Source: Umezawaea tangerina (GTDB lineage: Bacteria; Actinomycetota; Actinomycetes; Mycobacteriales; Pseudonocardiaceae). Taken from it: a stretch of 64,000 bases of DNA. The position numbers and the translations under genes were made by a program. The notes below the pieces were generated by a model that ran no database searches, was not told where the DNA came from, and worked only from the letters and a program-made list of their open reading frames with translations. Of this stretch, positions 1 to 64,000 are shown piece by piece. The DNA lies in contig NZ_PVTF01000005.1 of NCBI RefSeq assembly GCF_003002815.1, forward strand, positions 607,733 to 671,732, in the 5' to 3' direction. Position 1 is the first letter of the stretch. Every line of letters begins with the position of its first letter.

Positions 1-111
1 TACCTATCAACGTTAGTTTTTCAGTCCCACGACTGGTGATTCCACCGATGCCGAGGACCCATGATCCGCCCAGACTGCTGCGGACCACCGCCGTTCGTGG
101 AAAGAAGACCA

Positions 112-906
112 ATGACGATCACTTCCCACGAGAAACTGCTGGAGGTCGACGGTGTGACCGTCCGGTTCGGCGGACTGGTCGCGCTGCACGACGTCGGGCT
201 CAGCATCCGCCCCGGAACGGTCGTGGGTGTCATCGGCCCCAACGGCGCGGGCAAGACCACCCTGTTCAACGTCGTGTGCGGGTTCCTCCGCCCCGACGAG
301 GGCGAGCTGCGGTGGAAGGGACGGCCGCTGCGCAAGCACCGACCCGACCAGCTCGCCGGGCTCGGCATCGCCCGCACCCTCCAAGGGCTGGGGCTGTTCG
401 GCGGCCTCACCGTGCTGGAGAACGTGATGACCGGCGCGGGCAGGCTCGCCCGCACCGGCGCCCTGGCCTCGCTGCTGGGCACCGGCCGGGCCGCCCGCGA
501 CGAGCGCGAGCTGCGGGCCCGGTCCGAGGACGTGCTCGCCGAGCTCGACATCGCCCACGTGGCGGACCTGCTGCCCGGCGCCCTGCCCTACGGCGTGCGC
601 AAGCGCGTCGCGCTCGCCCGCGCGCTGGTCGCCGAACCGGAGCTGCTGCTGCTCGACGAGCCCGCCAGCGGCCTGTCGACCGCGGAGATGGACGAGCTGG
701 CCACCCGGATCACCTCGTTGAGCGAGAAGACCGCGGTCGTCCTGGTGGAGCACCACATGGACCTGGTCATGCGGGTGTGCGACGAGGTCGTCGTCCTCGA
801 CTTCGGCGAGGTCATCGCGACCGGCCCGCCCGACGTGGTGCGCGTCGACCCCGCCGTCGCCGACGCCTACCTCGGCACCGCACCCGAGGAGCAGCCCAGT
901 GCTTGA
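112..906 (+). CDS. livG: ABC transporter ATPase, branched-chain amino acid type (LivG)
   Basis: A 264-aa cytoplasmic ATPase of the HAAT (branched-chain amino acid/amide) uptake family. Walker A (GPNGAGKTT) lies at about residues 42-50, the signature is the variant LPYGVRKR, Walker B is LLLLDEP and the H-loop is VEHHMD. I start at ATG 112, behind a purine-rich GGAAAGAAG, rather than ATG 61, because the conserved fold begins just after 112 and the upstream 17 residues look untranslated. It is the first gene of a five-gene importer operon and overlaps livF by 8 nt. The substrate could also be an amide or urea; the ATPase does not tell. Confidence 0.93.
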   Translation: MTITSHEKLLEVDGVTVRFGGLVALHDVGLSIRPGTVVGVIGPNGAGKTTLFNVVCGFLRPDEGELRWKGRPLRKHRPDQLAGLGIARTLQGLGLFGGLTVLENVMTGAGRLARTGALASLLGTGRAARDERELRARSEDVLAELDIAHVADLLPGALPYGVRKRVALARALVAEPELLLLDEPASGLSTAEMDELATRITSLSEKTAVVLVEHHMDLVMRVCDEVVVLDFGEVIATGPPDVVRVDPAVADAYLGTAPEEQPSA

Positions 907-1606
907 GATCAACGGGGTGACCGCGGCCTACGGGCTGGTGCGCGCGCTGTCGGAGGTGACGCTGACCGTCGAGGAGGGCAGCATCACCGCCATCCTCGGC
1001 GCCAACGGCGCGGGCAAGACGACGCTGCTGCGCACGATCAGCGGGCTGGTCCGCGCGAGCGCGGGGACGATCACCGCCTTCGGCGAGGACATCACCGCGC
1101 TGCCCACCGACCGGATCGCCCGCCTCGGCGTCGCGCACGTCCCGGAGGGCGGTGGGGTGATCCCCGAGCTGACCGTGGAGGAGAACCTGCGCCTGGGCGC
1201 GCTGTGGCGCACCGACCGGGCCGACCGCGCCGCGGCGATGGGCGAGGTGCTGGAGCTGTTCCCGCCGCTCGCGCCGCGCCGGACGAAGGCCGCGGGCACG
1301 TTGTCCGGCGGCGAGCGGCAGATGCTCGCCATCGGCCGCGGGCTCATGGGCAGACCCAGGCTGCTGCTGCTCGACGAGCCGTCGCTGGGTCTGGCCCCCA
1401 TGGTCTCCGCGAAGATCATGGGGGTCCTGCGGTCGTTGCGCGCGGACACCGGGCTGACCGTGCTGCTGGTCGAGCAGAACGCCCGCAGCGCGCTGTCCAT
1501 CTCCGACCGCGGCTTCGTCCTCGCGCTGGGGCGGGTGGTGGCCGCCGACTCCGCGGACGCGCTCCTCGCCGACGACCAGCTCCGCCACGCCTACCTCGGC
1601 TTCTGA
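899..1606 (+). CDS. livF: ABC transporter ATPase, branched-chain amino acid type (LivF)
   Basis: The second ATPase (235 aa) of the importer, expected to pair with LivG under the two permeases. It shows Walker A GANGAGKTT, a canonical LSGGERQ signature and Walker B LLLLDEPSLGL, with the length typical of LivF. The start is GTG 899, which overlaps the end of livG by 8 nt and implies translational coupling. The next gene follows after 14 nt, so all five genes are probably one transcript. Confidence 0.93.
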   Translation: MLEINGVTAAYGLVRALSEVTLTVEEGSITAILGANGAGKTTLLRTISGLVRASAGTITAFGEDITALPTDRIARLGVAHVPEGGGVIPELTVEENLRLGALWRTDRADRAAAMGEVLELFPPLAPRRTKAAGTLSGGERQMLAIGRGLMGRPRLLLLDEPSLGLAPMVSAKIMGVLRSLRADTGLTVLLVEQNARSALSISDRGFVLALGRVVAADSADALLADDQLRHAYLGF

Positions 1607-1620
1607 ACGGAAAGGCCCGG

Positions 1621-2472
1621 ATGACCACGTTCGTGAACCTGACCCTCGGCGGCCTGTCCAGCGGGGCGGTCTACGCCGCGCTGGGGCTGTCACTGGTGAT
1701 CATCTACCGCGCCACCCGCGTGGTGAACTTCGCCCAGCCCGCGCTCGCCCTCATCTCCAGCTACCTCGCCTACTCCGTCACGAAGGGCACCGGCAGCTAC
1801 TGGCTCGGCTTCGTCGCGGCGATCGTCGCGGGCACGCTGCTCGGCGTCGTCGTCGAACGGCTGATCATCCGACCGCTGCGGCACGCCGGGGAGCTGAGCG
1901 CGATCATCGCCACGCTCGGCCTGTTGCTGCTGCTGCAAGCCGTCGCCGGGATGATCTGGTCCAACGAGCCGCACGCGTTCGCCTACGCGTTCGACTTCCG
2001 CGGCCGGTTCTCCCCCAGCGACCTGTTCGCGGTGCTCGCCGTGGTCGTCGCGGCGACCGGGGTGCTGCTGCTGTTCAAGTTCACCCCGCTCGGGCTGCGG
2101 TTGCGCGCGACCGCGTTCAACCCCGAGGTCGCGAAGCTGGTGGGGGTGCGGGTCGGCGCGATGCTGACCGTCGGGTGGGGGCTCGCGGCCGGGGTCGGCT
2201 CGCTGGCCGGGCTGCTGGCCACTCCCCCGTTCATCTTCCCCACCGTGCTGGACGAGGTGTTCGTGTACGCGCTGACCGCCGCGGTGCTGGGCGGGCTGGA
2301 CAACCCGCTGGGCACGATCGTCGGCGGTCTGGTGCTGGGCATCGGGCTGTCCTACGTCTCCGGGCTGCTCGGCGCGGAGCTGGTCCCGTTGGCGGCGTTG
2401 GCGATCCTGGTCGCCGTGCTCGCGGTGCGGCCCAGCGGCCTGTTCGGCCGGGCGACGGCGAGGCGGGTGTGA
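1621..2472 (+). CDS. livH: ABC transporter permease (LivH)
   Basis: A 283-aa polytopic inner-membrane permease of the LivH family. The N-terminus (TLGGLSSGAVYAALGLSLVIIYRATRV without a cleavable signal) and the conserved ERLIIRPLR segment are typical. About eight hydrophobic helices are visible. Start ATG 1621 follows GGAAAGG; the longer reading frame that enters from position 1204 is a shadow of livF. The stop codon overlaps the start of livM (TGATG). Confidence 0.93.
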   Translation: MTTFVNLTLGGLSSGAVYAALGLSLVIIYRATRVVNFAQPALALISSYLAYSVTKGTGSYWLGFVAAIVAGTLLGVVVERLIIRPLRHAGELSAIIATLGLLLLLQAVAGMIWSNEPHAFAYAFDFRGRFSPSDLFAVLAVVVAATGVLLLFKFTPLGLRLRATAFNPEVAKLVGVRVGAMLTVGWGLAAGVGSLAGLLATPPFIFPTVLDEVFVYALTAAVLGGLDNPLGTIVGGLVLGIGLSYVSGLLGAELVPLAALAILVAVLAVRPSGLFGRATARRV

Positions 2473-3494
2473 TGACGACCAAGCTGCCCCCGCTCGTCCT
2501 GCACCTGCTGGCGGCGCTGGGCTGCCTCGTGCTGCTGGTGCTGCTGACCCTGGTGACCGACCCGTTCACGAACCTGCGGATCGCGACCGTGGGCTACTAC
2601 CTGATCGCGGTGGCCGGGCTGGCGCTGCTGACCGGGTTCAACGGCCAGGTCTCGTTGGGGCACGGCGCTTTCATGTTCATCGGCGCCTACACCGTGGCGC
2701 TGCTGGTGAAACGGGTGCCCGCGTTCCCGATCTGGGCGGACCTGCTGCTCGCGGTGCTCGCGGGCGGGCTGGCCGGACTGCTCGCGGGCGCGGCCGCGGC
2801 CCGACTGCACGGGCCCTACCTCGCCGGAGCGACACTGGCACTCGCGGTGGGGCTTCCCGCTGTGACGCAACGGTTCCCGGACCTGTTCGCGGGCAGCAAC
2901 GGGCTCAGCTTCACGGTCAACAGCCAGCCCGCCGGACTGGTCGGAGTGGTGCCCCCGACGCGGTGGCAGTCGTGGATCGTGTGGCTGTCGGTGCTGCTGG
3001 CGCTGGTCGTGCTGGCCAACCTGGCCCGCGGCCGGTTGGGGCGAACGCTGCGGGCGGTGCGCGACGACGAGGTCGCGGCGTCGCTGGCGGGTGTCCACGT
3101 GGGACGGACGAAGATCCTGGCGTTCCTGGTCAGCTCCGCCTGCGGCGGCCTGGCCGGTGGCCTGCAGGCGTTCCTGCTCGGCACCGCCGCGCCCGGCTCG
3201 TTCACCCCGGCGCTGTCGCTGAGCCTGCTGGCGGCACTGGTGCTCGGCGGGCTGGGCAGCCTGTGGGGCGCGCTGTGGGGCGCCATCGCCCTCGTGTACT
3301 TCCAGGTGTGGACCGACGACTTCGCCGAGCTGCTGAGCCTGCGCAGCGACATCGCGGACAACCTCCCCCTCGCCCTGTACGGCGTGGTGCTGATCGTGAC
3401 CGTCCTCGCCTTCCCGGCGGGGATCCAAGGCGGCGTGCGCAAGTTGTGGGTCCGGGTGCGACGCCCGGCCCCGTCTCAACGAGGAGAATCATGA
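2472..3494 (+). CDS. livM: ABC transporter permease (LivM)
   Basis: A 340-aa second permease of the importer, with the LivM hallmark segments GFNGQVSLGHGAF and RAVRDDEVAASLAGVHV, the latter being the cytoplasmic ATPase-contact loop. Multiple transmembrane helices span the protein. It overlaps livH at TGATG and overlaps the receptor gene by 4 nt (ATGA at 3491), which supports one operon. Confidence 0.92.
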   Translation: MTTKLPPLVLHLLAALGCLVLLVLLTLVTDPFTNLRIATVGYYLIAVAGLALLTGFNGQVSLGHGAFMFIGAYTVALLVKRVPAFPIWADLLLAVLAGGLAGLLAGAAAARLHGPYLAGATLALAVGLPAVTQRFPDLFAGSNGLSFTVNSQPAGLVGVVPPTRWQSWIVWLSVLLALVVLANLARGRLGRTLRAVRDDEVAASLAGVHVGRTKILAFLVSSACGGLAGGLQAFLLGTAAPGSFTPALSLSLLAALVLGGLGSLWGALWGAIALVYFQVWTDDFAELLSLRSDIADNLPLALYGVVLIVTVLAFPAGIQGGVRKLWVRVRRPAPSQRGES

Positions 3495-4807
3495 GAAGCA
3501 GACGATCCGTCACGGCGATCGCCCTGGCCTGCGCACTGGTGCTCGCCGCGTGCGGAGGCGCGGGCGAGACGCCCGCCGCGGGCGGTGGCGACAAGGGCGA
3601 GCCCGCGCCCGGCGTGACCGACACCTCGGTCCTCATCGGCAGCCACCAGCCGCTGACCGGTCCGGCCGCGCCGGGCTACAGCAAGATCTCGGTCGGGGCC
3701 AAGGCCGTCTACAGCTACCTCAACGACAACGGCGGCATCAACGGCCGCAAGATCGACTACAAGGTCGAGGACGACGGGTACAACCCGACCAAGACGGTCG
3801 AGGTCGTGAAGAAGCTCGTGCTGCAGGACAAGGTGTTCGCGATCGTGGGCGGGCTGGGCACGCCGACGCACTCGAAGGTCGTGGAGTACCTCAACTCCGA
3901 GGGCGTGCCGGACCTGCTGGTGTCCTCGGGCGCGCTGATGTGGGACAACGCCGCCAAGAACCCGAAGACGTTCGGCTACCAGCTGGACTACACCCGCGAG
4001 GGCAAGATCCAGGGCCAGTACATCAAGGAGAAGTTCGCGGGAAAGAAGGTCGGCCTGCTGGTGCAGGGCGACGACGTCGGCACCGACACTCAGAAGGGGC
4101 TCGACCAGTTCATCAAGGACCAGATCGTGTCCCGGCAGACCTACGACCCGGCCAACACCGACGTCACCCCGCAGCTGTCGGCGTTGCAGGCGGCCGGGGC
4201 CGAGGTCGTGGTGTGCGAGTGCATCCCGGCGTTCACGGCGCTGACGATCCTCACCTCGTTGAAGATCGGCTACAAGGCGCAGCTCGTGGTGAGCAGCATC
4301 GGCGCCGACCCGGCGACGCTGGCCGGGCTGGTCGAGCAGTTCGCGAAGCAGGGCGGTGCGCAGGTCTCCGGCGCGGCGCTGCTGACCGGCATCATCGGGA
4401 CGCGCTACCTGCCCAGCGCCCGGTCCCTGGACGACCCGTGGACCGCGTTCTTCAAGCAGATCCACGACAAGTACATCCCGGACGAGGCGTTCACCGACAC
4501 GCTGGTGTACGGGATGGTGCAGGCCTACACGTTCGGCCAGGCGCTCAAGGCCGCGGGCAAGGACCTGACGCGGCAGAAGCTGGTCGACGCCATGTCCTCC
4601 GGTGAGCTCAAGGGTCCCGGCCTGACGCCGTTCGCGTTCAGCAAGGACAGCCACGCGGGCTACACCGGCGCCCTGGTGTTCCAGATCGCGGCCGACGGCA
4701 ACGTGACCACGTTGCAGGAGGCGAAGACCACCGACCGCGAGACCGGTCCGGTCAGCGACTACAAGGCGGCGCAGCTCAAGCCCGAGGACGTCAAGCTCGT
4801 CGGCTAG
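3491..4807 (+). CDS. livK: ABC transporter substrate-binding lipoprotein (LivK-like)
   Basis: A 438-aa periplasmic-binding-fold receptor of the Peripla_BP_6 type. The signal peptide ends in the lipobox LAAC with Cys21 as lipid anchor. The mature part opens with the family pattern IGSHQPLTGPAAPGYSKI and contains NGRKIDYKVEDDGYNP. The start is ATG 3491 with GAGGAG six bases upstream. It is longer than the classical LivK (about 370 aa), and many such receptors bind amides, aromatics or urea, so the ligand is open. A hairpin follows at 4815. Confidence 0.9.
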   Translation: MRSRRSVTAIALACALVLAACGGAGETPAAGGGDKGEPAPGVTDTSVLIGSHQPLTGPAAPGYSKISVGAKAVYSYLNDNGGINGRKIDYKVEDDGYNPTKTVEVVKKLVLQDKVFAIVGGLGTPTHSKVVEYLNSEGVPDLLVSSGALMWDNAAKNPKTFGYQLDYTREGKIQGQYIKEKFAGKKVGLLVQGDDVGTDTQKGLDQFIKDQIVSRQTYDPANTDVTPQLSALQAAGAEVVVCECIPAFTALTILTSLKIGYKAQLVVSSIGADPATLAGLVEQFAKQGGAQVSGAALLTGIIGTRYLPSARSLDDPWTAFFKQIHDKYIPDEAFTDTLVYGMVQAYTFGQALKAAGKDLTRQKLVDAMSSGELKGPGLTPFAFSKDSHAGYTGALVFQIAADGNVTTLQEAKTTDRETGPVSDYKAAQLKPEDVKLVG

Positions 4808-4814
4808 TGCGCGG

Positions 4815-4853
4815 GGGCGTGCTTGCCCGGATCCCGTCCGGGGGAGCACGCCC
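4815..4853 (+). terminator. Hairpin terminator after the liv operon
   Basis: Arms GGGCGTGCT (4815-4823) and AGCACGCCC (4845-4853) form a 9-bp stem, and inner CCCGG/CCGGG bases can extend it. No T-run follows, as is common in actinomycetes. It sits 8 nt past the livK stop. Confidence 0.65.
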
Positions 4854-4975
4854 TAGTGGTTCCACCGATGCGGGGTCGTCGGGGCGGGGATCAGGATGGT
4901 GCTCATCGGTGACCGGATGAACACGACGTGTTACCGGGACGGTTCCCATCCAGACGATTCGGGGTGTACAACGAC

Positions 4976-5848
4976 GTGCAGCTTCGCAGCGTTTTCACGA
5001 CGGTGACCCTGGTGGCGGCCCTTGTGGGCGGCGCCATCGGGGCATCCCCCGCCATTGCCGCGGAAAACCCCTACGAACGCGGCCCCGCTCCGACGAACTC
5101 CAGCATCGAGGCGAGCCGCGGCTCGTTCGCAGTGTCGGAGACGTCCGTGTCCTCCTTGTCCGTCACCGGTTTCGGTGGCGGGACGATCTACTACCCGACC
5201 AGCACCAGCGCGGGGACGTTCGGCGCGATCGCGGTCTCGCCGGGCTACACCGGCACCCAGTCCTCGATCTCGTGGCTGGGTCCGCGCATCGCCTCGCAGG
5301 GCTTCGTGGTGTTCACCATCGACACGATCACCACGCTGGACCAGCCCGACAGCCGGGCCTCGCAGTTGTTGGCGGCGCTGGACTACCTGACCCAGCGCAG
5401 CGCGGTCCGCGCCCGGATCGACGCCACCCGGCTGGGCGTCATGGGCCACTCGATGGGCGGTGGCGGCACGTTGCGCGCCGCCGCCAACCGACCGGCCCTG
5501 CAGGCGGCGATCCCGTTGACCGGGTGGCACACCGACAAGACGTGGGGTGACGTCCGGGTCCCGACGCTGGTGGTCGGCGCGGATGGCGACACCATCGCCC
5601 CGGTGGCGACGCACTCCAAGCCGTTCTACAACTCGCTGCCGTCCTCTTTGGACAGGGCGTACCTGGAGCTGCGCGGTGCCACGCACTTCACGCCGAACAG
5701 CTCGAACACCACGATCGCGAAGTACAGCATCTCCTGGCTCAAGCGGTTCATCGACAACGACACCCGCTACGAGCAGTTCCTCTGCCCCACCCCGTCCTCG
5801 AGTCTGCTGATCGCGGAGTTCCGGGGCAACTGCCCGCACTCCTCCTGA
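4976..5848 (+). CDS. Secreted polyester hydrolase (cutinase / PET-hydrolase family)
   Basis: A 290-aa alpha/beta hydrolase of the actinobacterial cutinase/PETase family, expected to cleave polyester ester bonds outside the cell. The signal peptide ends at AIAA (about residue 29) and the mature protein begins ENPYERGP, as in Thermobifida cutinases. The triad is Ser159 (GHSMGGGG), Asp205 ([10 protein letters not shown]) and His237 (GATHF). Oxyanion residues are Tyr91 (GYTGT) and Met160. Trp184 and His213/Phe217 fit type I enzymes, and Cys270/Cys286 can form the C-terminal disulfide. Oddities: GW replaces the usual PW before Trp184, and Arg233 stands where the Thermobifida enzyme has its metal-binding Asp. 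I prefer GTG 4976; GTG 4928 and 4964 are in frame but would put an odd extension before the signal. A single-gene unit with a strong terminator. Confidence 0.93.
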
Positions 5849-5860
5849 TCGGCACGCCGC

Positions 5861-5902
5861 GACCGGAGGCCCGCCGCACGCGCCCGCGGCGGGCCTCCGG
5901 TC
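5861..5902 (+). terminator. Strong hairpin terminator after the polyester hydrolase
   Basis: A perfect 17-bp stem (arms 5861-5877 and 5886-5902, starting GACCGGAGGCCC) with an 8-nt loop lies 12 nt past the stop codon. No T-run follows. It isolates the hydrolase from the NRPS gene. Confidence 0.8.
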
Positions 5903-6088
5903 GTGGCACGTCCGCGGCAGACCGCCCGGTGCGACCGCGGCACACCTGTGCCACCGGCCCATCCCCCTACTCGCACCGCCTTCCCGCCACGCGATCATGG
6001 ACCCGCCGGTCGACCTCGACCAGCGGGTGTGTCGAGCACGGTGGGAGTCGTTGTGGGTGCTGGTGCGGACAGGGCTTTCTCGAGGCCG

Positions 6089-9082
6089 ATGAACTTCTCG
6101 GAGAAGTTCGTCCTGGCCAACGCCCAGGAGGGCGAGACGTGCCTGGAGCTGGTGGTCGAGGGCACGGGGGTTCTCGACCCGGCCGCGGTCGCCGAGGCCG
6201 TCGCCACCGCCGGGCGCGCCACCCGCCTCGCCCGCCTGGTGCGCGGGAAGGGGCGGCGGTGGGTGGACGGCGGCCGCGTCCCCGTGGTCAGGGTGCTCGA
6301 CGGCGACCTGTTCGACCGGGAGACCCTGAGCGGCCTGCCCGAGCTGCACCGCCCGCTGGGCTCCGGCCGGGACCGGCCCACCAGCGAGGTCGTCGTGCTC
6401 ACCGGTGCGCGGCCCGCGCTGGTGTTCCGCGTCGAGCACCTGGTCACCGACGGCACCGGCGTCCGGCTGTGGGCGGAGCAGGTCTTCCGGGCGCTGCGCG
6501 GCGAGGAACCGCAGTACCTGGACGACACCGCCAACGAGATCGACCTGCGCCGCGAGCACTCCGCGTTCACCGCGAGACCGAAGCCGGACGGGCCCGAGGT
6601 GTCCACGCTGCCCCCGCTGCGCGCGCCCGCCAGGTTCGGCACGCACCCGCAGTTCCAGCTGCGCCGCGCGGTCAACGGCCACCACCCCGCGGTCTCGGCC
6701 AAGCTCGCCGTGGCGCTGGTCGGGTTGTGCGGTCTCGACCACGCGCTCGTCAGCGTCACGGTCGACCTGCGCAGGCACCTGCCCGACGTGCGCACCACCG
6801 ACTGCATGTCCTTCGCGGTCATGCTGGAGGTCCGGCGCGGCGAGACCTGGCAGCAGGCGCACGAGAAGCTGCTGCGGATGCTGGCCGAGAACCAGGACGT
6901 GACCAGCCTGCCGCCGGTGCCGGTGCTGCGCGCGGTGCTGGCCATGCCGCCGCGGCTGCTGCGCGCGCTGTCGTCGGTCGCGGACGGCCGCATCGCCAAG
7001 GGCAAGGGCGGTGGCGTGCCGGTGCCGTTCGTGCTCAGCCACCTGGGCAGGCTCGACCCCGCCGCGTTCAGCTTCGAGGGGTTCGCCGTGGACACCGTGT
7101 ACTCGATGCCCATGCGCGCGCGGATCGCGCCGCCCGGCATCACGGTCGTCGAGACCAACGGGCGCACCGAGATCGTCGTGTCCGGCGACGACGTGCCCGA
7201 GCTGCGCGCACGGGCCCGTGAGCTGCTCGACGGCCTGGAAGCCGCCCTGACCCCGGCCGGGAGCGTCCTGCGCGGCAAGGACGTCCCGCTCCCGCAAGGC
7301 ACGCTGGTGTCCGCGTTCCGCGAGCGCGTCGCGGAGTCCCCGGACGCGGTGGCGCTGGTCGGGACCGGGGAGCCGGTCACCTACGCCGAGCTGGACGCCA
7401 GGTCCACCGCGGTGGCGAACGCGCTCGTCGCGCGCGGTGTGCGCGGGGGTGACGTCGTCGGTCTGCTCAGCGGCCGGTCGGTGGGCGCGGTGGCCGGCAT
7501 CTGGGGCGTGCTCAAGGCGGGTGCCGCCTACCTGCCGCTGGACACCAGGAGCCCCGACGCGTGGGTGCGCGACCTGCTCGCCGACGCGGGCGCGTCGGTG
7601 TGCCTGGTCGACCGGGGCCAGGTGGGGCGGGAGTGCCTGCCCGACGGCTGCGCCGCGGTCGTGGTCGACAACCTGCCCGCCACGCCCGGTGCCACCGCGC
7701 CCGAGGTGACCGCGGAACCGGAGGACCTCGCCTACGTCATCTACACCTCGGGCTCGACCGGGCGCCCCAAGGGCGTCGAGATCGGGCACGCCGCCGCACT
7801 GGCCTACTGCCGCTACGCCGTGGACGCCTACGGCATCGACGCGACCAGCTGCTTCCCGCTGTTCACCTCGCCCGCCTTCGACCTGCCGATCACCGCGCTG
7901 CTGCCACCGCTGCTGGCGGGCGGCCGGGTGGCGCTGATCGAGGACGAGCCCAACCACCGCTCCCTGGCCGCGATGCTGTCCGACCACGGCGTCAACTCCG
8001 TCAAGCTCACCCCGTCGCACCTGGACCTGATCGCCCGGCTGGGACTCACCTGCCCGGACGTGCGGGTGGCGGTCGTGGGCGGCGAGGGGCTGCCCGTCCG
8101 GGTCGCCGAGGCGGCCCGCGCCGCGTTCGGCCCGCGGTGCCGGGTCGTCAACGAGTACGGGCCCACGGAGTTCACCGTGGGCTGCGTCGTGCACACCTAC
8201 GACCCGGAGACCGACACGGACCCGGACGTGCCGATCGGGCTGCCGGTGGACAACACGACCGTGCACCTGCTCGACGACCTGCGCGCCCCGGTCCCGGCCG
8301 GGGAAGTCGGCGAGATCTACCTGTCGGGGCCGCAGCTGGCGCGCGGCTACCGGGGTCGCCCCGACCTCGACCGCGACGCGTTCGTCACCCTCGCGGACGG
8401 GGCCAGGGCCTACCGCACCGGTGACCTGGCCCGCGTGCTGCCCAGCGGGGAACTGGACTACCTGGGTCGGCGCGACGACCAGGTCAAGGTCCTCGGTCAT
8501 CGGGTGGAACCCTCGGAGATCGTGCGCGCGCTGGAGGAGCACCCGGCCGTGCGGCGGGCGCTGGTGGTCGCCAAGGCGCGTCCGGGGAGCAGCACCAAGC
8601 TCGCCTGCGCCTACGTCGTGGCGCACGAGCCGGTCACCCGCAAGGACCTGACCGCGCACGTCGCCGCGCTGCTGCCCGCGCACCTCGTGCCCTCCGCGGT
8701 GGTGTTCGTCGACGACCTCCCGCGCACGGCGAACGGCAAGGTGGACCCGCGCGCGCTGCCCGACCCGTTCGCCACGACGGCCCACGTCCCGGCGGCCGAG
8801 GATGCGGGCCGCGACGAGGTGGCCGACGCCGTCGCCGGGATCTGGGCGACCGTGCTGGGCGTCCACCCGCGCGAGATCGCCGAGGACAGCGACTTCGGGC
8901 TGCTCGGCGGCACGTCCATCACGTTCCTGAGCATGATCGGCGAGGTGTGCTCGACACTGCTGGACGCCGAGCAGGAGCGCCGGTTCATGGCGGGGTTCGA
9001 CCGGGTCGTCGGCAGGCCCACCCCGGGCAACGTCGCCGAGGCGGCCCGCGACGCCATGGGGGTGGCGGTCGGCGGCCGGTGA
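6089..9082 (+). CDS. Stand-alone NRPS module C-A-T, predicted asparagine-activating
   Basis: A 997-aa single-module synthetase. Residues 1-400 resemble a condensation/acyltransferase fold with HxxxDG (His117, Asp121). An adenylation domain spans about 405-890: A3 YTSGSTGRPKG, A5 NEYGPTE, A7 YRTGDL, A8 GRRDDQVKVLGHR, A10 NGKVDPRAL. A carrier domain ends the protein with GGTS (Ser943) for the phosphopantetheine arm. Aligning by eye with GrsA gives the code D-L-T-K-V-G-E-V(-G-K), closest to published Asn codes and second to Asp. There is no thioesterase, reductase, MbtH or partner module nearby, so release must occur in trans. Start ATG 6089 is where the conserved fold begins; a 62-residue in-frame upstream extension looks untranslated. 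Confidence 0.9.
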   Translation: MNFSEKFVLANAQEGETCLELVVEGTGVLDPAAVAEAVATAGRATRLARLVRGKGRRWVDGGRVPVVRVLDGDLFDRETLSGLPELHRPLGSGRDRPTSEVVVLTGARPALVFRVEHLVTDGTGVRLWAEQVFRALRGEEPQYLDDTANEIDLRREHSAFTARPKPDGPEVSTLPPLRAPARFGTHPQFQLRRAVNGHHPAVSAKLAVALVGLCGLDHALVSVTVDLRRHLPDVRTTDCMSFAVMLEVRRGETWQQAHEKLLRMLAENQDVTSLPPVPVLRAVLAMPPRLLRALSSVADGRIAKGKGGGVPVPFVLSHLGRLDPAAFSFEGFAVDTVYSMPMRARIAPPGITVVETNGRTEIVVSGDDVPELRARARELLDGLEAALTPAGSVLRGKDVPLPQGTLVSAFRERVAESPDAVALVGTGEPVTYAELDARSTAVANALVARGVRGGDVVGLLSGRSVGAVAGIWGVLKAGAAYLPLDTRSPDAWVRDLLADAGASVCLVDRGQVGRECLPDGCAAVVVDNLPATPGATAPEVTAEPEDLAYVIYTSGSTGRPKGVEIGHAAALAYCRYAVDAYGIDATSCFPLFTSPAFDLPITALLPPLLAGGRVALIEDEPNHRSLAAMLSDHGVNSVKLTPSHLDLIARLGLTCPDVRVAVVGGEGLPVRVAEAARAAFGPRCRVVNEYGPTEFTVGCVVHTYDPETDTDPDVPIGLPVDNTTVHLLDDLRAPVPAGEVGEIYLSGPQLARGYRGRPDLDRDAFVTLADGARAYRTGDLARVLPSGELDYLGRRDDQVKVLGHRVEPSEIVRALEEHPAVRRALVVAKARPGSSTKLACAYVVAHEPVTRKDLTAHVAALLPAHLVPSAVVFVDDLPRTANGKVDPRALPDPFATTAHVPAAEDAGRDEVADAVAGIWATVLGVHPREIAEDSDFGLLGGTSITFLSMIGEVCSTLLDAEQERRFMAGFDRVVGRPTPGNVAEAARDAMGVAVGGR

Positions 9083-9114
9083 ACGACGGCGCGCCTCGAC
9101 CCCTTGCGCCGCAG

Positions 9115-9130
9115 ATAGGTCTAGACCACA
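9115..9130. promoter_or_regulatory. DasR-like (dre) palindrome
   Basis: A perfect 10-bp palindrome GGTCTAGACC (9118-9127) inside a context close to the published Streptomyces DasR element (consensus around TGGTCTAGACCA). It lies about 45 nt upstream of the secreted CBM2 protein start, a position suited to a repressor. Confidence 0.5.
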
Positions 9131-9173
9131 CTGCGCTCACAGCTGGCCGCCGCCACGACCGGAACGAGGGACG

Positions 9174-11198
9174 ATGCGCAGACTCTCCTTGTTGGCACTG
9201 GGGACGGCCGTCGCCGTCACGGCGGGCCTGCTGGTGGCGACCGGGTCGGCGGCCGCGGCGGGCCCCTCGGCGACCTACCGCAAGGTCTCCGACTGGGGCA
9301 CCGGGTTCTCCGGCGAGTACGCGGTCGCGAACGCGGGCACCACCACGCTGACCGGGTGGAAGGTCGAGTTCGACCTGCCCGCGGGCTCGGCGGTCGGGAG
9401 CTTCTGGGACGCGGCCATGACGCGGACCGGCGACCACTTCACGTTCGTGGACAAGGGGTGGAACGGAACGCTGGCCCCCGGCCAGACCGCGACGTTCGGC
9501 TTCAACGGCAGTCCCGGCGGAACCGCGGCCGTCCCGTCGAACTGCAAGCTCAACGGGAAGGCCTGCGACGGCAGCACACCGGACGACACGACCGCGCCGT
9601 CCGCGCCGCAGACCTTCCGGTCCACCGCGAAGACGGCGAACACCGTGTCGTTGGCGTGGAACGCCTCCACCGACAACGTCGGCGTGACCGGCTACGAGGT
9701 CTACCGCGACGGCATCCCCGCCACGACCACCACCACGACGACCGCGACCGTCGAAGGGCTCTCCCCCGAGACCACCTACTCGTTCGCGGTCAAGGCCAAG
9801 GACGCCGCGGGCAACCTGTCGGCGGCGAGCGCCGCGGTGTCGGTGAAGACCGACGCGGGCAGCCAGCCGCCCGCGGGCTGGCACCCGCCGTACCTGTCCG
9901 TGGGCACGGTCTACGAGCCGTTCGACGGGACCGACCGGTTCTTCAACAAGGTCAAGCCGCGTTTCCCGGCGGGCAAGAACGTCGACTACGGGTACCTGTA
10001 CCTCAACGGCGGCGCGCAGATCTCCGAATGGCACTCGCGCACCGAACGGCTGGCGGGCAAGAGCAAGGCCAACGGGCTCACCCCGGTGTTCGTCGTGTAC
10101 GCCATGGGCGGCAACAGCGACCAGCCCAGCGTGATGTGGTCGAACCTGCAGAGCAGCTCCTACGTCAACCAGGTCTTCGGCGGGCTCAAGGACATCGCGC
10201 AGACCGCCACCAACATCATGGGCTCCGGCAAGGTCGGCTACGTCGTCGAGCCCGACACGCTCGGCTACCTGCTCCAGCAGTACGCCGGGAGCTACGGCGG
10301 CGACCCCGACCGGATGCCCGCCGCCACCAGCGGCGCCTACGACTCCGGAGCGCTCGTGCGGGGTGTGGACCCCGACTTCCCGAACACGCTGACCGGGTTC
10401 GTGAAGGCGGTGAACTACTCGCTCAAGAAGCACACCCCCAACGGGTTCCTCGGCTGGCAGCTCAACCTGTGGGCCGCCTCCGGCGCGCCGGGCAACGGGA
10501 TCGTGCACTCCACCGAGGCGTTCGGGTTCGAGGCGGGCAAGCAGCGCATCGTCGACAACGCCCGTGCCAACGCCGCGTTCGCGCTGAAGGCCGGTGTCGG
10601 GTACGCCGCCGACTTCACCTCCATCGACAAGTACGGGCTGGACGCCATGTGCGCGGAACCGGGGCAGGCGGGCGACCCGGCGCGGGCGGTCTGGTTCTGG
10701 AACAACGACCTGTGGAACAACTACCTGCTGTTCGCCAAGACGTTGAAGCAGACGCTGTCGCTGCCCGTGGTGCTCTGGCAGGTGCCGGTCGGGCACATCA
10801 ACGGCACCACCCGCCCCAGCCCCACCGAGTACAACGGCTCCGGCGCGTTCCCGGTGCTGCCCAACCAGTCGCAGCAGTGCGAGGACTCGGCGTCGACGTT
10901 CTTCTTCGGCGACACGTTCACCGCCACCGGCAACCGGCTGGAGTACTTCAGCCGCAACGAGTGGCGCGACCCGAAGCTGACCGTGAACGGCACCGCGGTG
11001 ACGTGGGGCTCGCACTTCCAGGAGGCGGCCGACGCCGGTGTCGTGTCCATCCTGATGGGCGCGGGCGTCGGCACCGCCACCCGCGGCGTCCCCCAGCCGG
11101 GCAACACCTCCGCGGTGCCGGTGGACGCGCCGACCGACGGGTACTACTGGATCACCCGCGTGCAGGAGTACTACGCGCGGCCGGTCCCGGTCGGCTGA
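9174..11198 (+). CDS. Secreted CBM2-Fn3 protein with uncharacterised catalytic-type domain
   Basis: A 674-aa exported protein with a signal peptide ending near residue 28 (SAAAA). A cellulose/chitin-binding CBM2-like domain covers about 30-120 (SDWGTGFSGEYAV, GWKVEFDLP, GWNGTLAPGQTATFGF). A Thr-rich fibronectin type III domain covers about 140-226 (PSAPQTF to AGNLSAASAAVSVKT). A 440-residue C-terminal region has the feel of a TIM-barrel hydrolase, with acidic candidates in VGYVVEPDTLGYL and DFTSIDKYGLDAM, but I cannot assign a CAZy family. The EPD pattern recalls GH6 only superficially. It probably acts on cellulose or chitin; the DasR-like box upstream favours amino-sugar control. Confidence 0.85.
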   Translation: MRRLSLLALGTAVAVTAGLLVATGSAAAAGPSATYRKVSDWGTGFSGEYAVANAGTTTLTGWKVEFDLPAGSAVGSFWDAAMTRTGDHFTFVDKGWNGTLAPGQTATFGFNGSPGGTAAVPSNCKLNGKACDGSTPDDTTAPSAPQTFRSTAKTANTVSLAWNASTDNVGVTGYEVYRDGIPATTTTTTTATVEGLSPETTYSFAVKAKDAAGNLSAASAAVSVKTDAGSQPPAGWHPPYLSVGTVYEPFDGTDRFFNKVKPRFPAGKNVDYGYLYLNGGAQISEWHSRTERLAGKSKANGLTPVFVVYAMGGNSDQPSVMWSNLQSSSYVNQVFGGLKDIAQTATNIMGSGKVGYVVEPDTLGYLLQQYAGSYGGDPDRMPAATSGAYDSGALVRGVDPDFPNTLTGFVKAVNYSLKKHTPNGFLGWQLNLWAASGAPGNGIVHSTEAFGFEAGKQRIVDNARANAAFALKAGVGYAADFTSIDKYGLDAMCAEPGQAGDPARAVWFWNNDLWNNYLLFAKTLKQTLSLPVVLWQVPVGHINGTTRPSPTEYNGSGAFPVLPNQSQQCEDSASTFFFGDTFTATGNRLEYFSRNEWRDPKLTVNGTAVTWGSHFQEAADAGVVSILMGAGVGTATRGVPQPGNTSAVPVDAPTDGYYWITRVQEYYARPVPVG

Positions 11199-11281
11199 CC
11201 CGGAACGGGTCGCGGTCGGCGCCCGTCCACGCTCCTCCTGCCCGGCACCGCCGGCGCTCCGGCACGTGGGCGGGCGACCGT

Positions 11282-11299
11282 CCCGCGAGGACTCGCGGG
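11282..11299 (+). terminator. Tight hairpin between secreted enzyme and DHFR-like gene
   Basis: Arms CCCGCGAG and CTCGCGGG around GA form an 8-bp perfect inverted repeat. It could be part of a terminator for the upstream gene or an operator for the downstream one. No T-run. Confidence 0.35.
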
Positions 11300-11370
11300 C
11301 GCGCCGATGAGTCCTGCGGTGCCGGGTGGTCAGTACTGTCGAACCCGTTTCGACCAAGGAGGACCTCAGC

Positions 11371-11934
11371 ATGCGCGACGTGATCTACTCGATGGGCACC
11401 TCGGCCGACGGCTACGTCATGGGACCGGACGGCGGTATCGACTGGGGTGTGCCCGACGCGGAGGTCTTCCGGTTCTCGATCGACGAGATCCAGGAGGTCG
11501 GCGTCCACCTGATGGGGCGGCGGCTCTACGAGACGATGCTGTACTGGGAGGACCCCGAGAAGACCCCGTCGTTCGACGAGGACGAGCTCGAATGGGCCTC
11601 GCTGTGGAACCCGCTGCCGAAGGTGGTGTTCTCCAGGACGCTGACCGAGGTGCGCGGCAACGCCCGCCTGGCCACCGGCGGGCTGGCCGAGGAGGTCGAA
11701 CGGCTGCGGGCGGAGCCGGGGGAAGGCGCCATCGCGCTGGGCGGCGCGGACCTCGCCGCCCAGGCGGCCTCGGCGGGCCTGATCGACGAGTACCGGATCA
11801 GGGTGTTCCCGGTGCTCATCGGCGGCGGCGTCCCGTTCTTCGCCCCGCACGGCCAGCAGGTGCCCCTCGAGCTCGTCGAGACCCGCACGTTCACGTCGCA
11901 GGTCCTCTACCTGCGCTACCGCGTGAAGCGCTAG
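11371..11934 (+). CDS. Dihydrofolate-reductase-like (RibD C-terminal) family protein
   Basis: A 187-aa cytoplasmic protein of the RibD_C/DHFR-like family, opening with MRDVIYSMGTSADGYV and containing HLMGRRLYETM, the usual NADPH-pocket segments. The region GGADLAAQAASAGLIDEYRI and the ending GGGVPFF match the family. The true substrate of these proteins is mostly unknown. The start at ATG 11371 is fixed by a near-perfect AAGGAGG at 11356-11362. Single gene between hairpin-bounded neighbours. Confidence 0.9.
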   Translation: MRDVIYSMGTSADGYVMGPDGGIDWGVPDAEVFRFSIDEIQEVGVHLMGRRLYETMLYWEDPEKTPSFDEDELEWASLWNPLPKVVFSRTLTEVRGNARLATGGLAEEVERLRAEPGEGAIALGGADLAAQAASAGLIDEYRIRVFPVLIGGGVPFFAPHGQQVPLELVETRTFTSQVLYLRYRVKR

Positions 11935-11998
11935 CGGCTCGACCGGTCCACACCGAAAAGGTGTGCGACGCGGCGGCCGCTGTGGTCATCATGGCGGC

Positions 11999-12841
11999 AT
12001 GCTGCTGCTGGTCCCGTCCGATCCGCTCCGCCCGAACCGCCCCGACGAGCACTTCGCCGCCGAGGCCTCCGCCGCGCGTGCGGCGGGGGTCCCGGTGGGG
12101 TTGGTCGACCACGACCTGGTGGTCTGCGGCGAGGCGGACCGGGCGGTGGCCAGGGTGCCCGCGGGCGGGGACGCGGTGTACCGGGGCTGGATGGTGGGCA
12201 GCGGGCGGTACGCGGAGCTCGTGGAGGCGTTGGGGCGGCGGGACGTCTCGGTGCGGACCGGCGCGGAGCAGTACCGGCGGGCGCACGAGCTGCCGGGGTG
12301 GTACGCGGGGCTGGCCTCGGTGACGCCCGAGTCGGTGTGGACGGTGGGGTTCGGGCGGGAGGCGTTCGAGGAGGCGTGCGGGCGGCTGGGGGCGGGGCCC
12401 GCGGTGCTGCGGGACTACGTGAAGTCGATGAAGCACCACTGGCACGAGGCCGCGTTCATCCCGGAGGCGGCTGACCGCGAGGCCGCGTGGGCGGTGGCGC
12501 GTCGGTTCGCGGAGCTGCGCGGGGACGAGGCCGTGGGCGGGTTCGTGCTGCGGCGGTTCGAGCGGTTCACGTCAGCGGAGGCGCGGACGTGGTGGGTGGA
12601 CGGGCGGTGCGCGCTGGTGGGGCCGCACCCGGACACGCCGGACGACCTGGTCGAGCCGGACCTGACCGGGGTCGCGGAGCTGGTGCGCGGGTTCGGGCTG
12701 CCGTTCGTGGCGGTGGACCTCGTGCTCGGCGCCGACGGGTGGCGCGTCGTGGAGCTCGGGGACGGGCAGGTGAGCGACCGGCCGCGCGGCGTCCCGGCGG
12801 AGGACGTGATCGCGATGCTGGTCAGCGGCGGCGCGGGGTGA
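11999..12841 (+). CDS. ATP-grasp domain protein
   Basis: A 280-aa cytoplasmic protein resembling the ATP-grasp group often annotated DUF4343. The C-terminal half has the arrangement FVLRRFERF...WWVDGRCALVGP...FVAVDLVLGADGWRVVELGDGQVSD, whose final acidic residues and Asn/Gly-rich turn are typical of ATP-grasp Mg-ATP binding. It would join a carboxylate to an amine or thiol, substrate unknown. Start ATG 11999; the in-frame start 36 nt earlier adds a Gly/His-rich stub. Its 3 prime end overlaps the convergent HxlR gene by 20 nt. Confidence 0.72.
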   Translation: MLLLVPSDPLRPNRPDEHFAAEASAARAAGVPVGLVDHDLVVCGEADRAVARVPAGGDAVYRGWMVGSGRYAELVEALGRRDVSVRTGAEQYRRAHELPGWYAGLASVTPESVWTVGFGREAFEEACGRLGAGPAVLRDYVKSMKHHWHEAAFIPEAADREAAWAVARRFAELRGDEAVGGFVLRRFERFTSAEARTWWVDGRCALVGPHPDTPDDLVEPDLTGVAELVRGFGLPFVAVDLVLGADGWRVVELGDGQVSDRPRGVPAEDVIAMLVSGGAG

Positions 12842-13250
12842 GGCTGTCGCGGGTGATCTCGCGGTGGCAGTGGCGGCAGGTGTGGTCGATCTTGAGCGGG
12901 TGCCCGCAGTCGTGGTCGAACGAGGTGATCGGCGGGTCGTTGGCCCACTTGTCGCCCCACTCGGACAGGGCGAGCAGGACCGGGGCGAGCTCGGTGCCCG
13001 CCTCGGTGAGGTGGTACTCGAACCGGGGCGGGTGCTCGGAGTACTGGCGGCGTTCGACGACGCCCGCCTGCTCCAGGGTGCGCAGCCGGTCGGTGAGGAT
13101 GTTGCGGGACGCGCCGGTGTAGCCCGCGATCCGCTCGAACCGGTGCACGCCGTAGCTCATCTCGCGCACGGCCAGCAGCGTCCAGCGTTCGCCGAGGACG
13201 TGCAGCGAGCTCGCGATGGAGCACGGGCGCGGCGTGATCGTGCTGTCCAT
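12822..13250 (-). CDS. HxlR-family transcriptional regulator
   Basis: A 142-aa winged-helix regulator. The HxlR pattern CSIASSLHVLGERWTLLAVREM, the helix RFERIAGYTGASRNILTDRLRTLEQAGVV and the wing RFEYHLTEAGTEL are all present. A Cys near the N-terminus (Cys10) could be a redox or electrophile sensor, as in YodB/HypR relatives. It is divergent from an SDR gene, with two related palindromes in the 93-nt gap, so it probably represses itself and the SDR operon. Confidence 0.9.
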   Translation of the reverse strand: MDSTITPRPCSIASSLHVLGERWTLLAVREMSYGVHRFERIAGYTGASRNILTDRLRTLEQAGVVERRQYSEHPPRFEYHLTEAGTELAPVLLALSEWGDKWANDPPITSFDHDCGHPLKIDHTCRHCHREITRDSLTPRRR

Positions 13251-13262
13251 GGGGCCAGCATA

Positions 13263-13323
13263 GTCAGTTGCGATTCGCTACGCACTCCTGTTACGTTCCG
13301 GTCAGTAGCAAATCGCTACTGAC
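13263..13323. promoter_or_regulatory. Paired HxlR operators between divergent genes
   Basis: At 13301-13323 a perfect inverted repeat has arms GTCAGTAGC and GCTACTGAC around AAATC. A degenerate copy begins at 13263 (GTCAGTTGC, spacer GATTC, then GCTACGCAC). Spacing between copies is 38 nt. Their place between the hxlR-like and SDR starts suggests regulator binding sites. Confidence 0.7.
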
Positions 13324-13343
13324 ACGTCGACAAGGATCGCCAC

Positions 13344-14204
13344 ATGGCCGCGAAGCGGTGGAAAGCCAGTGATGTGCCCGACCAGTCGGGTCGGACGGTC
13401 GTCGTGACCGGGGCGTCGAGCGGGATCGGGCTGGTGACGGCACGTGAGCTGGCCCGCGCGGGCGCGCACGTCGTGCTCGCGGTGCGGGACCGGGCCAAGG
13501 GCGAGCGGGTCGCGGCGGACATGACGGGGTCGGTCGAGGTGCGCGAGCTGGACCTGGGCGACCTCGCGTCGGTGCGGGCGTTCGCCTCGGCGTGGAGCGG
13601 GGACCTGGACGTCCTGGTGAACAACGCCGGGGTCATGCGGGTGCCGGAGGGCCGGACGGTGGACGGGTTCGAGGTGCACCTGGGTACCAACCACCTGGGG
13701 CCGTTCGCGTTGACGACCCTGCTGCTGCCCCGGATCACCGACCGGGTGGTCACGGTGTCGTCGTTCCTGCACGCCAAGGGGCGGATCGACCTGGACGGGC
13801 GGGAGCGCCCGTACGACGGTGCGCAGGCCTACAACGACACCAAGCTGGCGAACGTGCTGTTCGCGTTGGAGCTGCAAAGGCGGCTGGCCGCGGCGGGCAG
13901 CCCGGTGCGGTCGTTCGCGGCGCACCCCGGTCTGGCGAGCACGAACCTGCTCGGGCACGTCGGCGGTTTCCAGAGCCTGATGCTGCCCCTGGTCGGCCAG
14001 AGCCCCGACCAGGGCGCCCTGCCCACGCTCTACGCGGCCACCCAGGACCTGCCGGGCGGCTCGTACGTCGGCCCGGACGGGTTCCGCGGCCTGCGCGGCC
14101 ACCCCGTCGTCCAGCAGCCCTCCGCGACCGCCCGCGACCCGGAGCTGGCCCGCGGGCTGTGGGAGCTCTCCGCACGGTTGACGTCCGCCGGGCGGTCCCG
14201 ATGA
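13344..14204 (+). CDS. Short-chain dehydrogenase/reductase
   Basis: A 286-aa NAD(P)-dependent oxidoreductase of the classical SDR fold, retinol-dehydrogenase/WW-oxidoreductase-like branch. It shows TGASSGIG at about residue 23, NNAG at about 91, and the catalytic YNDTK (Tyr about 162, Lys about 166). Substrate unknown. Divergent HxlR neighbours commonly control such detoxifying reductases. The stop codon overlaps the next start (ATGA), so the next gene is co-translated. Confidence 0.92.
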   Translation: MAAKRWKASDVPDQSGRTVVVTGASSGIGLVTARELARAGAHVVLAVRDRAKGERVAADMTGSVEVRELDLGDLASVRAFASAWSGDLDVLVNNAGVMRVPEGRTVDGFEVHLGTNHLGPFALTTLLLPRITDRVVTVSSFLHAKGRIDLDGRERPYDGAQAYNDTKLANVLFALELQRRLAAAGSPVRSFAAHPGLASTNLLGHVGGFQSLMLPLVGQSPDQGALPTLYAATQDLPGGSYVGPDGFRGLRGHPVVQQPSATARDPELARGLWELSARLTSAGRSR

Positions 14205-14920
14205 GCGGCCTGGTCGACGAGGTCGTCGCCGCGCACGGCGGGATGGCGCGCTGGCGCGAGGTCACCGCGATCCGGGCCGACCTGTCCGGCAGCGGCGCCC
14301 TGTGGGACCTCAAGGGCCAGTCCGGCCTGTTCTCCGCCGTGCGCTTCACCGTCGACCCGCGGGAGCAGCGCACGTCCGTGGCGCCGTTCGCGCGCGAGGG
14401 GTGGCGCGGGGTCTGCACGCCTTCGCGGGTGTGGGTCGAGGACGCCGACGGCCGGGTCATCGAGGAGCGCGCCGACCCGCGGGCCGCGTTCGCCGGGCAC
14501 GTGCTCGCGACGCCGTGGGACCGCCTGCACGCGCTCTACTTCGGCGGGTACGCGATGTGGACGTACCTGACGCTGCCGTTCCTGTTGCTGGAGCCCGGTT
14601 TCGCGGTCGAGGAGCTGCCGCCGACGAAGGAGGTTGGTGAGCGGAGGCGGCGGTTGCGCGTCACGTTCCCGCCCAGCGTCGCGACGCACTGCGCGGTGCA
14701 GGTGCTGCACGTCGACGACGCCGGGCTCGTCCGGCGGCACGACTACACCGCCGAGGTCGTCGGCGGCGGCCCGGCCGCCCACTACCTGTCCGGCCATCAG
14801 GAGTTCGACGGCCTGGTCTTCCCGACGGACCGCCGCGTGCTCTCCCTCCACCCGGACGGCACGGTGGCGTCGGAGCCGGTGCTGGTCGGGCTCCGGTTCG
14901 AGGGCTACGCGGTGGGGTGA
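14201..14920 (+). CDS. Hypothetical protein coupled to SDR
   Basis: A 239-aa soluble protein I cannot assign to a named enzyme. It begins MSGLVDEVVAAHGGMARWREV and has many short beta-type segments (VRFTVDP, RLRVTFPP, DYTAEVV), which suggests a lipoprotein-carrier-like or beta-barrel fold. It starts inside the SDR stop codon (ATGA) and ends in a GTGA that offers a start for the downstream NACHT frame. It probably serves the same pathway as the SDR. Confidence 0.7.
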   Translation: MSGLVDEVVAAHGGMARWREVTAIRADLSGSGALWDLKGQSGLFSAVRFTVDPREQRTSVAPFAREGWRGVCTPSRVWVEDADGRVIEERADPRAAFAGHVLATPWDRLHALYFGGYAMWTYLTLPFLLLEPGFAVEELPPTKEVGERRRRLRVTFPPSVATHCAVQVLHVDDAGLVRRHDYTAEVVGGGPAAHYLSGHQEFDGLVFPTDRRVLSLHPDGTVASEPVLVGLRFEGYAVG

Positions 14921-14955
14921 CCGGTAACAGGCCCGTCGCGGTGCGCGATGACCGC

Positions 14956-16953
14956 ATGACGACCGGCTTGGGAGGGCGTGTGCGCGGAGAGGACCCGGAG
15001 CACTCCGGATCCGGCGTGCGCAACGTGGTGCACCGCAGCCGGATCGGGTCGCTGGTGCAGGCGCACACGATCAACGAGCTCCACCTGCACCAGGCCGCAC
15101 CGGAGCCCACGACCGACGCGACGGCGAAGGCGAAACTGGCCGAGCTGGTGCGCGCGCAGTGGTCGGACGAGTCGAGCCTGCGCGACCTGGACGGCGACCG
15201 GCACATCCCGGTGCGGTGGCGGGTGGTGGGATCGCGACGGCAGCTGGACGCCGACGAGCTGGTCGCCGCGTTCCGAGCCGAGGAGCACCGGCGGCTGGTG
15301 GTCCTCGGTGGCGCGGGCACCGGGAAGACCTCGTTCGCGGTCGCCCTGCTGCGCGCGCTGGTCGTCAGCCGCGAGCCGGAGGACCCGGTACCGGTGCTGG
15401 TGTCCGCCGCGGGCTGGGAGGTGGACGAGTACCCGGACGTGCGGGGATGGCTGGTCGCACAGCTGGAGCGGACCTACGCCAAGGGCACCGGGCTGCGGCC
15501 GGAGGCGCTGGCCGCGCTCGTCGCACGGGGGCACGTCCTGCTGGTTCTCGACGGGCTGGACGAGATGCCCGCCGACGCGCGCGCGGCCGGGATCACCGCG
15601 CTCAACAGCAGGTTCCCCGGCGACCACCAGCTCATCGTGACCTGTCGCAGCGAGGAGTACCGGCAGGGTGGGGCACTGGGGTCGGCACTGGTGGTGGAGC
15701 CGGAACGGCTCTCCCCCGAGATCGCCGCCGACTACCTCGAACGGGTGGTGCCCGACACGAGCCCGGACTGGGCCGGGCTGCTCGCCGCGGTGCGCGCGGG
15801 CACGGCGGGTGGGCTGGGCGAGATCGTCACGACGGCGTTCGGCCTGTGGCTGGTCGGGGTGGCGGGCGCCGGAGTGGACCTCGACGTCGTGCGGAACGAA
15901 CCCGACCACGACGTCGTGCGGGTGCACCTGCTGGATCGGCTGGTCCCGGTCCTGGTGCAGCGGCGCCGCCCGGACCTTGGGTCAGGGACGTTGTCGACGT
16001 TCCGGCGCAAGCACATGGTGGCCGCGCCGTCGGTCACCCTGCGGGAGCACGACCCGGCGGACGTCGAGTTCGCCCTGGGACTGCTGGCGGATTACGTCGG
16101 GGAGCAGCCGTTCGCCTGGTGGGAGTTGGCGGAGGACGTCCGGAGAGCCAGGGGCAGTCGGTGGGTCCGCACCACGTTCGCGTCGCTGTTCGGTCTGATC
16201 GGAGCGGTGTGCACGGGCTTGAGCGCTCACGCCAGGGCGGAGAGCCCGTTCTTCGCGCTCATGGGGGCGGCGCTGGGCGCGGGTGTCGGCCTGCTCGGGG
16301 CGCGTGCGACCAGGCGATGGGGTGACGACTCACCCGCCTTCGCCGACTTCCGACTCCGGGGTCGAGGCCTGTCGGCGGTCTCGACCTTCCTGGGAACCTG
16401 CTTCGCTTGCGGCATCATGGTCCCCTTGGGGCTCCTGACGGGCCAGAGCACCCCGACCATCATCAGCTGGATCGTGATCTGCCTGGTGTTCGGCCTGTCC
16501 CTCTGGATCGAGACCCCGCTGCCGGACGGGACCGCGTCGACCCCGATGGGCAGTTGGCGCGCCGACCGGCGGGTGAACGTCATCCGCTGGCTCCTCGTGG
16601 GCAGTACCGCGGCGATGCTCGGCACGATCGGGATGGACCTCGCGTTCATCCCCGGCATGGCCGACGCCGGCCTGGGCGACGACCCGTACCTGACGATCGG
16701 CGTCATGTTGTGCGGCACCGGGTTCCTGCTGACGACGATCGGTGACCACCGCGCCTGGATGGGCTACCTGCTGGCCACGACGCGGCTCGCGGTCACGCGG
16801 TCGTTGCCGCGCGACCTCATGCCGTTCCTCGACGACGCGCACCGGATGGGGCTGCTGCGGGCCGTGGGACCGGTGTACGAGTTCCGGCACGAGTACGTGC
16901 GGCGGTACCTCGCCGCCAAGTACAAGTACTGGGTGGGCGGCGGCGAGGGGTGA
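14956..16953 (+). CDS. Membrane NACHT-type STAND NTPase
   Basis: A 665-aa signalling NTPase. The N-terminal stretch at about 22-46 (RNVVHRSRIGSLVQAHTIN) resembles the short amyloid signalling motifs described on actinobacterial NLR-like proteins. The NACHT core follows: Walker A GGAGTGKTS at about 118 and Walker B VLLVLDGLDEMP. After about residue 400 come roughly six hydrophobic helices and a C-terminal RHEYVRRYLAAKY, as in NACHT-transmembrane families. A role in conflict or stress signalling is inference. Start choice is unsure: GTG 14917 (GTGA overlap with the previous gene), ATG 14956, or GTG 14980 behind GGAGGG are all possible. Confidence 0.85.
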   Translation: MTTGLGGRVRGEDPEHSGSGVRNVVHRSRIGSLVQAHTINELHLHQAAPEPTTDATAKAKLAELVRAQWSDESSLRDLDGDRHIPVRWRVVGSRRQLDADELVAAFRAEEHRRLVVLGGAGTGKTSFAVALLRALVVSREPEDPVPVLVSAAGWEVDEYPDVRGWLVAQLERTYAKGTGLRPEALAALVARGHVLLVLDGLDEMPADARAAGITALNSRFPGDHQLIVTCRSEEYRQGGALGSALVVEPERLSPEIAADYLERVVPDTSPDWAGLLAAVRAGTAGGLGEIVTTAFGLWLVGVAGAGVDLDVVRNEPDHDVVRVHLLDRLVPVLVQRRRPDLGSGTLSTFRRKHMVAAPSVTLREHDPADVEFALGLLADYVGEQPFAWWELAEDVRRARGSRWVRTTFASLFGLIGAVCTGLSAHARAESPFFALMGAALGAGVGLLGARATRRWGDDSPAFADFRLRGRGLSAVSTFLGTCFACGIMVPLGLLTGQSTPTIISWIVICLVFGLSLWIETPLPDGTASTPMGSWRADRRVNVIRWLLVGSTAAMLGTIGMDLAFIPGMADAGLGDDPYLTIGVMLCGTGFLLTTIGDHRAWMGYLLATTRLAVTRSLPRDLMPFLDDAHRMGLLRAVGPVYEFRHEYVRRYLAAKYKYWVGGGEG

Positions 16954-16969
16954 TCGGTGATCGGTGTGG

Positions 16970-17545
16970 TCAGCCTGCCGTCCAGTGGGGGTCGCGGCCG
17001 GTGTAGCCGATGACGCGGTCGAGTTGCGGGGCGTCGGTGGGGACGGGGACGGGTGGGCCGAAGGGTCCGCTGGGGTCGCCGTTGGGTTGGGGGGTGACGA
17101 GGGCCTCGATGACGTCGAGGGAGGTCTGGTCGCAGGTGTAGGGCTGGGCGGTGGCGCGGGCGAGGTCCCAGGCGTGGATGACGAGCTCGTCGAGGGCGAA
17201 GCGACCCATGGTGGCGGCGTCCAGGTCGACGCCACCCGCCTGGGTGGTGCCTTCCCAGGCGTCGGGCTTGGACCAGGACTCGGCGAGGGTGTCGAGCTTG
17301 GCGGGGATGGTGGTGCGCCAGGCCGGGGACAGCTCGGGTGAGGCGGCGGGAGCGGCGCTGGTGGCGGGGCCGATGTCCTTCCTGGCCGCGGCGGTGAAGC
17401 CGGTGGCGAAGCCGTCGATGTGGTTGATGAGGTCGGCGACGGTGAACTCGGTGCACGGGGTCCGGCCGGTGAGCTGGTCGTCGGTGACGCCCGCCAGCAG
17501 GTGAGCCAGTCGGCGGGCGGCCGGGGTCAGGTCGATCGGGGTCAT
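16970..17545 (-). CDS. TIGR03086-type metal-binding protein (DinB/mycothiol-transferase superfamily)
   Basis: A 191-aa protein of the maleylpyruvate-isomerase-like/DinB four-helix superfamily. The N-terminal LAGVTDDQLTGRTPCTEFTVADLINHI and the later ELVIHAWDLARATAQPY match TIGR03086 members, which use His residues (here in NHIDGF and IHAWD) to bind a divalent metal. Many are thought to act with mycothiol. The start is ATG 17545, behind AAGGAG; the upstream GTG would add 13 residues. Convergent with the NACHT gene. Confidence 0.85.
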   Translation of the reverse strand: MTPIDLTPAARRLAHLLAGVTDDQLTGRTPCTEFTVADLINHIDGFATGFTAAARKDIGPATSAAPAASPELSPAWRTTIPAKLDTLAESWSKPDAWEGTTQAGGVDLDAATMGRFALDELVIHAWDLARATAQPYTCDQTSLDVIEALVTPQPNGDPSGPFGPPVPVPTDAPQLDRVIGYTGRDPHWTAG

Positions 17546-17614
17546 GCGGGTGCTCCTTCGCGTGGGGTCACCGGGGTAGACCACCGCGGGACCCGGAACT
17601 CATCGGTGGGCAGG

Positions 17615-18151
17615 TCAGTCGACGTAGAGGGCGGCCAGCCTCGGCAGCCGCCTGGTCATCTCGACCTCGTCGTCGAAGTCGAAGTCCCAGTCCGCGTCGA
17701 GGTCCGGGTACCGGACGGTGGACGCGCCGGGCGGGAGCTGCTCGCCGGTGGCCTTGATGTGCGCGTTCCAGGCGATGCCGAGCACGTCCTCGCCCTCCAT
17801 CTCGTCGCCGTCGGGCGCGGCGGCGATGACGGCGGGGACGTCGGCCAGGGAGTCCGGGTCGCGCACGGCCCGCTCGAACACCTCCCGGCCCTGGGCGACC
17901 AGCCAGCCCCGGAAGTAGTCGAAGCCGTCGTCGGAGCAGCCGCCGTTGATGAGGTACGCCGCGGCCCACAGCGGGTTGCGGTACGAGTCGCCCATGAGGC
18001 CCCAGAACACCTGCTGGGCGGCGACTATCTCCTCCGGCGGTCTGGTGGCGAGCAGTGCGCCGGCCTCGGTGGCGACCGCCTCGGCGTCGGCCGGGTCGGG
18101 TACGCGGGAGCGGGCGTCGGCGATGAGGGCCCAGAAGGCGTCGGTGTCCAT
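17615..18151 (-). CDS. DUF4240 domain protein
   Basis: A 178-aa acidic soluble protein of the DUF4240 family (MDTDAFWALIADAR at the start, then FWGLMGDSYRNPLWAAAYLINGGCSDDGFDYFRGWLVAQGR). These small proteins are widespread in actinomycetes and have no known function. The C-terminus ends in an Asp-rich segment (DADWDFDFDDEVE) that is normal for the family. It lies downstream of a terminator and probably has its own promoter. Confidence 0.85.
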   Translation of the reverse strand: MDTDAFWALIADARSRVPDPADAEAVATEAGALLATRPPEEIVAAQQVFWGLMGDSYRNPLWAAAYLINGGCSDDGFDYFRGWLVAQGREVFERAVRDPDSLADVPAVIAAAPDGDEMEGEDVLGIAWNAHIKATGEQLPPGASTVRYPDLDADWDFDFDDEVEMTRRLPRLAALYVD

Positions 18152-18180
18152 GGTGGTGAGGATGCCGGCGGGGTACGACA

Positions 18181-18213
18181 AAAACCGGGGGCGGCACGTG
18201 AGCGCCGCCCCCG
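18181..18213 (-). terminator. Rho-independent terminator of the secreted protease
   Basis: A perfect 11-bp stem, CCGGGGGCGGC (18185-18195) with GCCGCCCCCGG (18203-18213). On the minus strand it is followed by TTTT (18181-18184). It lies 9 nt past the protease stop. Confidence 0.88.
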
Positions 18214-18221
18214 GTCCGGTG

Positions 18222-19667
18222 TCAGCCCTGCGGCGAGGTGATGACCGAGAACACCGAGCCCTGGCTCGCGACGCGCGCGCTCAGGTCGGTGAGGATCGTC
18301 TCCAACGGCGAGTAGTTGTTCAGCTCGCCCGCCGCGCACGGGCCGCTGCGCTCCTGCTGGCTGCCCTCCAGGATGCCCAGCGCCGCGCGGTCCACCTCGG
18401 TGAACAGCGGACCGCCGCTGTCACCGGCCCGCGCGCAGACGTCGGTGTTGATGCCGACGTCGGTGGACAGGACCTGACCGCAGTGCAGACCGGGCTGGTA
18501 GCCCGCGCCCGCGCCGCTGTCGACCTTGTCCGGGAAGTCCGCCGCGTTCGACGCGGACCCGGCCGCGCACACCACCCAGCCGGGGATGATGTCCGCCAAC
18601 GGGTGCACCTTCGCGATCTGCTGGTCGACCGACGAGTCGCACCCGCCGCCGACCGCGCCCTGGCACTTGAGCACCAGGTTGTGCGCGGACTGCCCCTCCA
18701 GCCACTTCTGCGCGGTGGCGTCGTCCACGTAGGGGACGGCCGCGTAGTCGTAGGGGTAGGAGTTCTTCTCGATCCCGTGCTGGGCCACGACGTCGACCCC
18801 GTTGTGCTGGGTCGGGACGTTGTTGGTCTTGGTCGCCATGCAGTGGCCGGCGGTCAGCACCCACGGCTTGCCGGGGAACCCACCACCGCTCGACCGCACG
18901 TTGTACCCGACCGTGCACCCGCCCACGGTCCCGTTGTCCCGCTTGAGGTCCAACCGCACACCACCGCGCATCGGGCCCTTGTCCAGGCACGACAACGGGT
19001 GGCAGAACGCGGGGTCGGACGCCTGCGCCGCCAGCGGCTTGGGCTGCACGAGCGTGCGGGACACGACCATGCCGGAGTCGGCGGCGACCGCGCGGCTCGC
19101 GACCGCGGACTCCTCCGCCGCCGCGGCACCCGCCCGTGCGGGCGAGTCGAGGCGGGTCTTGTCCTGCTGTACCCACTCGCGTTCCCAGACCACCACGCGG
19201 TTCTCCGCCTGGCTGATCGCGGGCAGGTACGCCGCGAACGGTCCCGCGTCGACCTCCTCCGCGATCCGGTCGCGCGCCTGCGTCAGCTCGGCGAGCGAGT
19301 ACCGCACCTGCTCGGTCTGCACGTGCGACCGGTCGGCCACCCCGGCCAGTGCCGCGTCGGCGACCGAGGGGTCCTTGAAGGACACCTTCAACACGCCGCC
19401 GTTGTCCTGGTCGATCCGCATCCCGGCGTAGCTGTCCGGGAACGCGGACTTGAGCGCCTTGTCCAGCATCGGCGAGATCCGCTGCAGCTCCAGGCGCCGG
19501 AGCGCCTCGAACTGCGACACCCCGTAGCGGTCGACCAGGTAGGCGACCGAACCGCGCACCGAGGCCGACTCGACCCCGACCGGCTGCGCCGCGGCCACAC
19601 CGGGCGTCGCGGCGGTGAGCACGGCCAGCGCCGTGACCGCTATCGCCCCTTTCCTCGTTCTCCGCAT
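18222..19667 (-). CDS. Secreted chymotrypsin-like (S1) protease with pro-region
   Basis: A 481-aa preproprotein with a signal peptide ending near residue 28 (GVAAA). A pro-region of about 190 residues follows, containing YGVSQFEALRRLELQ as in other actinomycete S1 zymogens. The catalytic domain has His275 (TAGHC), Asp307 (YDYAAV) and Ser417 (GDSGGP). Several cysteines (CHPLSC, GGCTV, KCQG, GGCDSS, VCARAG) probably form disulfides. The mature enzyme should act outside the cell. The start is ATG 19667 with GAGGAAG upstream. It ends at its own terminator. Confidence 0.92.
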   Translation of the reverse strand: MRRTRKGAIAVTALAVLTAATPGVAAAQPVGVESASVRGSVAYLVDRYGVSQFEALRRLELQRISPMLDKALKSAFPDSYAGMRIDQDNGGVLKVSFKDPSVADAALAGVADRSHVQTEQVRYSLAELTQARDRIAEEVDAGPFAAYLPAISQAENRVVVWEREWVQQDKTRLDSPARAGAAAAEESAVASRAVAADSGMVVSRTLVQPKPLAAQASDPAFCHPLSCLDKGPMRGGVRLDLKRDNGTVGGCTVGYNVRSSGGGFPGKPWVLTAGHCMATKTNNVPTQHNGVDVVAQHGIEKNSYPYDYAAVPYVDDATAQKWLEGQSAHNLVLKCQGAVGGGCDSSVDQQIAKVHPLADIIPGWVVCAAGSASNAADFPDKVDSGAGAGYQPGLHCGQVLSTDVGINTDVCARAGDSGGPLFTEVDRAALGILEGSQQERSGPCAAGELNNYSPLETILTDLSARVASQGSVFSVITSPQG

Positions 19668-19956
19668 GCACTTCCTCTCCGGTACCGGGGGAACCGCGGC
19701 CCCGCGGGCCGGACACCGGGCGGTCCACGACCGCACGTCCGACCCGTTCACGAGGCCCGTTCCCCCTTCGGATGACGGCACGGTGCCGTCCGCGGAGCCC
19801 CGGACGGGCCTCCGCGCCCAGCATCATCCCGGTCCCCGCGGCAGCACGACGACCGGGTCGGCGGACCGGGACTTCCTTGCAGGTCAACGAAGTAGACCGG
19901 GAGGTCTTGGACCACTCACGGGTCGGACTGGACCATCCACTTGGCACACCCGCGCG

Positions 19957-20610
19957 CTAGATCCGGTAGCCCACGCCCGCGGTGGTGGTGATGACCGGCG
20001 GGGTGCCGAGCTTGCGGCGCAGCCTGCCGACGGTGACGGTCACCGTGTTGGTGAACGGGTCGGCGTGCTCGTCCCACACCCGTTCCAGCAGCTCCTCGGC
20101 GCTCAGGTGCGCCGGGGGCGCCTGCAGCAGCGCCTCCAGCACCGCGAACTCCTTCACCGACAGGTCCAGCCGGGTCCCGTCGCGGGTCGCCGTGCGGCCG
20201 ACCGGGTCCAGCTCGACGCCCGCCGCGCGCAGCACGCGGCCGCGGGCCGACGGACGGCGGCGGGCCAGCGACCGGACGCGCAGCACCAGCTCGGGGAAGT
20301 GGAAGGGCTTGGCCAGGTAGTCGTCGGCGCCCAGGGTGAGGCCGCTGACCCGGTCCCCCGGCGCCCCCGCCGCGGTGAGCATCACGACCATCGGCCGGTC
20401 GTCCCGACCGGTGATCATCTGGCACAGCGCGTCGCCGTGGATGCCGGGCAGGTCGCGGTCGAGCACGACCACGTCGTAGGCGTTGACGTCGAGCTTCGCC
20501 GCGGCGGCGAGGCCGTCGTGGGCGACGTCCACGGCCATCCCCTGGTCGCGCAGGCCCTCCGCCACGACCGCGGCGAGCGCCCGCGCGTCCTCCACCACCA
20601 GGACCCTCAT
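19957..20610 (-). CDS. OmpR-family response regulator
   Basis: A 217-aa two-component regulator with a REC domain (phospho-Asp in DVVVLDRDLPG, conserved Lys in DDYLAKPF) and a C-terminal winged helix (LSVKEFAVLEALL, FTNTVTVTVGRLRRKLG). It is second in a two-gene operon, overlapping the kinase start by 4 nt. The divergent membrane protein at 21809 is the obvious target candidate, along with its own promoter. Confidence 0.95.
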   Translation of the reverse strand: MRVLVVEDARALAAVVAEGLRDQGMAVDVAHDGLAAAAKLDVNAYDVVVLDRDLPGIHGDALCQMITGRDDRPMVVMLTAAGAPGDRVSGLTLGADDYLAKPFHFPELVLRVRSLARRRPSARGRVLRAAGVELDPVGRTATRDGTRLDLSVKEFAVLEALLQAPPAHLSAEELLERVWDEHADPFTNTVTVTVGRLRRKLGTPPVITTTAGVGYRI

Positions 20611-21722
20611 GGCAGCGACAGCACGACGCGCAGGCCGCCCTCGGGGCGGGCGACCAGGTCGAGCCTGCCGCCGTGGGCGCCCGCGACGGCCGCGACGATC
20701 GACAGGCCGAGCCCGGTCCCGGTGTCCGAGCCCGTCCGGTCGGCGGCGAGCCGCTGGAACGGCTGGGCGAGCCGGGCGACGTGGTCGGGGTCGAGCACCG
20801 GCCCGCCCGTCTCGACCACCAGCCGCGGCTCGTCCCCGGCCGCGACGCGGATCCAGCCGCCGTTCCCGTTGTGCACCACGGCGTTGTCGACGACGTTCTC
20901 CACCATGCGCGCCAGCAGCGCGGGGCTGCCGACCGCGCGGGCGGCGCCGGTGAACGCGGTGTCCAGCACGAGCCCCTTGGCCGCGATGGCGTCGGCGCGG
21001 GCGGTCAGCGCGGCGGCGGCGAGGTCGGCGAGCGAGACCTCAGCGAGGTCGGCGAGCACGCCGTGCTGGGCGCGGGCGAGGACGAGCAGGCCCTCCAGCA
21101 GCTCGTCGACCCGGTCGAGCTCGGTGCGCATCCGGTCCGCGAGCGCGACGGTCTGCGCCGACGGCTCGGGCTTGGCCACGGCCACGTCCAGCGACGCCCG
21201 CATGGTCGCCAGCGGGGTGCGCAGCTCGTGCGAGGTGTTGGCGATGAACCGGCGCTGGGCCGCGAACGAGGTCTCCAGGCGTTCCAGCAGCCCGTCGATG
21301 GTGTCGGCCAGGTGCTTGACCTCGTCGTCGGGACCGGGCGCGGCCAGCCGCTCGTGCAGGTTGTCCGCGGTGATCCGCCGGGTGGCCGCGGTGATCGTCC
21401 GCAACGGCCGCAGCACCCGACCGGCCACGGCCTTGCCCATCACGACGGAGACGACGGCCATCACCACGAGCGCGATCGCCGAGGCCGCCAGCAACTGCCG
21501 GGCCCGCGCCTCCTCCGCGCCCGCCAACTGCTCGCGCAGGCCCGCGATGACCTCCCGCGAGCCCGAGGGGTCGGGCTGTCCGGGAACGGCCTGGGTCGAC
21601 CGGCCTCCCGCGAGCAGGAAGGTCAACGTCAGCAGCACGACGCCCGATCCGAGGAACAGCGCGGCGTACAGCGCGGTGAAGCGCACCCGTGCCCGCAGCG
21701 CCGGGCGTCTGTGCTCGTCCAT
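20607..21722 (-). CDS. Sensor histidine kinase (HAMP)
   Basis: A 371-aa membrane kinase. Two transmembrane helices (about 14-36 and 85-105) flank a short extracytoplasmic loop. A HAMP linker (RVLRPLRTITAATRRITADNL) and the H-box TSHELRTPLATM follow. ATP-binding motifs NVVDNAVVH and DTGTGLGLSI are intact. The start is ATG 21722; an in-frame ATG 36 nt earlier is possible. Its stop shares ATGA with the response regulator. Confidence 0.93.
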   Translation of the reverse strand: MDEHRRPALRARVRFTALYAALFLGSGVVLLTLTFLLAGGRSTQAVPGQPDPSGSREVIAGLREQLAGAEEARARQLLAASAIALVVMAVVSVVMGKAVAGRVLRPLRTITAATRRITADNLHERLAAPGPDDEVKHLADTIDGLLERLETSFAAQRRFIANTSHELRTPLATMRASLDVAVAKPEPSAQTVALADRMRTELDRVDELLEGLLVLARAQHGVLADLAEVSLADLAAAALTARADAIAAKGLVLDTAFTGAARAVGSPALLARMVENVVDNAVVHNGNGGWIRVAAGDEPRLVVETGGPVLDPDHVARLAQPFQRLAADRTGSDTGTGLGLSIVAAVAGAHGGRLDLVARPEGGLRVVLSLP

Positions 21723-21808
21723 GCGCCCAGGATGCCGCGCGGGACCTAACAACGGCATGACACCGCCGGTTCGGGTGGTGTTACGACCGGATCCGTAGGA
21801 ATCGCGGC

Positions 21809-23245
21809 ATGACCACAACCACCGCGTGGACCGGCGGCCGGATCGCCGCGCTCGTGACGGCCACCCTGATCACCGTCCTGTCGGGACTCCTGCTCGCGTT
21901 CGCCGGCCGGTCGACGTGCGGTCAGGACGACGTCGAAGTCCCTTGCCCCACCGCGACTCGCGACCATCAGGGGCAGGTGGTGACCGACCAGCTCACCCTC
22001 GCGCACCGGCCGTTGGGGCGCGAGGGCGGCATCACCGTACGGCTGGCGTCGATGACCGGGATCATCACCTACCCGCCGCCGGACCACGACGAGATCGTGC
22101 CCGGACTGGTGCCGTGGGCGAAGGCGGGGGTGATCGTCAAGGACGGCACCGGTCCCGGCTCGTCCTACGCCGCGCTCGTGATGACCGGCGGTCACGGTGT
22201 GCGGCTGCAGCACGACTACACCCACGACACGGCGGGCAGCGCGAGCGACCCGTCGGGCCCGCGCTGGCTGCGGCTGACCCGGTCCGGCGACGTCGTCACC
22301 GGCGAGGAGTCCGCCGACGGGCGGGCGTGGACCACCGTCGGCACCGCCACCCTCCCCGGCCTGCCCGACACCGCCGTGGTCGGCCTCGTCGTGACCTCGC
22401 CGGGTGACCTGACGTTCGTGCCGACCGGGCTCGGGGCCAGTGCCGGGCAGGAGCGCTTCACCCAGGCGACGGCCGTGTTCGACCACGTCACCGTGGACGG
22501 CACCCCCGCCGCCGGGTGGACCGACACCCGGATCGGCGAGTCCGGTACCACCGACTGGGAGAAGTTCCACCGGGCGCCGGGGGTCGTCGAGTCCGACGGG
22601 ACCGTCACCGTCACCGGGTCCGGCGACATCGCCCCGCGCTCGTCGGGCGTCCACCCGGTCGAGGGCACGCTGGCCGGTCTGGGCCTCGGACTGCTGGTGC
22701 TGATCGTCGCGGCCGCCCGGTCCGCCACCCGGCAGGACCGCAAAGCGCTGCTGGGACGGGCGGTCGTGGTCGGGTCGACGTCGTTCGCCGCCGGGCTCGT
22801 CGCCGCCGCGGCGGTGATGCCTCTCGGCTCCGCGGTCCTGCGGGCCACCGGCGGCGACGTCCTCCCGGTCTCCTTCCCCACCGGTCTGCGGGTCGCCGTC
22901 GGCGTGGGCGTGCTGGCCGCGGCCACCGCCGTGCTCGCGCTCGCCGCCGCCGTCCTGCTGCGCCGCAGGTGGGTGGCGGTCCTGGTGGTGGCCACGGGCG
23001 TCGTGCTGACCTACGCGCTGGCCGTGCTGCCCCTGCTGCCCGACGAGGTGACCCGGTGGCTGCTGCGGGTCACCCCGGCGGCGGGGTTCGCGGTGCAGCA
23101 GACCGTCGTGGAGTTCCCGCAGGTGGTGGCGCAGTACACGCCGTCGATGGGCTACTACCCACTGCCCTGGTGGGCGGGCCTGCTCGTGCTGTGCGGGTAC
23201 GCGGGCACCGCCCTGTGGTTCGCCGTACGGCGACTGCCGCGCTAG
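21809..23245 (+). CDS. Membrane protein with extracytoplasmic lectin-like domain
   Basis: A 478-aa protein of unknown function. Helix 1 is at about 12-31, then about 250 residues probably lie outside, with segments typical of concanavalin-like/DUF1349 folds (AGVIVKDGTGPGSSYAALVMTGG, RWLRLTRSGDVVTGEESADG, WTTVGTATLPG). At least four helices follow from about 290. The layout recalls ABC-2-like permease partners fused to a sugar-binding domain. It is divergent from the two-component pair with only 86 nt between starts, so it may be the sensor's accessory or target. Confidence 0.7.
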   Translation: MTTTTAWTGGRIAALVTATLITVLSGLLLAFAGRSTCGQDDVEVPCPTATRDHQGQVVTDQLTLAHRPLGREGGITVRLASMTGIITYPPPDHDEIVPGLVPWAKAGVIVKDGTGPGSSYAALVMTGGHGVRLQHDYTHDTAGSASDPSGPRWLRLTRSGDVVTGEESADGRAWTTVGTATLPGLPDTAVVGLVVTSPGDLTFVPTGLGASAGQERFTQATAVFDHVTVDGTPAAGWTDTRIGESGTTDWEKFHRAPGVVESDGTVTVTGSGDIAPRSSGVHPVEGTLAGLGLGLLVLIVAAARSATRQDRKALLGRAVVVGSTSFAAGLVAAAAVMPLGSAVLRATGGDVLPVSFPTGLRVAVGVGVLAAATAVLALAAAVLLRRRWVAVLVVATGVVLTYALAVLPLLPDEVTRWLLRVTPAAGFAVQQTVVEFPQVVAQYTPSMGYYPLPWWAGLLVLCGYAGTALWFAVRRLPR

Positions 23246-23435
23246 TGCGGCGGTGCGCGGCTGTCGCACTGGTCGAGGTCGGGCAGGTCGAGCACGCTGC
23301 CGTCCAGGGCGACCCGCCTCCGCCGGGCCGTCGCGCCGGGAGAGGACCGCGGGGTTTCGGGAAAGCCAGTTTGCCCGTTCGCACATATTCCATGATCGAA
23401 CTCAACCGGGCGGGTCCTCCGTCCGTAGTACCCGA

Positions 23436-24338
23436 GTGAGCTCCAGATCGCGAAGACGCCCGCTCCTGCGCATCGGGACGCTGGCGTTCGCCGTCGTCCT
23501 CGGCGCGGGTGCCGCCTCCGCCGCCATCGTGGTCCGCGAGCTGAAGGCGGTCACCCTGGCCCGCCAGTCGGCGTCCCCCACGCCGGACGCGGTCCAGAAC
23601 GCCAGCGGCGGTGGTCGGCAGACCCCGACGACGACCACGACCACGACACCTCCCCCGCCGCCGGTGTCCTCGCTCCTGCCGTTCAACGCCAAGCTGGCGT
23701 CGCAGGACATCCCGGACCCCGCGGGCGGGGTGCGCAGCGGTGGGTGCAGCGGCTCGCTGGTCGCCCCGCAGTGGGTCATCACCGCCGGGCACTGCTTCCA
23801 CGACATCAACGACGTGCGGGTCGGCGGGGTGCCGCCGTACACGATGACCGTCACGATCGGGAAGCTCAAGGACAGCGACCCCGGCGGGCGCACCGCGCAG
23901 GTCGTGGACGTCCGGCAGTCGCCGGTCAACGACCTGGCCGTGGTCAAGCTCAGCGCCCCGGTCCTCGACGTCGTCCCGTTGACCCTGGCCGACGAGGCGC
24001 CCGCGATCGGCCAGCAGCTCCAGTTCGCCGGGTGGGGCTCGACCTCGGCGACCGTCATCGCCGCCTCCGACCACCTCAAGCGGGGGATGTTCTCGATCTC
24101 GGCGATCGGGCCGTCCACGTTCGAGGCGCTGCCCGTCGTGCCCCGCACCGTGGAGAACAGCCCGTGCCCGGAGGACTCGGGCGCGCCGTTCTTCATCTCC
24201 CCCGACGACAAGACCGGGCAGCTGGTGGCCATCGTGAGCACCGGGCCCGCGTGCCCGCAGCCCGGCGCGGAGATCATCGCACGGGTGGACGTGCAGGCCG
24301 ACTGGATCCGCGAGCAGACCGGCGGCACCGCCCGGTGA
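23436..24338 (+). CDS. Membrane-anchored trypsin-like protease, EDSGAP variant
   Basis: A 300-aa S1-fold protein with a basic N-terminus (SSRSRRRPLLR) and a hydrophobic segment at about 15-35 that acts as signal or anchor. A Thr/Pro linker (TTTTTTTPPPPP) precedes the protease domain. His119 (TAGHC), Asp166 (NDLAVV) and Ser248 are placed as a triad, but the Ser motif is EDSGAP instead of GDSGGP. The change next to the oxyanion hole may lower or alter activity. I choose GTG 23436 because the signal begins there; the frame is open further upstream but has no signal-like start. Convergent with the lipoprotein gene. Confidence 0.78.
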   Translation: MSSRSRRRPLLRIGTLAFAVVLGAGAASAAIVVRELKAVTLARQSASPTPDAVQNASGGGRQTPTTTTTTTPPPPPVSSLLPFNAKLASQDIPDPAGGVRSGGCSGSLVAPQWVITAGHCFHDINDVRVGGVPPYTMTVTIGKLKDSDPGGRTAQVVDVRQSPVNDLAVVKLSAPVLDVVPLTLADEAPAIGQQLQFAGWGSTSATVIAASDHLKRGMFSISAIGPSTFEALPVVPRTVENSPCPEDSGAPFFISPDDKTGQLVAIVSTGPACPQPGAEIIARVDVQADWIREQTGGTAR

Positions 24339-24344
24339 CAGGAA

Positions 24345-24375
24345 GCGGGGCGCGGCTCCGCACGCCGCGCCCCGC
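24345..24375. terminator. Bidirectional hairpin between convergent genes
   Basis: Arms GCGGGGCGCGG (24345-24355) and CCGCGCCCCGC (24365-24375), an 11-bp perfect stem with a 9-nt loop, lie between the ends of the protease and the lipoprotein genes. It could serve both. Confidence 0.75.
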
Positions 24376-24392
24376 CACACCCCCAGTGGGTG

Positions 24393-25040
24393 TCAGCTCT
24401 TCCAGGTGATCGGCGACTTGAGGTAGTCGTCGCCCTTGTCGAACGTCGCGCCCGCCACGGTCGCGCCCTCGCGCGCGGCCTGCAGCACGCAGGTCTCGAA
24501 CTTCGCGCCCGCGGTGGTGAAGTCCTTCTTGGCGGTCTCGGACTTGCACTTGTCCACGTCGCCGCTGATGATCACGCCGGTCGACTTGCCGTCGGCGCCG
24601 ATGCCCCGCAGGCTCACCGAGCTGTAGGCCAGGTCGCTGCCGTCGACGTTCTCCACGGTGGCCCGGATGAAGAACGGCGTGAGCCCGTTGGCCTTGTCGC
24701 CGAACTTCGCGAGGTCGGCGGTGGTGCCCTGCTCGATCGCGGTCACGACGATGGCGATCGTGCCCTGCTTGTCGGTGCCGTACTTGAACGGCACGACCGC
24801 CCGGTCGCCCACCTTCAGCGTCGAGCCCGGCTTGGTGACGTCACCGGAGGCGGCCTCGGTCGACTTGGTGGACTTCGTGGCCGACGTGTCCGAGGTCGGC
24901 GACACGGCGCTGGTCGCGGCCGTGACCGGTGCGGTGGACGGCGACGGCGCGGCCGTGCCCCCGGTCTCGCTCGCGCAGGACGACAGCAGGACGGCGGCCG
25001 CGCCGACGGCGGCGAACAGGGTGCCACGGACGTGCTTCAT
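24393..25040 (-). CDS. Lipoprotein with Ig-like (DUF4352-type) domain
   Basis: A 215-aa exported lipoprotein. The start is ATG 25040 behind CGAGGAG, followed by a short signal and lipobox LLSSC. A Ser/Thr/Pro-rich linker (PSPSTAPVTAATSAVSPTSDT) precedes a globular domain. The pattern KVGDRAVVPFKY...IAIVVTAIEQG...PFFIRATVENVDGSDL fits the Telokin-like/DUF4352 fold. A surface ligand or sensor role is possible. It lies downstream of a two-component operon but has its own 150-nt leader. Confidence 0.8.
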   Translation of the reverse strand: MKHVRGTLFAAVGAAAVLLSSCASETGGTAAPSPSTAPVTAATSAVSPTSDTSATKSTKSTEAASGDVTKPGSTLKVGDRAVVPFKYGTDKQGTIAIVVTAIEQGTTADLAKFGDKANGLTPFFIRATVENVDGSDLAYSSVSLRGIGADGKSTGVIISGDVDKCKSETAKKDFTTAGAKFETCVLQAAREGATVAGATFDKGDDYLKSPITWKS

Positions 25041-25193
25041 GGATCTCCTCGTTAGACCCCGCCGGCACGGGGAGCCCGCGGGGAGTGCGTGACGACCGCG
25101 GCCGAACAGGGGCTTCGCGGTTGCGCCGAACGCTAGCGGCGATCGGCGCCGGGCACTGTCGGTCGTTCGCACCACAAGGTCATGACAGGTCGG

Positions 25194-25850
25194 TCACAGT
25201 TCGTCGACGCCGATGAGACCGTCCTGGATCGCGCGGGCCACGAGCGCCGCCTTGGTGGGGGCGTCGCGGCCGATCTGGGCGTACTTGACCCGGATGCGCT
25301 CCAGGTGGGAGTTGACCGTGCTGGCCGTGATGCCCAGGCGCTGCGCGACGAAGTCCTTCGACTCCGACTGGAACCACTCCACCAGCACCTCGGTCTCGCG
25401 GGCGGACAGGGCGGGCCGGTGGTCGGAGCGGTCACCGGCGAGGGCGCCCGCCAGCGACGGAGGGGTGTAGGCGTCGCCGCGGGCCGCCGCGCGGGTGGCC
25501 TCGACCAGGTGGTCGGCGCCCTCGGCCTTGGTCAGGTAGCACAGCGCCCCCAGCTCCAGGCAGTGCAGCGCGATCTCGTCGTCGGCGCGCATCGAGTACA
25601 CGACGACGTTGCGGCCCGCCTCGACGAGCCTGCGCAGGTCGCCCAGCACCGGCGTCGGGCCGCCCAGGTGCAGGTCGAGGATCACCACGTCGGCGGTGGC
25701 GCCCTCGTCGAGCCAGGCCGCGCTCACGTCCTCGCCGCTGCTGACGACCTCGATCGGCGGCGTCCCGGACGTGAGCCAGTAGGCCACGCCCGCGCGCACC
25801 GCCGGGTGGTCGTCCACGACCACGGCGGTCAGCCGGTCCTCGTGCGCCAT
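25194..25850 (-). CDS. NarL/LuxR-family response regulator
   Basis: A 218-aa regulator with a REC domain (acidic DD near the start, phospho-Asp in VVILDLHLGG) and a C-terminal LuxR-type HTH (LSARETEVLVEWF, ITASTVNSHLERIRVKY). Start ATG 25850 has GGAGG upstream. It overlaps the kinase-like gene by 22 nt and is third in an operon with two sensor proteins. Confidence 0.93.
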   Translation of the reverse strand: MAHEDRLTAVVVDDHPAVRAGVAYWLTSGTPPIEVVSSGEDVSAAWLDEGATADVVILDLHLGGPTPVLGDLRRLVEAGRNVVVYSMRADDEIALHCLELGALCYLTKAEGADHLVEATRAAARGDAYTPPSLAGALAGDRSDHRPALSARETEVLVEWFQSESKDFVAQRLGITASTVNSHLERIRVKYAQIGRDAPTKAALVARAIQDGLIGVDEL

Positions 25851-26926
25851 CTCGCCTCCATCCGCGTGTGCTCCCCGTAGGTCCCGCAGTCCACTTCGAC
25901 GAGCGCCGAGCCGCCGTCGATCCCGACCTCGGTGTCCGTCATGACGGCCACCCGCACCTCCTCGTCGGTGCGCAGCACGCTGACCCGCGCGCGCCCGCGC
26001 ACCGCCGACAGCGCCACCACCAGCGGCGCGGTCAGCTCGCGGCGCACCGCCGTCGGGACCGGGACGGCCGCGCCGCTGACCGCGAGCGACACCTCGACCC
26101 CGCGCCGCTGCGCCGCGTCCACGCAGGCCGCGACCTCGTGGACCAGCGGGTCGGGTACTTCGTCGTTCTCGGCGAACAGCCTGCGCAGCTGGGTCGCGGC
26201 CAGCGCGCACCGGTGCCGGGTGTCCTCGTCGCGCGGGTCGAGCGTGCGGTCGGCCAGGCCCACCAGCAGCGGCAGGGTGGCGCCGAGCTGCCCGGCGAAG
26301 GTCACCCGCCGGTCGCGTTCCCACTGCTCGGCCAGCGCCGCGCGGGTGGTGACCCGGTCGCGCTCGGCGGCGACCAGCGCCGCCTGCCGGGACTGGCGGC
26401 GCAGCACCAGCGTGATCACCGCGATCGCGGCCTGGAAGCTGAGCACGCTGAGCACCACGACCCCGGCGGCGCCGACCTCCGCGCGGTCGTGCCCGCCCGC
26501 CAGGGCGAACTGGACGACGCTGGCGGCGAAGTGGGTGCCGAGCGCGGCGACCAGCAGCCCGACCCGGTCGAACAGCAGCACCAGCAGGTGCCACCCGACC
26601 AGGCCGAACGACCAGTGCACGTCGAGGAAGAACCCGTCGGGCGGCAGGGCCGCGGTCACCGCGCTCGACGCGACCAGCACCACCACCGCGCCGACGGCGA
26701 CCACGGCTGTCGGCAGCGGCCTCCCGCGCAGCACCCAGACCGCGCACACGGCCGTGACCAGCGCCAGCACCGCGAACGCCGCGTCGACCACCCAGGCGGG
26801 CCGGTACTCGGCCTGGTGGCGGACCAGCGGTGCCGCGTTCAGGCCCAGCTGCACGACGGCGGTCACGACGAGCAGGCCGGTCCGCATGATGGCGATGACC
26901 CGGTCCTGGGCGCGGAGGTCAGCCAC
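25829..26926 (-). CDS. Membrane pseudokinase of two-component operon
   Basis: A 365-aa protein with about six N-terminal transmembrane helices and a cytoplasmic half that keeps the helical shape of HisKA_3 proteins (RRQSRQAALVAAERDRV, WERDRRVTFAGQLG). There is no phospho-accepting H-[DE] box and no DxGxG or GLG ATP motif. It is therefore probably a catalytically dead partner that tunes the true kinase encoded just upstream. It overlaps that kinase by 8 nt and the response regulator by 22 nt. Confidence 0.75.
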   Translation of the reverse strand: MADLRAQDRVIAIMRTGLLVVTAVVQLGLNAAPLVRHQAEYRPAWVVDAAFAVLALVTAVCAVWVLRGRPLPTAVVAVGAVVVLVASSAVTAALPPDGFFLDVHWSFGLVGWHLLVLLFDRVGLLVAALGTHFAASVVQFALAGGHDRAEVGAAGVVVLSVLSFQAAIAVITLVLRRQSRQAALVAAERDRVTTRAALAEQWERDRRVTFAGQLGATLPLLVGLADRTLDPRDEDTRHRCALAATQLRRLFAENDEVPDPLVHEVAACVDAAQRRGVEVSLAVSGAAVPVPTAVRRELTAPLVVALSAVRGRARVSVLRTDEEVRVAVMTDTEVGIDGGSALVEVDCGTYGEHTRMEARWRTRTG

Positions 26927-28043
26927 GGGGCCACGCCAGCCGCACGGTCGTGCCGTCGCCGGGCCGTGAGGTCACGGTGGCGCTGCCGCCGACGGCCGCC
27001 ATCCGCTCGACCACCGACCCGCGGATTCCCCGGCGGTGCCCCGGCACGTCACCGGGCTCGAACCCGTGCCCGGTGTCGACCACCGTCACCACCACGCCCT
27101 CCCCGTCGGCCGCGACCCGCAGGCCCGCCTCGCGCACGCCCGCGTGCCGGGCGACGTTGGCCATCGCCTCCTGCACGGCGCGCACCAGCGCGAGGGTGAC
27201 CGGCACGGGCAGCAGCGGCACGCGCTCCCAGTGGGCGTCGACCGCCAGCGGGCTCCGCTCGGCCACCGCGCGCAGCGACGACTCGACGTCCACCAGCCGG
27301 TCGTCCAGGCCCGGCGCGTCGCGGAGCACGTCCAGGTCGCGGCGGGCGTGCTCGGCGACCTCGGCCGGGTCCGCGGTGCGGCCGCGCAGGGCGACCATGA
27401 GGAACGTCGCCGACGCCGTGTCGTGCAGCAGCGCCAGGTACTCGCGTTCCCGCCGCCGCCGTTCCCGCGCCAGCACCTCCGCGCGCTCCAACGCCGCCTG
27501 GCGCGCGCGCAGCTCGTCCACGCCGCGGGTGGAGCGCAGCAGCAGGTGGAACGCCAGCCGGGCGAGCAGGCACTCCACCAGCACCCGCAGCACCGTGAAC
27601 GGCGCTCCCCCGGACAGCACGAACACCGCCAGCAGCCCGGCGGTGACCGGCACCGTCCAGGTCGGCGGCCACTCCCACTGCACCGTGATCGCGGTGATCG
27701 TCAGGACGTTGAGCGCCCACAGGTTCGGCCCCGCCGCCGGCACCGTCCACGCCTGCGTCGCGCACACCACCCCCGCCCGCAGCACCGCCAACGCGAACGT
27801 GACCCGCGCACCCCGCCCGGTCGCGCTGGTGACCACGTCCGCCACCGCACCGACCAGCACCAGCCCGACCAGCGCGAGACCGACGGGGAGGGCGTCGTCG
27901 GGCACCGACAGGAGCCCGAACGCACTGATCAAGGCCAACCCGATCCCCCGCACGGGACCCGCGAACCGGCTGATCGCCACCAGGAACCCGGCCTCGACGT
28001 CACCGGGTGCCGGGTTGGCGTCCTCGGGCGACAGGGGCGGCAC
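26919..28043 (-). CDS. NarL-type sensor histidine kinase
   Basis: A 374-aa membrane kinase with about five N-terminal helices. A dimerisation helix carries LLHDTASATFLMV (His is the likely phosphorylation site). The HATPase domain has EAMANVARHA, VDTGHGFE and GIRGSVVERM. It is the first gene of a kinase-pseudokinase-regulator operon. The signal is unknown; no extracellular sensor domain is present, so a membrane or intramembrane cue is likely. Confidence 0.9.
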   Translation of the reverse strand: MPPLSPEDANPAPGDVEAGFLVAISRFAGPVRGIGLALISAFGLLSVPDDALPVGLALVGLVLVGAVADVVTSATGRGARVTFALAVLRAGVVCATQAWTVPAAGPNLWALNVLTITAITVQWEWPPTWTVPVTAGLLAVFVLSGGAPFTVLRVLVECLLARLAFHLLLRSTRGVDELRARQAALERAEVLARERRRREREYLALLHDTASATFLMVALRGRTADPAEVAEHARRDLDVLRDAPGLDDRLVDVESSLRAVAERSPLAVDAHWERVPLLPVPVTLALVRAVQEAMANVARHAGVREAGLRVAADGEGVVVTVVDTGHGFEPGDVPGHRRGIRGSVVERMAAVGGSATVTSRPGDGTTVRLAWPRG

Positions 28044-28095
28044 CGCACACCCCCTGACGTCGTCGTTCCGGCTCCGGCGAGTATCCCGCGCCGCC

Positions 28096-28135
28096 CCACC
28101 CGGTGCCGGGCGGGGTTAGGCCGAGTGGCGGATGA
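28096..28135. repeat. 40-bp direct repeat, copy 1
   Basis: Identical to 28424-28463. This copy carries the last codons of the neighbouring LacI gene (IRHSA and stop, read on the minus strand) without the rest of the gene. It looks like a duplicated tail. Confidence 0.85.
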
Positions 28136-28169
28136 GGCCAGGCGGTCGGGTATCGCCGACCGACTCCGC

Positions 28170-28319
28170 GTGATCGACCGCACCGCGCTCGCCGACTCGC
28201 TCGCCGACTCGCTCGCCAACGACGGCATCGACCGGTACGACATGGGCATCAAGGAACCGGGGAACCCGGTGACGCTGAACCCGCAGCACGTGGTTCGCGT
28301 GATCGACGGGATGTACTGA
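28170..28319 (+). CDS. Possible 49-aa ORF between direct repeats
   Basis: A GTG-started frame of 49 residues beginning VIDRTALADSLADSLAND and ending VVRVIDGMY. The 12-bp unit encoding SLAD is tandemly repeated. I recognise no family. It might be a real small protein or a remnant of a larger one, because the frame is open further upstream. No clear ribosome-binding site. It sits wholly between the two 40-bp repeats. Confidence 0.3.
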   Translation: MIDRTALADSLADSLANDGIDRYDMGIKEPGNPVTLNPQHVVRVIDGMY

Positions 28320-28423
28320 CGACCGCACCGCGAATTCCGGCCGCGCGGCTCGCTCCGCGCCGTTGACGCCACCCCGACCAGCGAGTCGCCACCGGAATCC
28401 CGAGCCTGCCGCCGACGGCCGCT

Positions 28424-28463
28424 CCACCCGGTGCCGGGCGGGGTTAGGCCGAGTGGCGGATGA
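28424..28463. repeat. 40-bp direct repeat, copy 2 (contains the 3 prime end of the LacI gene)
   Basis: The authentic copy: its second half encodes the C-terminal residues of the LacI regulator that ends at 28444. It is offset 328 bp from copy 1. Confidence 0.85.
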
Positions 28464-29472
28464 CGAGGGTGGGTTCGAAGACGACGGAGGTGACGCGGCC
28501 GTCGTGGCGGCCGATGCGGTCGAGCAGCAGGCGGGACATCTCGGCGGCCATGTCCTCCACCGGTTGGCGGACGGTGGTGAGGGCGGGGCGGCTGGCGGTG
28601 GCGGCGCTGCTGTCGTCGAAGCCGATGACGGCCACGTCGTCGGGGACGCGGCGGCCGTGGTCGCGCAGGACGTGCAGCGCCCCGGCGGCCATGAGGTCGT
28701 TGGCGGCGAAGACGCCGTCGAGGTCGGGGTGTTCGGCGAGCAGGTGTTCCATGGCCTTCTCGCCGCTGTCCTGGGTGAAGTTGCCCTCCACGTACGGGGC
28801 GGCGGGGTGGCCGTGGTCGGCCCAGGCGTCCTGGAACCCGGCCAGGCGCTCCTGGCTGGCGGGCACGTCGAGCGGGCCGGAGATGGTGGTGACGCGGCGG
28901 CAGCCGCGGCCGACGAGGTGGTCGACGGCGAGCCGGGCGCCGTCGCGGTGGGCGAGGTCGACGTAGCTGATCGACAGCGGCTTGGTGGGCCTGGCGAACA
29001 GGACGGCGGGGACGCCCGCGGCGACCAGCATCGCGGGCAGCGGGTCCTGGGAGTGGATGGCGACGACCACGGCGCCGTCGGCGTTGCCCTGGCGCAGGTG
29101 GTCGACGACGTGGGCGCGGGACTCGTGGGTGTCGGCGAACATCAGCAGCGGGTAGACGCCCAGCGGTCTGAGCGCGTTGATGAGCCCGCTGGTGACCCGG
29201 CCGAAGAACGGGTCCACCAGGATGTCGCCGCCGAAGTCGCCCGCGCCGGAGACGACCAGCGCGATCGTGCCGGTGCGCCGGGTGACCAGCGAGCGGGCCG
29301 CGGTGTTGGGCGTGTAGCCGGTCTTCGCGATGGCGCGGCGCACCGTCTCCTGGATGGCCGGGTCGACGTTGCGGGTCGTGTTGATCACGCGCGACACCGT
29401 CGCGCGGGACACCCCCGCCACCCGTGCCACGTCCTCCAACGTGGGAGGACGTGCCTGGGACGCTGCGCTCAT
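28444..29472 (-). CDS. LacI-family repressor of the GH3 gene
   Basis: A 342-aa repressor with an HTH at residues 11-35 (TLEDVARVAGVSRATVSRVIN), hinge AARSLVTRR and a periplasmic-binding-like sugar domain (VFAANDLMAAGALHVL, VAVIGFDDSSAA). I start at ATG 29472, directly before the conserved head; the upstream sequence TATAAAG is promoter-like and no Shine-Dalgarno is seen, so the message may be leaderless. Two copies of TGGAGAGCGCTCTCCA lie in its own promoter and a third before the divergent GH3 gene. Autoregulation and repression of the hydrolase follow by inference. Confidence 0.92.
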   Translation of the reverse strand: MSAASQARPPTLEDVARVAGVSRATVSRVINTTRNVDPAIQETVRRAIAKTGYTPNTAARSLVTRRTGTIALVVSGAGDFGGDILVDPFFGRVTSGLINALRPLGVYPLLMFADTHESRAHVVDHLRQGNADGAVVVAIHSQDPLPAMLVAAGVPAVLFARPTKPLSISYVDLAHRDGARLAVDHLVGRGCRRVTTISGPLDVPASQERLAGFQDAWADHGHPAAPYVEGNFTQDSGEKAMEHLLAEHPDLDGVFAANDLMAAGALHVLRDHGRRVPDDVAVIGFDDSSAATASRPALTTVRQPVEDMAAEMSRLLLDRIGRHDGRVTSVVFEPTLVIRHSA

Positions 29473-29490
29473 GGAGGCTTTATAGCACGT

Positions 29491-29506
29491 AGGAGAGCGC
29501 TCTCCA
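29491..29506. promoter_or_regulatory. LacI operator O1 (GGAGAGCGCTCTCC)
   Basis: A perfect 14-bp palindrome at 29492-29505, 20 nt upstream of the repressor start codon. The central GCGC is typical of LacI-family sites and resembles CebR boxes. Confidence 0.85.
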
Positions 29507-29531
29507 GACCGTGTTCCCACCTTCGGCCGCA

Positions 29532-29547
29532 TGGAGAGCGCTCTCCA
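29532..29547. promoter_or_regulatory. LacI operator O2 (TGGAGAGCGCTCTCCA)
   Basis: A perfect 16-bp palindrome, centre 41 bp from O1 (about four helical turns) and in the same divergent region. Confidence 0.88.
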
Positions 29548-29675
29548 CAATGGGAAAAACTCGTCCGACCCTAAAACGGGGTCAACGCTGCGGAGTTGTC
29601 CGGATTCCCTGCGTGAAGTCCAGGTAGCGGACCCCTATTGACACGCGCGGGACCCGGAGGCGAGTGTAGGAGCCA

Positions 29676-29693
29676 TTGGAGAGCGCTCTCCAA
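29676..29693. promoter_or_regulatory. LacI operator O3 before the GH3 gene
   Basis: A perfect 18-bp palindrome with core TGGAGAGCGCTCTCCA extended by T/A on each side. It is 23 nt upstream of the GH3 start codon, placed to block transcription. Confidence 0.88.
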
Positions 29694-29716
29694 CCAAGAC
29701 CAGGAGTGATCGCCAC

Positions 29717-32140
29717 ATGACGACCACGTACAGCGCCGGTGCGAGCACCGACCTCGAGGACCTGCTCGACCGGCTGACCCTGGAGCAGAAGATCCGCCTG
29801 CTGTCGGGCGGCGGCACGTTCCGCGCCCAGGCCGAGCCCGCCATCGGGCTGCGGGCGATCGTGTTCTCCGACGGCCCGGTCGGCGTGCGCGGCGAGCGGT
29901 GGGACGAGCGGGACACCGCGCTGACCCTGCCCTCGCCCACCGCGATGGCCGCGACCTGGGACCCCGAGCTGGTCACGGGCCTGGGCAGGCTGCTGGCCGC
30001 CGAGGCGCGGCGCAAGGGCGTCGACGTGCTGCTGGCGCCGAACCTGAACCTGCACCGCTCCCCCTTGGGCGGCCGCCACTTCGAGTGCTTCTCCGAGGAC
30101 CCGCTGCTGACCGCCCGGATCGGCGCCGCCTACATCACCGGCGTGCAGTCCGGTGGTGTCGCGGCGACCGCGAAGCACTACGTGGCCAACGAGTCGGAGA
30201 CCGAACGGCTCACCCTGGACGCCCGGATCGACGAGCGGACCCTGCACGAGGTGTACCTGCTGCCGTTCGAGGAGGCCGTCCGCGCGGGCGCCTGGGTCGT
30301 GATGTCGGCCTACAACGGCGTGAACGGCGCGTCGATGTCCGACAGCCCGCTGCTGGCCGAACCGCTGCGCGGCACGTGGGGCTTCGACGGCCTGGTCGTC
30401 TCGGACTGGGGCGCGGTGCGCACCGTCGAGTCGCCGGTGGACCTGGCCATGCCCGGCCCGCACGAGCTGCGCGGCGAGCCGCTGCTGGCCGCCGTGCGCC
30501 GCGGTGACGTCCCCGAGTCGGCGGTCGACGAGAAGGTGCGCCGGATCCTGCTGCTGGCCCGGCGGGTCGGGGCGCTGGAGCCGACCACGTCCGTGCCGCC
30601 GCCGCGGATCACCCCCGACGAGTCGCGCGGACGGCTGCGCCGCGCCGTGGCGGCGGGCTCGGTGCTGTTGCGCAACAGCGGTTCCCTGCTCCCCCTGGAC
30701 CCGGCGGCGCTGACCCGCGTCGCGGTGCTCGGCCCGAACGCGGTCGACGCGCGGGTGCAGGGCGGCGGCAGCGCGGGCGTGTTCCCGGCGGCCGTGGTCT
30801 CCCCCGTCGACGGCATCCGCTCCGCGCTGGCGGGCAGGGCCGAGGTCGTGCACCGCGCGGGCGCGTTCCTGCACACCCGGCCGACCCCGTTGAGCCCGGC
30901 CGACTCCCGCAACCCGGTCACCGGCGAGCCCGGTGTGCTGGTGCGCTACCTCGGCCCGGACGACGAGGTGCTGCACGTCGAGCACCGGCTCAGCGGCCGC
31001 GTCCTGGAGCCGTCGGTCGAGCTGACCGCCACCACCGTCGAGGTCAGCGCGCTGATGCGCCCGTCCACGACCGGCGACTGGCGGTTCGCGGTGGTCGGGC
31101 TCGGCGCGGTGAGCCTGGAGGTCGACGGCCACCGGCTGGTGGACGAGCACGTGGTGCCCGAGTCCGACGACCCCACCTACGTGCACGTCGCCCCGTCGTT
31201 CCGCGAGGTCAGCTGGCCGGTCGAGGCGGGCGTCGACGTCCTGCTGCGCGCCCGCAGGCGGATGGAGCCCGACGAGGGCCTCGCCGTCGCGCTGGCCGCC
31301 GACCCGCCGCGCGTCGACGAGAACGCCGAGCTCGCCGCGGCCGTGGACCTGGCCCGCGGGGCCGACGTCGCGGTCGTCGTGGTCGGCACCACCGACGAGA
31401 TCGAGAGCGAGGGCTTCGACCGCGGCTCGCTGGAGCTGCCCGGCAGGCAGGACGAGCTCGTCCGGGCCGTCGCCGCGGTGAACCCGCGCACCGTCGTGGT
31501 CGTCAACGCCGGTGGCCCGGTGGAGCTGCCGTGGCGCGAGGACGTCGCCGCGGTGCTGGTGACCTGGTTCCCCGGCCAGGAGGCGGGCGACGGGCTGGCC
31601 GACGTGCTGTTCGGCCTGGCCGAGCCCGGCGGGCGGCTGCCGACCACGTGGGCGGCCCGCACCCCGGACGCGCCGGTGCTGGAGACGAAGCCGATCGGCG
31701 GCGTGCTGGAGTACACCGAGGGCTCGCACATCGGCTACCGCGCGTGGGCGGGCTCCCCCGTCGCGCCCGCGTACTGGTTCGGCCACGGCCTCGGCTACAC
31801 GACCTGGTCGTACGAGGGCTTCTCCGCCCGCGACAACGTCGCCGTGGAGCAGGGCTTCGACGTCCGGGTCCGGGTCCGCAACACCGGTTCCCGCCCCGGC
31901 CGCGACGTCGTGCAGGTCTACCAGGCCACCGGCCAGGACCGCCGCCTGGTCGGCTACGCCCCCGTCCACGCCGCGCCCGACGAGGCGGTGTGGGTGAAGG
32001 TGCCGATCGAACCGCGCGCGCTGCGCCGGTGGTCGCCGGCGGAAAGCCGCTGGGTGCCGGAGACCGGCGCCATCACCCTGATGGCGGGCCCGTCCTCGGG
32101 TGAGCTGCCGCTGGTCGCGCGGCTGAACACGTCGGCCTAG
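29717..32140 (+). CDS. GH3 beta-glycosidase with PA14-type insert
   Basis: An 807-aa cytoplasmic glycoside hydrolase family 3 enzyme with no signal peptide. The TIM-barrel domain holds the substrate loops GGRHFECFSEDP and KHYVANESETER and the nucleophile Asp230 in VVSDWGA. The (alpha/beta)6 domain contains VLLRNSGSLLPLD and the GTTDEIESEGFDR loop. A PA14-like insertion sits around residues 400-520, and a fibronectin-like domain ends the protein (NTGSRPGRDVVQVY). It would split imported beta-linked oligosaccharides (glucosides, xylosides or similar). It is controlled by the divergent LacI repressor. Confidence 0.92.
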   Translation: MTTTYSAGASTDLEDLLDRLTLEQKIRLLSGGGTFRAQAEPAIGLRAIVFSDGPVGVRGERWDERDTALTLPSPTAMAATWDPELVTGLGRLLAAEARRKGVDVLLAPNLNLHRSPLGGRHFECFSEDPLLTARIGAAYITGVQSGGVAATAKHYVANESETERLTLDARIDERTLHEVYLLPFEEAVRAGAWVVMSAYNGVNGASMSDSPLLAEPLRGTWGFDGLVVSDWGAVRTVESPVDLAMPGPHELRGEPLLAAVRRGDVPESAVDEKVRRILLLARRVGALEPTTSVPPPRITPDESRGRLRRAVAAGSVLLRNSGSLLPLDPAALTRVAVLGPNAVDARVQGGGSAGVFPAAVVSPVDGIRSALAGRAEVVHRAGAFLHTRPTPLSPADSRNPVTGEPGVLVRYLGPDDEVLHVEHRLSGRVLEPSVELTATTVEVSALMRPSTTGDWRFAVVGLGAVSLEVDGHRLVDEHVVPESDDPTYVHVAPSFREVSWPVEAGVDVLLRARRRMEPDEGLAVALAADPPRVDENAELAAAVDLARGADVAVVVVGTTDEIESEGFDRGSLELPGRQDELVRAVAAVNPRTVVVVNAGGPVELPWREDVAAVLVTWFPGQEAGDGLADVLFGLAEPGGRLPTTWAARTPDAPVLETKPIGGVLEYTEGSHIGYRAWAGSPVAPAYWFGHGLGYTTWSYEGFSARDNVAVEQGFDVRVRVRNTGSRPGRDVVQVYQATGQDRRLVGYAPVHAAPDEAVWVKVPIEPRALRRWSPAESRWVPETGAITLMAGPSSGELPLVARLNTSA

Positions 32141-32224
32141 CCGGTGCCGTCCGAGCGGTTCGCCCGCCTTGCCCTGTTTCGGCGGCCGCCGACGTCCAAC
32201 GACTAGTACGATAGCGCTGGTCAG

Positions 32225-32240
32225 GATCGTTTTAACGATC
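32225..32240. promoter_or_regulatory. Operator-like inverted repeat before second LacI gene
   Basis: Arms GATCGTT and AACGATC around TT, 25 nt upstream of the LacI start. A related repeat precedes the downstream secreted glycosidase. Confidence 0.65.
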
Positions 32241-32265
32241 AAGCCGCAGCGCTGGGAGTGTGACG

Positions 32266-33321
32266 ATGGCGGAAGCGCCTGCCGGGTCCGCCGCGAGACG
32301 GCGGGGGTCCGGCGCGGTGACGATCGCCGACGTCGCCGCGGCGGCGGCCGTCTCCAAGCAGACGGTCTCCAACGTGATGAACTACCCGGAGAAGGTGCGC
32401 GCGGAGACGCGGGAACGCGTGCGGCGGGCCGTCGCGGAGCTGGGGTTCCAGCCCAACCGGATGGCGCGGGCGCTGCGGTCCAGCACGGCCGGGATGATCG
32501 CGTGCCGCATCGAGCCGGTCTCCTCGCGGTCGCTCGCCCCGTTCCACGACCGGTTCCTGCACGCGCTGGCCGAGGCCGGGCAGGCCGTGGGCAGGCACCT
32601 GATGCTGTTCGCGGTGGACGACGCCGAGAGCGAGGCGGCCACCTGCGTGCGGCTCGTGCGCACCGGCGCGGTCGAGGGCGTGGTGCTGTACAACGTGGTC
32701 CCCGGTGACCTGAGGCCGCCGGTGCTGCTCGAGGCCGGGGTGCCGTTCGTGTGCTTCGGGCGGGTTCCCGGACTCGACGACGCGGGCGCGTGGGTGGACG
32801 TGGACAACGCGGCGGGCGTCGCCGCCGTCGTCGACCACCTGGCCGAGGCCGGGCACCGGCGGATCGGCTTCCTGGGCTTCCCGGACGGGCACCGGGTCGG
32901 CGACGACCGCGCCGACGGCTGGGTGGCGGCGATGGACCGGCACGGGCTGCTGGCGGGCAGCCACCGCTTCGACACGCGCGGCGAGGACACCTGGACCAGC
33001 GGCGCGAAGATGGCGCGCGGGCTGCTCGACCGCGCGGGTGCGCCGACCGCGCTGGTGGCGGTCTCCGACACGCTGGCGGCGGGCGCGTTGCAGGCCATCC
33101 GCGACCTCGGGCTGGCACCGGGGCACGACGTGGCACTGGTGGGCTACGACGACACGCCCTCGGCGGAGGTCCTGGACCTGTCCAGCGTCCGCCAGCCGTT
33201 GGCCGAGGTCGGCCGCCGGATCGTGGAGGTGCTGTGCCCGACCGGCGGGGCGACGGTCCCGGCGCCGTCGCTGCTGCGGCCGGAACTGGTCGTGCGCGGC
33301 TCCTCCCGACGCCGGGCCTGA
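32266..33321 (+). CDS. LacI-family repressor (second module)
   Basis: A 351-aa regulator with HTH TIADVAAAAAVSKQTVSNVMN, hinge ARALRS and an effector domain ending VALVGYDDTPSAEVLDLSSVRQPL. The recognition helix (SKQTVSN) differs from the other two repressors in the window, in keeping with its different operator. Start ATG 32266 has GGGAG seven bases upstream; GTG 32260 is an alternative. It most likely controls itself and the secreted glycosidase at 33527. Confidence 0.9.
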   Translation: MAEAPAGSAARRRGSGAVTIADVAAAAAVSKQTVSNVMNYPEKVRAETRERVRRAVAELGFQPNRMARALRSSTAGMIACRIEPVSSRSLAPFHDRFLHALAEAGQAVGRHLMLFAVDDAESEAATCVRLVRTGAVEGVVLYNVVPGDLRPPVLLEAGVPFVCFGRVPGLDDAGAWVDVDNAAGVAAVVDHLAEAGHRRIGFLGFPDGHRVGDDRADGWVAAMDRHGLLAGSHRFDTRGEDTWTSGAKMARGLLDRAGAPTALVAVSDTLAAGALQAIRDLGLAPGHDVALVGYDDTPSAEVLDLSSVRQPLAEVGRRIVEVLCPTGGATVPAPSLLRPELVVRGSSRRRA

Positions 33322-33363
33322 TCCCGCGACGGCTCCACCGCCGCGCCGGGGCGCTATCGCGAT

Positions 33364-33470
33364 TGGATCGATCCACCGCACGCCCTGACCTCACGCGGGG
33401 GCATGGGAATCTTCCTTCGTTGACAGCACAAGTGGGCTGTGGTTGTGTGCGTCACATCGATTTTATCGAT
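33364..33470. promoter_or_regulatory. Two operator-like palindromes before the secreted glycosidase
   Basis: TGGATCGATCCA is a perfect 12-bp palindrome at 33364-33375. ATCGATTTTATCGAT at 33456-33470 has 6-bp arms around TTT and resembles the repeat before the adjacent LacI gene. Both lie upstream of the glycosidase start. Confidence 0.65.
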
Positions 33471-33526
33471 CACATTGCGTCCTTCGGACCCTGTCGCGCG
33501 AGGGCGTGGTCGGAGGGATGGCCCAC

Positions 33527-35788
33527 ATGAAGAGGCACAGTCGAAAGCGCCGCGGCTGGTCGGCCGCGGTCCTCGCCGCGGCCCTGGTCGTGACCGGCGG
33601 CACCCAGGTCTGGCACTCCGCGCCGGCGCGGGCGTCCGTCACGCAGCACGACAGCGCCTCGATCGGCTGGGAGGGCGACTACTACGGCGTCCTGACCCAC
33701 AAGGACGGCAGCTTCGACGTCCACTCGGGGCCCGACACGACGGTCCGGTTCGGGATCTACAACAACCCCGCGCGGCTCCAGTGGTTCAACACCGGCGGCT
33801 ACTACCCCGCCCTGACCACGCAGTTCGAGCGGGACAACAGCACCGTCACCATCACCAACTTCGGGGACAAGGTGACGATCGGCGGTCGGGACTTCGTCGC
33901 CGTGTACTCGCGGGTCGCCGTGGTCAACCACGACTCGGTCGCGCACGTCCTGGACCCGGCGCCGACCGGCGGGACGCTCGCGCTCAACCACCCGTCGACC
34001 ACCGTCCCGGCCGGGCGCACCACCACCTTCGACTACGTGATCGCGGCCGACAGGTTCGGTCAGGGCTACGCCTGGCCCACCGGCGACGAGCTCGTCGCCG
34101 CGGGCGGCTACGACACCCACTACGCGCACATGACGTCGTACTGGGACGGCAAGCTGGCCCAGATCGCCCAGGTCCGGGTGCCCGACCCGCAGCTGGGCAA
34201 CGCCTACCGGGCGGGCTACATCACCACGAACCTCGTCAAGGACGGCAACCGGTTCAACGTCGGCGAGAACGGCTACGACGCCATCTTCAACCACGACCTG
34301 GTCGGCATCCTGGTCCAGCTGCTGGAGGCCGGCGACCTCAACCGCGCCAAGGACTACCTGCCGACGCTGATCGCCAAGGACGACCCCGGTGACATCACCA
34401 GGATGTACCCGGACGGGACGTGGAAGTACAGCTGGCCGTGGGCGGTGTACCTGCGCAAGACCGGCGACGCCGCCTTCGTCCGGAGCAACTTCGCCACGAT
34501 CAGGCAGACCGCGCACGCCATCGAGTCCGACGCCACCGGTCCCGGCGGCATCATGAAGGCCACCAACGCCGTGGACACCACCGGCTACTGGACCGTGGAC
34601 AACCAGTCGGCTCTGCTGGGCCTGCTCACCTACCGGTACATCGCCACCACCCTGGGCGAGTCCGCCGAGGCGTCCTGGGCCGACCGGGTCTACAACACCC
34701 TGCTGGGCGCGGTCAACGCCAGGCTCGACAACACCATCTCCACCAACCGGCTCTCCTACCTGCCGTGCGCCATGGACGTCCCCAACAGCGGTGCGAACGT
34801 GTGCGGCCAGACCAACAACGGCAACTGGGCCTCGATGTTCCTGTTCGGCCGCTGGGCCTGGGACGGCCAGCTGTGGGGCAGCACCCCCGCCGGTCCGATG
34901 AGCACCCTGGTCGACGCCACCTACGACAACGGCTTCAGCCACCTGTCGAACCTGCCCAAGCACACCTTCGGCGGCTACCCCGGCGTGAGCAGCGCCTACA
35001 ACGCGGGCTACGGCTCGGCGGGCCTGGCCTCGTCCCGCTACCGCTCCGAGGGCATCTACGCCTACCAGTACCTCGTGCAGAACGCCCAGAGCGCCCCCTT
35101 CTCCTGGTGGGAGGGGATCCAGTCCGTCGGGACGGGCAACTGGTCCCCCGGCACCCACAGCACCGCGGGCAGCGGCTCCAGCCCGCACATGTGGGGCCAG
35201 GCCAACGCCTCCAAGGTGCTGCTGGACTCGCTGGTCGCCGAGAAGCTCGACGGCTCGGTGGTCGTCGGCCGCGGACTGCCCAACCAGTGGCTCCGCGACG
35301 GCGCGACCACCAGCGTCGGCAACTACCCCATCGCGGGCGGCAGGCGCATGGGTGCGGCGATCACCGCCTCCGGCGCGACCGTCGGCCTCACCCTGACCGG
35401 GGCCGCGCCCGCGGGTGGTGTGCGGTTCGAGGTACCGGCGTTCGTCGGGAACATCGCCGGGGCCAGCGCGGGGACCGTCGACAGCGCCAGGGGTGTCGTC
35501 ACCCTGCCGCCGGGGACCGGCTCGGTCACCGTGACGCTGGCCCGGCCGGCGGTGTTCGCCGAGAAGGGCGGGCTCGACCTGCAGGGGTACTGCACGTCGA
35601 TCGGCGCGGTGAACGGCGCGGTGCTGGCGGGGACGACCGCGAACGACTGGCGCTGCGTCACCGGCACCGGCGCCCAGGTGGGCATGGACCTCGACGACGC
35701 CTGCCAGCGCCAGAACCCGCACGAGCAGGCCGTGTTCTCCCGGAGCCTCGCCGTGTCCGACCCCTACAGCTGGAAGTGCCTGGCCTGA
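33527..35788 (+). CDS. Secreted glycosidase-like (alpha/alpha)6 protein with C-terminal Cys module
   Basis: A 753-aa exported protein. The signal peptide MKRHSRKRRGWSAAVLAAALVV is cut near PARA; start ATG 33527 sits 9 nt after GGAGGG. Residues 40-190 look beta-rich. The central 200-600 region has helical-barrel features of six-hairpin glycosidases (YPDGTWKYSWPWAVYLRKTGD, DTTGYWTVDNQSALLGLL). The last 70 residues are a small module with conserved Cys/Trp (GYCTSIG, DWRCVTG, DACQRQ, YSWKC) seen at the ends of other actinomycete secreted enzymes. CAZy family not assigned. Paired with the upstream LacI repressor. Confidence 0.82.
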   Translation: MKRHSRKRRGWSAAVLAAALVVTGGTQVWHSAPARASVTQHDSASIGWEGDYYGVLTHKDGSFDVHSGPDTTVRFGIYNNPARLQWFNTGGYYPALTTQFERDNSTVTITNFGDKVTIGGRDFVAVYSRVAVVNHDSVAHVLDPAPTGGTLALNHPSTTVPAGRTTTFDYVIAADRFGQGYAWPTGDELVAAGGYDTHYAHMTSYWDGKLAQIAQVRVPDPQLGNAYRAGYITTNLVKDGNRFNVGENGYDAIFNHDLVGILVQLLEAGDLNRAKDYLPTLIAKDDPGDITRMYPDGTWKYSWPWAVYLRKTGDAAFVRSNFATIRQTAHAIESDATGPGGIMKATNAVDTTGYWTVDNQSALLGLLTYRYIATTLGESAEASWADRVYNTLLGAVNARLDNTISTNRLSYLPCAMDVPNSGANVCGQTNNGNWASMFLFGRWAWDGQLWGSTPAGPMSTLVDATYDNGFSHLSNLPKHTFGGYPGVSSAYNAGYGSAGLASSRYRSEGIYAYQYLVQNAQSAPFSWWEGIQSVGTGNWSPGTHSTAGSGSSPHMWGQANASKVLLDSLVAEKLDGSVVVGRGLPNQWLRDGATTSVGNYPIAGGRRMGAAITASGATVGLTLTGAAPAGGVRFEVPAFVGNIAGASAGTVDSARGVVTLPPGTGSVTVTLARPAVFAEKGGLDLQGYCTSIGAVNGAVLAGTTANDWRCVTGTGAQVGMDLDDACQRQNPHEQAVFSRSLAVSDPYSWKCLA

Positions 35789-35847
35789 GCGCAGTACCAC
35801 GGTGGACGGCGGGACACGGCGGACCACAGTGGACGGTTAACACGAAA

Positions 35848-35865
35848 GGCTGAAGAAGTTCAGCC
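35848..35865 (+). terminator. Small hairpin after the secreted glycosidase
   Basis: Arms GGCTGAA and TTCAGCC with a GAAG tetraloop, 60 nt past the stop. It is short and lacks a T-run, so terminator function is uncertain. Confidence 0.45.
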
Positions 35866-35962
35866 CAAAGCATTTCCCCCGCTTGGCGCCGTAGGGTCAG
35901 CGGGGAACCCGGTTCAACGACAGGAGAACGACTTCGGGCAGCACCCAGGACAGGTGATCCAT

Positions 35963-36445
35963 ATGCGACGACCAAGGTTGATGGCGGCGGTCGCGGGCCT
36001 CGCCCTCGCGATGACGACGACGGTGACCGCGCTCGCGGACGCACCGGACCGGCAGACCGGTCCGGTGCGCGTGACCCTCAAACCGCTCAGCGGGGTCGTT
36101 GTCACGCCGAACCGCTACTGGTACATCCGCGGCGAGTTCAGGTTCACCGTGAAGGCCACCGACGTCGGGACGGAGGACGACCAGAACCTGTTCGTCTTCG
36201 TGTCGATCCCCGACGAGATCCGGATGACCACCTTCTCCGGGAACCGCTGGCGGTGCGAGTCCGTCGTGGGCGGCCTCGACTGCTCCAACCCCGACCTCGT
36301 CGTCCCCGGCGAGTCGTGGCCCGCGCTGACGATCACCACCCGCGGCACCGGGTACGTGCAGGACACCCTCGACGTCTACGCCATCGCCAACGGCGACGAC
36401 TGGGCGCACGTGGGCGTGCCGTTCGTCTACGACACCTCGTCCTGA
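35963..36445 (+). CDS. Small secreted protein of unknown function
   Basis: A 160-aa exported protein with a signal peptide ending around residue 26 (VTALA|DAP). The mature part is beta-rich (VRVTLKPLSGVVVTP, YIRGEFRFTVKATDVG) and has two cysteines (RWRCES, LDCSN) that may pair. It looks like an Ig-like surface domain. ATG 35963 is preferred over GTG 35954. Convergent with the rhamnose LacI gene. Confidence 0.65.
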   Translation: MRRPRLMAAVAGLALAMTTTVTALADAPDRQTGPVRVTLKPLSGVVVTPNRYWYIRGEFRFTVKATDVGTEDDQNLFVFVSIPDEIRMTTFSGNRWRCESVVGGLDCSNPDLVVPGESWPALTITTRGTGYVQDTLDVYAIANGDDWAHVGVPFVYDTSS

Positions 36446-36473
36446 CCCCCGCACCGGGAGCACCCGACGCGGG

Positions 36474-37475
36474 TCACGTCGACTCGCGGACCACCAGCTC
36501 CGGTCGGAACATGATCTGCTGGTGGGCGTGGGACCGGGGGTGGTCGCACTCCTCCACGAGGAGCTGGGCGGCGGTGCGTCCGATGTGGAGGGTGGGCTGG
36601 CGGATGGACGACAGGGGGACGGCGGCGTCGGCGGCGAACTCGATGTCGTCGTAGCCGAGCAGGGCGATGTCGTCGGGCACGCGGCGGCCGGTGCTGATCG
36701 CGGCGCGCAGCACGCCCAGTGCGAGCAGGTCGTTGGCGCAGAACACCGCGCCGGGCTCGACGCCGTCGTCGAAGAGCTGCCGGACGGCCTCGTAGGCGAT
36801 GCGGGCCTTGAGGGCGGGGACCTCGACGACGTCGACCACCTCGTCGGGGTCGGCGCCGCCGTCGGCGACCGCGCGGCGCAGTCCGGTGAGCCGGTCCTTG
36901 CACTGGCGCAGCGCCAGCGGGCCGGTGACGTAGGTGATCCGGCGGTGGCCGGAGGCCATCAGGTGCGCACCCGCCAGCTCGCCGCCCGCCACGTCGTCCA
37001 CGGCCACCGAGCAGCAGTCGATGCGCGGGTCGTGCCGGTCGACCAGCACGGTCGGCGTTCCCCTGCGGCGCAACGCGTCCAGCCGCTCGGACCCGACCTC
37101 GACCGGGGTGATCAGCATGCCGCGCACGCGCTGCTCCTCCAGCAGCCGCAGGTACCGCTCCTCGCGGGCGGCCTGCTCGTCGGAGTTGCACAGCACCAGG
37201 GCGTAGCCCAGCTCGGTCGCGACGTCCTCTATCCCCCTGGCGATGTCGTGGAAGAACGGGTTCGCCAGGTCGAGCACGATCAGGCCGAGCGAGCGGCTGG
37301 CGCCCGCGCGCAGCTGCGCCGCCTGGGAGTTGCGGACGAAGCCCAGCTCGGCGATGACCGCGAGGACGGCCTCGCGGGTGGCGAGGGAGACCTTGTCGGG
37401 TCTGTTGAGGACGTTCGACACCGTGCCGACGGACACGCCGGCACGTTCCGCCACGTCTTTGATGCTCGGCGCCAT
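36474..37475 (-). CDS. LacI-family repressor of the rhamnose regulon
   Basis: A 333-aa LacI repressor: HTH SIKDVAERAGVSVGTVSNVLN, hinge AAQLRAGAS, effector domain ending DDIALLGYDDIEFAADAAVPLSSIRQP. ATG 37475 starts the head; GTG 37478 adds one residue. A TGAAACGATTCA box lies 33 nt upstream. Perfect versions (TGAAACGTTTCA) precede the rhamnosidase and the rhamnose importer, so it probably senses rhamnose or a derivative and controls all three units. Confidence 0.9.
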   Translation of the reverse strand: MAPSIKDVAERAGVSVGTVSNVLNRPDKVSLATREAVLAVIAELGFVRNSQAAQLRAGASRSLGLIVLDLANPFFHDIARGIEDVATELGYALVLCNSDEQAAREERYLRLLEEQRVRGMLITPVEVGSERLDALRRRGTPTVLVDRHDPRIDCCSVAVDDVAGGELAGAHLMASGHRRITYVTGPLALRQCKDRLTGLRRAVADGGADPDEVVDVVEVPALKARIAYEAVRQLFDDGVEPGAVFCANDLLALGVLRAAISTGRRVPDDIALLGYDDIEFAADAAVPLSSIRQPTLHIGRTAAQLLVEECDHPRSHAHQQIMFRPELVVREST

Positions 37476-37508
37476 CACCCGATGGTATTCGTCGGACGGC
37501 GAGGTGGC

Positions 37509-37520
37509 TGAAACGATTCA
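37509..37520. promoter_or_regulatory. Rhamnose LacI box, imperfect (TGAAACGATTCA)
   Basis: One mismatch from the TGAAACGTTTCA palindrome found twice elsewhere in the locus. Located 33 nt upstream of the repressor gene, suggesting autoregulation. Confidence 0.75.
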
Positions 37521-37548
37521 CGCCCCGAGGTGGTGATCTTCAAGACCC

Positions 37549-40500
37549 TCACACCCTGCCGAGGAACCGCCAGCTGCCCGCCGGGACGCGGTGCACCGCG
37601 AACCCCGGCTCGGCGCGGACGAACTCGGCGCCCGGATGCGCCGTGACGGCTTCGGGGGACGTCGCCGGGACGTGCACCTCCGCGGTGGAGCCGATCGGGA
37701 CCTCCACGGTGAGCTGCACGGCCGAGCCGACCAGGGACCAGCCGACCGAGGCGGTGCCGCGCACGGTCCTGATCGAGGTCCGCGCCCAGGTCACGCCGAC
37801 CCGCGCGTCGGGCCGGACCACGAACGTCCGGTAGCCGCCGTCGCCGGGGCGCAGGCCCGCGACGTTCTCGTAGAGCCACTGCACGACGGTGCCCTGGAAG
37901 TAGTGGTCGCGCGACCGCGAGGTCGACGGCCACATCTCCCACATCGTGTCGGCGCCGTTGTCGAACCAGTAGCCCCAGCTCGGGTAGGTGCGCTGGGTCG
38001 CGAGCGCGTGCGCGACGTCCGCGTGGCCGTGCGCGGTGAGCACCCGCAGCAGCACGCTGGTGCCCAGCGCGCCGGTGTTGAGGTGGTTGCCGCGCGCCTT
38101 GACGTCCGCGACGAGCGCGGCGACGACCGGGGCCACCTGGCCGGGCGGCACGAGGCCGAACATGAGCGGGATCGCCTGGGACGTCTGGCGGAAGTCCGGG
38201 TCCTGCGCGCTGCGGTAGCGGCCGTCGACCAGGAAGGTGGCGTTGAGCGCGTCGCGGCAGGTGTCCGCGGTGGCGCGGTAGCGGGCGGCGACGTCGGCGT
38301 GGCCGAGGAGGTCGCCGAGCTCGGCCACGCCCACCAGGGCGCGGTGCAGGTAGGCGGTCGCGGTGAGCCTGGTGTCCTCGGGCGGGTTGCCGCCGTAGCC
38401 GGGCGGCAGGTAGTCGCCGAGCGCGGTGGAGGACAGGCCCCCGCTCAGCCGCCCGATCTCCCAGTCCAGGTACTTCACCAGGGTGTCCCAGTGGTCGGCG
38501 GCCAGCCGTTCGTCGCCGTAGGTCCGGTACATCTCGCGGACCAGGAACGGGTAGACGGTCGTCCACTCCGGCGCGGGCGCGGCCTCCTGGTAGCCCCAGC
38601 CGCCGCTGGGCACGATCACCGGCAGCGCGCCGGGACCGGTCTGGCTGTCGGCGAGGTCGCCGATCCACTTGGTCAGGAACCGCTGCACGCCGAACGCGTA
38701 GGCCATCACCGGGGCGCCGAGCTGGGCGTCACCGGTCCAGCCGTTCTTCTCGTACATCGGGGTGTCGGTGGGGATGCCGTGCATGTTGTTGAGCAGCGTG
38801 CGCCTCATGGCGCGGTCGAGCTGTTCGAAGAACGGCTCGGAGCAGCGGAACGTCCCGGTCTCCGGCACGTCGCTGTGCACCACGCGGGCGGACAGGTCGT
38901 CCAGGCCCGGCCGGTACGGGAAGCCGGTGACCTGGACGTAGCGGAAACCCTTGTAGGAGAAGCGGGGTTCCCACGTCTCGGTGCCGGAGCCGGAGCAGGT
39001 GTACTCGTCGGTCTGGTGCCTGCCCGGCACGTGGCCGTTCTGGTGGACGACGTTGCCGGTCTCGTCCAGGTGCTCGCCGTGCGCCAGCCGGACCACCGTG
39101 CCCGCGGGGGCGCGGACGGAGAGCCGCGTCCACCCGGCCATGGTGCGGCCGAAGTCCACGACGTACACACCCGCCGACAGCTCGGTCACGGCGGTGGCGC
39201 GGACGGTCTCCACGACCCGGATCGGTTCGTGCTGCTGGGCTTTGAGCGTCCCGGTCGGCGCGTCCAGCACGCGGGCGTCCTGCCAGTCGCCGGGCACCCG
39301 GCGCGCGTCGTAGGACTCCCCCGCGTACAGGGAGTTCGACACCGTGGCGCTCTCGGCGACCTTCCACCCGGTGTCGGAGGCGACGGTGGTGTGCGAGCCG
39401 TCGGTGTGCACGACCTCCAGCTGCGCCAGCAACCTCGGCTCGCCGTGCCAGGTCGCGCGTTCCCAGTACCAGACGTTCGGGGTGGTCATGCCGTAGAAAC
39501 CGCGGCCCAGCACCACGTCGACGGTGTTCGGGCCCTTGGCCAGCAGCCCGGTGACGTCGTGGGTGGCGTAGAGGACGGTCTCCTCGTAGTCGGTGAAACC
39601 GGGGTCCAGCGCCCGGTCGCCGACCTTCCTGCCGTTGAGCTGGGCGTCGTAGTAGGCCAGCCCGCTGATGTGCAGGCGGGCGGTCGCGACCGGCTTGTCG
39701 AGGGTGAACTCCTTGCGCAGCAACGGTGCCGGCGCCTCGACGACCAGGCTGACGTCGCGGCCCCACGGGCCCTGGCCGTAGGCGGCGAGCACGGTGGCGG
39801 CGGCCCACGCGCTGTCGTCGAACCCCGGCTGCTGCCACCCGGTCCGCTCGGTGTCGGCGACCTTCCAGCCGGTGCCGGTGACCAGGTCGCGCCGGGTGCC
39901 GTCGGCCAGGTCGACCGACAGCCGCACCAGCAGGCCCGCCGGGTTGACCGAGACGTTGCCCCGGTTGGTGGCGAGCGCGGCGAGCACGACCCGGCCACCG
40001 GCCGCGCGGACCAGCGCGGTGACGTCGGCGGACTTGCCGAGCTTCCAGCCGTCCGTCTGCTCCGGCGAGGTCAGAACCTGTTGGCCCGCGAGGTGGAGCG
40101 TGAAGTCGTCGTCGGCGGTGGCGATCAGCCGGGCGCGGGTGACCGCCACCCCGGCGGGCAGGTCGAGGCCCGCGCGGAACCAGCGCGGGCCCACCGGGGC
40201 GTTGGACGTCGTGGCGCCGGGCGACCAGATCCACGACGCGGAGGTGAAGTCGAGGCCCGCGACGGGCGGGGCCGCACCGATCCACCGGGCGGTCCACGGC
40301 GTCTCCAGGAACGCCGTCTCCCACCAGCGGGCGGTGCTCCACGCCGAGGCGCGGCCGCGTTCGTCCCACACCCGCACCCGCCAGGTGTAGCGGGTGTGCG
40401 GGCGCAGGGCCGGGCCGCCGTAGACGACGCCGGTGGTGCGGTCGGACAGGACCTTGCCGGAGTCCCAGACCCCGTCCACCCGCACCTGGTAGGCGGTCTG

Positions 40501-40737
40501 CCCCGCCGAGGCGGCCTCGGCGCCGAGCACCCAGGCCAGCCTCGGCAGCGGGACGTCGGTGCCCAGCAGGGTCTCCGCGTACTCGACCGTGGTCGACTCG
40601 ATCCGCAGGCCTCCGGCTGGTTCGACGTCGGCCGCGGCCGTGCCCTCGGACAGCGCCGCCCCCACCGGGAGGGCGAGCACGCCCGCTCCGACCACCGACC
40701 CCGTGAGGAACATCCGCCGGTTCACCTCGCTGGACAT
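37549..40737 (-). CDS. Tat-exported alpha-L-rhamnosidase (GH78)
   Basis: A 1062-aa secreted enzyme. The N-terminus NRRMFLTGSVVGAGVLAL is a twin-arginine signal, so it is exported folded. Beta-sandwich domains (about 40-560) precede an (alpha/alpha)6 catalytic domain with the GH78 acidic loop DTPMYEKNGWTGDAQ, and the C-terminal sandwich closes the protein. It releases L-rhamnose from plant glycosides or pectin side chains for the importer next door. Start ATG 40737 has GGGGAG upstream; the frame is open 117 nt further but carries the operator. A perfect TGAAACGTTTCA box is 25 nt upstream of the start. Confidence 0.93.
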   Translation of the reverse strand: MSSEVNRRMFLTGSVVGAGVLALPVGAALSEGTAAADVEPAGGLRIESTTVEYAETLLGTDVPLPRLAWVLGAEAASAGQTAYQVRVDGVWDSGKVLSDRTTGVVYGGPALRPHTRYTWRVRVWDERGRASAWSTARWWETAFLETPWTARWIGAAPPVAGLDFTSASWIWSPGATTSNAPVGPRWFRAGLDLPAGVAVTRARLIATADDDFTLHLAGQQVLTSPEQTDGWKLGKSADVTALVRAAGGRVVLAALATNRGNVSVNPAGLLVRLSVDLADGTRRDLVTGTGWKVADTERTGWQQPGFDDSAWAAATVLAAYGQGPWGRDVSLVVEAPAPLLRKEFTLDKPVATARLHISGLAYYDAQLNGRKVGDRALDPGFTDYEETVLYATHDVTGLLAKGPNTVDVVLGRGFYGMTTPNVWYWERATWHGEPRLLAQLEVVHTDGSHTTVASDTGWKVAESATVSNSLYAGESYDARRVPGDWQDARVLDAPTGTLKAQQHEPIRVVETVRATAVTELSAGVYVVDFGRTMAGWTRLSVRAPAGTVVRLAHGEHLDETGNVVHQNGHVPGRHQTDEYTCSGSGTETWEPRFSYKGFRYVQVTGFPYRPGLDDLSARVVHSDVPETGTFRCSEPFFEQLDRAMRRTLLNNMHGIPTDTPMYEKNGWTGDAQLGAPVMAYAFGVQRFLTKWIGDLADSQTGPGALPVIVPSGGWGYQEAAPAPEWTTVYPFLVREMYRTYGDERLAADHWDTLVKYLDWEIGRLSGGLSSTALGDYLPPGYGGNPPEDTRLTATAYLHRALVGVAELGDLLGHADVAARYRATADTCRDALNATFLVDGRYRSAQDPDFRQTSQAIPLMFGLVPPGQVAPVVAALVADVKARGNHLNTGALGTSVLLRVLTAHGHADVAHALATQRTYPSWGYWFDNGADTMWEMWPSTSRSRDHYFQGTVVQWLYENVAGLRPGDGGYRTFVVRPDARVGVTWARTSIRTVRGTASVGWSLVGSAVQLTVEVPIGSTAEVHVPATSPEAVTAHPGAEFVRAEPGFAVHRVPAGSWRFLGRV

Positions 40738-40762
40738 CCGTCTCCCCGTCCGTCGGACCCGC

Positions 40763-40774
40763 TGAAACGTTTCA
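40763..40774. promoter_or_regulatory. Rhamnose LacI box (TGAAACGTTTCA)
   Basis: Perfect 12-bp palindrome with the LacI-typical central CG, upstream of the alpha-L-rhamnosidase gene. Confidence 0.88.
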
Positions 40775-40872
40775 CTGGTCAGGCGGACCGACCTTGGCAC
40801 GATGCGCGGGAGCGTGTCCACAGTTCTGTCCACCACCGGCCAACGGCGGCCCACAGGGGGCCGCCGTTCGGC

Positions 40873-42042
40873 TCAGGCGCCCCAGCCCGCCGCTTCCCCG
40901 CCGACCCGGTCCGCCGCGATCCTCTCGGCGTAGCCGGAGCGCCGGTAGGCCGCCATCGGCTCCGGGTCCAGTCCCATGTCCTGCCTCAGCTCGGCCAGCA
41001 ACGGCCGCACGTCGGTGTTGTAGGCGTCCATCAGCACCGCGTTGGACTCCAGCACGTCACCGGAGTCCTGCGCGGCCGCGAGGGCGTCGGCGTCGACCAG
41101 CAGCGCCTTCGCCGTCGCCTCCTGGACGTTGAGCACCGACCGGATGATCGCCGGGATCTTCGGCTCGATGTTGTGGCACTGGTCGAGCATGAACGCGATG
41201 CCCGCCTCCGGCCGCAACGCGTCCGCCCGCACGATCTCGTGCATGATCCGGAACAGCTGGAACGGGTCCGCCGACCCGACCATCAGGTCGTCGTCGGCGT
41301 AGAAGCGGCTGTTGAAGTCGAACGCCCCCAACCGCTTCGCCCGCGCCAGGAACGACACGATGAACTCGATGTTCGTCCCCGGCGCGTGGTGCCCGGTGTC
41401 GATGACCACCTGCGCCTTGGGCCCCAGCTCCAGGCAGTGCGCGAACGCCGTGCCCCAGTCCGGGATGTCCGTGGCGTAGAAGGCGGGCTCGAACAGCTTG
41501 TACTCGATGAGCATCCGCTGGTCGTCGCCGAGCCGGTCGTAGACCTCGCGCAGCGCCTCCGACAGCCGGTCCTGCCGCCGCGCCAGGTTGTCCTGGCCGG
41601 GGTAGTTCAGGCCGTCGGAGAACCACAGCTTGAGGTCGCGCGACCCCGTCTTGTCCATGATCGCGACGCAGTCGAGCAGGTGGTCGGTCGCCTTGCGCCG
41701 GACCCTCGGGTCCGGGTTGGTGACGCTGCCCAGCTTGTAGTCGTCGTCCTGGAACACGTTGGAGTTGATCGCCCCCAGCGCCACGCCGCGCTCGGCGGCG
41801 TGGTCGGCCAGGGCCCGGTAGTCGTCGACGGCGTCCCACGGGATGTGCAGCGCCACCGTCGGTGCCACGCCGGTGAGGGCGTGGACCTGCGCGGCGTCGT
41901 CGATCTTCTCGAACGGCGTGCGGGGCACGCCGAGCTGGGTGAACACCTTGAAGCGGGTGCCCGAGTTGCCGTACGCCCACGAGGGCGTCTCGATGCGCTG
42001 CGCGCGCAGCGCGGCCTTCACCCGGTCCGTGGAATCCGTCAT
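40873..42042 (-). CDS. rhaI: L-rhamnose isomerase (RhaI type)
   Basis: A 389-aa xylose-isomerase-fold enzyme of the Pseudomonas stutzeri-type L-rhamnose isomerase family, converting L-rhamnose to L-rhamnulose with a divalent metal. Metal-site segments are visible in LIEYKLFEPAFY, VVIDTGHHAPGTNIE and FDFNSRFYADDDL. It is the last gene of the importer operon, 14 nt after the receptor gene. The following kinase and aldolase (or dehydrogenase) steps are not in this window. Confidence 0.93.
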   Translation of the reverse strand: MTDSTDRVKAALRAQRIETPSWAYGNSGTRFKVFTQLGVPRTPFEKIDDAAQVHALTGVAPTVALHIPWDAVDDYRALADHAAERGVALGAINSNVFQDDDYKLGSVTNPDPRVRRKATDHLLDCVAIMDKTGSRDLKLWFSDGLNYPGQDNLARRQDRLSEALREVYDRLGDDQRMLIEYKLFEPAFYATDIPDWGTAFAHCLELGPKAQVVIDTGHHAPGTNIEFIVSFLARAKRLGAFDFNSRFYADDDLMVGSADPFQLFRIMHEIVRADALRPEAGIAFMLDQCHNIEPKIPAIIRSVLNVQEATAKALLVDADALAAAQDSGDVLESNAVLMDAYNTDVRPLLAELRQDMGLDPEPMAAYRRSGYAERIAADRVGGEAAGWGA

Positions 42043-42056
42043 GGTCGCCCCCGGAG

Positions 42057-43127
42057 CTAGAACTGGAACTGGTCGACGTTGTCCTTGGTGAACTCCGTCG
42101 GCGGTCCGAGCACCACTTCGCCCTTCTCGCCGATGGTGTACTCGCCCAGGTCGCCCGCCTTGAACTTCTCACCGGAGGCACCGGTGATCTGACCCGACGC
42201 CAGCGCCGCGGCGGCGTAGGTGGCCAGGTAGCCCAGCTTGGTCGGGTCCCACAGGGCGAACGACTTCACAGTGCCGTCCTTGACGTAGTCGCGCATCAGG
42301 TTCGGCGTGCCGAGACCGGTGAGCGCGACCTTGCCCTTGTACTCGGACGTGCTGAGGTAGCGCGCCGCGGCGGCGATGCCGACCGTGGTGGGCGAGACGA
42401 CGCCCTTGAGGTCCGGGTGCGCCTGCAGCAGGCCCTGCATCTTCTGGAACGACGTCTGGTCGTCGTCGTTGCCGTACACGGTGTCCACGAGCTTGAGGCC
42501 GGAGTTGGCGGGCTTCGCCAGCTCGGTCTTCATGATCTCGATCCACGCGTTCTGGTTGGTGGCGTTGGGGGTCGCCGACAGGATCGCGATCTCGCCCTTG
42601 CCGCCGGTCGCGTCCACGATCATCTTCACCTGGATGGTCGCGATCTCCTGCGTGGTCGCCTGGTTGACGAACACGTCGCGGGCGTCGGCCGCGGCGTCGG
42701 AGTCGAACGTGACGACCTTCATCCCCTGCCCGCGGGCCGTCTTGAGCGACGGGGCGACGGCGTTGGCGTCGTTGGCCGACAGCACGAGCGCGTCCTGCTT
42801 CTGCTGCGCCGCGGTGTTGATGTAGGTCACCTGCGAGGACGCGCTGGCGTCGGACGGGCCGGTCGCCTTGAGCTCGGAGCCCAGCGCGGTCGCCGCCTGG
42901 TCGGCGCCCTTCTGCGCGGTGGTGAAGTAGGCGTTGTTCACCGCCTTGGGCAGGTAGGTGATCTTCAGCCCTTTCTTGATCTCCGCGTTCGGGTTGGCGG
43001 CGGCGCTGTTGCCCGCCGCGGGCGCGTTGGTCTGCGCGCTGTCCTTGCTGGTGCCGGAGCAGCCTGCGAGCGCCGTGGCGGCGGTCAGCAGCAGCACCAG
43101 CGAGGTGACCGCGGGGCGATGGGTCAT
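42057..43127 (-). CDS. rhaS: Rhamnose ABC importer, substrate-binding lipoprotein (RhaS)
   Basis: A 356-aa lipoprotein (lipobox ALAGC) of the sugar-binding Peripla_BP_4 family. The pattern GLKITYLPKAVNNAYFTTAQKGADQAA and the NDDDQTSFQKMQGLLQAHPDLKG segment match RhaS receptors. It is anchored outside the membrane and delivers rhamnose to the two permeases. Start ATG 43127 overlaps the permease stop (ATGA). Confidence 0.92.
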   Translation of the reverse strand: MTHRPAVTSLVLLLTAATALAGCSGTSKDSAQTNAPAAGNSAAANPNAEIKKGLKITYLPKAVNNAYFTTAQKGADQAATALGSELKATGPSDASASSQVTYINTAAQQKQDALVLSANDANAVAPSLKTARGQGMKVVTFDSDAAADARDVFVNQATTQEIATIQVKMIVDATGGKGEIAILSATPNATNQNAWIEIMKTELAKPANSGLKLVDTVYGNDDDQTSFQKMQGLLQAHPDLKGVVSPTTVGIAAAARYLSTSEYKGKVALTGLGTPNLMRDYVKDGTVKSFALWDPTKLGYLATYAAAALASGQITGASGEKFKAGDLGEYTIGEKGEVVLGPPTEFTKDNVDQFQF

Positions 43128-44101
43128 GGGGAACGCCTTCCTGTGCTTGTCGAGCGAATGCGGGCGGTCAGCGACGGGGCGAGCACGCTCACGAGGAGCA
43201 GCAGCCCGGTGACCACGGTGAGGACCTCGGTGGAGACGTCGTCGAGGATCAGGACGTTGCGCAGACCGCCGAGCAGGAGCACCCCGGCGAGCACCCCGCC
43301 CAGCGAGCCGCGCCCGCCGAAGATGGAGACGCCGCCGAGCAGGACCGCGGCGACGACCGCGAGCTCCAGCCCGACGCCGTTGTCGGCGCGGGCGCTGGAG
43401 AACCGGAACGTGTAGACGATCCCGGCGAGCGCGGCCATCGCACCGGTGAGCACGAACAGCAGCAGCTTGACCCGCTTGACCCGGATCCCGGAGAAGCGGG
43501 CGCCCTCCTCGTTGGAGCCGATCGCGAAGACCGACCGGCCGAACGAGCTGGCGTGCAGGGTGATCGCGAACCCGACGGCGAGGACCGCGCACAGCACGAT
43601 CGGGTACGGCAGCCACGTGCCCGGCACGGGCGTGGTGCCGAACTGGGTGAAGTTCGACGGGAAGTCGGCCACCGCGCCGTCGCCCAGCACCACCAGCGCC
43701 AGACCTCGGTACAGGGCCAGGGTGCCGATCGTGACGGCCAGGGACGGCAGGCCGAGCCTGGTCACCAGCAGGCCGTTGACCAGACCGCACACCGCGCCCA
43801 GGACGATCACCGTCGGCATGATCGCCTCGATCGTCCACCCGGCGTTCCACAGCTCGCCCATCACCGCGCTGGACAGGCCCAGCACCGACGCGACGGACAG
43901 GTCGATCTCCCCGGCGACGACCACCAGCGTGAGCGGCAGCGCGATCAGCGCCACCTCGCCGATGTCGAGCCCGAGGTAGAACAGGTTGCCGCCGTCGAGG
44001 AAGTCGCCGCCGGTGCGGGCCTGCCCGACGACCGCGACGAGCACCAGCAGCACCACCAGCGCGGTCTCCCAGCGGGCGAACCCGCGCAGCCGTTCAGCCA
44101 T
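43124..44101 (-). CDS. rhaQ: Rhamnose ABC importer permease (RhaQ)
   Basis: A 325-aa BPD_transp_2-type permease with about eight to ten helices and the family motifs GEIDLSVASVLGLSSAVMGEL and AIGSNEEGARFSGI. It overlaps the other permease by 8 nt and the receptor by 4 nt. P/Q naming is by order only. Confidence 0.9.
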   Translation of the reverse strand: MAERLRGFARWETALVVLLVLVAVVGQARTGGDFLDGGNLFYLGLDIGEVALIALPLTLVVVAGEIDLSVASVLGLSSAVMGELWNAGWTIEAIMPTVIVLGAVCGLVNGLLVTRLGLPSLAVTIGTLALYRGLALVVLGDGAVADFPSNFTQFGTTPVPGTWLPYPIVLCAVLAVGFAITLHASSFGRSVFAIGSNEEGARFSGIRVKRVKLLLFVLTGAMAALAGIVYTFRFSSARADNGVGLELAVVAAVLLGGVSIFGGRGSLGGVLAGVLLLGGLRNVLILDDVSTEVLTVVTGLLLLVSVLAPSLTARIRSTSTGRRSP

Positions 44102-45110
44102 CGTGGTCGCTCCTTCCGCGCAGTTCTCGGGACAGCCGCAGCGCGAGCAGCCGGTCCACGGTGATGGCCCCGATCAGCAGGGCACCGCTGATCGCCTGCT
44201 GCCAGAAGGCCGGGATGCGCAGCACGACCAGGCAGCTGGCGATCGTGCTCAGCAGCAGGGCGCCCAGCGCGGCGCCGACCACCGTGCCGGAGCCGCCGAA
44301 GATGGCCACGCCGCCGACCACCACGGCCGCGATCACCTGGAGCTCCAGGCCGGTGGCCGCGGCGGCGTCCACGGTGCCGTAGCGGGCCACCCACAGCGCG
44401 CCCGCCAGGCCGGCGACCGTGCCGGAGAGCAGGAACGCGCCGAACGTGCGGCGCGCCACCGCGATGCCCGCCAGCACGGCGGCCTCGGGGTTGGAGCCGA
44501 TCGCGTACAGGTCGCGACCGGAGCGGTACCAGCGCATGTACAGCGACGCGGCGGCCACGACGACGACCGTGACGACCACCAGCCACGGGATGCCCAGGAT
44601 CCGGCTGGTGCCCAGCGCGAGCAGGTCGTCGGGCAGCTCGGAGGCGTTGATCTGGCGGCCGTGCGCCAGCGCGAAGTCGATGCCGCGGAACACGTACAGC
44701 GTGCCGAGCGTGACCACGAGGCTGGGGACGCGGCCCGCGGCGACCAGGATCCCGTTGACGGCACCGCAGGCGGTGCCGACCACCACCCCGATCAGCAGCC
44801 CGACCAGGATCGGGGTGTCCGGGTGGTCGGCGAAGGTCTGCGCGGTCAGGAACGCGGAGAGCCCCAGCGTCGACCCGACCGACAGGTCGACGTTGCGGGT
44901 CACCACGACGAGGGTCTGCCCGGCGACCAGGATCGCCACGATGGAGGCGTTGAGCAGCAGGTCCCTGATGCTCTGGGCCTCGACGAAGCGCGGGTTCACC
45001 AGCGCGGTCGGGATGACCACCAGCGCCAGCGCGACCACGATGCCCAACTCGCGGGCCCGACCGATCGTCTCGGTCACCCGACGCGCGCGCGACGGCGCGA
45101 CGACGCTCAT
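44094..45110 (-). CDS. rhaP: Rhamnose ABC importer permease (RhaP)
   Basis: A 338-aa permease of the same family, with TRNVDLSVGSTLGLSAFLTAQ and AIGSNPEAAVLAGIAVARRTFGAF. Its ATG 45110 is embedded in an ATGA overlap with the preceding 77-aa ORF instead of with the ATPase, which is unusual for this operon type. Confidence 0.9.
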   Translation of the reverse strand: MSVVAPSRARRVTETIGRARELGIVVALALVVIPTALVNPRFVEAQSIRDLLLNASIVAILVAGQTLVVVTRNVDLSVGSTLGLSAFLTAQTFADHPDTPILVGLLIGVVVGTACGAVNGILVAAGRVPSLVVTLGTLYVFRGIDFALAHGRQINASELPDDLLALGTSRILGIPWLVVVTVVVVAAASLYMRWYRSGRDLYAIGSNPEAAVLAGIAVARRTFGAFLLSGTVAGLAGALWVARYGTVDAAAATGLELQVIAAVVVGGVAIFGGSGTVVGAALGALLLSTIASCLVVLRIPAFWQQAISGALLIGAITVDRLLALRLSRELRGRSDHDG

Positions 45111-45340
45111 GACGTCCCCCCGGTCCCGCTCGCGGCCAGCGCGGCGCGCTGCTCCGTCACGACGACGCGGGCGATGCCCCTGACCCCGAAGCCACCGCGC
45201 ACGACCGGCACCCATTCCGCCGGCTGGCACGTACCGAACACCGACACCCCGTCCCCTCCCGCGCCGACCCCTGCGTCGGCGGTGGTTCCCCTGCGCTCCT
45301 GGCGTTCGGTCACGACCGGCACCCACGCGGTGGCCCTCAC
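45107..45340 (-). CDS. 77-aa ORF translationally coupled inside the rhamnose operon
   Basis: A 77-residue frame starting with GTG in a GTGA overlap with the ATPase stop and ending in an ATGA overlap with the permease start. Both junctions are perfect 4-nt couplings. The product has two WVPVV repeats and one internal Cys. Its tail ([16 protein letters not shown]) resembles the ATPase tail ([17 protein letters not shown]), which suggests origin by partial duplication of that 3 prime end. No known family; it may be only a translational bridge. Confidence 0.55.
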
Positions 45341-46851
45341 GACTCCGCCCCGGACCGGCCCGCGGCGGCGAGCGCCACGCGTTCCTCGGTCGCGTCGGCG
45401 CGCGCGATCTCCTCGACCAGCCGCCCCTCGTGCATGACCAGCACCCGGTCGGCCATGCCGAGCACCTCGGGCAGCTCCGAGGAGATCATCAGCACCGCCA
45501 CGCCCTCCGAGGCCAGCTCCGAGAGCAGCCGGTGCACCTCGGCCTTCGTGCCGACGTCGATGCCGCGGGTGGGCTCGTCGACGATCAGCACCGACGGCCT
45601 GCGCGAGAGCCACTTGGCCAGCACGACCTTCTGCTGGTTGCCGCCGGACAGCGTGGACACCGCGGCGCCGAGCCGTCCGGCCTTGATGCTCAGCTTGATC
45701 GCCCAGTCCTCGGCCAGCCGCCGCTCGCCCCGGCCGAACAGCAGGCCGAACCAGGACAGCCGCCCGAGCGAGGCCAGTGCGACGTTGCGCTCCACGGAGG
45801 CGTCCACGACCAGGCCCTGCTGCCTGCGGTCCTCGGGCACGAACCCGATGCCCGCGGCCATCGCGGCGGTCGGCGAGCCCAGCCGCAGCGGCTTGCCGCC
45901 CACGGCCACCTCGCCCGCGTCCACGCCGTCGATGCCGAAGATCGCGCGGGCGACCTCGCTGCGGCCCGCGCCGACCAGTCCGGACAGCCCGACGATCTCC
46001 CCGGCGCGCACGTCGAACGACACGTCGGTGAACACGCCCTCGCGGGTCAGCCTGCTCACCGAGAGCAGCACGTCGCCCGCCTCGGTGTCCTGCTTGGGGA
46101 ACAGCGCGGACAGCTCGCGGCCGACCATGCGGCGCACCAGGCCGTCGGGGGTCTCCCCGGTCAGCGGCCCGGACCACACGTGCTTGCCGTCGCGCAGCAC
46201 GGTCGCCCGCTGGCACAGCGAGAACACCTCGTCGAGCCGGTGCGACACGAACAGCACGGCGGCGCCCTGCTCGCGCAGCAGCTCCACGACGGCGAACAGC
46301 CGTTCCACCTCGCGGGCGGACAGCGCGGCGGTCGGCTCGTCCATCACGACCACGCGGGCGTCGAACGACAGGGCCTTGGCGATCTCGACCATCTGCTGGT
46401 CGGCGATCGACAGGCCGCGCGCCGGGCGGGCCGGGTCCAGGACCACGCCGAGCCGGGTGAACAGCGCGGTGGTGTCGGCGTGCATCGCGCGGGTGTCGAT
46501 GCGGCGGCCGGAGCGCAGCGGCTGGCGTCCGGTGTAGACGTTCTCGGCGATCGACAGGTCGCCGAACAGCGCGGGCTCCTGGTAGATCACCGCGATGCCC
46601 GCCGCCTTGGCGTCGGCGGGCCCGGAGAACCGGGCCTCCTCGCCGTCGACCAGCAGGCGGCCCGCGTCGGGCCGGTGCACCCCGGCCAGGGTCTTGATCA
46701 GGGTCGACTTCCCGGCGCCGTTCTCGCCGAGCAGCGCGTGGGCCTCGCCCGGTGCGAGGGCGAGGGTGACGTCGGTGAGCGCGCGGACCGCGCCGAAGGA
46801 CTTGGAGACGCCTTCGAGCAGGACGAGCGGCGGGTCTGGGGGCAGGTCCAC
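45337..46851 (-). CDS. rhaT: Rhamnose ABC importer ATPase (RhaT)
   Basis: A 504-aa double-cassette sugar ATPase (RbsA/XylG type). The first cassette has GENGAGKST and [15 protein letters not shown], the second [16 protein letters not shown] and [15 protein letters not shown]. First gene of the operon. Start GTG 46851 follows GGGAG by 6 nt; a TTG at 46884 and an ATG in another frame overlap the operator and are less likely. The TGAAACGTTTCA box is about 20 nt upstream of the start. Confidence 0.92.
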
Positions 46852-46871
46852 ACACGACTCCCGATACGTGG

Positions 46872-46883
46872 TGAAACGTTTCA
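46872..46883. promoter_or_regulatory. Rhamnose LacI box (TGAAACGTTTCA)
   Basis: Perfect palindrome immediately upstream of the importer operon, identical to the box before the rhamnosidase gene. Confidence 0.88.
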
Positions 46884-47118
46884 ATCATGGGCCGTACGGA
46901 GTGTGCTACGCGTCACAAACGCTGTCAAGGGTGTTTCCGGACCAAGTCACGCCGGTTTCGGGGGGCATTCGGCGGCAGGCGGCCTCCGGGGTCCCGAAGC
47001 GACACGCCGACCCGGCCGACCGCGATCGCTACTGTTGATCATCCAGCGCGGCGCGGCGGTTCGACCTGGGGGGTGGATCCCGCCCGGCGCCCGCACTTCT
47101 TCCGACATGGGGTGACGA

Positions 47119-48174
47119 GTGGGTCGTGCAGTGATGTCGAGTGCCCTCGGAGTGCTGCTGCTGGCGGCCGCGGCCGTCGGAGCTCCCGCGGCGGCGGCCG
47201 ACGCCGTCGCCGTGCGCGGCGGGTACTACCTGGGCGGCAACGGCGACGTGACCGCGGACGCCGCCGTGATCGGCAACCTGGAGTCGATCACGCAGTACCG
47301 GTCGCTGGCCGACGGGAACACCTTCCCCGGCTACCAGAAGGCGTGGATCGACGCGCTGGGGCCGAACGTGACCAGGAACTTCGTCCTGGAGCTCAAGTCC
47401 TACGGCGGCCCGGCGGGCGCGCAGACGTTCACGGTCGACGGCGTGACCTACACCGTTCCCGCGCCGGACATGACCATCCAGCAGCGGCCCGGCACCACGT
47501 GGCCCAGGGCCTACGGGTACGGCCAGGTGCTCAGCGGTTCCGTCGACGGTCTGCTGGCCCGGTCGTTGGCGCAGGTCAAGACCATGCGGCACAACAGCAC
47601 CCTGACCATCCAGCTGGCCTCGGAGTTCGACACCGACCACGAGTTCGGCACGACCGAGGGCGGCACGGCCTACACGTGGGCGCAGGCCGACGCCCGCGCG
47701 GTGAGCGCCGTCTCCTACATCACGGCGTGGTTCCGCTCGCACGGCCTGCCCGCGGGCGTGCGGTTCTCCGTCGGCATGGGCGGGTTCGACCGCGACGCGT
47801 GGAAGCGGATGCACCCGGCGTCGCTGGCGGCCGGGATCGACGTGCTGCAGTGGAACGCCTACAACCACGGCAGCGCGCGGACGGCCTACGAGGTGTTCAA
47901 CCGCACCAAGGCGTGGACCGTGGCCGACCTGCCCGCCGCGTGGCGGTCCAAGCCGGTGACGATCGCCGAGTGGGGTACCGCGAAGGCGCTCGGCGACCAG
48001 GCCACCTGGATCCGCACCGTGCCCGCCGCGATCACCAGGCTGAACGCCGAGCCGGGCCCCCCGATCGCGGTGGCGAACTACTTCGACTCCAACCCGGAGT
48101 GGGCGACGCTGGACCCGAAGGCCGCCGGGCTGGCCGGTCTGCACGACGCCTACGCGGCGGCGCCGTTCAAGTAG
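47119..48174 (+). CDS. Secreted TIM-barrel-like hydrolase, unassigned
   Basis: A 351-aa exported protein with a signal peptide ending in PAAAA (about residue 28). The body resembles clan-A glycosidases: a possible acid/base Glu in TIQLASEFDTDHEFG and a possible nucleophile Glu in KPVTIAEWGTAK, separated by about 130 residues. That spacing suits a GH26/GH5-like retaining enzyme, but I cannot name the family. GTG 47119 is taken as start; GTG 47131 and ATG 47134 are alternatives. Its end overlaps the convergent HAD gene by 8 nt. Confidence 0.7.
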   Translation: MGRAVMSSALGVLLLAAAAVGAPAAAADAVAVRGGYYLGGNGDVTADAAVIGNLESITQYRSLADGNTFPGYQKAWIDALGPNVTRNFVLELKSYGGPAGAQTFTVDGVTYTVPAPDMTIQQRPGTTWPRAYGYGQVLSGSVDGLLARSLAQVKTMRHNSTLTIQLASEFDTDHEFGTTEGGTAYTWAQADARAVSAVSYITAWFRSHGLPAGVRFSVGMGGFDRDAWKRMHPASLAAGIDVLQWNAYNHGSARTAYEVFNRTKAWTVADLPAAWRSKPVTIAEWGTAKALGDQATWIRTVPAAITRLNAEPGPPIAVANYFDSNPEWATLDPKAAGLAGLHDAYAAAPFK

Positions 48175-48736
48175 TGCGCGGGCCCGCGGCCCAGTCCTCG
48201 ACCCGCTCCAGGTGCTCGGCCAGCAGCCCGGTCCGCGGGTCGACGTGGCACAGCAGCGTCGGCGCGCCCGCGCGGCCGAGGTCGAAGGCGGCCCGCCCCG
48301 CGGCGAAGGCGTCGTGCTCGTCGTCGAACCAGGCCAACGGGCGCCCCGCCGCGTGGTCGAGCACCGCGGGCCACTTCCAGCCGCCGTCGGCCGACCAGCC
48401 GTCGACCGGGTCGAGGTCGCACTCCGGGAACTCGACCACCGGCAGCGGCGGCAGGCCGACGGCCGGGCCGATGTGCCGGTTCGCCTCGTGCCCCCACGAC
48501 GTCGCCCAGACCAGCTCCAGCCCGGTCCGGGCGGCCAGGTCGCCCAGCAGCGCCCCGTGGCCGGGGTGCAGCCACACCCGGACCCCCTTGTACCGCTTGG
48601 CGTCGCGGCCGCCGTACCAGCCGCCGCGCGCCGTGCGGCGGAACGTGCCGTACCCCTCGGGCCTGCGGTGGGCCCTGGCGGCGTAGGGGTTGAGCGGGCC
48701 GTCGACGTCCAGGTACAGCAGGCCGGCACCCGCCAT
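48167..48736 (-). CDS. HAD-like domain protein
   Basis: A 189-aa cytoplasmic protein. It opens with YLDVDGPLNPYAA, a HAD-type DxDG motif, then has LVWATSWGHEANRHIG (motif II-like Thr/Ser) and PLAWFDDEHDAF (acidic motif IV). It belongs to the compact HAD group also seen fused in RNA-repair proteins; the phosphosubstrate is unknown. ATG 48736 has a strong GGAGGAGG upstream. Confidence 0.8.
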   Translation of the reverse strand: MAGAGLLYLDVDGPLNPYAARAHRRPEGYGTFRRTARGGWYGGRDAKRYKGVRVWLHPGHGALLGDLAARTGLELVWATSWGHEANRHIGPAVGLPPLPVVEFPECDLDPVDGWSADGGWKWPAVLDHAAGRPLAWFDDEHDAFAAGRAAFDLGRAGAPTLLCHVDPRTGLLAEHLERVEDWAAGPRTT

Positions 48737-48785
48737 CGTGGCCTCCTCCGCACGCGGTGGCCGCCAGTGCACCACGACCGCCGAG

Positions 48786-48816
48786 GCCGCCGCACCCGTG
48801 TTCCGGGTGCGGCGGC
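48786..48816 (-). terminator. 13-bp hairpin terminator
   Basis: Arms GCCGCCGCACCCG (48786-48798) and CGGGTGCGGCGGC (48804-48816), 8 nt past the end of the small secreted gene. No T-run. Its left arm and loop recur at 49307. Confidence 0.75.
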
Positions 48817-48823
48817 TGGCCGG

Positions 48824-49192
48824 TCAGTAGGCGCAGGCGGCCTCCACCGGGATGCCCGCGCGCTCGTCACCGGTGAAGTACACGGCACTGGCCCACTTCG
48901 GGCCGCCGTCCTCCTCGCGGACGACGATCCAGATGTCGTTGGTGATGCCCGCGTCGGTGATCTCCTCGCCGTGCGTCCAGCACAGCGCCCGGTCCGAGCT
49001 GGTGCCCGCGACCATGAGACCCGCGAGCGTGCAGCTCGAGGCCGGGCACAGCCGGATGTTGACGTCGTGCCAGGCGGTGACGCGGTAGAACGTCTTGGCC
49101 TGCGCGGCCGGGTCGGCGCCCGCGGGTGCGACGCCGCCCAGCAGCGCCCCGGTGGCCAGCACGGCGACGGCCGCGGCGTTGGCGATCCTCAT
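48824..49192 (-). CDS. Small secreted SH3-like protein
   Basis: A 122-aa exported protein with a signal peptide ending near PAGA|DPA. The mature part has five cysteines (RLCPASSC, LCWTHG, AACAY) and the pattern of bacterial SH3 domains (HDVNIRLCPASSCTLAGLMVAGTS...ALCWTHGEE...WIVVREEDGGPKWASAVYFTG). It may bind the cell wall. ATG 49192 has GAGAGGA upstream. Confidence 0.78.
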   Translation of the reverse strand: MRIANAAAVAVLATGALLGGVAPAGADPAAQAKTFYRVTAWHDVNIRLCPASSCTLAGLMVAGTSSDRALCWTHGEEITDAGITNDIWIVVREEDGGPKWASAVYFTGDERAGIPVEAACAY

Positions 49193-49306
49193 CGGAGTCC
49201 TCTCTCGTCGGGCCGGACGGCCCGCCCCCTGTCGACCGACTGAGTCGATCAACAGAGGAGGACGGCCCGCCGCCCCGCCGGGTTGCCCGGCTGCGGGACC
49301 CCGAAG

Positions 49307-49342
49307 GCCGCCGCACCCGTGTTCCGGGGGGGGTGCGGCGGC
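49307..49342. repeat. Second copy of the GCCGCCGCACCCG hairpin
   Basis: Repeats the first 22 nt of the hairpin at 48786. Arms GCCGCCGCACCC and GGGTGCGGCGGC are separated by 12 nt with a G-run. It lies in the divergent gap between the SH3-like gene and the HTH regulator, where a terminator is not expected. Confidence 0.6.
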
Positions 49343-49414
49343 GCGCCGGTCCGACCGGTGGGTATCACTGGCAAGGTGAGGTTCGCGGGCCGGAACCGGG
49401 GGACACTGGCGGGT

Positions 49415-50299
49415 GTGGACGCACCGGCCGAGTTGGGCGACTTCCTGCGCACGCGGCGCGCCCGGCTGCGGCCCGAGGACGTGGGAGTGGTCTCGCGCGG
49501 CGCGCGCCGGGTCCCCGGCCTGCGCCGGGAGGAGCTCGCGCAGCTCGCGGGCGTGAGCGTGACCTACTACACGCGCCTGGAGCAGGGGCAGAGCCAGAAC
49601 GCCTCCGACGACGTGCTGGACGCGATCGCGCGGGCGCTGCGGCTGGACGAGGACGAGAGCGCCCACCTGCGCGACCTCGCCCGTCCCGGCCGCCGCAAGC
49701 GCAGGCAGCCGCGGCGTGCGGAGTCGGCGCGCAACGGGGTGCGGCAGCTGGTGGCGGCGATGGACAAGGTCCCCGCGGTCGCCATGGACCGGCGCAGCGA
49801 CGTGCTGGCGTGGAACCCGCTCGGCCACGCGCTGCTGGCCGGGCACCACGACCCGCGCAGCCCGTACTCGGCCGCGACCAGGCCGAACCTGACCAGGATG
49901 CTGTTCCTGGACGCGCACACGCGCGAGCTCTACCCGCACTGGGAGGACGAGGCCAAGCGGTCGGTGGCGTCGTTGCGGCTGGTCGCGGGGCGGCACCCGG
50001 ACGACCGCCCGTTCGCCGAGCTGATCGGCGAGCTGTGCGTCAAGAGCCCGGAGTTCGCGTCCCTGTGGTCGCGCCACCCCGTCCTGAACTGCACGTTCGG
50101 GTCGAAGGTCTTCCACCACCCGGTGGTCGGGGCCATGGAGCTGGCCTTCGAGATGGTGCAGATGCCCGACGACTCGGCGCACCGGATTCTGATGTACAGC
50201 GCGGAGCCGGGCACCCCGTCGGAGGCGGCGCTGAGCCTGCTCGCCTCCGGGATCCCCCTGCACGACGACCGCGTCCGGCTCACGCGGGACCACCGCTGA
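49415..50299 (+). CDS. XRE-type HTH regulator with MmyB-like ligand domain
   Basis: A 294-aa regulator with an HTH at about 5-75 (ELGDFLRTRRARL, RRVPGLRREELAQLAGVSVTYYTRLEQGQ). The MmyB-like PAS-related domain follows (AVAMDRRSDVLAWNPLGHALL, FVSLW-like FASLWSRHPV, KVFHHPVVGAMEL). These usually control a nearby reductase or transporter, and the MFS exporter just downstream is a candidate. Start GTG 49415 is uncertain; GTG 49376 is in frame. Confidence 0.9.
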   Translation: MDAPAELGDFLRTRRARLRPEDVGVVSRGARRVPGLRREELAQLAGVSVTYYTRLEQGQSQNASDDVLDAIARALRLDEDESAHLRDLARPGRRKRRQPRRAESARNGVRQLVAAMDKVPAVAMDRRSDVLAWNPLGHALLAGHHDPRSPYSAATRPNLTRMLFLDAHTRELYPHWEDEAKRSVASLRLVAGRHPDDRPFAELIGELCVKSPEFASLWSRHPVLNCTFGSKVFHHPVVGAMELAFEMVQMPDDSAHRILMYSAEPGTPSEAALSLLASGIPLHDDRVRLTRDHR

Positions 50300-50587
50300 C
50301 CCGGCCCGTCCAACAGCCGCAGCAATCCGTCCGGGTGCGGTGGAGAACGTCATCAAGGTGACGGGTGACACCGTTTTCGGAAATCCGGATGTCTATTTTC
50401 AGCCACCCGCCACGGCATTTCTTCGAGCCACGGGATCGGCGCATGTCCCCGTGCCGGCAGCCCGTGGCTGACCCTGCGAGTGCTGGGCAACGGGCGGCTA
50501 GCCGGCGCAGAGGGCTGGTTGGTCATGGAGAACGGGGCGAGGCTCGGCGCGGTCTTGATAACGCCGCCCAATCGGAAGGACCCCGAC
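50300..50587. other. Intergenic region upstream of the MFS gene
   Basis: 288 nt without a convincing gene. It is locally AT-richer around 50370-50430. The downstream gene has GGAAGGA at about 50574. I see no clear operator or terminator. Confidence 0.5.
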
Positions 50588-52033
50588 ATGTCCAGTGTCG
50601 ATCGGGGAAGAAGCACAACCGGTGGCGAGCTCGCACCGTCGCGGATCACCGGCAAGCACCGCCTGGTCCTGGTTCTGCTGCTGAGCGCGAGCTTCACCCT
50701 GGCGGTCGACTTCTCCATCCTCAACGTCGCCCTGCCCGTCATCGGCTCCGACGTCGGGTTCGCCCTGGAGAACCTGCAGTGGATCGCCACGGCGTTCGCG
50801 CTGTGCGCGGCGGGCTTCACGCTGCTGTTCGGCCGGGTCGCCGACCTGTTCGGGCGCAGGCGCCTGTTCATCGGCGGCATGGCGCTGCTCGGGGTCGCCT
50901 CGCTGGTGGGCGGCCTCGCGGTCTCCCCCACGATGCTGCTGGTCGCCCGCGTCGCGCAGGGCCTGGCCACCGCGGCCGTCACGCCCGCGGCGCTGTCGCT
51001 GCTGACGACGTCGTTCCCCGAAGGACCGCTGCGGTCCAAGGCGCTCGGCCTCAACGGCGCGCTGATGGCGGCCGGGTTCACCACCGGGGCGATCCTCGGC
51101 GGCGTGCTCACCGACCTGCTCAGCTGGCGGTGGGCGTTCTTCATCAACGTGCCCGTGGCGCTGATCGTGCTGGTGCTCGCCCCGATGGTGCTGACCGAGA
51201 GCCGTCCCGCGGTCCGCCCGAAGCTCGACGTCCCCGGCGCCGTCGCGGTGACCCTGGGTCTGCTCGCGATCGTGTACGGCCTCACCACGGCGGGCGAGCG
51301 CTCGTGGAGCGACCCGACCGCCCTGGGCTCGCTGGCGATCGGCGTCGTGCTGCTCGTCGTGTTCTGGTTCGTGGAGAAGCACGTCGAGTCCCCGCTGGTG
51401 CCGGTGGCGTTCCTCAAGCGCCGGACCGTCGGCTGGGGCAACGTCGCGGGCCTGCTGGCCTTCGTGACGGAGACCTCGCTGGTCTTCCTGCTCACCCTGT
51501 ACCTGCAGAAGGTCCTCGGCTACTCGCCGCTGTCGGCCGGTCTGTCCTTCGCCGTGCTCGGCCTGGGCACCGTGCTGGGCGGCACCATCGCCCCGCGCGT
51601 CATCGGCGCCATCGGCACGAAGAACACCGTCGTCGTCGGGTTCGCCGTCCAGGCCGTCGCGACGATGTCGCTGGTCCTGCTCGGCCCCGACTCGGCGTGG
51701 ATCGCGCTGCTGCTGGTGGCGACGTTCGTCGGCGGTGTGGCGAACCTGGTCGCGATCGTCGGCTTCATGGTCACCGCGACCTCCGGGCTGCCCGAGCACG
51801 AGCAGGGCCTGGCCACCGGGCTGGCCACGATGAGCCAGCAGGTCGGCATCACGATGGGCATCCCGATCATGAGCGCGGCCGTGACCGCGCGGGTGCACTC
51901 CGCGGGCGGCGAGAACGCCGGTTCCGTGCTCGACGGCGTGTCGACCGCGATCTTCGTCAACGCCGCGCTCTGCGTCGTGGCGGCGGTGCTGGTGTCGGTG
52001 TTCCTCAAGCCCGCCAAGCAGCTCGCCGCATGA
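50588..52033 (+). CDS. MFS drug-efflux transporter (DHA2, 14-helix type)
   Basis: A 481-aa major facilitator. Conserved motifs are LDFSIL-like VDFSILNVALP in helix 1, the loop GRVADLFGRRRLF (motif A), and GFTTGAILGGVLTD in helix 5 (antiporter motif C). Length and 14 hydrophobic stretches fit the EmrB/QacA branch. It probably exports toxic compounds with proton exchange. ATG 50588 follows GGAAGGA; the frame is open 108 nt upstream without a proper site. Confidence 0.92.
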   Translation: MSSVDRGRSTTGGELAPSRITGKHRLVLVLLLSASFTLAVDFSILNVALPVIGSDVGFALENLQWIATAFALCAAGFTLLFGRVADLFGRRRLFIGGMALLGVASLVGGLAVSPTMLLVARVAQGLATAAVTPAALSLLTTSFPEGPLRSKALGLNGALMAAGFTTGAILGGVLTDLLSWRWAFFINVPVALIVLVLAPMVLTESRPAVRPKLDVPGAVAVTLGLLAIVYGLTTAGERSWSDPTALGSLAIGVVLLVVFWFVEKHVESPLVPVAFLKRRTVGWGNVAGLLAFVTETSLVFLLTLYLQKVLGYSPLSAGLSFAVLGLGTVLGGTIAPRVIGAIGTKNTVVVGFAVQAVATMSLVLLGPDSAWIALLLVATFVGGVANLVAIVGFMVTATSGLPEHEQGLATGLATMSQQVGITMGIPIMSAAVTARVHSAGGENAGSVLDGVSTAIFVNAALCVVAAVLVSVFLKPAKQLAA

Positions 52034-52071
52034 CCCCTGGGCACCGGGACGCCGGTCGAACGGCCTGACGA

Positions 52072-52123
52072 CCGCCCCGCGGCACTCCCAGGGGTGTCGC
52101 GGGGCGGGTCGGGAGAAATTTTT
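52072..52123 (+). terminator. Terminator of the MFS gene
   Basis: Outer arms CCGCCCCGCG (52072-52081) and CGCGGGGCGG (52098-52107), with inner CAC/GTG pairing, followed by ATTTTTC around 52118-52124. Confidence 0.78.
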
Positions 52124-52202
52124 CGACGAGTTCCGCGTGTTGCCCTTCCGGACCGTTCCTGGTGGCGTTTCCCCAGCTCAGCGGATCCCGAATCAGTCAT
52201 GA

Positions 52203-52227
52203 TGTGACTGGGATCACAGGGTTGACA
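52203..52227 (+). promoter_or_regulatory. CRP-like site with adjacent -35 box
   Basis: TGTGA-N6-TCACA at 52203-52218 matches the CRP core exactly. TTGACA follows at 52222-52227. No clear -10 is seen. It is about 120 nt upstream of the CxxC protein gene and Ku. Confidence 0.5.
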
Positions 52228-52339
52228 ACGCCCGGAACCACCCTCTTGGCCCAGCACCTCGACCACTTTTTGTCGGTGGTCGCCGGCACCATCTTCGAAC
52301 AGGTGTTCGTTTTGGTGTTCGAGCGGAGAGGAGCGTGCG

Positions 52340-52984
52340 ATGCGGGTGCGGCTAGATCCCAGGCAGTGGCCCGGCCGTGTCATCCCGGAGACCGACACTG
52401 AGATCGACACGGCTGTCGAAGCCGTGTGCATGCGGGCGAGCTGGCCGGACGCCGACCGGCACCGGGTCCGCACGACGCTGGCCCCGTGGTTCGCCGACGG
52501 CTGGCCCGTCGACGCGCTGCTGCTGGCCGTGGACCAGCGGCCGGACGGCTCCCGCCAGGGCAGGCCGCGCGGCCGTGACCAGGAGGCGCACGAGTTCCTG
52601 CGCGCCCGGTTGCGCGCGTGGTCCGGCGCGGACGGCCGTCGGTCGAAGCCGCCGGTGGCGGGCGTGCCGCTGGGGCAGTGGTGGCGGGTCAACCGCCGCA
52701 ACGCCCGCCTGCACGAGCCCCGTCAGGCCGCTCCCCTCGGCCCCGAGGGCGAACAGGCGCGCGAGGAGTCGCTGGCACGGGCCCGCGCCCACCTCACCGA
52801 TCCCGTGGAGCGCTCGCGGGAGAAGGCGCGGCGCTGGCGCGAGGCGCTGGACACCCTCCTGGTGCCCGGCAAGGCCGCGCCCACGTTCGAGGACTCCCGG
52901 CGCCTGCTCGTCGACCGGGTCGTCCCGCGCACCGTGTGCCCGCACTGCGGGGCGGGGCAGGTGGCGGTGCGCCGGGCGGCGTGA
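52340..52984 (+). CDS. Hypothetical Arg-rich protein with C-terminal zinc-ribbon-like CxxC
   Basis: A 214-aa basic protein with no family I recognise. It is mostly helical, rich in Arg and Glu (ARARAHLTDPVERSREKARRWREAL), contains GQWWRVNRRNARLHEPRQA, and ends with TVCPHCGAG. A nucleic-acid role is plausible from composition. It lies 64 nt upstream of Ku in the same direction, with a CRP-like box ahead, so the two may be co-expressed. Confidence 0.65.
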   Translation: MRVRLDPRQWPGRVIPETDTEIDTAVEAVCMRASWPDADRHRVRTTLAPWFADGWPVDALLLAVDQRPDGSRQGRPRGRDQEAHEFLRARLRAWSGADGRRSKPPVAGVPLGQWWRVNRRNARLHEPRQAAPLGPEGEQAREESLARARAHLTDPVERSREKARRWREALDTLLVPGKAAPTFEDSRRLLVDRVVPRTVCPHCGAGQVAVRRAA

Positions 52985-53048
52985 GGTTGGCGCCGCGCGC
53001 CCCGTGGTACCCGTCGGGAGGAATCCACGACGACGGGACGGTGCGGCC

Positions 53049-54017
53049 ATGGCTCGGGCGATCTGGAGCGGTGCGATCAGCTTCGGGCTGGTCACGATCC
53101 CGGTGGCGCTCTACAGCGCCACCCACGACCACACCGTGCACTTCAACCAGTTCGAGCGCGGCACGTCCGACCGCATCCGCTACCAGCGGGTCAACGAGCG
53201 CACCGGCGACGAGGTCGACTACTCCGACGTCGTGAAGGGCCACGACGTGGGCGAGGGCGAGTACGTCGTCCTCGAGCAGGACGAGCTGGCCGACATCGCC
53301 CCCGGCCGGTCCCGCACGATCGACATCGACACCTTCGTCGACCTCGACGAGATCGACCCCGTCTTCTTCCAGAAGAGCTACTGGCTCGGCCCGGCCAAGT
53401 CCGAGTACGCCCACCCGTACCGACTGCTCGTGCGCGCCATGGCGAAGACGAACCGGGCGGGCATCGCCACGTTCGTCATGCGCGGCAAGCAGTACCTCAC
53501 CGCCGTGCACGCCGACGGCGACCTGCTGGCCCTGGAGACCCTGTTCTTCGCCGACGAGATCCGCGACCCCGCCGACGTCCTGGACGAGCTGCCCACCGGC
53601 GACCGCGCCAAGCCCAAGGAGGTCGCGATGGCGACCTCGCTCATCGACTCGATGAGCGGCCCCTGGCGGCCGGAGGACTACCGCGACACCTACACCGCCA
53701 AGGTCGAGAAGCTGGTGCGCGACAAGCGCAAGGGCAAGAAGACCACCCCGGCCCCCGCACCCTCCCACGCCACCGAGCCCGTCGACCTCATGGAGGCCCT
53801 GCGCCACAGCGTCGAGAGCACCCGGAAGAGCCGCGCCAAGGCCGGTGGCAAGAGCAGCGACAAGGGCGACGGCGACCGGGCGGGCAAGCCCTCGGCCAAG
53901 GCGTTGTCCGACCTGTCCAAGGCCGACCTGGACAAGCGCGCCCGCGAGCTCGGGGTCAGCGGCCGCTCGAAGATGAAGCGCGCCGACCTGGAGAAGGCGG
54001 TCCGCAAGGCGTCCTAG
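53049..54017 (+). CDS. ku: Ku protein (non-homologous end joining)
   Basis: A 322-aa bacterial Ku that would dimerise on DNA double-strand ends and recruit LigD. The beta-barrel core begins ARAIWSGAISFGLVTIPVALYSAT and contains YLGPAKSEYA-like YWLGPAKSEYAHPYRLL. After a Lys-rich linker, a C-terminal SAP/Rho-N-like helix pair is present (LSDLSKADLDKRARELGVSGRSKMKRADL). No ligase is in the window. The stop codon TAG is part of the CTAG target duplication of an inserted mini-IS. Confidence 0.95.
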   Translation: MARAIWSGAISFGLVTIPVALYSATHDHTVHFNQFERGTSDRIRYQRVNERTGDEVDYSDVVKGHDVGEGEYVVLEQDELADIAPGRSRTIDIDTFVDLDEIDPVFFQKSYWLGPAKSEYAHPYRLLVRAMAKTNRAGIATFVMRGKQYLTAVHADGDLLALETLFFADEIRDPADVLDELPTGDRAKPKEVAMATSLIDSMSGPWRPEDYRDTYTAKVEKLVRDKRKGKKTTPAPAPSHATEPVDLMEALRHSVESTRKSRAKAGGKSSDKGDGDRAGKPSAKALSDLSKADLDKRARELGVSGRSKMKRADLEKAVRKAS

Positions 54018-54466
54018 CCGCTGTTTGAGGTTTGGATCATGTGGTCGAGCAAGGTCTTCAACCACATGATCGCTGCACGCAGGCGTAACCCGGCTTCGTA
54101 GCTTTCTGGCGACTCGTCATAGCGTGTGGGCCCCGGAGCCCCTTTTTCGTGGTAGGCCCGCACGGTCGTGGAGTCCACGCTGACCAGTTCCAGTCCGACC
54201 TGCCCGCGGGATGCGGCCGCGGCGATCAGCGCGTCCATCAGCGCCTGGAACACCCCGCCCTTGGCCCAGGCGTTGAACCGGGAGTAGATCGTGGACCAGG
54301 GCCCATACCGCTCGGGAACATCACGCCAGCCCGACCCGGTACGAAACCGCCGCAGAACCCCGTTGAACTGATCCCGCACCCGCCGAGGCAACGGCCCCGC
54401 AGCCGCCACCGGCACAAGCGGTTCGATCAACGCCCACTCGGCATCGGTCACGTCAAAACGAGCCAC
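54014..54466 (-). pseudogene. IS5-family transposase, in-frame internal deletion
   Basis: A 150-codon remnant. The N-terminal part is a normal IS5-type DDE transposase (RFDVTDAEWALIEPLVP, DVPERYGPWSTIYSRFN, first catalytic Asp in VSVDSTTVRA). It then jumps to the family's C-terminal segment (SYEAGLRLRAAIMWLKTLL), losing the second Asp and the Glu. Still open because the deletion is in frame, but it cannot be active by itself. The start is GTG 54466. Its stop TAG is read from the same CTAG that gives Ku its stop on the other strand. Confidence 0.82.
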
Positions 54467-54522
54467 ATCCGTGTTCCACCAGCACACCACCAGCAAGCCC
54501 AGATCCGAACTTCGAACAGCCC
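54018..54522 (-). mobile_element. Internally deleted IS5-family mini-element
   Basis: About 505 bp between CTAG direct repeats (54014-54017 and 54523-54526), the known target of IS5-group elements. Terminal inverted repeats GCTGTTTGAGGTTTGGATC (54020-54038) and the complement of GATCCGAACTTCGAACAGC (54502-54520) agree at 16 of 19 positions. Complete IS5-type elements are usually well over 800 bp, so the middle is missing. Confidence 0.82.
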
Positions 54523-54574
54523 CTAGCCGCGACGCTCCCGTCGCCGCGGCCCAGAACACCCCGGCACACCCCGC

Positions 54575-55378
54575 TCAGCCGCCGAAGTCGAACGCGTCTC
54601 GGCGCCGGGAGTGCTGCTCCAGCAAGGAGAACGCCAGCACGGCCATCACCAGCCAGCCGACGCCGCAGGCCAGTGCCAGCCCGGCCTGCCCGAGCACGTC
54701 GGCGACCGGGGCCCGGTCGCCGACCGACCTGATCGCGGCCAGGCCGTGGGTCAGCGGCAGTGTCGACGCGATCGACCGCACCCACGAGGGCCAGAAGTCC
54801 ACCGGTACCTGCACCCCGCAGATCGCCATCATGACCAGGTAGGCGGAGTTGGACAGCAGGTTGCGCGCCCCGGACGCGGTGAGCACGAACGCGGACAGGA
54901 ACAGCCCCACCGCGTAGGTCGACAACGCCGTCAGCGGCACGAGCAGCACGAGCGCGGGGACCTGGGTGGGCGACCAGTGCACCCCGAACGCGGGTGCCAG
55001 CGCCAGCAACGACACCAGGGCGGTCAGCGAGCCGCTGACGGGCCACTGGACGCTGCGGCCGAGGAAGACCCAGGCCAGCCGGACCGGTGCCGCGCTCAGC
55101 AGCGGGAGCGTGCCGATCCTGCCCTCCGACGAGCTCGACGCGACCACGCTCATCGTCTCCACCACGCAGGTCATGACCGCGTTGCCGACGACCAGGTACC
55201 GCAGCTGCGCCTGGTCGCCGAGCATGATGCCCACGAAGGCGAAGAACGTGACCTGGGCGAGCATCCGCCCCAGCCAGCCGAAGGTCCAGCTCCACCACGT
55301 GTAGGAGGCGCGGAAGTCCGCCCAGGCGTTGGCCGCGCTGTAGCGCAGCACCGTGGACGTGCGCACGAGGTACCGCAT
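54575..55378 (-). CDS. ABC-2 type exporter permease (distal)
   Basis: A 267-aa membrane protein of the ABC-2 permease family with six predicted helices. Segments typical of the family are FVGIMLGDQAQLRYLVVGNAVMTCV and the conserved GIQVPVDFWPSW-like CGVQVPVDFWPSWVRSIASTLPLTHGLAAIR. ATG 55378 has GAGGT seven bases upstream. It is the last gene of the minus-strand cassette and ends 52 nt from the mini-IS. It works with the next permease and the ATPase to export a small product, inferred to be the modified peptide. Confidence 0.88.
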   Translation of the reverse strand: MRYLVRTSTVLRYSAANAWADFRASYTWWSWTFGWLGRMLAQVTFFAFVGIMLGDQAQLRYLVVGNAVMTCVVETMSVVASSSSEGRIGTLPLLSAAPVRLAWVFLGRSVQWPVSGSLTALVSLLALAPAFGVHWSPTQVPALVLLVPLTALSTYAVGLFLSAFVLTASGARNLLSNSAYLVMMAICGVQVPVDFWPSWVRSIASTLPLTHGLAAIRSVGDRAPVADVLGQAGLALACGVGWLVMAVLAFSLLEQHSRRRDAFDFGG

Positions 55379-55390
55379 GGGTGCCACCTC

Positions 55391-56158
55391 TCAGGTCCTG
55401 GCCAACGTGCCGGTCGACCGCACCCGCCGCAGGATGCGGGTGATCATCAGCCCGCCGACGGCGCAGCCCGCCGCGCCGAGCACCGCGATCGCCGCCAGCC
55501 GCGGCAGCTCGTCGACGACCGGCGCCGGGGACAGCGCGCTGCGCAGCAGGTCCGAGCTCCACGACAGGAACACCAGCCTGCTCAGCGGCCGCAGCCACTC
55601 CGGCAGGTAGCTCACCGGCACGAGGATGCCGCCGAGCAGGTAGAACGGGTAGGTGAAGCTGTTCTGCAGCGTGCGGGCGGTCGGCAGCAGCACGTACAGC
55701 GCCGACATCGCGCTGGCCGTGCCCGCCATCGCCAGCGCGGACAGCACCAGGCACCACAGCAGCGTCAACGGGTGCTCGACGCGCACCACGACGCCGAACG
55801 GCCACCAGGCGACCAGCCACGACTCGACGAAGCTGACCGTGCTGATCGTGGTGACGGCGGTGATCCGGGCGAGGACCACGACCGGGAACGAGGCGGGTGT
55901 GGCGACCATCGCCTCCAGCGTGCCGCGCGAGCGCTCGCGGGAGATCAGGTCGCCCGCGGTCAGCAGGGCCAGGCTCCACAACGACATCAGCACCGGCGCG
56001 AGCACCGCGTACGCGGCGAGGTCGGTCCGGTGCGCGTGCCTGCTGATCGCCATGAACACCACCGTGTACAGCGGTGCCGTCACGAGCACGTGCACGGTGT
56101 CGGGCGAGCGCAGGGTGAGCGCCGCCTGGAACCGGAAGGCGTCCCGGAACAGTCTCAT
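55391..56158 (-). CDS. ABC-2 type exporter permease (proximal)
   Basis: A 255-aa ABC-2 permease with six helices. ISRERSRGTLEAMVATPAS is the cytoplasmic coupling loop and YPFYLLGGILVPVSYLPEWLRPLSRL the re-entrant C-terminal segment. Its start overlaps the ATPase stop by 4 nt. The two permeases probably form a heterodimer. Confidence 0.9.
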   Translation of the reverse strand: MRLFRDAFRFQAALTLRSPDTVHVLVTAPLYTVVFMAISRHAHRTDLAAYAVLAPVLMSLWSLALLTAGDLISRERSRGTLEAMVATPASFPVVVLARITAVTTISTVSFVESWLVAWWPFGVVVRVEHPLTLLWCLVLSALAMAGTASAMSALYVLLPTARTLQNSFTYPFYLLGGILVPVSYLPEWLRPLSRLVFLSWSSDLLRSALSPAPVVDELPRLAAIAVLGAAGCAVGGLMITRILRRVRSTGTLART

Positions 56159-57117
56159 GGGGACACCAGCATCCCGCGGTCGCCGATGACGTGCAGGTAG
56201 ACCTCTTCGAGGCTCGGCCGGACCGTGCGCAGGGCCGTCACACCGGCGGACACCAGCAGCGCCAACACCTCGCTGGTGGCGGCCGGCGTCGTGGTGTGCA
56301 CGACGACCCGGCCGCCGGTCTCCCGGTGCGCCTTGGAGACCCCGGACAGCGCGGACAGCCCCGCCAGCACGTCGTCAGCGACGCCGTCGGCCTCGACCCG
56401 CTCCAAAGTGGACAGCCGGGCCGCCAGCCGGGCCGGGGTGTCGGTCGCCAGCAGCACGCCGTTGTCGATCAGCGTCACCTCGTCGCAGACCGCCTCGGCC
56501 TCGGCCATGTCGTGCGTTGTCAGCAGCAGGGTGCGGCCCTCGGCGGTCAACTCGCCGATGAGCCCGCGGAAGTCCCGCACCGCCACCGGGTCCATGCCCG
56601 AGGTCGGCTCGTCCAGGATGAGCACCCGCGGGTCGCTGATCAGGCCGCGCGCCAGGTGCAGGCGCTGCTTCATGCCGCGGGAGAAGCCGTCGACCCGGTC
56701 GCGCGCCCGCCCCGACAGGCCGACCCGTTCCAGCAGCTCGTCCACGCGCCGCGACAGCGCGCGCCCGTGCAGGTCGTAGAGCGCGCCCCACAGCTGGAGG
56801 TTCTGCCTGGGGGTCAACCGCCCGTACAGGCCGCGGTCGCCGCCGAACACCACGCCGATCGACCGCTTGACCGCCAGGGTCTCGTGCCGGACGTCGTGGC
56901 CCAGCACCGAGGCGGTGCCGGAGCTGGGCAGCAGCACGGTGGACAGGATCTTGCACAGCGTGGTCTTGCCCGCGCCGTTGGGACCTAGCAGCCCCCGCAC
57001 CGAACCGGACGGGATCGACAGGTCGACACCGCCCAGCGCGACGATCTCGCCGCCACCCCGCCCGGCCCGCGCCGGGAACGTCCGCCGCAGCGACCGGGTC
57101 TCGACCGCGTCGGTCAT
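56155..57117 (-). CDS. ABC-2 exporter ATPase
   Basis: A 320-aa DrrA/CcmA-type ATPase: Walker A GPNGAGKTT at about residue 41, signature variant FSRGMKQRLHLARGL, Walker B VLILDEPTSGMDP and H-loop TTHDMAEAE. A C-terminal extension of about 80 residues is usual for drug/antibiotic exporters. It overlaps the nucleotidyltransferase gene by 4 nt, which ties export to the modification genes. Confidence 0.93.
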   Translation of the reverse strand: MTDAVETRSLRRTFPARAGRGGGEIVALGGVDLSIPSGSVRGLLGPNGAGKTTLCKILSTVLLPSSGTASVLGHDVRHETLAVKRSIGVVFGGDRGLYGRLTPRQNLQLWGALYDLHGRALSRRVDELLERVGLSGRARDRVDGFSRGMKQRLHLARGLISDPRVLILDEPTSGMDPVAVRDFRGLIGELTAEGRTLLLTTHDMAEAEAVCDEVTLIDNGVLLATDTPARLAARLSTLERVEADGVADDVLAGLSALSGVSKAHRETGGRVVVHTTTPAATSEVLALLVSAGVTALRTVRPSLEEVYLHVIGDRGMLVSP

Positions 57118-58193
57118 GGGGAACCCACCTCCAGTCCGTCCAGCTCGCGCAGCGCGGCGTGGTAGTCGTCCTCGGTCACGAGCTCGCCCGCCACGAGCAG
57201 GAAGTCCGCCACCGGGGTGCGCAGCAGGTCGAGGCCCTCACCGCGGTGCAGGCTGCTGACCGACCAGTCCCGGCGGGCACGCCGCAGCAGGAACCCGTAG
57301 ACGGGCAGCCCGGCCGCGAGACGGCCCTGCACGGTCGGCGGGACGCTTTCGACGGGGCTGCCACCGGTCCGCCGCCGCCGTTCCTCCTCGGCGGGTGCGC
57401 GCAGCCGCTCGACGCACTCCTCCAGCAGCGGGGAGGAGATGTGCTCGGCGGTCCTGGCGAGCAGCTCCAGCAGCTCGGGGGCGCGGAAGTACTCGACCGC
57501 GGTGTCGGCGAGCCGGTCGGGGTCCGGCGGGCCGCTGTCGAACAGCATGACGACGTCGACCACGTCCTTGACGGTGAACTCGTGCTGGAAGCGCTCCTCG
57601 GCGAGGCAGACGAGCGCGGCCAGGGTGGCGTCCGCGGGCAGCACGACCGACGGCGGCACCCGCACGTAGTCGCCGACGAGGGCGATCGTGGTGAGCTCGA
57701 CCCGGTTGTCCCGGTCCAGCAGCGGGTCGTCGGAGGGCCAGGACAGGCCCGCCAGCACGTGCGTGACCCCGTCGAACCGGAGCAGCGAGACGTCGATCAG
57801 CTCGACGTCGACCTGGTCGCCGACCACCCCGGCCGCGCGCCACAGCGACGCCTCGTCCGCGAGCAGCAGGTCCAGGTCGGCCGAGGGGCGGACCACGTCC
57901 GGCGGGTAGAACCCGGCGATCGACTGCCCCTTCAGGATCCGGATGGGCGTGGCGGCGCCGATGTCGGCGGCCAGCCCCCGGTAGCGCGCGGCCTGTTCGC
58001 GTTCCCGGCGCAGCTCGTCGGCGCTGCCGGTGCCGATCTTCAGACCGTCGCGGGCCGCGACGGAGATCACCATGTGGGACAGGTGCGACCCGGCCTTGCC
58101 CGCGGCGCGCATCACGGCGCGGACCGACTCGGACTCGTCGACGCCCAGCAGCGAGCGCAGGAAGGCGAAGTCGACCTTCGCGGAGAGGCTCAT
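57114..58193 (-). CDS. NTP_transf_5-like nucleotidyltransferase
   Basis: A 359-aa cytoplasmic protein resembling the PF14907 group of uncharacterised nucleotidyltransferases, found in several peptide natural-product clusters. The core is RILKGQSIAGFYPPDVVRPSADLDLLL: Lys88-Gly89, then Asp106 and Asp108 as probable Mg-NTP ligands. An acidic third ligand could be in VDVELIDVSLL. The C-terminal half is helical. It would transfer a nucleotide onto a small molecule or peptide; its acceptor here is unknown. ATGA overlaps join it to the genes on either side. Confidence 0.75.
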   Translation of the reverse strand: MSLSAKVDFAFLRSLLGVDESESVRAVMRAAGKAGSHLSHMVISVAARDGLKIGTGSADELRREREQAARYRGLAADIGAATPIRILKGQSIAGFYPPDVVRPSADLDLLLADEASLWRAAGVVGDQVDVELIDVSLLRFDGVTHVLAGLSWPSDDPLLDRDNRVELTTIALVGDYVRVPPSVVLPADATLAALVCLAEERFQHEFTVKDVVDVVMLFDSGPPDPDRLADTAVEYFRAPELLELLARTAEHISSPLLEECVERLRAPAEEERRRRTGGSPVESVPPTVQGRLAAGLPVYGFLLRRARRDWSVSSLHRGEGLDLLRTPVADFLLVAGELVTEDDYHAALRELDGLEVGSP

Positions 58194-59017
58194 CACCGGC
58201 TCCCCAGTGGCGCGAACCAGTACCGGTGGCTGACCCGCCACCCGCGTCTGCGCAGCGAGGCCAGGACGCGCTCGGCCTTCCCGGAGCTGTCGCCCACCGG
58301 GTGCACGACGTTGCCGAACAGCGGCAGGCCGAGGCCCGCGGCGTGCTCGCCCGCCGCGGCGGTCAGGGCGGTGGTGGCGGCGCGCACGTCGACCACCGGT
58401 TCCACCAGGCTGTCCACCAGTTCCACGAAGTCCGTCCCCGTCACCTCGTCGTGCGCCGCGCACAGCAGCGTGGCGTGCCCGACGGGCTCGCCGCGGTGCC
58501 ACACCAGCAGCGACACGCGTCCCCGCTGCTCCAGCACGCTCCGCGCGGCCGTGGCCGCGTCGGTGGCCGCCACGTCGGCCTCGATCTCGTCGCCCGCGGC
58601 GTGGAACGCCCGTTCGAGCCAGCCCAGCACCAGCGGGTCGTGCTCCGGTCCCGCCGTCGTCACCTCGAAGTCCACGTCCGCCGCCGACGCCGCCAAGTCC
58701 ACATCGGACGGAGACCCGCCCGCCAGCCGGACGTAGGTCACCTGGGTCCGCCACGGTCGCGGCAGCTCCACCCACGGACCGGTGCGCATCAGCAGGCCGT
58801 CCGCGTCGTCGTGGCCCGCGACCAGCACCCCGGTGAGCTCGGCCAGCAGGGCGGGGTCCTCGACCAGCCCGTGGTCGGCGTACTCCACCAGCACCTGCCG
58901 CCGGCCGGTGACCGCGTCCGTGTACGCGCCCGCGACGTAGGACCGCCCGGCGACCGTGCGGAGCAGACCGCTCTCCCGCGCCGCGTCGACGTAGCCCGAA
59001 TCCACCGCGCGGGTCAT
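58193..59017 (-). CDS. GNAT-like acyltransferase fold protein
   Basis: A 274-aa protein. The C-terminal 150 residues read like a GNAT acetyltransferase: VSLLVWHRGEPVGHATLL is the central beta-hairpin, followed by DFVELVDSLVEPVVDVRAATTALTAAAGEHAAGLG and a final SLRRRGWRVSHRYWF. The usual RxxGxG acetyl-CoA loop is weak, so it may be degenerate or have another role. The N-terminal half (RSYVAGAYTDAVTGRRQVLVEYADHGLVEDP) matches nothing I know. Coupled by 4-nt overlaps to the M16 and nucleotidyltransferase genes. Confidence 0.6.
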   Translation of the reverse strand: MTRAVDSGYVDAARESGLLRTVAGRSYVAGAYTDAVTGRRQVLVEYADHGLVEDPALLAELTGVLVAGHDDADGLLMRTGPWVELPRPWRTQVTYVRLAGGSPSDVDLAASAADVDFEVTTAGPEHDPLVLGWLERAFHAAGDEIEADVAATDAATAARSVLEQRGRVSLLVWHRGEPVGHATLLCAAHDEVTGTDFVELVDSLVEPVVDVRAATTALTAAAGEHAAGLGLPLFGNVVHPVGDSSGKAERVLASLRRRGWRVSHRYWFAPLGSR

Positions 59018-60231
59018 GACGCCTCCGGTCGCACGCACACGAACAGGCCGTCGGCGACCTGCGCCGCCGCGGCCCGGACGTCCTGCGCCGTGACGGCGGC
59101 CAGCTCGGCCAGGTCGTCGTCGAGCGACCACGCCACGGTGCCCGCCCTGCCGCGCGCGCCGATCAGGTTGGCCTGTTCGAGCGGCGACTCGCTGTCCCGG
59201 ATCAGGCCCATCACCGCCTGCCTGCGGGCGGCGTCGAGGTCGTCGGGCGTGGGGCCGTCGGTGGCGAGCCCGGCCAGCAGCTCCCGGACGACCTCCATCA
59301 GCCGCGGGGCCGACTCCGGTTCGACACCGACCAGCAGCCGCCACACCCCCGCGTCGGCGTAACCGCGGTGCCACGCCTGGAACGAGTAGGCCAGCCCCTC
59401 CTGGTTGCGCAGGGACCGGTAGAGCAGCGACGAGGGGCTGGAACCGAGCAGCTTGGCCAGCACGTTGTAGGCCGACCGGTCGGGGTCGCCGGTGCGGGGC
59501 GAGGCGGCGCCCATGCACACCCAGCACAGGTTCTCGTCCGTCGGCCACGCGGGCAGCCGGTCCTGCCGTGCGGGGACCGGCTCGTCCCGGCCGACGCGGA
59601 ACACCGCGCCCGAGCCCGCGGCTGGCGAGTCGACCAGCGGCTTGGGGATCCTCGGTCCGACCACCACCAGCACCATCGGGCTGGTGAGGAAGTTCGCGGC
59701 GTGCTCGGCCCGGAGCTCCTCGACCGTGATGGCGGCCAGCTCCTCGGGCACACCGCCGACCGGACGTCCCAGGTCGTGGCCCGCGAAGAACTCGGCGAGG
59801 AACGCGTCCTGCACGGCGTCGGCCATGTCGGCCGCGCCGGTCGCCAGCTCCTTGAGCACCACGGCCCGCTCGTCGGCCAGCCGGTCGGCCTCGAAGACCG
59901 GCGCGAGCACCGCGGTGTGCAGCAGCTCGGCGATCTCGTCGGCGTCGTCGGCGCTCACCTGGGCGTAGAACTGCGTCATCTCCGGCGCGGTGTGGGCGTT
60001 GACGTAGCCGCCGAGCCGCTCGACGTGCTCGCAGAACGACGGAACCCCGGCTACCGGACTGGACATCAACAGGTGTTCGAGCAGGTGCGCTACTCCGCCG
60101 CGGCCGGCCGGATCGTGCCGGGCGCCGTAGCCGACGGTGAGGCTCAGGCTGGTCGTCCGCAGCTTCTCGTCGACGACGGGGACGACGGGAATGCGCGCGA
60201 AGCCGACCGGAGGTGCTCCGGTTGTGGTCAT
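59014..60231 (-). CDS. M16-family zinc metallopeptidase
   Basis: A 405-aa single-chain M16B (mitochondrial-processing-peptidase-like) protease. The inverted zinc motif is HLLEH, with His49, Glu52 and His53; Glu128 is the third ligand at the canonical distance of 76 residues. The C-terminal half has SSLLYRSLRNQEGLAYSF, the substrate-pocket Arg/Tyr motif. A complete active site in one polypeptide suggests it homodimerises. It is the first enzyme gene after the 21-aa peptide and probably trims that peptide. ATG 60231 has a strong GGAGGTGA upstream. Confidence 0.93.
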   Translation of the reverse strand: MTTTGAPPVGFARIPVVPVVDEKLRTTSLSLTVGYGARHDPAGRGGVAHLLEHLLMSSPVAGVPSFCEHVERLGGYVNAHTAPEMTQFYAQVSADDADEIAELLHTAVLAPVFEADRLADERAVVLKELATGAADMADAVQDAFLAEFFAGHDLGRPVGGVPEELAAITVEELRAEHAANFLTSPMVLVVVGPRIPKPLVDSPAAGSGAVFRVGRDEPVPARQDRLPAWPTDENLCWVCMGAASPRTGDPDRSAYNVLAKLLGSSPSSLLYRSLRNQEGLAYSFQAWHRGYADAGVWRLLVGVEPESAPRLMEVVRELLAGLATDGPTPDDLDAARRQAVMGLIRDSESPLEQANLIGARGRAGTVAWSLDDDLAELAAVTAQDVRAAAAQVADGLFVCVRPEAS

Positions 60232-60269
60232 CTCTACTCACCTCCGCAGGGTGGTCGAATTCAAGGAAA

Positions 60270-60303
60270 GCGCCGCCACGGAGAACATCCCCCGTGGCGG
60301 CGC
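60270..60303 (-). terminator. Attenuator-like hairpin between peptide gene and M16 gene
   Basis: A perfect 12-bp stem (60270-60281 with 60292-60303, one arm GCGCCGCCACGG) and a 10-nt loop. It lies 20 nt after the peptide stop and ends about 38 nt before the M16 start. No T-run, so partial termination or RNA-end protection is likely; both would raise peptide mRNA over enzyme mRNA. Confidence 0.75.
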
Positions 60304-60323
60304 CAATTACCCGTCTGTCAAGC

Positions 60324-60389
60324 TCAGCGCTTGGGGGTCTGCACCTTGTCCAGACGCGGGCGGAGCAGGGAGACGTGGTTGCGGTTCAT
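60324..60389 (-). CDS. 21-aa basic peptide, candidate RiPP precursor
   Basis: A 21-codon gene beginning MNRNHVSLLR and ending VQTPKR before TGA. It has a proper ribosome-binding site (AGAGG six bases before ATG). The product has six Arg/Lys and one Asp, no Cys, one Ser (7), one Thr (18) and Pro11/Pro19. It is the first gene of the minus-strand cassette with an M16 protease, a GNAT-like protein, a nucleotidyltransferase and an ABC-2 exporter, and a hairpin separates it from them. That layout is typical of peptide natural-product precursors. A regulatory leader peptide is the main alternative. I know no described family with this sequence. Confidence 0.6.
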   Translation of the reverse strand: MNRNHVSLLRPRLDKVQTPKR

Positions 60390-60436
60390 TTTCTACCTCT
60401 TTCGTTAAACTCCCCCGGACGGCTCCGGGTAATACA

Positions 60437-60465
60437 TTTTTAGCATGGGCCGCACAGCCCACCAA
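60437..60465 (-). promoter_or_regulatory. Possible promoter of the peptide cassette
   Basis: Minus-strand TTGGTG (60460-60465) and TAAAAA (60437-60442) are separated by 17 nt, about 45 nt upstream of the peptide start. The 60390-60600 region is visibly richer in A/T than its surroundings. Confidence 0.4.
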
Positions 60466-60619
60466 CGCACTCGGGTATTGATTTTGCGACGCGGAACAGC
60501 GCTTGACAGCGGTTCACTTCGCATGGGATATCGAGATGCCTCCGATGGTATTCGTCGATATCGCGACCCGATGTGCCGCGCGATCACCGGAAATGCCGGC
60601 ACGACCTGCCGGACAAAGC

Positions 60620-60660
60620 GATCGGCCCGCTCACCCGAATACCGGGTGAGCGGGCCGATC
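60620..60660 (-). terminator. Terminator of the IclR gene
   Basis: A perfect 18-bp stem (60620-60637 with 60643-60660, one arm starting GATCGGCCCGCTC) and a 5-nt loop. It is 49 nt past the IclR stop and insulates the peptide promoter from upstream transcription. Confidence 0.88.
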
Positions 60661-60708
60661 CCGTCGGGGGCGCCGCTCGTGCGCGCCGTCGTGAAAGCCC
60701 GGCGGCCG

Positions 60709-61482
60709 TCAGCGCATGTAGCCGAACTCGCCGGTCTCGCCGAGCGTGCGGGCCAGCGCCGTCGCCGCACCGCGCACCGCGGGGACCACGATGCCGACCG
60801 GGCACGAGGACGCGGGCCCCACCACCGACATCGCCGCGACCACACCGACGCCCGGCACGAGCACCGGGCAGGACACACCGACGATCCGCTCGGCCGGGGT
60901 GTCGTACTCGACCGACGAGTGCCCCAGCGACCTGATCCGGTTGAGGTGCGAGCCGTCGTCGGGCCGGGGGACGGCGCGCAGCGGGTAGCCGGGCCGTTCG
61001 AAGGCCTTGATCGCCTTGGCGGCCGCGTTCGCCGCGATCCGGTCGGGGTTCACCCCGGCGAAGTGCCCCGGCCGGGCCTTGCTGTGCCGCGCCAGGTGGA
61101 CGGCGGTCTCGCCGTCCCGGACCGACAGGTAGGCGCGCCCACCGGTCGTGTCGTGCAGCCGGGCGAGCAGCGGTGCCGCCACGTCGCACAGCACCCGGTG
61201 GGTGGGCACCCTGGAGCCGAGCACGGACAACCGCCGCCCCAGGCGGAGCTCCCTGCCGTGCCGCTCCAGCAGGCCCCACTGGACGAGCTCGCCGATCAGC
61301 CGGTGGGCGGTCGGCTTCGACAGGCGCGCCCGTCGGGCCAGCTCCGTCAGCGACAGCGTGCTGCCCGTCGGTTCGAACATGCACAGAATGGCCAACGCCT
61401 TGCCCAGCATGGACAGCTTGGGGTACCCGTCCTGCGCCAGGTCCCCGATCCTGCCCTTGTCCGCCTCGATCGACATGGTCAT
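60709..61482 (-). CDS. IclR-family transcriptional regulator
   Basis: A 257-aa regulator. N-terminal winged helix: MLGKALAILCMFEPTGSTLSLTELARRARLSKPTAHRLIGELVQWGLL. C-terminal effector (GAF-like) domain: GGRAYLSVRDGETAVHLAR and IVGVSCPVLVPGVGVVAAMSVVGP. ATG 61482 has AAAGGA upstream. It lies upstream of the peptide cassette on the same strand but is separated from it by a strong terminator, so any control would be in trans. Confidence 0.92.
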   Translation of the reverse strand: MTMSIEADKGRIGDLAQDGYPKLSMLGKALAILCMFEPTGSTLSLTELARRARLSKPTAHRLIGELVQWGLLERHGRELRLGRRLSVLGSRVPTHRVLCDVAAPLLARLHDTTGGRAYLSVRDGETAVHLARHSKARPGHFAGVNPDRIAANAAAKAIKAFERPGYPLRAVPRPDDGSHLNRIRSLGHSSVEYDTPAERIVGVSCPVLVPGVGVVAAMSVVGPASSCPVGIVVPAVRGAATALARTLGETGEFGYMR

Positions 61483-61715
61483 CACCGTCGTCCTTTCCCC
61501 TCGGGAAACGCGACTTCCCGCCTCGCTCCGGTCACTGGGCCGACGTTGCTCAGCGCGGTTCCCGCACCGGTCCCCCGTCGATCCCTGCGCCCTTCCGGGC
61601 CTGGTGAGGGGCACTGAGACGACAACCGCGGCGGAGGACCGGTGGGCGGATCGAGGGGGTGCGGCGGTGTTCGACGGTCCGCGCGGATCGCAGGACGGTC
61701 AGCGACGGGCGGGGA

Positions 61716-62393
61716 TCACTTGTCCCAGCCGAGCTCGTCGAGGCCGCGGAAGAAGCGGCCGTTCGTCCGCTCCGCCGGGAGGTCCAGCAACCGGACCAGG
61801 TCGGCGGCGGTGTCGGCGGGGTCGTCCGGGGCGGAGTCCGTGCCCATCTCCGTGCGGATCCACCCCGGGCAGTACGAGAACGCGGACACGTCGGTGCCCG
61901 CGGCGGTGAAGTGCCGCGACACGGCCAGCGTCAACGAGTTCACGGCCAGCTTCGAGGACCGGTAGGCGAACGACGCGCCGTCGGCGTCCTGGAGGCGTCC
62001 CATGCCGGAGGACACGCACACCATCCGGCCCGAGCCGCGTTCCACCATGCGCGGCGCGTACCGCAGGGCCATCTGCACCGTTCCGAACAGGTTGACCTCG
62101 AAGGTGCGGTGCAGGTCCTCCACCCGCAGCGCGAAGAGGTCGCCGTAGCCCGCGCGCGGGTCGTCCAGGTACACCCCGGCGTTGTTCACCACCACGTCGA
62201 CGTCCTCGGTGGCGAACAGCGACGCGGGCAGCCGGTCGCCCAGGTTCAGCGACCGGTAGTCGTCCAGGTCGTCGTGCCGCGGCGCGGCGGCCAGTCCCGC
62301 GCCCAGCACCCGGTACCCGGAACCCTTGAGGGAGCGGCAGATGTGGCGGCCGAGGCCTCGCGACACGCCGGTCACCAACGCGGTTGGCGTCAT
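61716..62393 (-). CDS. Short-chain dehydrogenase/reductase
   Basis: A 225-aa classical SDR. Cofactor motif TGVSRGLG near residue 8, NNAG at about 70, and the catalytic YRSSK later, with Ser in VSSGMG. Substrate unknown. It is divergent from the PHP phosphatase, and the gap holds a GTCCCAG/CTGGGAC palindrome. Confidence 0.92.
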   Translation of the reverse strand: MTPTALVTGVSRGLGRHICRSLKGSGYRVLGAGLAAAPRHDDLDDYRSLNLGDRLPASLFATEDVDVVVNNAGVYLDDPRAGYGDLFALRVEDLHRTFEVNLFGTVQMALRYAPRMVERGSGRMVCVSSGMGRLQDADGASFAYRSSKLAVNSLTLAVSRHFTAAGTDVSAFSYCPGWIRTEMGTDSAPDDPADTAADLVRLLDLPAERTNGRFFRGLDELGWDK

Positions 62394-62481
62394 CGGTCCA
62401 CCTCCGGCAGCGACGCCGGGATCCGGCGCGTCGGAACGGGTTGCTCACCGCCAGTGAAGTGCACGGCCCGCGGCGGCGCCT

Positions 62482-62497
62482 GTCCCAGAACTGGGAC
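62482..62497. promoter_or_regulatory. Operator-like palindrome between SDR and PHP genes
   Basis: GTCCCAG and CTGGGAC around AA, a perfect 7-bp inverted repeat in the 167-nt divergent gap, about 64 nt before the PHP start. Confidence 0.5.
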
Positions 62498-62560
62498 GTC
62501 GACACCGCCCGCGGGGGAACGGATCCTTTGCGGGATCGACGAAGGGCGGTGCACGAAGTC

Positions 62561-63355
62561 ATGTTCGACCTCCACACCCACCACGAGCGCTGCGGGCACG
62601 CCGTGGGCAGCCTGCGCGAGATGGTCGAGGCCGCGATCGAGGCGGGCCTGGACACCATCGGCGTGTCCGACCACTCGCCGTTCTTCGGCAGGCCCGAGGA
62701 CCACTACAAGCCCTGGGTGGCGATGGCCAAGTCCGAGTTCCCGAGGTACCTCGCCGAGGCGGCGGCCCTGCGCGACGAGTTCCGCGACCGGATCACCGTG
62801 CTGGTGGGGGTGGAGTCCGACTTCCTCGACGAGCACGTCGAGCTGTACCGGGAGATCTACCGGCGCCACCCGCTCGACTACATCATCGGCTCGGTGCACA
62901 TCCTGGGCGCCACCGACATCTTCGACCCGGCCCGGTGGGAGGGCGCGGACCTGCTGGCCGAGAAGGAGAGCTACTGCGCCGCCGTGGGCCGGGCCGCCCG
63001 CAGCGGGGTGTTCGACATCCTCGGCCACGTGGACGCGATCAAGGGCAACCGGCCCGAGCTCGTCGACATCCAGACCCCGGCGGTGGACCGGATGCTGCGC
63101 GACATCGTCGAGGCCGACGTGGTGATGGAGATCAACACCTCCGGTGGCACGAAACCGGTCGGCGGCTGGTACCCGTCGCCCGACGTGCTGGAGCGGGCGG
63201 CGTTCTACGGCGTGAAGGTCACCTTCGGCTCGGACGCGCACCGGCCCTCCCGGATCGGCGAGGACTTCGAGGCGGTCCGGGTGCGCCTGCGCGAGCTGGG
63301 CTACCGGCACTGGCACCTGTTCCGCGACCGCAAGCGGGAATGCCGTCCTTTGTAA
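62561..63355 (+). CDS. PHP-domain phosphatase (histidinol-phosphatase-like)
   Basis: A 264-aa metal-dependent phosphoesterase of the PHP/HisK type. Motifs in order: DLHTHHERCGHA (His ligands), VSDHSPFF, GVESDFLDEH, IIGSVHIL, GHVDAIKG, and GSDAHRP at the end. It may dephosphorylate histidinol phosphate or another phosphate ester; no his genes are nearby. ATG 62561 starts exactly at the conserved motif; GTG 62549 is in frame. Confidence 0.88.
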   Translation: MFDLHTHHERCGHAVGSLREMVEAAIEAGLDTIGVSDHSPFFGRPEDHYKPWVAMAKSEFPRYLAEAAALRDEFRDRITVLVGVESDFLDEHVELYREIYRRHPLDYIIGSVHILGATDIFDPARWEGADLLAEKESYCAAVGRAARSGVFDILGHVDAIKGNRPELVDIQTPAVDRMLRDIVEADVVMEINTSGGTKPVGGWYPSPDVLERAAFYGVKVTFGSDAHRPSRIGEDFEAVRVRLRELGYRHWHLFRDRKRECRPL

Positions 63356-63710
63356 CGGGCACCTCGGACGCGCTGGCGGACCGGCCGTCGCAAAGGCGTG
63401 CCGGTGCGACTCCGCGGGCGCCAATGCACCCGACGTGGTTGCGGCGTTTCGGACAATTCCGCTCGATCTTCGACAATCCCCGGCAATGGTTATAGCGACG
63501 GAGGAGCACCACCGCCGCACACTGGTAAGCCAACCGATCGAGACGCACAGCGCCGACCCTCACCGTTTCTTAACCTTCGCTTCGACGCCAGGTGATAGCT
63601 TGTCGGGACAAGGACAACCCGGAGCGGTTCACCCATCCACTGGGTGAGCACCACTGACGCGGTCTCGAACGGAGTACGGAATTGACCGGGCCCCTCGCAC
63701 TCATCGGCCG
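63356..63710. other. Gene-free stretch with two inverted repeats
   Basis: 355 nt with no convincing gene and lower G+C around 63460-63600. It contains CTTGTC/GACAAG around GG (63599-63612) and TCACCCA/TGGGTGA around a 5-nt spacer (63629-63647). Both could be regulator sites for the small ORF and SARP gene that follow. Confidence 0.5.
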
Positions 63711-63935
63711 ATGGCCACGTCGGTGCCGCACCGGCCCGCGTCCGGCGAATTCGACTGGAGCCCGGTGCACGGAGCGGTGCGGCTCAACGCATTCGGATAC
63801 CTGATCGCGGCGCTGGGTGGGCGGCGCGTGCCGCGTCGGCGGAACAGGTCGGACGAAGCACCGGTGCTCGCGCGCCGTGCCGCTCCCGCGGCGCCCGAGG
63901 CCGATGCGGCTCCTCGTCCAGAAAGCCAGTGGTGA
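63711..63935 (+). CDS. 74-aa ORF coupled to the SARP gene
   Basis: A 74-residue frame beginning MATSVPHRPASGEFDW, with a hydrophobic patch (AVRLNAFGYLIAALGG) and an Arg-rich middle (RRVPRRRNRS). Its TGA overlaps GTG 63932, a possible start of the downstream regulator, in a GTGA junction. No strong ribosome-binding site and no family recognised. It may be a true small protein or a coupling leader. Confidence 0.4.
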   Translation: MATSVPHRPASGEFDWSPVHGAVRLNAFGYLIAALGGRRVPRRRNRSDEAPVLARRAAPAAPEADAAPRPESQW

Positions 63936-63940
63936 AGCGG

Positions 63941-64000
63941 ATGCCCACCGACACCAGTCGGGAGTCCCCACTCCGGATCAACATCCTGGGACCGGTGGAA
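63941..64000 (+). CDS. SARP/AfsR-type regulator, N-terminal fragment
   Basis: Only 20 codons lie in the window, ending LRINILGPVE. That is the opening strand of the SARP OmpR-like DNA-binding domain (commonly xFxxLGPxE). Either ATG 63941 or GTG 63932 starts it. SARPs activate antibiotic clusters, so a natural-product locus may continue to the right. Confidence 0.6.
   Translation, partial: MPTDTSRESPLRINILGPVE

Follow-up and report, generated by a model that had tools for sequence, protein, structure and literature searches.

What does a 21-codon reading frame do at the head of a set of enzyme and transporter genes? The question is raised by a window of 64,000 nucleotides from Umezawaea tangerina (the whole stretch of DNA analysed here). 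On its minus strand, such a frame precedes genes for an M16 peptidase, a tandem-GNAT-fold protein, a nucleotidyltransferase (NTase), an ABC ATPase and two ABC-2 permeases, in this order and within a compact cassette of about 5.8 kb. From sequence comparison and structure prediction, the cassette probably serves to produce and export a RiPP (ribosomally synthesised, post-translationally modified peptide) of a new class, with the basic 21-residue peptide, the M16, GNAT-fold and NTase-like proteins and the ABC-2 transporter as its parts.

Layout of the cassette

The seven frames claimed on the minus strand by a first-pass annotation of this DNA were all found again at the same place and on the same strand, as detailed below together with two further elements.

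60395..60400, minus strand: Shine-Dalgarno-like AGAGGT, 5' of the peptide frame (sequence)
60324..60389, minus strand: candidate precursor peptide gene, 21 aa, MNRNHVSLLRPRLDKVQTPKR (family conserved in 38 loci; third-codon-position variation)
60270..60305, minus strand: hairpin of about 16 bp, ends approximate, between the peptide stop and the M16 gene (RNA stem scan)
59014..60231, minus strand: M16 zinc peptidase, HLLEH (Pfam PF00675, 73.7 bits, and PF05193, 82.6 bits, both above cut-off)
58193..59017, minus strand: predicted tandem-GNAT-fold transferase, family without a Pfam model (AF2 pLDDT 92.9; Foldseek, VIA-align)
57114..58193, minus strand: pol-beta-type NTase, NTP_transf_5-like (PF14907, 21.1 bits, below the cut-off; AF2 pLDDT 93.7)
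56155..57117, minus strand: ABC transporter ATPase, DrrA-like (PF00005, 106 bits; drrA model 257 bits, below its cut-off of 312)
55391..56158, minus strand: ABC-2 permease 1 (PF01061, 63.5 bits)
54575..55378, minus strand: ABC-2 permease 2 (PF01061, 38.5 bits)

The six large genes had been described as joined nearly throughout by 4-nt overlaps. Such overlaps are present at three of the five junctions (M16/GNAT, NTase/ABC ATPase and ABC ATPase/permease 1), but the GNAT and NTase genes overlap by 1 nt, and a gap of 12 nt separates the two permeases if the second one starts at the ATG at 55378. The hairpin is likely a partial terminator or an RNA stabiliser, and it probably keeps the precursor mRNA at a higher level than the enzyme mRNA. 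In 34 of the 36 loci tested, the 90 nt that follow the peptide include a stem of at least 9 bp. The host genome contains three cassettes in all, and each encodes a peptide version of its own.

Conservation of the peptide gene

Homologous loci had been predicted to carry a conserved short peptide ahead of M16, and this prediction was strongly borne out. Of 40 multi-gene loci related to the cassette, the window included, 38 have the peptide, and in 30 of the 34 of these with M16 it ends at most 126 nt from an M16 start. These loci come from the window's own family, from Streptomycetaceae and from other groups, with named Streptomyces strains and relatives among the carriers. As for the two misses, the contig of L030 ends just before M16, and L156 is an outlying locus with no clear peptide. 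Retention of the enzymes without the peptide, named beforehand as the observation that would speak against the proposal, is approached by L156 only. The count of 40 leaves aside loci without a cassette, namely lone NTases (L020, L023, L024, L163, L173) and lone GNATs (L099-L101), as well as duplicates (L137 of L030, L139 of L026, L028 of L022). The locus set also excludes further hit genomes (10 weak GNAT hits, plus 24, 8 and 1 from other searches), and prevalence among genomes is a lower bound, 4 to 7 candidates being scored per genome.

The peptides are basic, 14-25 aa long in all loci but one, and centred on L-R-P-[RK]-L. R3, R10 and P11 are invariant among the 27 aligned peptides, and conservation extends over most of the length, with variable last residues. 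Differences per codon position amount to 0.23, 0.16 and 0.48 for 12 RPR-type peptides, and to 0.12, 0.11 and 0.35 for six RPK-type ones. Since the third positions vary most, the gene appears to be translated and under purifying selection. A start-anchored pattern matched 32 reading frames in the 743,804 bases of the 38 loci, all of them cassette peptides already listed, and one in 10 shuffled copies (2-base blocks); having been derived from these same peptides, it gauges specificity rather than providing independent discovery. A 20-residue consensus-like peptide was also searched alone against 72,556 plasmids. It gave seven records, each one weak (E 0.6), which all fall within the nine records bearing the NTase; the other two are H1 (L171), whose peptide was missed, and H9 (L173), a lone NTase. 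An annotated gene underlies none of the seven matches in the gene table, which is incomplete. Three of the nine NTase-bearing plasmids were examined (H1, H5 and H9), of which H1 and H5 are counted in the 40. Presence at 38 of 40 loci and codon selection link a genetically encoded precursor to enzymes, as is expected of a RiPP, and establish, at the level of comparative genomics, that the peptide gene is real, selected and travels with the cassette enzymes.

The arrangement varies around this theme. L164 carries six tandem peptide genes of differing sequences downstream of M16, a likeness to multi-precursor clusters, and in L171 the peptide is encoded on the other strand at a distance of 6.4 kb from M16, with its sequence still conserved. 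M16 and GNAT are not constant parts of the set, as variants lack one or both, and no single enzyme is universal among the 38 loci: M16 is absent in four, GNAT in two and the NTase in two. The four variants without M16 and the two without GNAT all retain the NTase. In L027 no NTase match was found genome-wide, and the sole NTase in the genome of L148 has an in-frame stop. The ABC genes are absent from the stretch covered in L164 and are of a different type in L022.

Predicted enzymes and proposed pathway

The HxxEH motif (HLLEH in the window) and a Glu located 75 residues further on are invariant in 24 aligned M16 proteins, as expected of M16 membership, and HxxEH is found in all 39 M16 proteins scanned across the loci. 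In a sequence search of solved structures, M16 hits MPP-beta and a processing protease from a bacterium (best 3hdi, E 4e-66). The presence of M16 correlates with the start of the peptide. An N-terminal M-x-R-[NKQR] segment occurs at 33 of the 34 loci with M16, L098 being the exception, and at none of the four without; the strict R-[NKQ]-H form is seen in just 29 of these 34. In a subset of 36 loci, the counts are 31/32 against 0/4 (Fisher p 8e-5, the loci being treated as unrelated). On the NTase tree, in which 12 forks stay open and three end branches (L156, L155 and L019) are long, M16 presence requires four changes; L141 (M16, MRNHKTGLRPRLDK...) and L142 (no M16, MPLITMRPRLVK...) are sisters there (100/96). 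An independent-pairs test offers three supported pairs only, each of which goes the expected way (p 0.25). Other M16 genes are found elsewhere in the M16-less genomes G003 and G606 and could act in trans on the peptide. Like the non-cassette M16 genes of the window's own genome (L012/L021, 31% identity), they are probably housekeeping genes and were set aside. The cassette M16 probably processes the peptide N-terminus.

The window's GNAT-like protein had no match in the Pfam and NCBIfam scan, and the named members of its branch are called "hypothetical" in databases. Its AF2 model, analysed with Foldseek and VIA-align, shows a predicted tandem GNAT fold, a feature of the Fem-like aminoacyl-tRNA transferases. 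CoA-dependent GNAT acetyltransferases have a pyrophosphate loop motif, [QR]-x-x-G-x-[GA]. It is found at the expected loop in only one of 31 family members, which does not point to CoA dependence; some RPK-type members retain, by eye, R-G, a part of the Gly-containing CoA loop. A conserved active-site Lys is described in Fem-like transferases (FemX Lys305, DhpH Lys329; PMC12945691), and in the sequence alignment of the family no column has Lys in at least 20 of 31 members. The family profile gave weak GNAT matches and unrelated chains among solved structures, the best one (E 2e-4) being a cilia protein, and a protein search with the alignment retrieved at least 10 proteins among the 7,998 top candidates by shared words.

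For the NTase, the PF14907 score lies under the gathering score of 31.2, so that the window's protein is not formally assigned to NTP_transf_5; three of the nine relatives scanned pass it (L025 33.6, L095 33.5, L165 32.8). K88-G89, D106 and D108 are invariant in all 23 aligned sequences and a third acid, Glu or Asp, can be located by eye in a following strand, as in pol-beta-type enzymes. The AF2 model resembles the MenT/JHP933/ANT(2'') fold, and the MenT likeness is one of fold only (14% identity, Z rated middling by the tool). A sequence search of the profile against solved structures gave no match up to E 1. Of 43 peptides, one contains a Cys, and 21 lack Ser, Thr, Tyr and Cys altogether past the RP[RK] core; a conserved hydroxyl for classical nucleotidyl transfer is therefore missing.

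A plausible pathway would start with M16 cutting inside the N-terminal M-x-R-[NK]-H or directly behind it, leaving a fragment that starts near L-R-P-[RK]-L. The NTase might then attach a group derived from a nucleotide, and the tandem-GNAT protein might acylate or aminoacylate an amine, either the N-terminus or a lysine. Export of the finished small peptide would fall to the DrrAB-like ABC-2 pump, which may also protect the producer. The product could be a clipped, acylated or nucleotidylated peptide. A more precise version appears rather unlikely as a whole: a new RiPP class in which an L-R-P-[RK] peptide of about 20 residues, clipped by M16, would be joined to a nucleotide or nucleotide-derived sugar by a MenT-fold transferase acting on a peptide and not on tRNA, and capped by the GNAT protein with an amino acid taken from aminoacyl-tRNA. 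It would be secreted as a cationic peptide-nucleotide conjugate, elaborated in some strains by nucleotide or sugar enzymes. We know of no RiPP pathway that combines M16, GNAT and NTase. No class-defining enzyme of lanthipeptides, lasso peptides, YcaO or radical-SAM products was detected by Pfam and NCBIfam in the window's six large cassette proteins and three neighbours. BTAD (SARP-type) regulators lie near four cassettes (L026, L090, L091 and L148), which is consistent with secondary metabolism. If the RiPP reading is true, a family of natural products would have been overlooked because its precursor genes are very short (14-25 codons at every locus except one) and devoid of a Cys-rich core, and a function would be gained for a GNAT branch now called hypothetical and for its NTase partner.

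Rival readings and known systems

The conservation of the peptide over most of its length, with variable last residues, would also suit a re-usable, pearlin-like carrier on which the GNAT, the NTase and neighbouring enzymes build a small molecule, freed by M16 and then exported. Several loci lie indeed among small-molecule genes: NDP kinase and an adenylating enzyme near L172; AHCY, a cupin and an aminotransferase near L171; thymidylate synthase and a nucleoside deoxyribosyltransferase near L022; a UDP-sugar dehydrogenase near L155. But these neighbours change from locus to locus, a PEARL/LanB family match is absent from the window's six large cassette proteins and the six differing copies of L164 better fit product diversity, which makes such a carrier unlikely. 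In yeast a-factor processing, an M16-type protease and an ABC exporter act on a short peptide. The association of a short basic peptide with M16 and an ABC exporter, and the XRE-type HTH and LuxR-type regulators adjoining some cassettes (L018, L141), recall this situation and could indicate a population-sensing pheromone, merely clipped, lightly acylated and exported. The NTase, present in 36 of 38 loci, would then be superfluous, the kinds of regulators differ among the loci inspected, and no receptor gene common to these loci came to attention in passing. A pheromone appears unlikely as well.

Resistance proteins include GNAT, NTase and DrrAB-like pump types. With a strong hairpin behind the frame at nearly all loci tested, the frame might instead be a leader peptide, ribosome stalling at R-P-[RK] switching on a resistance operon. 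It lies directly 5' and on the same strand in most loci, but neither in L164, where the six copies are downstream of M16, nor in L171. Residues past the motif are conserved, L147 and L149 carry SPR where others have RPR, and pairing between the frame and the hairpin arm is overall no better than in shuffled sequences (mean z -0.28; below -2 in three of 34, L095, L096 and L142). Gene position in L164 and L171, together with this overall absence of alternative pairing, largely refutes attenuation, which is left with very little probability. Slighter still is the chance of a toxin-antitoxin or defence system with the MenT-like NTase as toxin and the peptide or the GNAT protein as partner. Beyond the fold-level limit of the MenT resemblance, it would leave the exporter and the peptidase unexplained. 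PADLOC scans gave no match for M16, GNAT and NTase, and the ABC ATPase matched only the ATPase components of several systems (best mad3, 90 bits), as expected of such a protein; no fitting defence system thus emerged from these four proteins.

Returning to the RiPP reading, no description of the cassette was found in the open-access literature searched. The decRiPPter study reports 42 candidate families, not all listed in its text (PMC7794033), and this peptide family could be one of them. The first-pass annotation named M16 proteases in PQQ and subtilosin maturation. They are known from more RiPP pathways than these, being found in class III (PttP1/PttP2, PMC10885120) and class V lanthipeptides (Cao15 and LxmP1/P2, PMC8068269; SprP, PMC7794033). 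These pathways likewise unite a ribosomal precursor and M16, with ABC transporters in the cacaoidin cluster, whereas the window cassette has no lanthionine enzyme, 42 of the 43 peptides have no Cys and the precursor is 14-25 aa long, one locus excepted. In lasso peptides with a nucleotidyltransferase gene N (phosphorylated or glycosylated), an annotated nucleotidyltransferase also tailors a RiPP, a likeness of annotation. In pseudomycoidin, knock-outs assign to PsmN the transfer of a hexose onto the phosphoserine (PMC9266682, PMC8498205). Unlike this type, the window cassette has no lasso cyclase or B protein, no core-set kinase and no conserved C-terminal Ser.

PqqF of the PQQ pathway is also an M16 peptidase acting on a small ribosomal peptide, but the window's protein scores 41.5 bits with the PqqF model (cut-off 320) and its cassette has no radical SAM. 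Pearlins, made by peptide aminoacyl-tRNA ligases, are similar in that a ribosomal peptide may gain amino acids before being proteolysed; their PEARLs are LanB-like (PMC12945691), in contrast to the window cassette, devoid of a LanB-like family match. Among the closest known systems are the GNAT-fold aminoacyl-tRNA-dependent transferases (Sba18/Sbb17, FemX and Orf11 of BD-12). Microcin C combines a short ribosomal peptide, a nucleotide group and an exporter. While the window cassette has no ThiF/MccB-type match and its NTase is a predicted pol-beta-fold protein, it resembles the microcin C (MccB) system in its short ribosomal peptide, its exporter and, possibly, a nucleotide group.

Gene order and the short peptide

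The first-pass annotation described seven minus-strand genes in a fixed order, and this order is present from 60389 to 54575: a 21-codon ORF preceded by a ribosome-binding site, followed by genes for an M16 peptidase, a family-less protein with a predicted tandem GNAT fold, an NTP_transf_5-like nucleotidyltransferase (NTase), an ABC ATPase and two ABC-2 permeases. The GNAT-like protein matched no family in scans of Pfam and NCBIfam. The six large genes had been described as nearly all joined by 4-nt overlaps, which holds for three of the five junctions, the other two being a 1-nt overlap and a 12-nt gap.

Features of the cassette and its surroundings in the window
60389 to 54575, minus strand: cassette of seven genes
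roughly 60270-60305: strong hairpin of about 16 bp, between the peptide stop and the M16 gene
54014-54559, minus strand: IS5-type transposase fragment (DUF4096), abutting the end of the second permease gene
60709-61614, minus strand: IclR-type regulator, upstream of the cassette
61716-62393, minus strand: SDR oxidoreductase, upstream of the cassette

No counterparts of this regulator and oxidoreductase were seen in the inspected ORF lists of other loci.

Three complete cassettes were found in this genome, on contigs C5 (the window), C6 (locus L018) and C10 (locus L019), each with a short ORF just upstream of the M16 gene (MNRNHVSLLRPRLDKVQTPKR, MRKHATSLRPRLDKVKTR, MTRNHSTGLRPRINKLVVKKAA). A conserved short peptide had been expected at homologous loci; it was indeed found in 38 of 40 multi-gene loci (each taken once, lone NTases and lone GNATs left out), totalling 43 ORFs. 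It is missing from L030, where the contig ends shortly before M16, and from L156, where a dissimilar 20-aa ORF was all that was seen. The two main types read LRPR[LI][DENQ]K (RPR-type) and LRPKLV[VI]K (RPK-type), and R3, R10 and P11 are invariant in all 27 aligned peptides. In a tally predating the plasmid loci L171 and L172, the peptides are 14-25 aa long with a net charge of +3 to +9 (K, R, D and E counted), L022 (44 aa) being excepted from both ranges. Third codon positions are about two to three times as variable as first and second ones, and the peptide DNA is clearly more conserved than its flanks (identity 0.63 and 0.80 versus 0.40-0.47). L171 and L172 have no annotated CDS at the peptide, and no annotated gene underlies seven plasmid peptide matches, in a plasmid gene table that is incomplete by its own account. 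Judged from these sequence patterns, the short peptide is a real gene family.

Since the ORF carries a stalling-type motif, R-P-[RK], and is followed by a hairpin, the possibility that it encodes a regulatory leader peptide of the operon was put to the test. RiPP operons commonly have a hairpin behind the precursor gene. L164 carries six head-to-tail peptide copies, downstream of M16, which argues against a leader, as does L171 (Streptomyces sp. HUAS 15-9 plasmid), where the peptide ORF and M16 are on different strands and about 6.4 kb apart. Overall, the ORF pairs with the hairpin arm no better than shuffled sequences do (mean z -0.28), with z below -2 in 3 of 34 loci (L095, L096, L142), and the first Arg of the motif is lost in L147 and L149. 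The peptide position in L164 and L171, together with pairing not above shuffles overall, led to rejection of the regulatory leader.

Enzyme content and the N-terminal segment

M16 is missing from four of 38 loci (L022, L089, L142, L165), GNAT from two (L164, L165) and NTase from two (L027, L148). The L027 genome gave no NTase match, and the sole match in the L148 genome lies about 12 kb from the cassette and has an in-frame stop. No ABC genes were seen within the examined stretch of L164, and those of L022 are of another type.

The peptide N-terminus M-x-R-[NKQR] occurs in 33 of 34 loci with M16, L098 being the exception, versus none of the four without it (Fisher p 8e-5 in a count of 36 of these loci, uncorrected for kinship); the strict R-[NKQ]-H form is present in 29 of the 34. 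This difference points to the N-terminal segment as the part that M16 would remove. M16 presence requires four changes on the NTase tree, and the kinship-corrected test has three supported pairs only, a number with which significance is unreachable. The G003 and G606 genomes contain other M16 genes. In four RPK-type cassettes (L092, L095, L096, L097), two M16 genes flank GNAT, both with HxxEH.

L022 (Streptoalloteichus tenebrarius, 1-8700) is an M16-less variant with an acid-tailed 44-aa peptide, a weak HPr-kinase match and ORFs resembling, by eye, TenA, an FAD oxidase and a SPASM-type protein. In L173 (8896-10234), from a Streptomyces microflavus plasmid, a lone NTase is followed by an acid-tailed 45-aa ORF that recalls the tail of the L022 peptide. 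Three genomes from the genus of the window have related lone NTases (L020 8489-9592, L023 8192-9307, L024 9149-10258) near a large gene (about 1230 aa), without M16. A 729-aa protein in L171 (4749-6938) has, by eye, a classical G-S...D-S-D-L nucleotidyltransferase-like motif and shares a cluster with AHCY, cupin and aminotransferase genes. Next to the L087 cassette, 11166-15372 encodes P-loop proteins and another NTP_transf_5 protein, a canonical one (86 bits), which perhaps form a separate RiPP cluster.

Distribution and neighbouring genes

Cassette frequencies are lower bounds because the genome searches scored part of the candidates, and absences hold among those scored. From hit lists and fetched regions, the cassette occurs in at least 12 of 390 genomes of its own family and at least 4 of 394 in the class sample (own genome counted in both), and in at least 16 of 394 Streptomycetaceae. 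The family of G606 has a clear cassette in at least 2 of 354 genomes; none was found among the candidates scored from 35 genomes of the G521 family, a set with no positive control. The NTase query matched at least 5 of 362 genomes, and the GNAT-like protein query retrieved six cassette loci in GTDB species genomes, one of which (L028) is the same locus as L022. Three of nine NTase-bearing plasmid records were examined.

Neighbours vary from locus to locus, and none common to most loci was seen. BTAD/SARP regulators lie near L026, L090, L091 and L148, HTH regulators near L018 and L141, and a LuxR-type regulator near L018. An NDP kinase is found near L164 and L172, a thymidylate kinase near L025 and L156, thymidylate synthase and nucleoside deoxyribosyltransferase near L022, a UDP-sugar dehydrogenase near L155, and AHCY, a cupin and an aminotransferase near L171. 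These differences suggest strain-specific elaboration, often involving nucleotide enzymes.

Relation to known RiPP systems

Published work offers parallels: M16 proteases act in class III and class V lanthipeptides (PMC10885120, PMC8068269, PMC7794033), pseudomycoidin is tailored by a nucleotidyltransferase (PMC9266682), nucleotidyltransferases are optional genes of daptide clusters (PMC10036551), and GNAT-fold enzymes of several pathways use aminoacyl-tRNA (PMC12945691). No description of the enzyme combination or of the peptide was found in the titles, abstract openings and consulted passages of the open-access papers retrieved. The cassette is therefore a candidate new class within the RiPP kind, and not a new kind.
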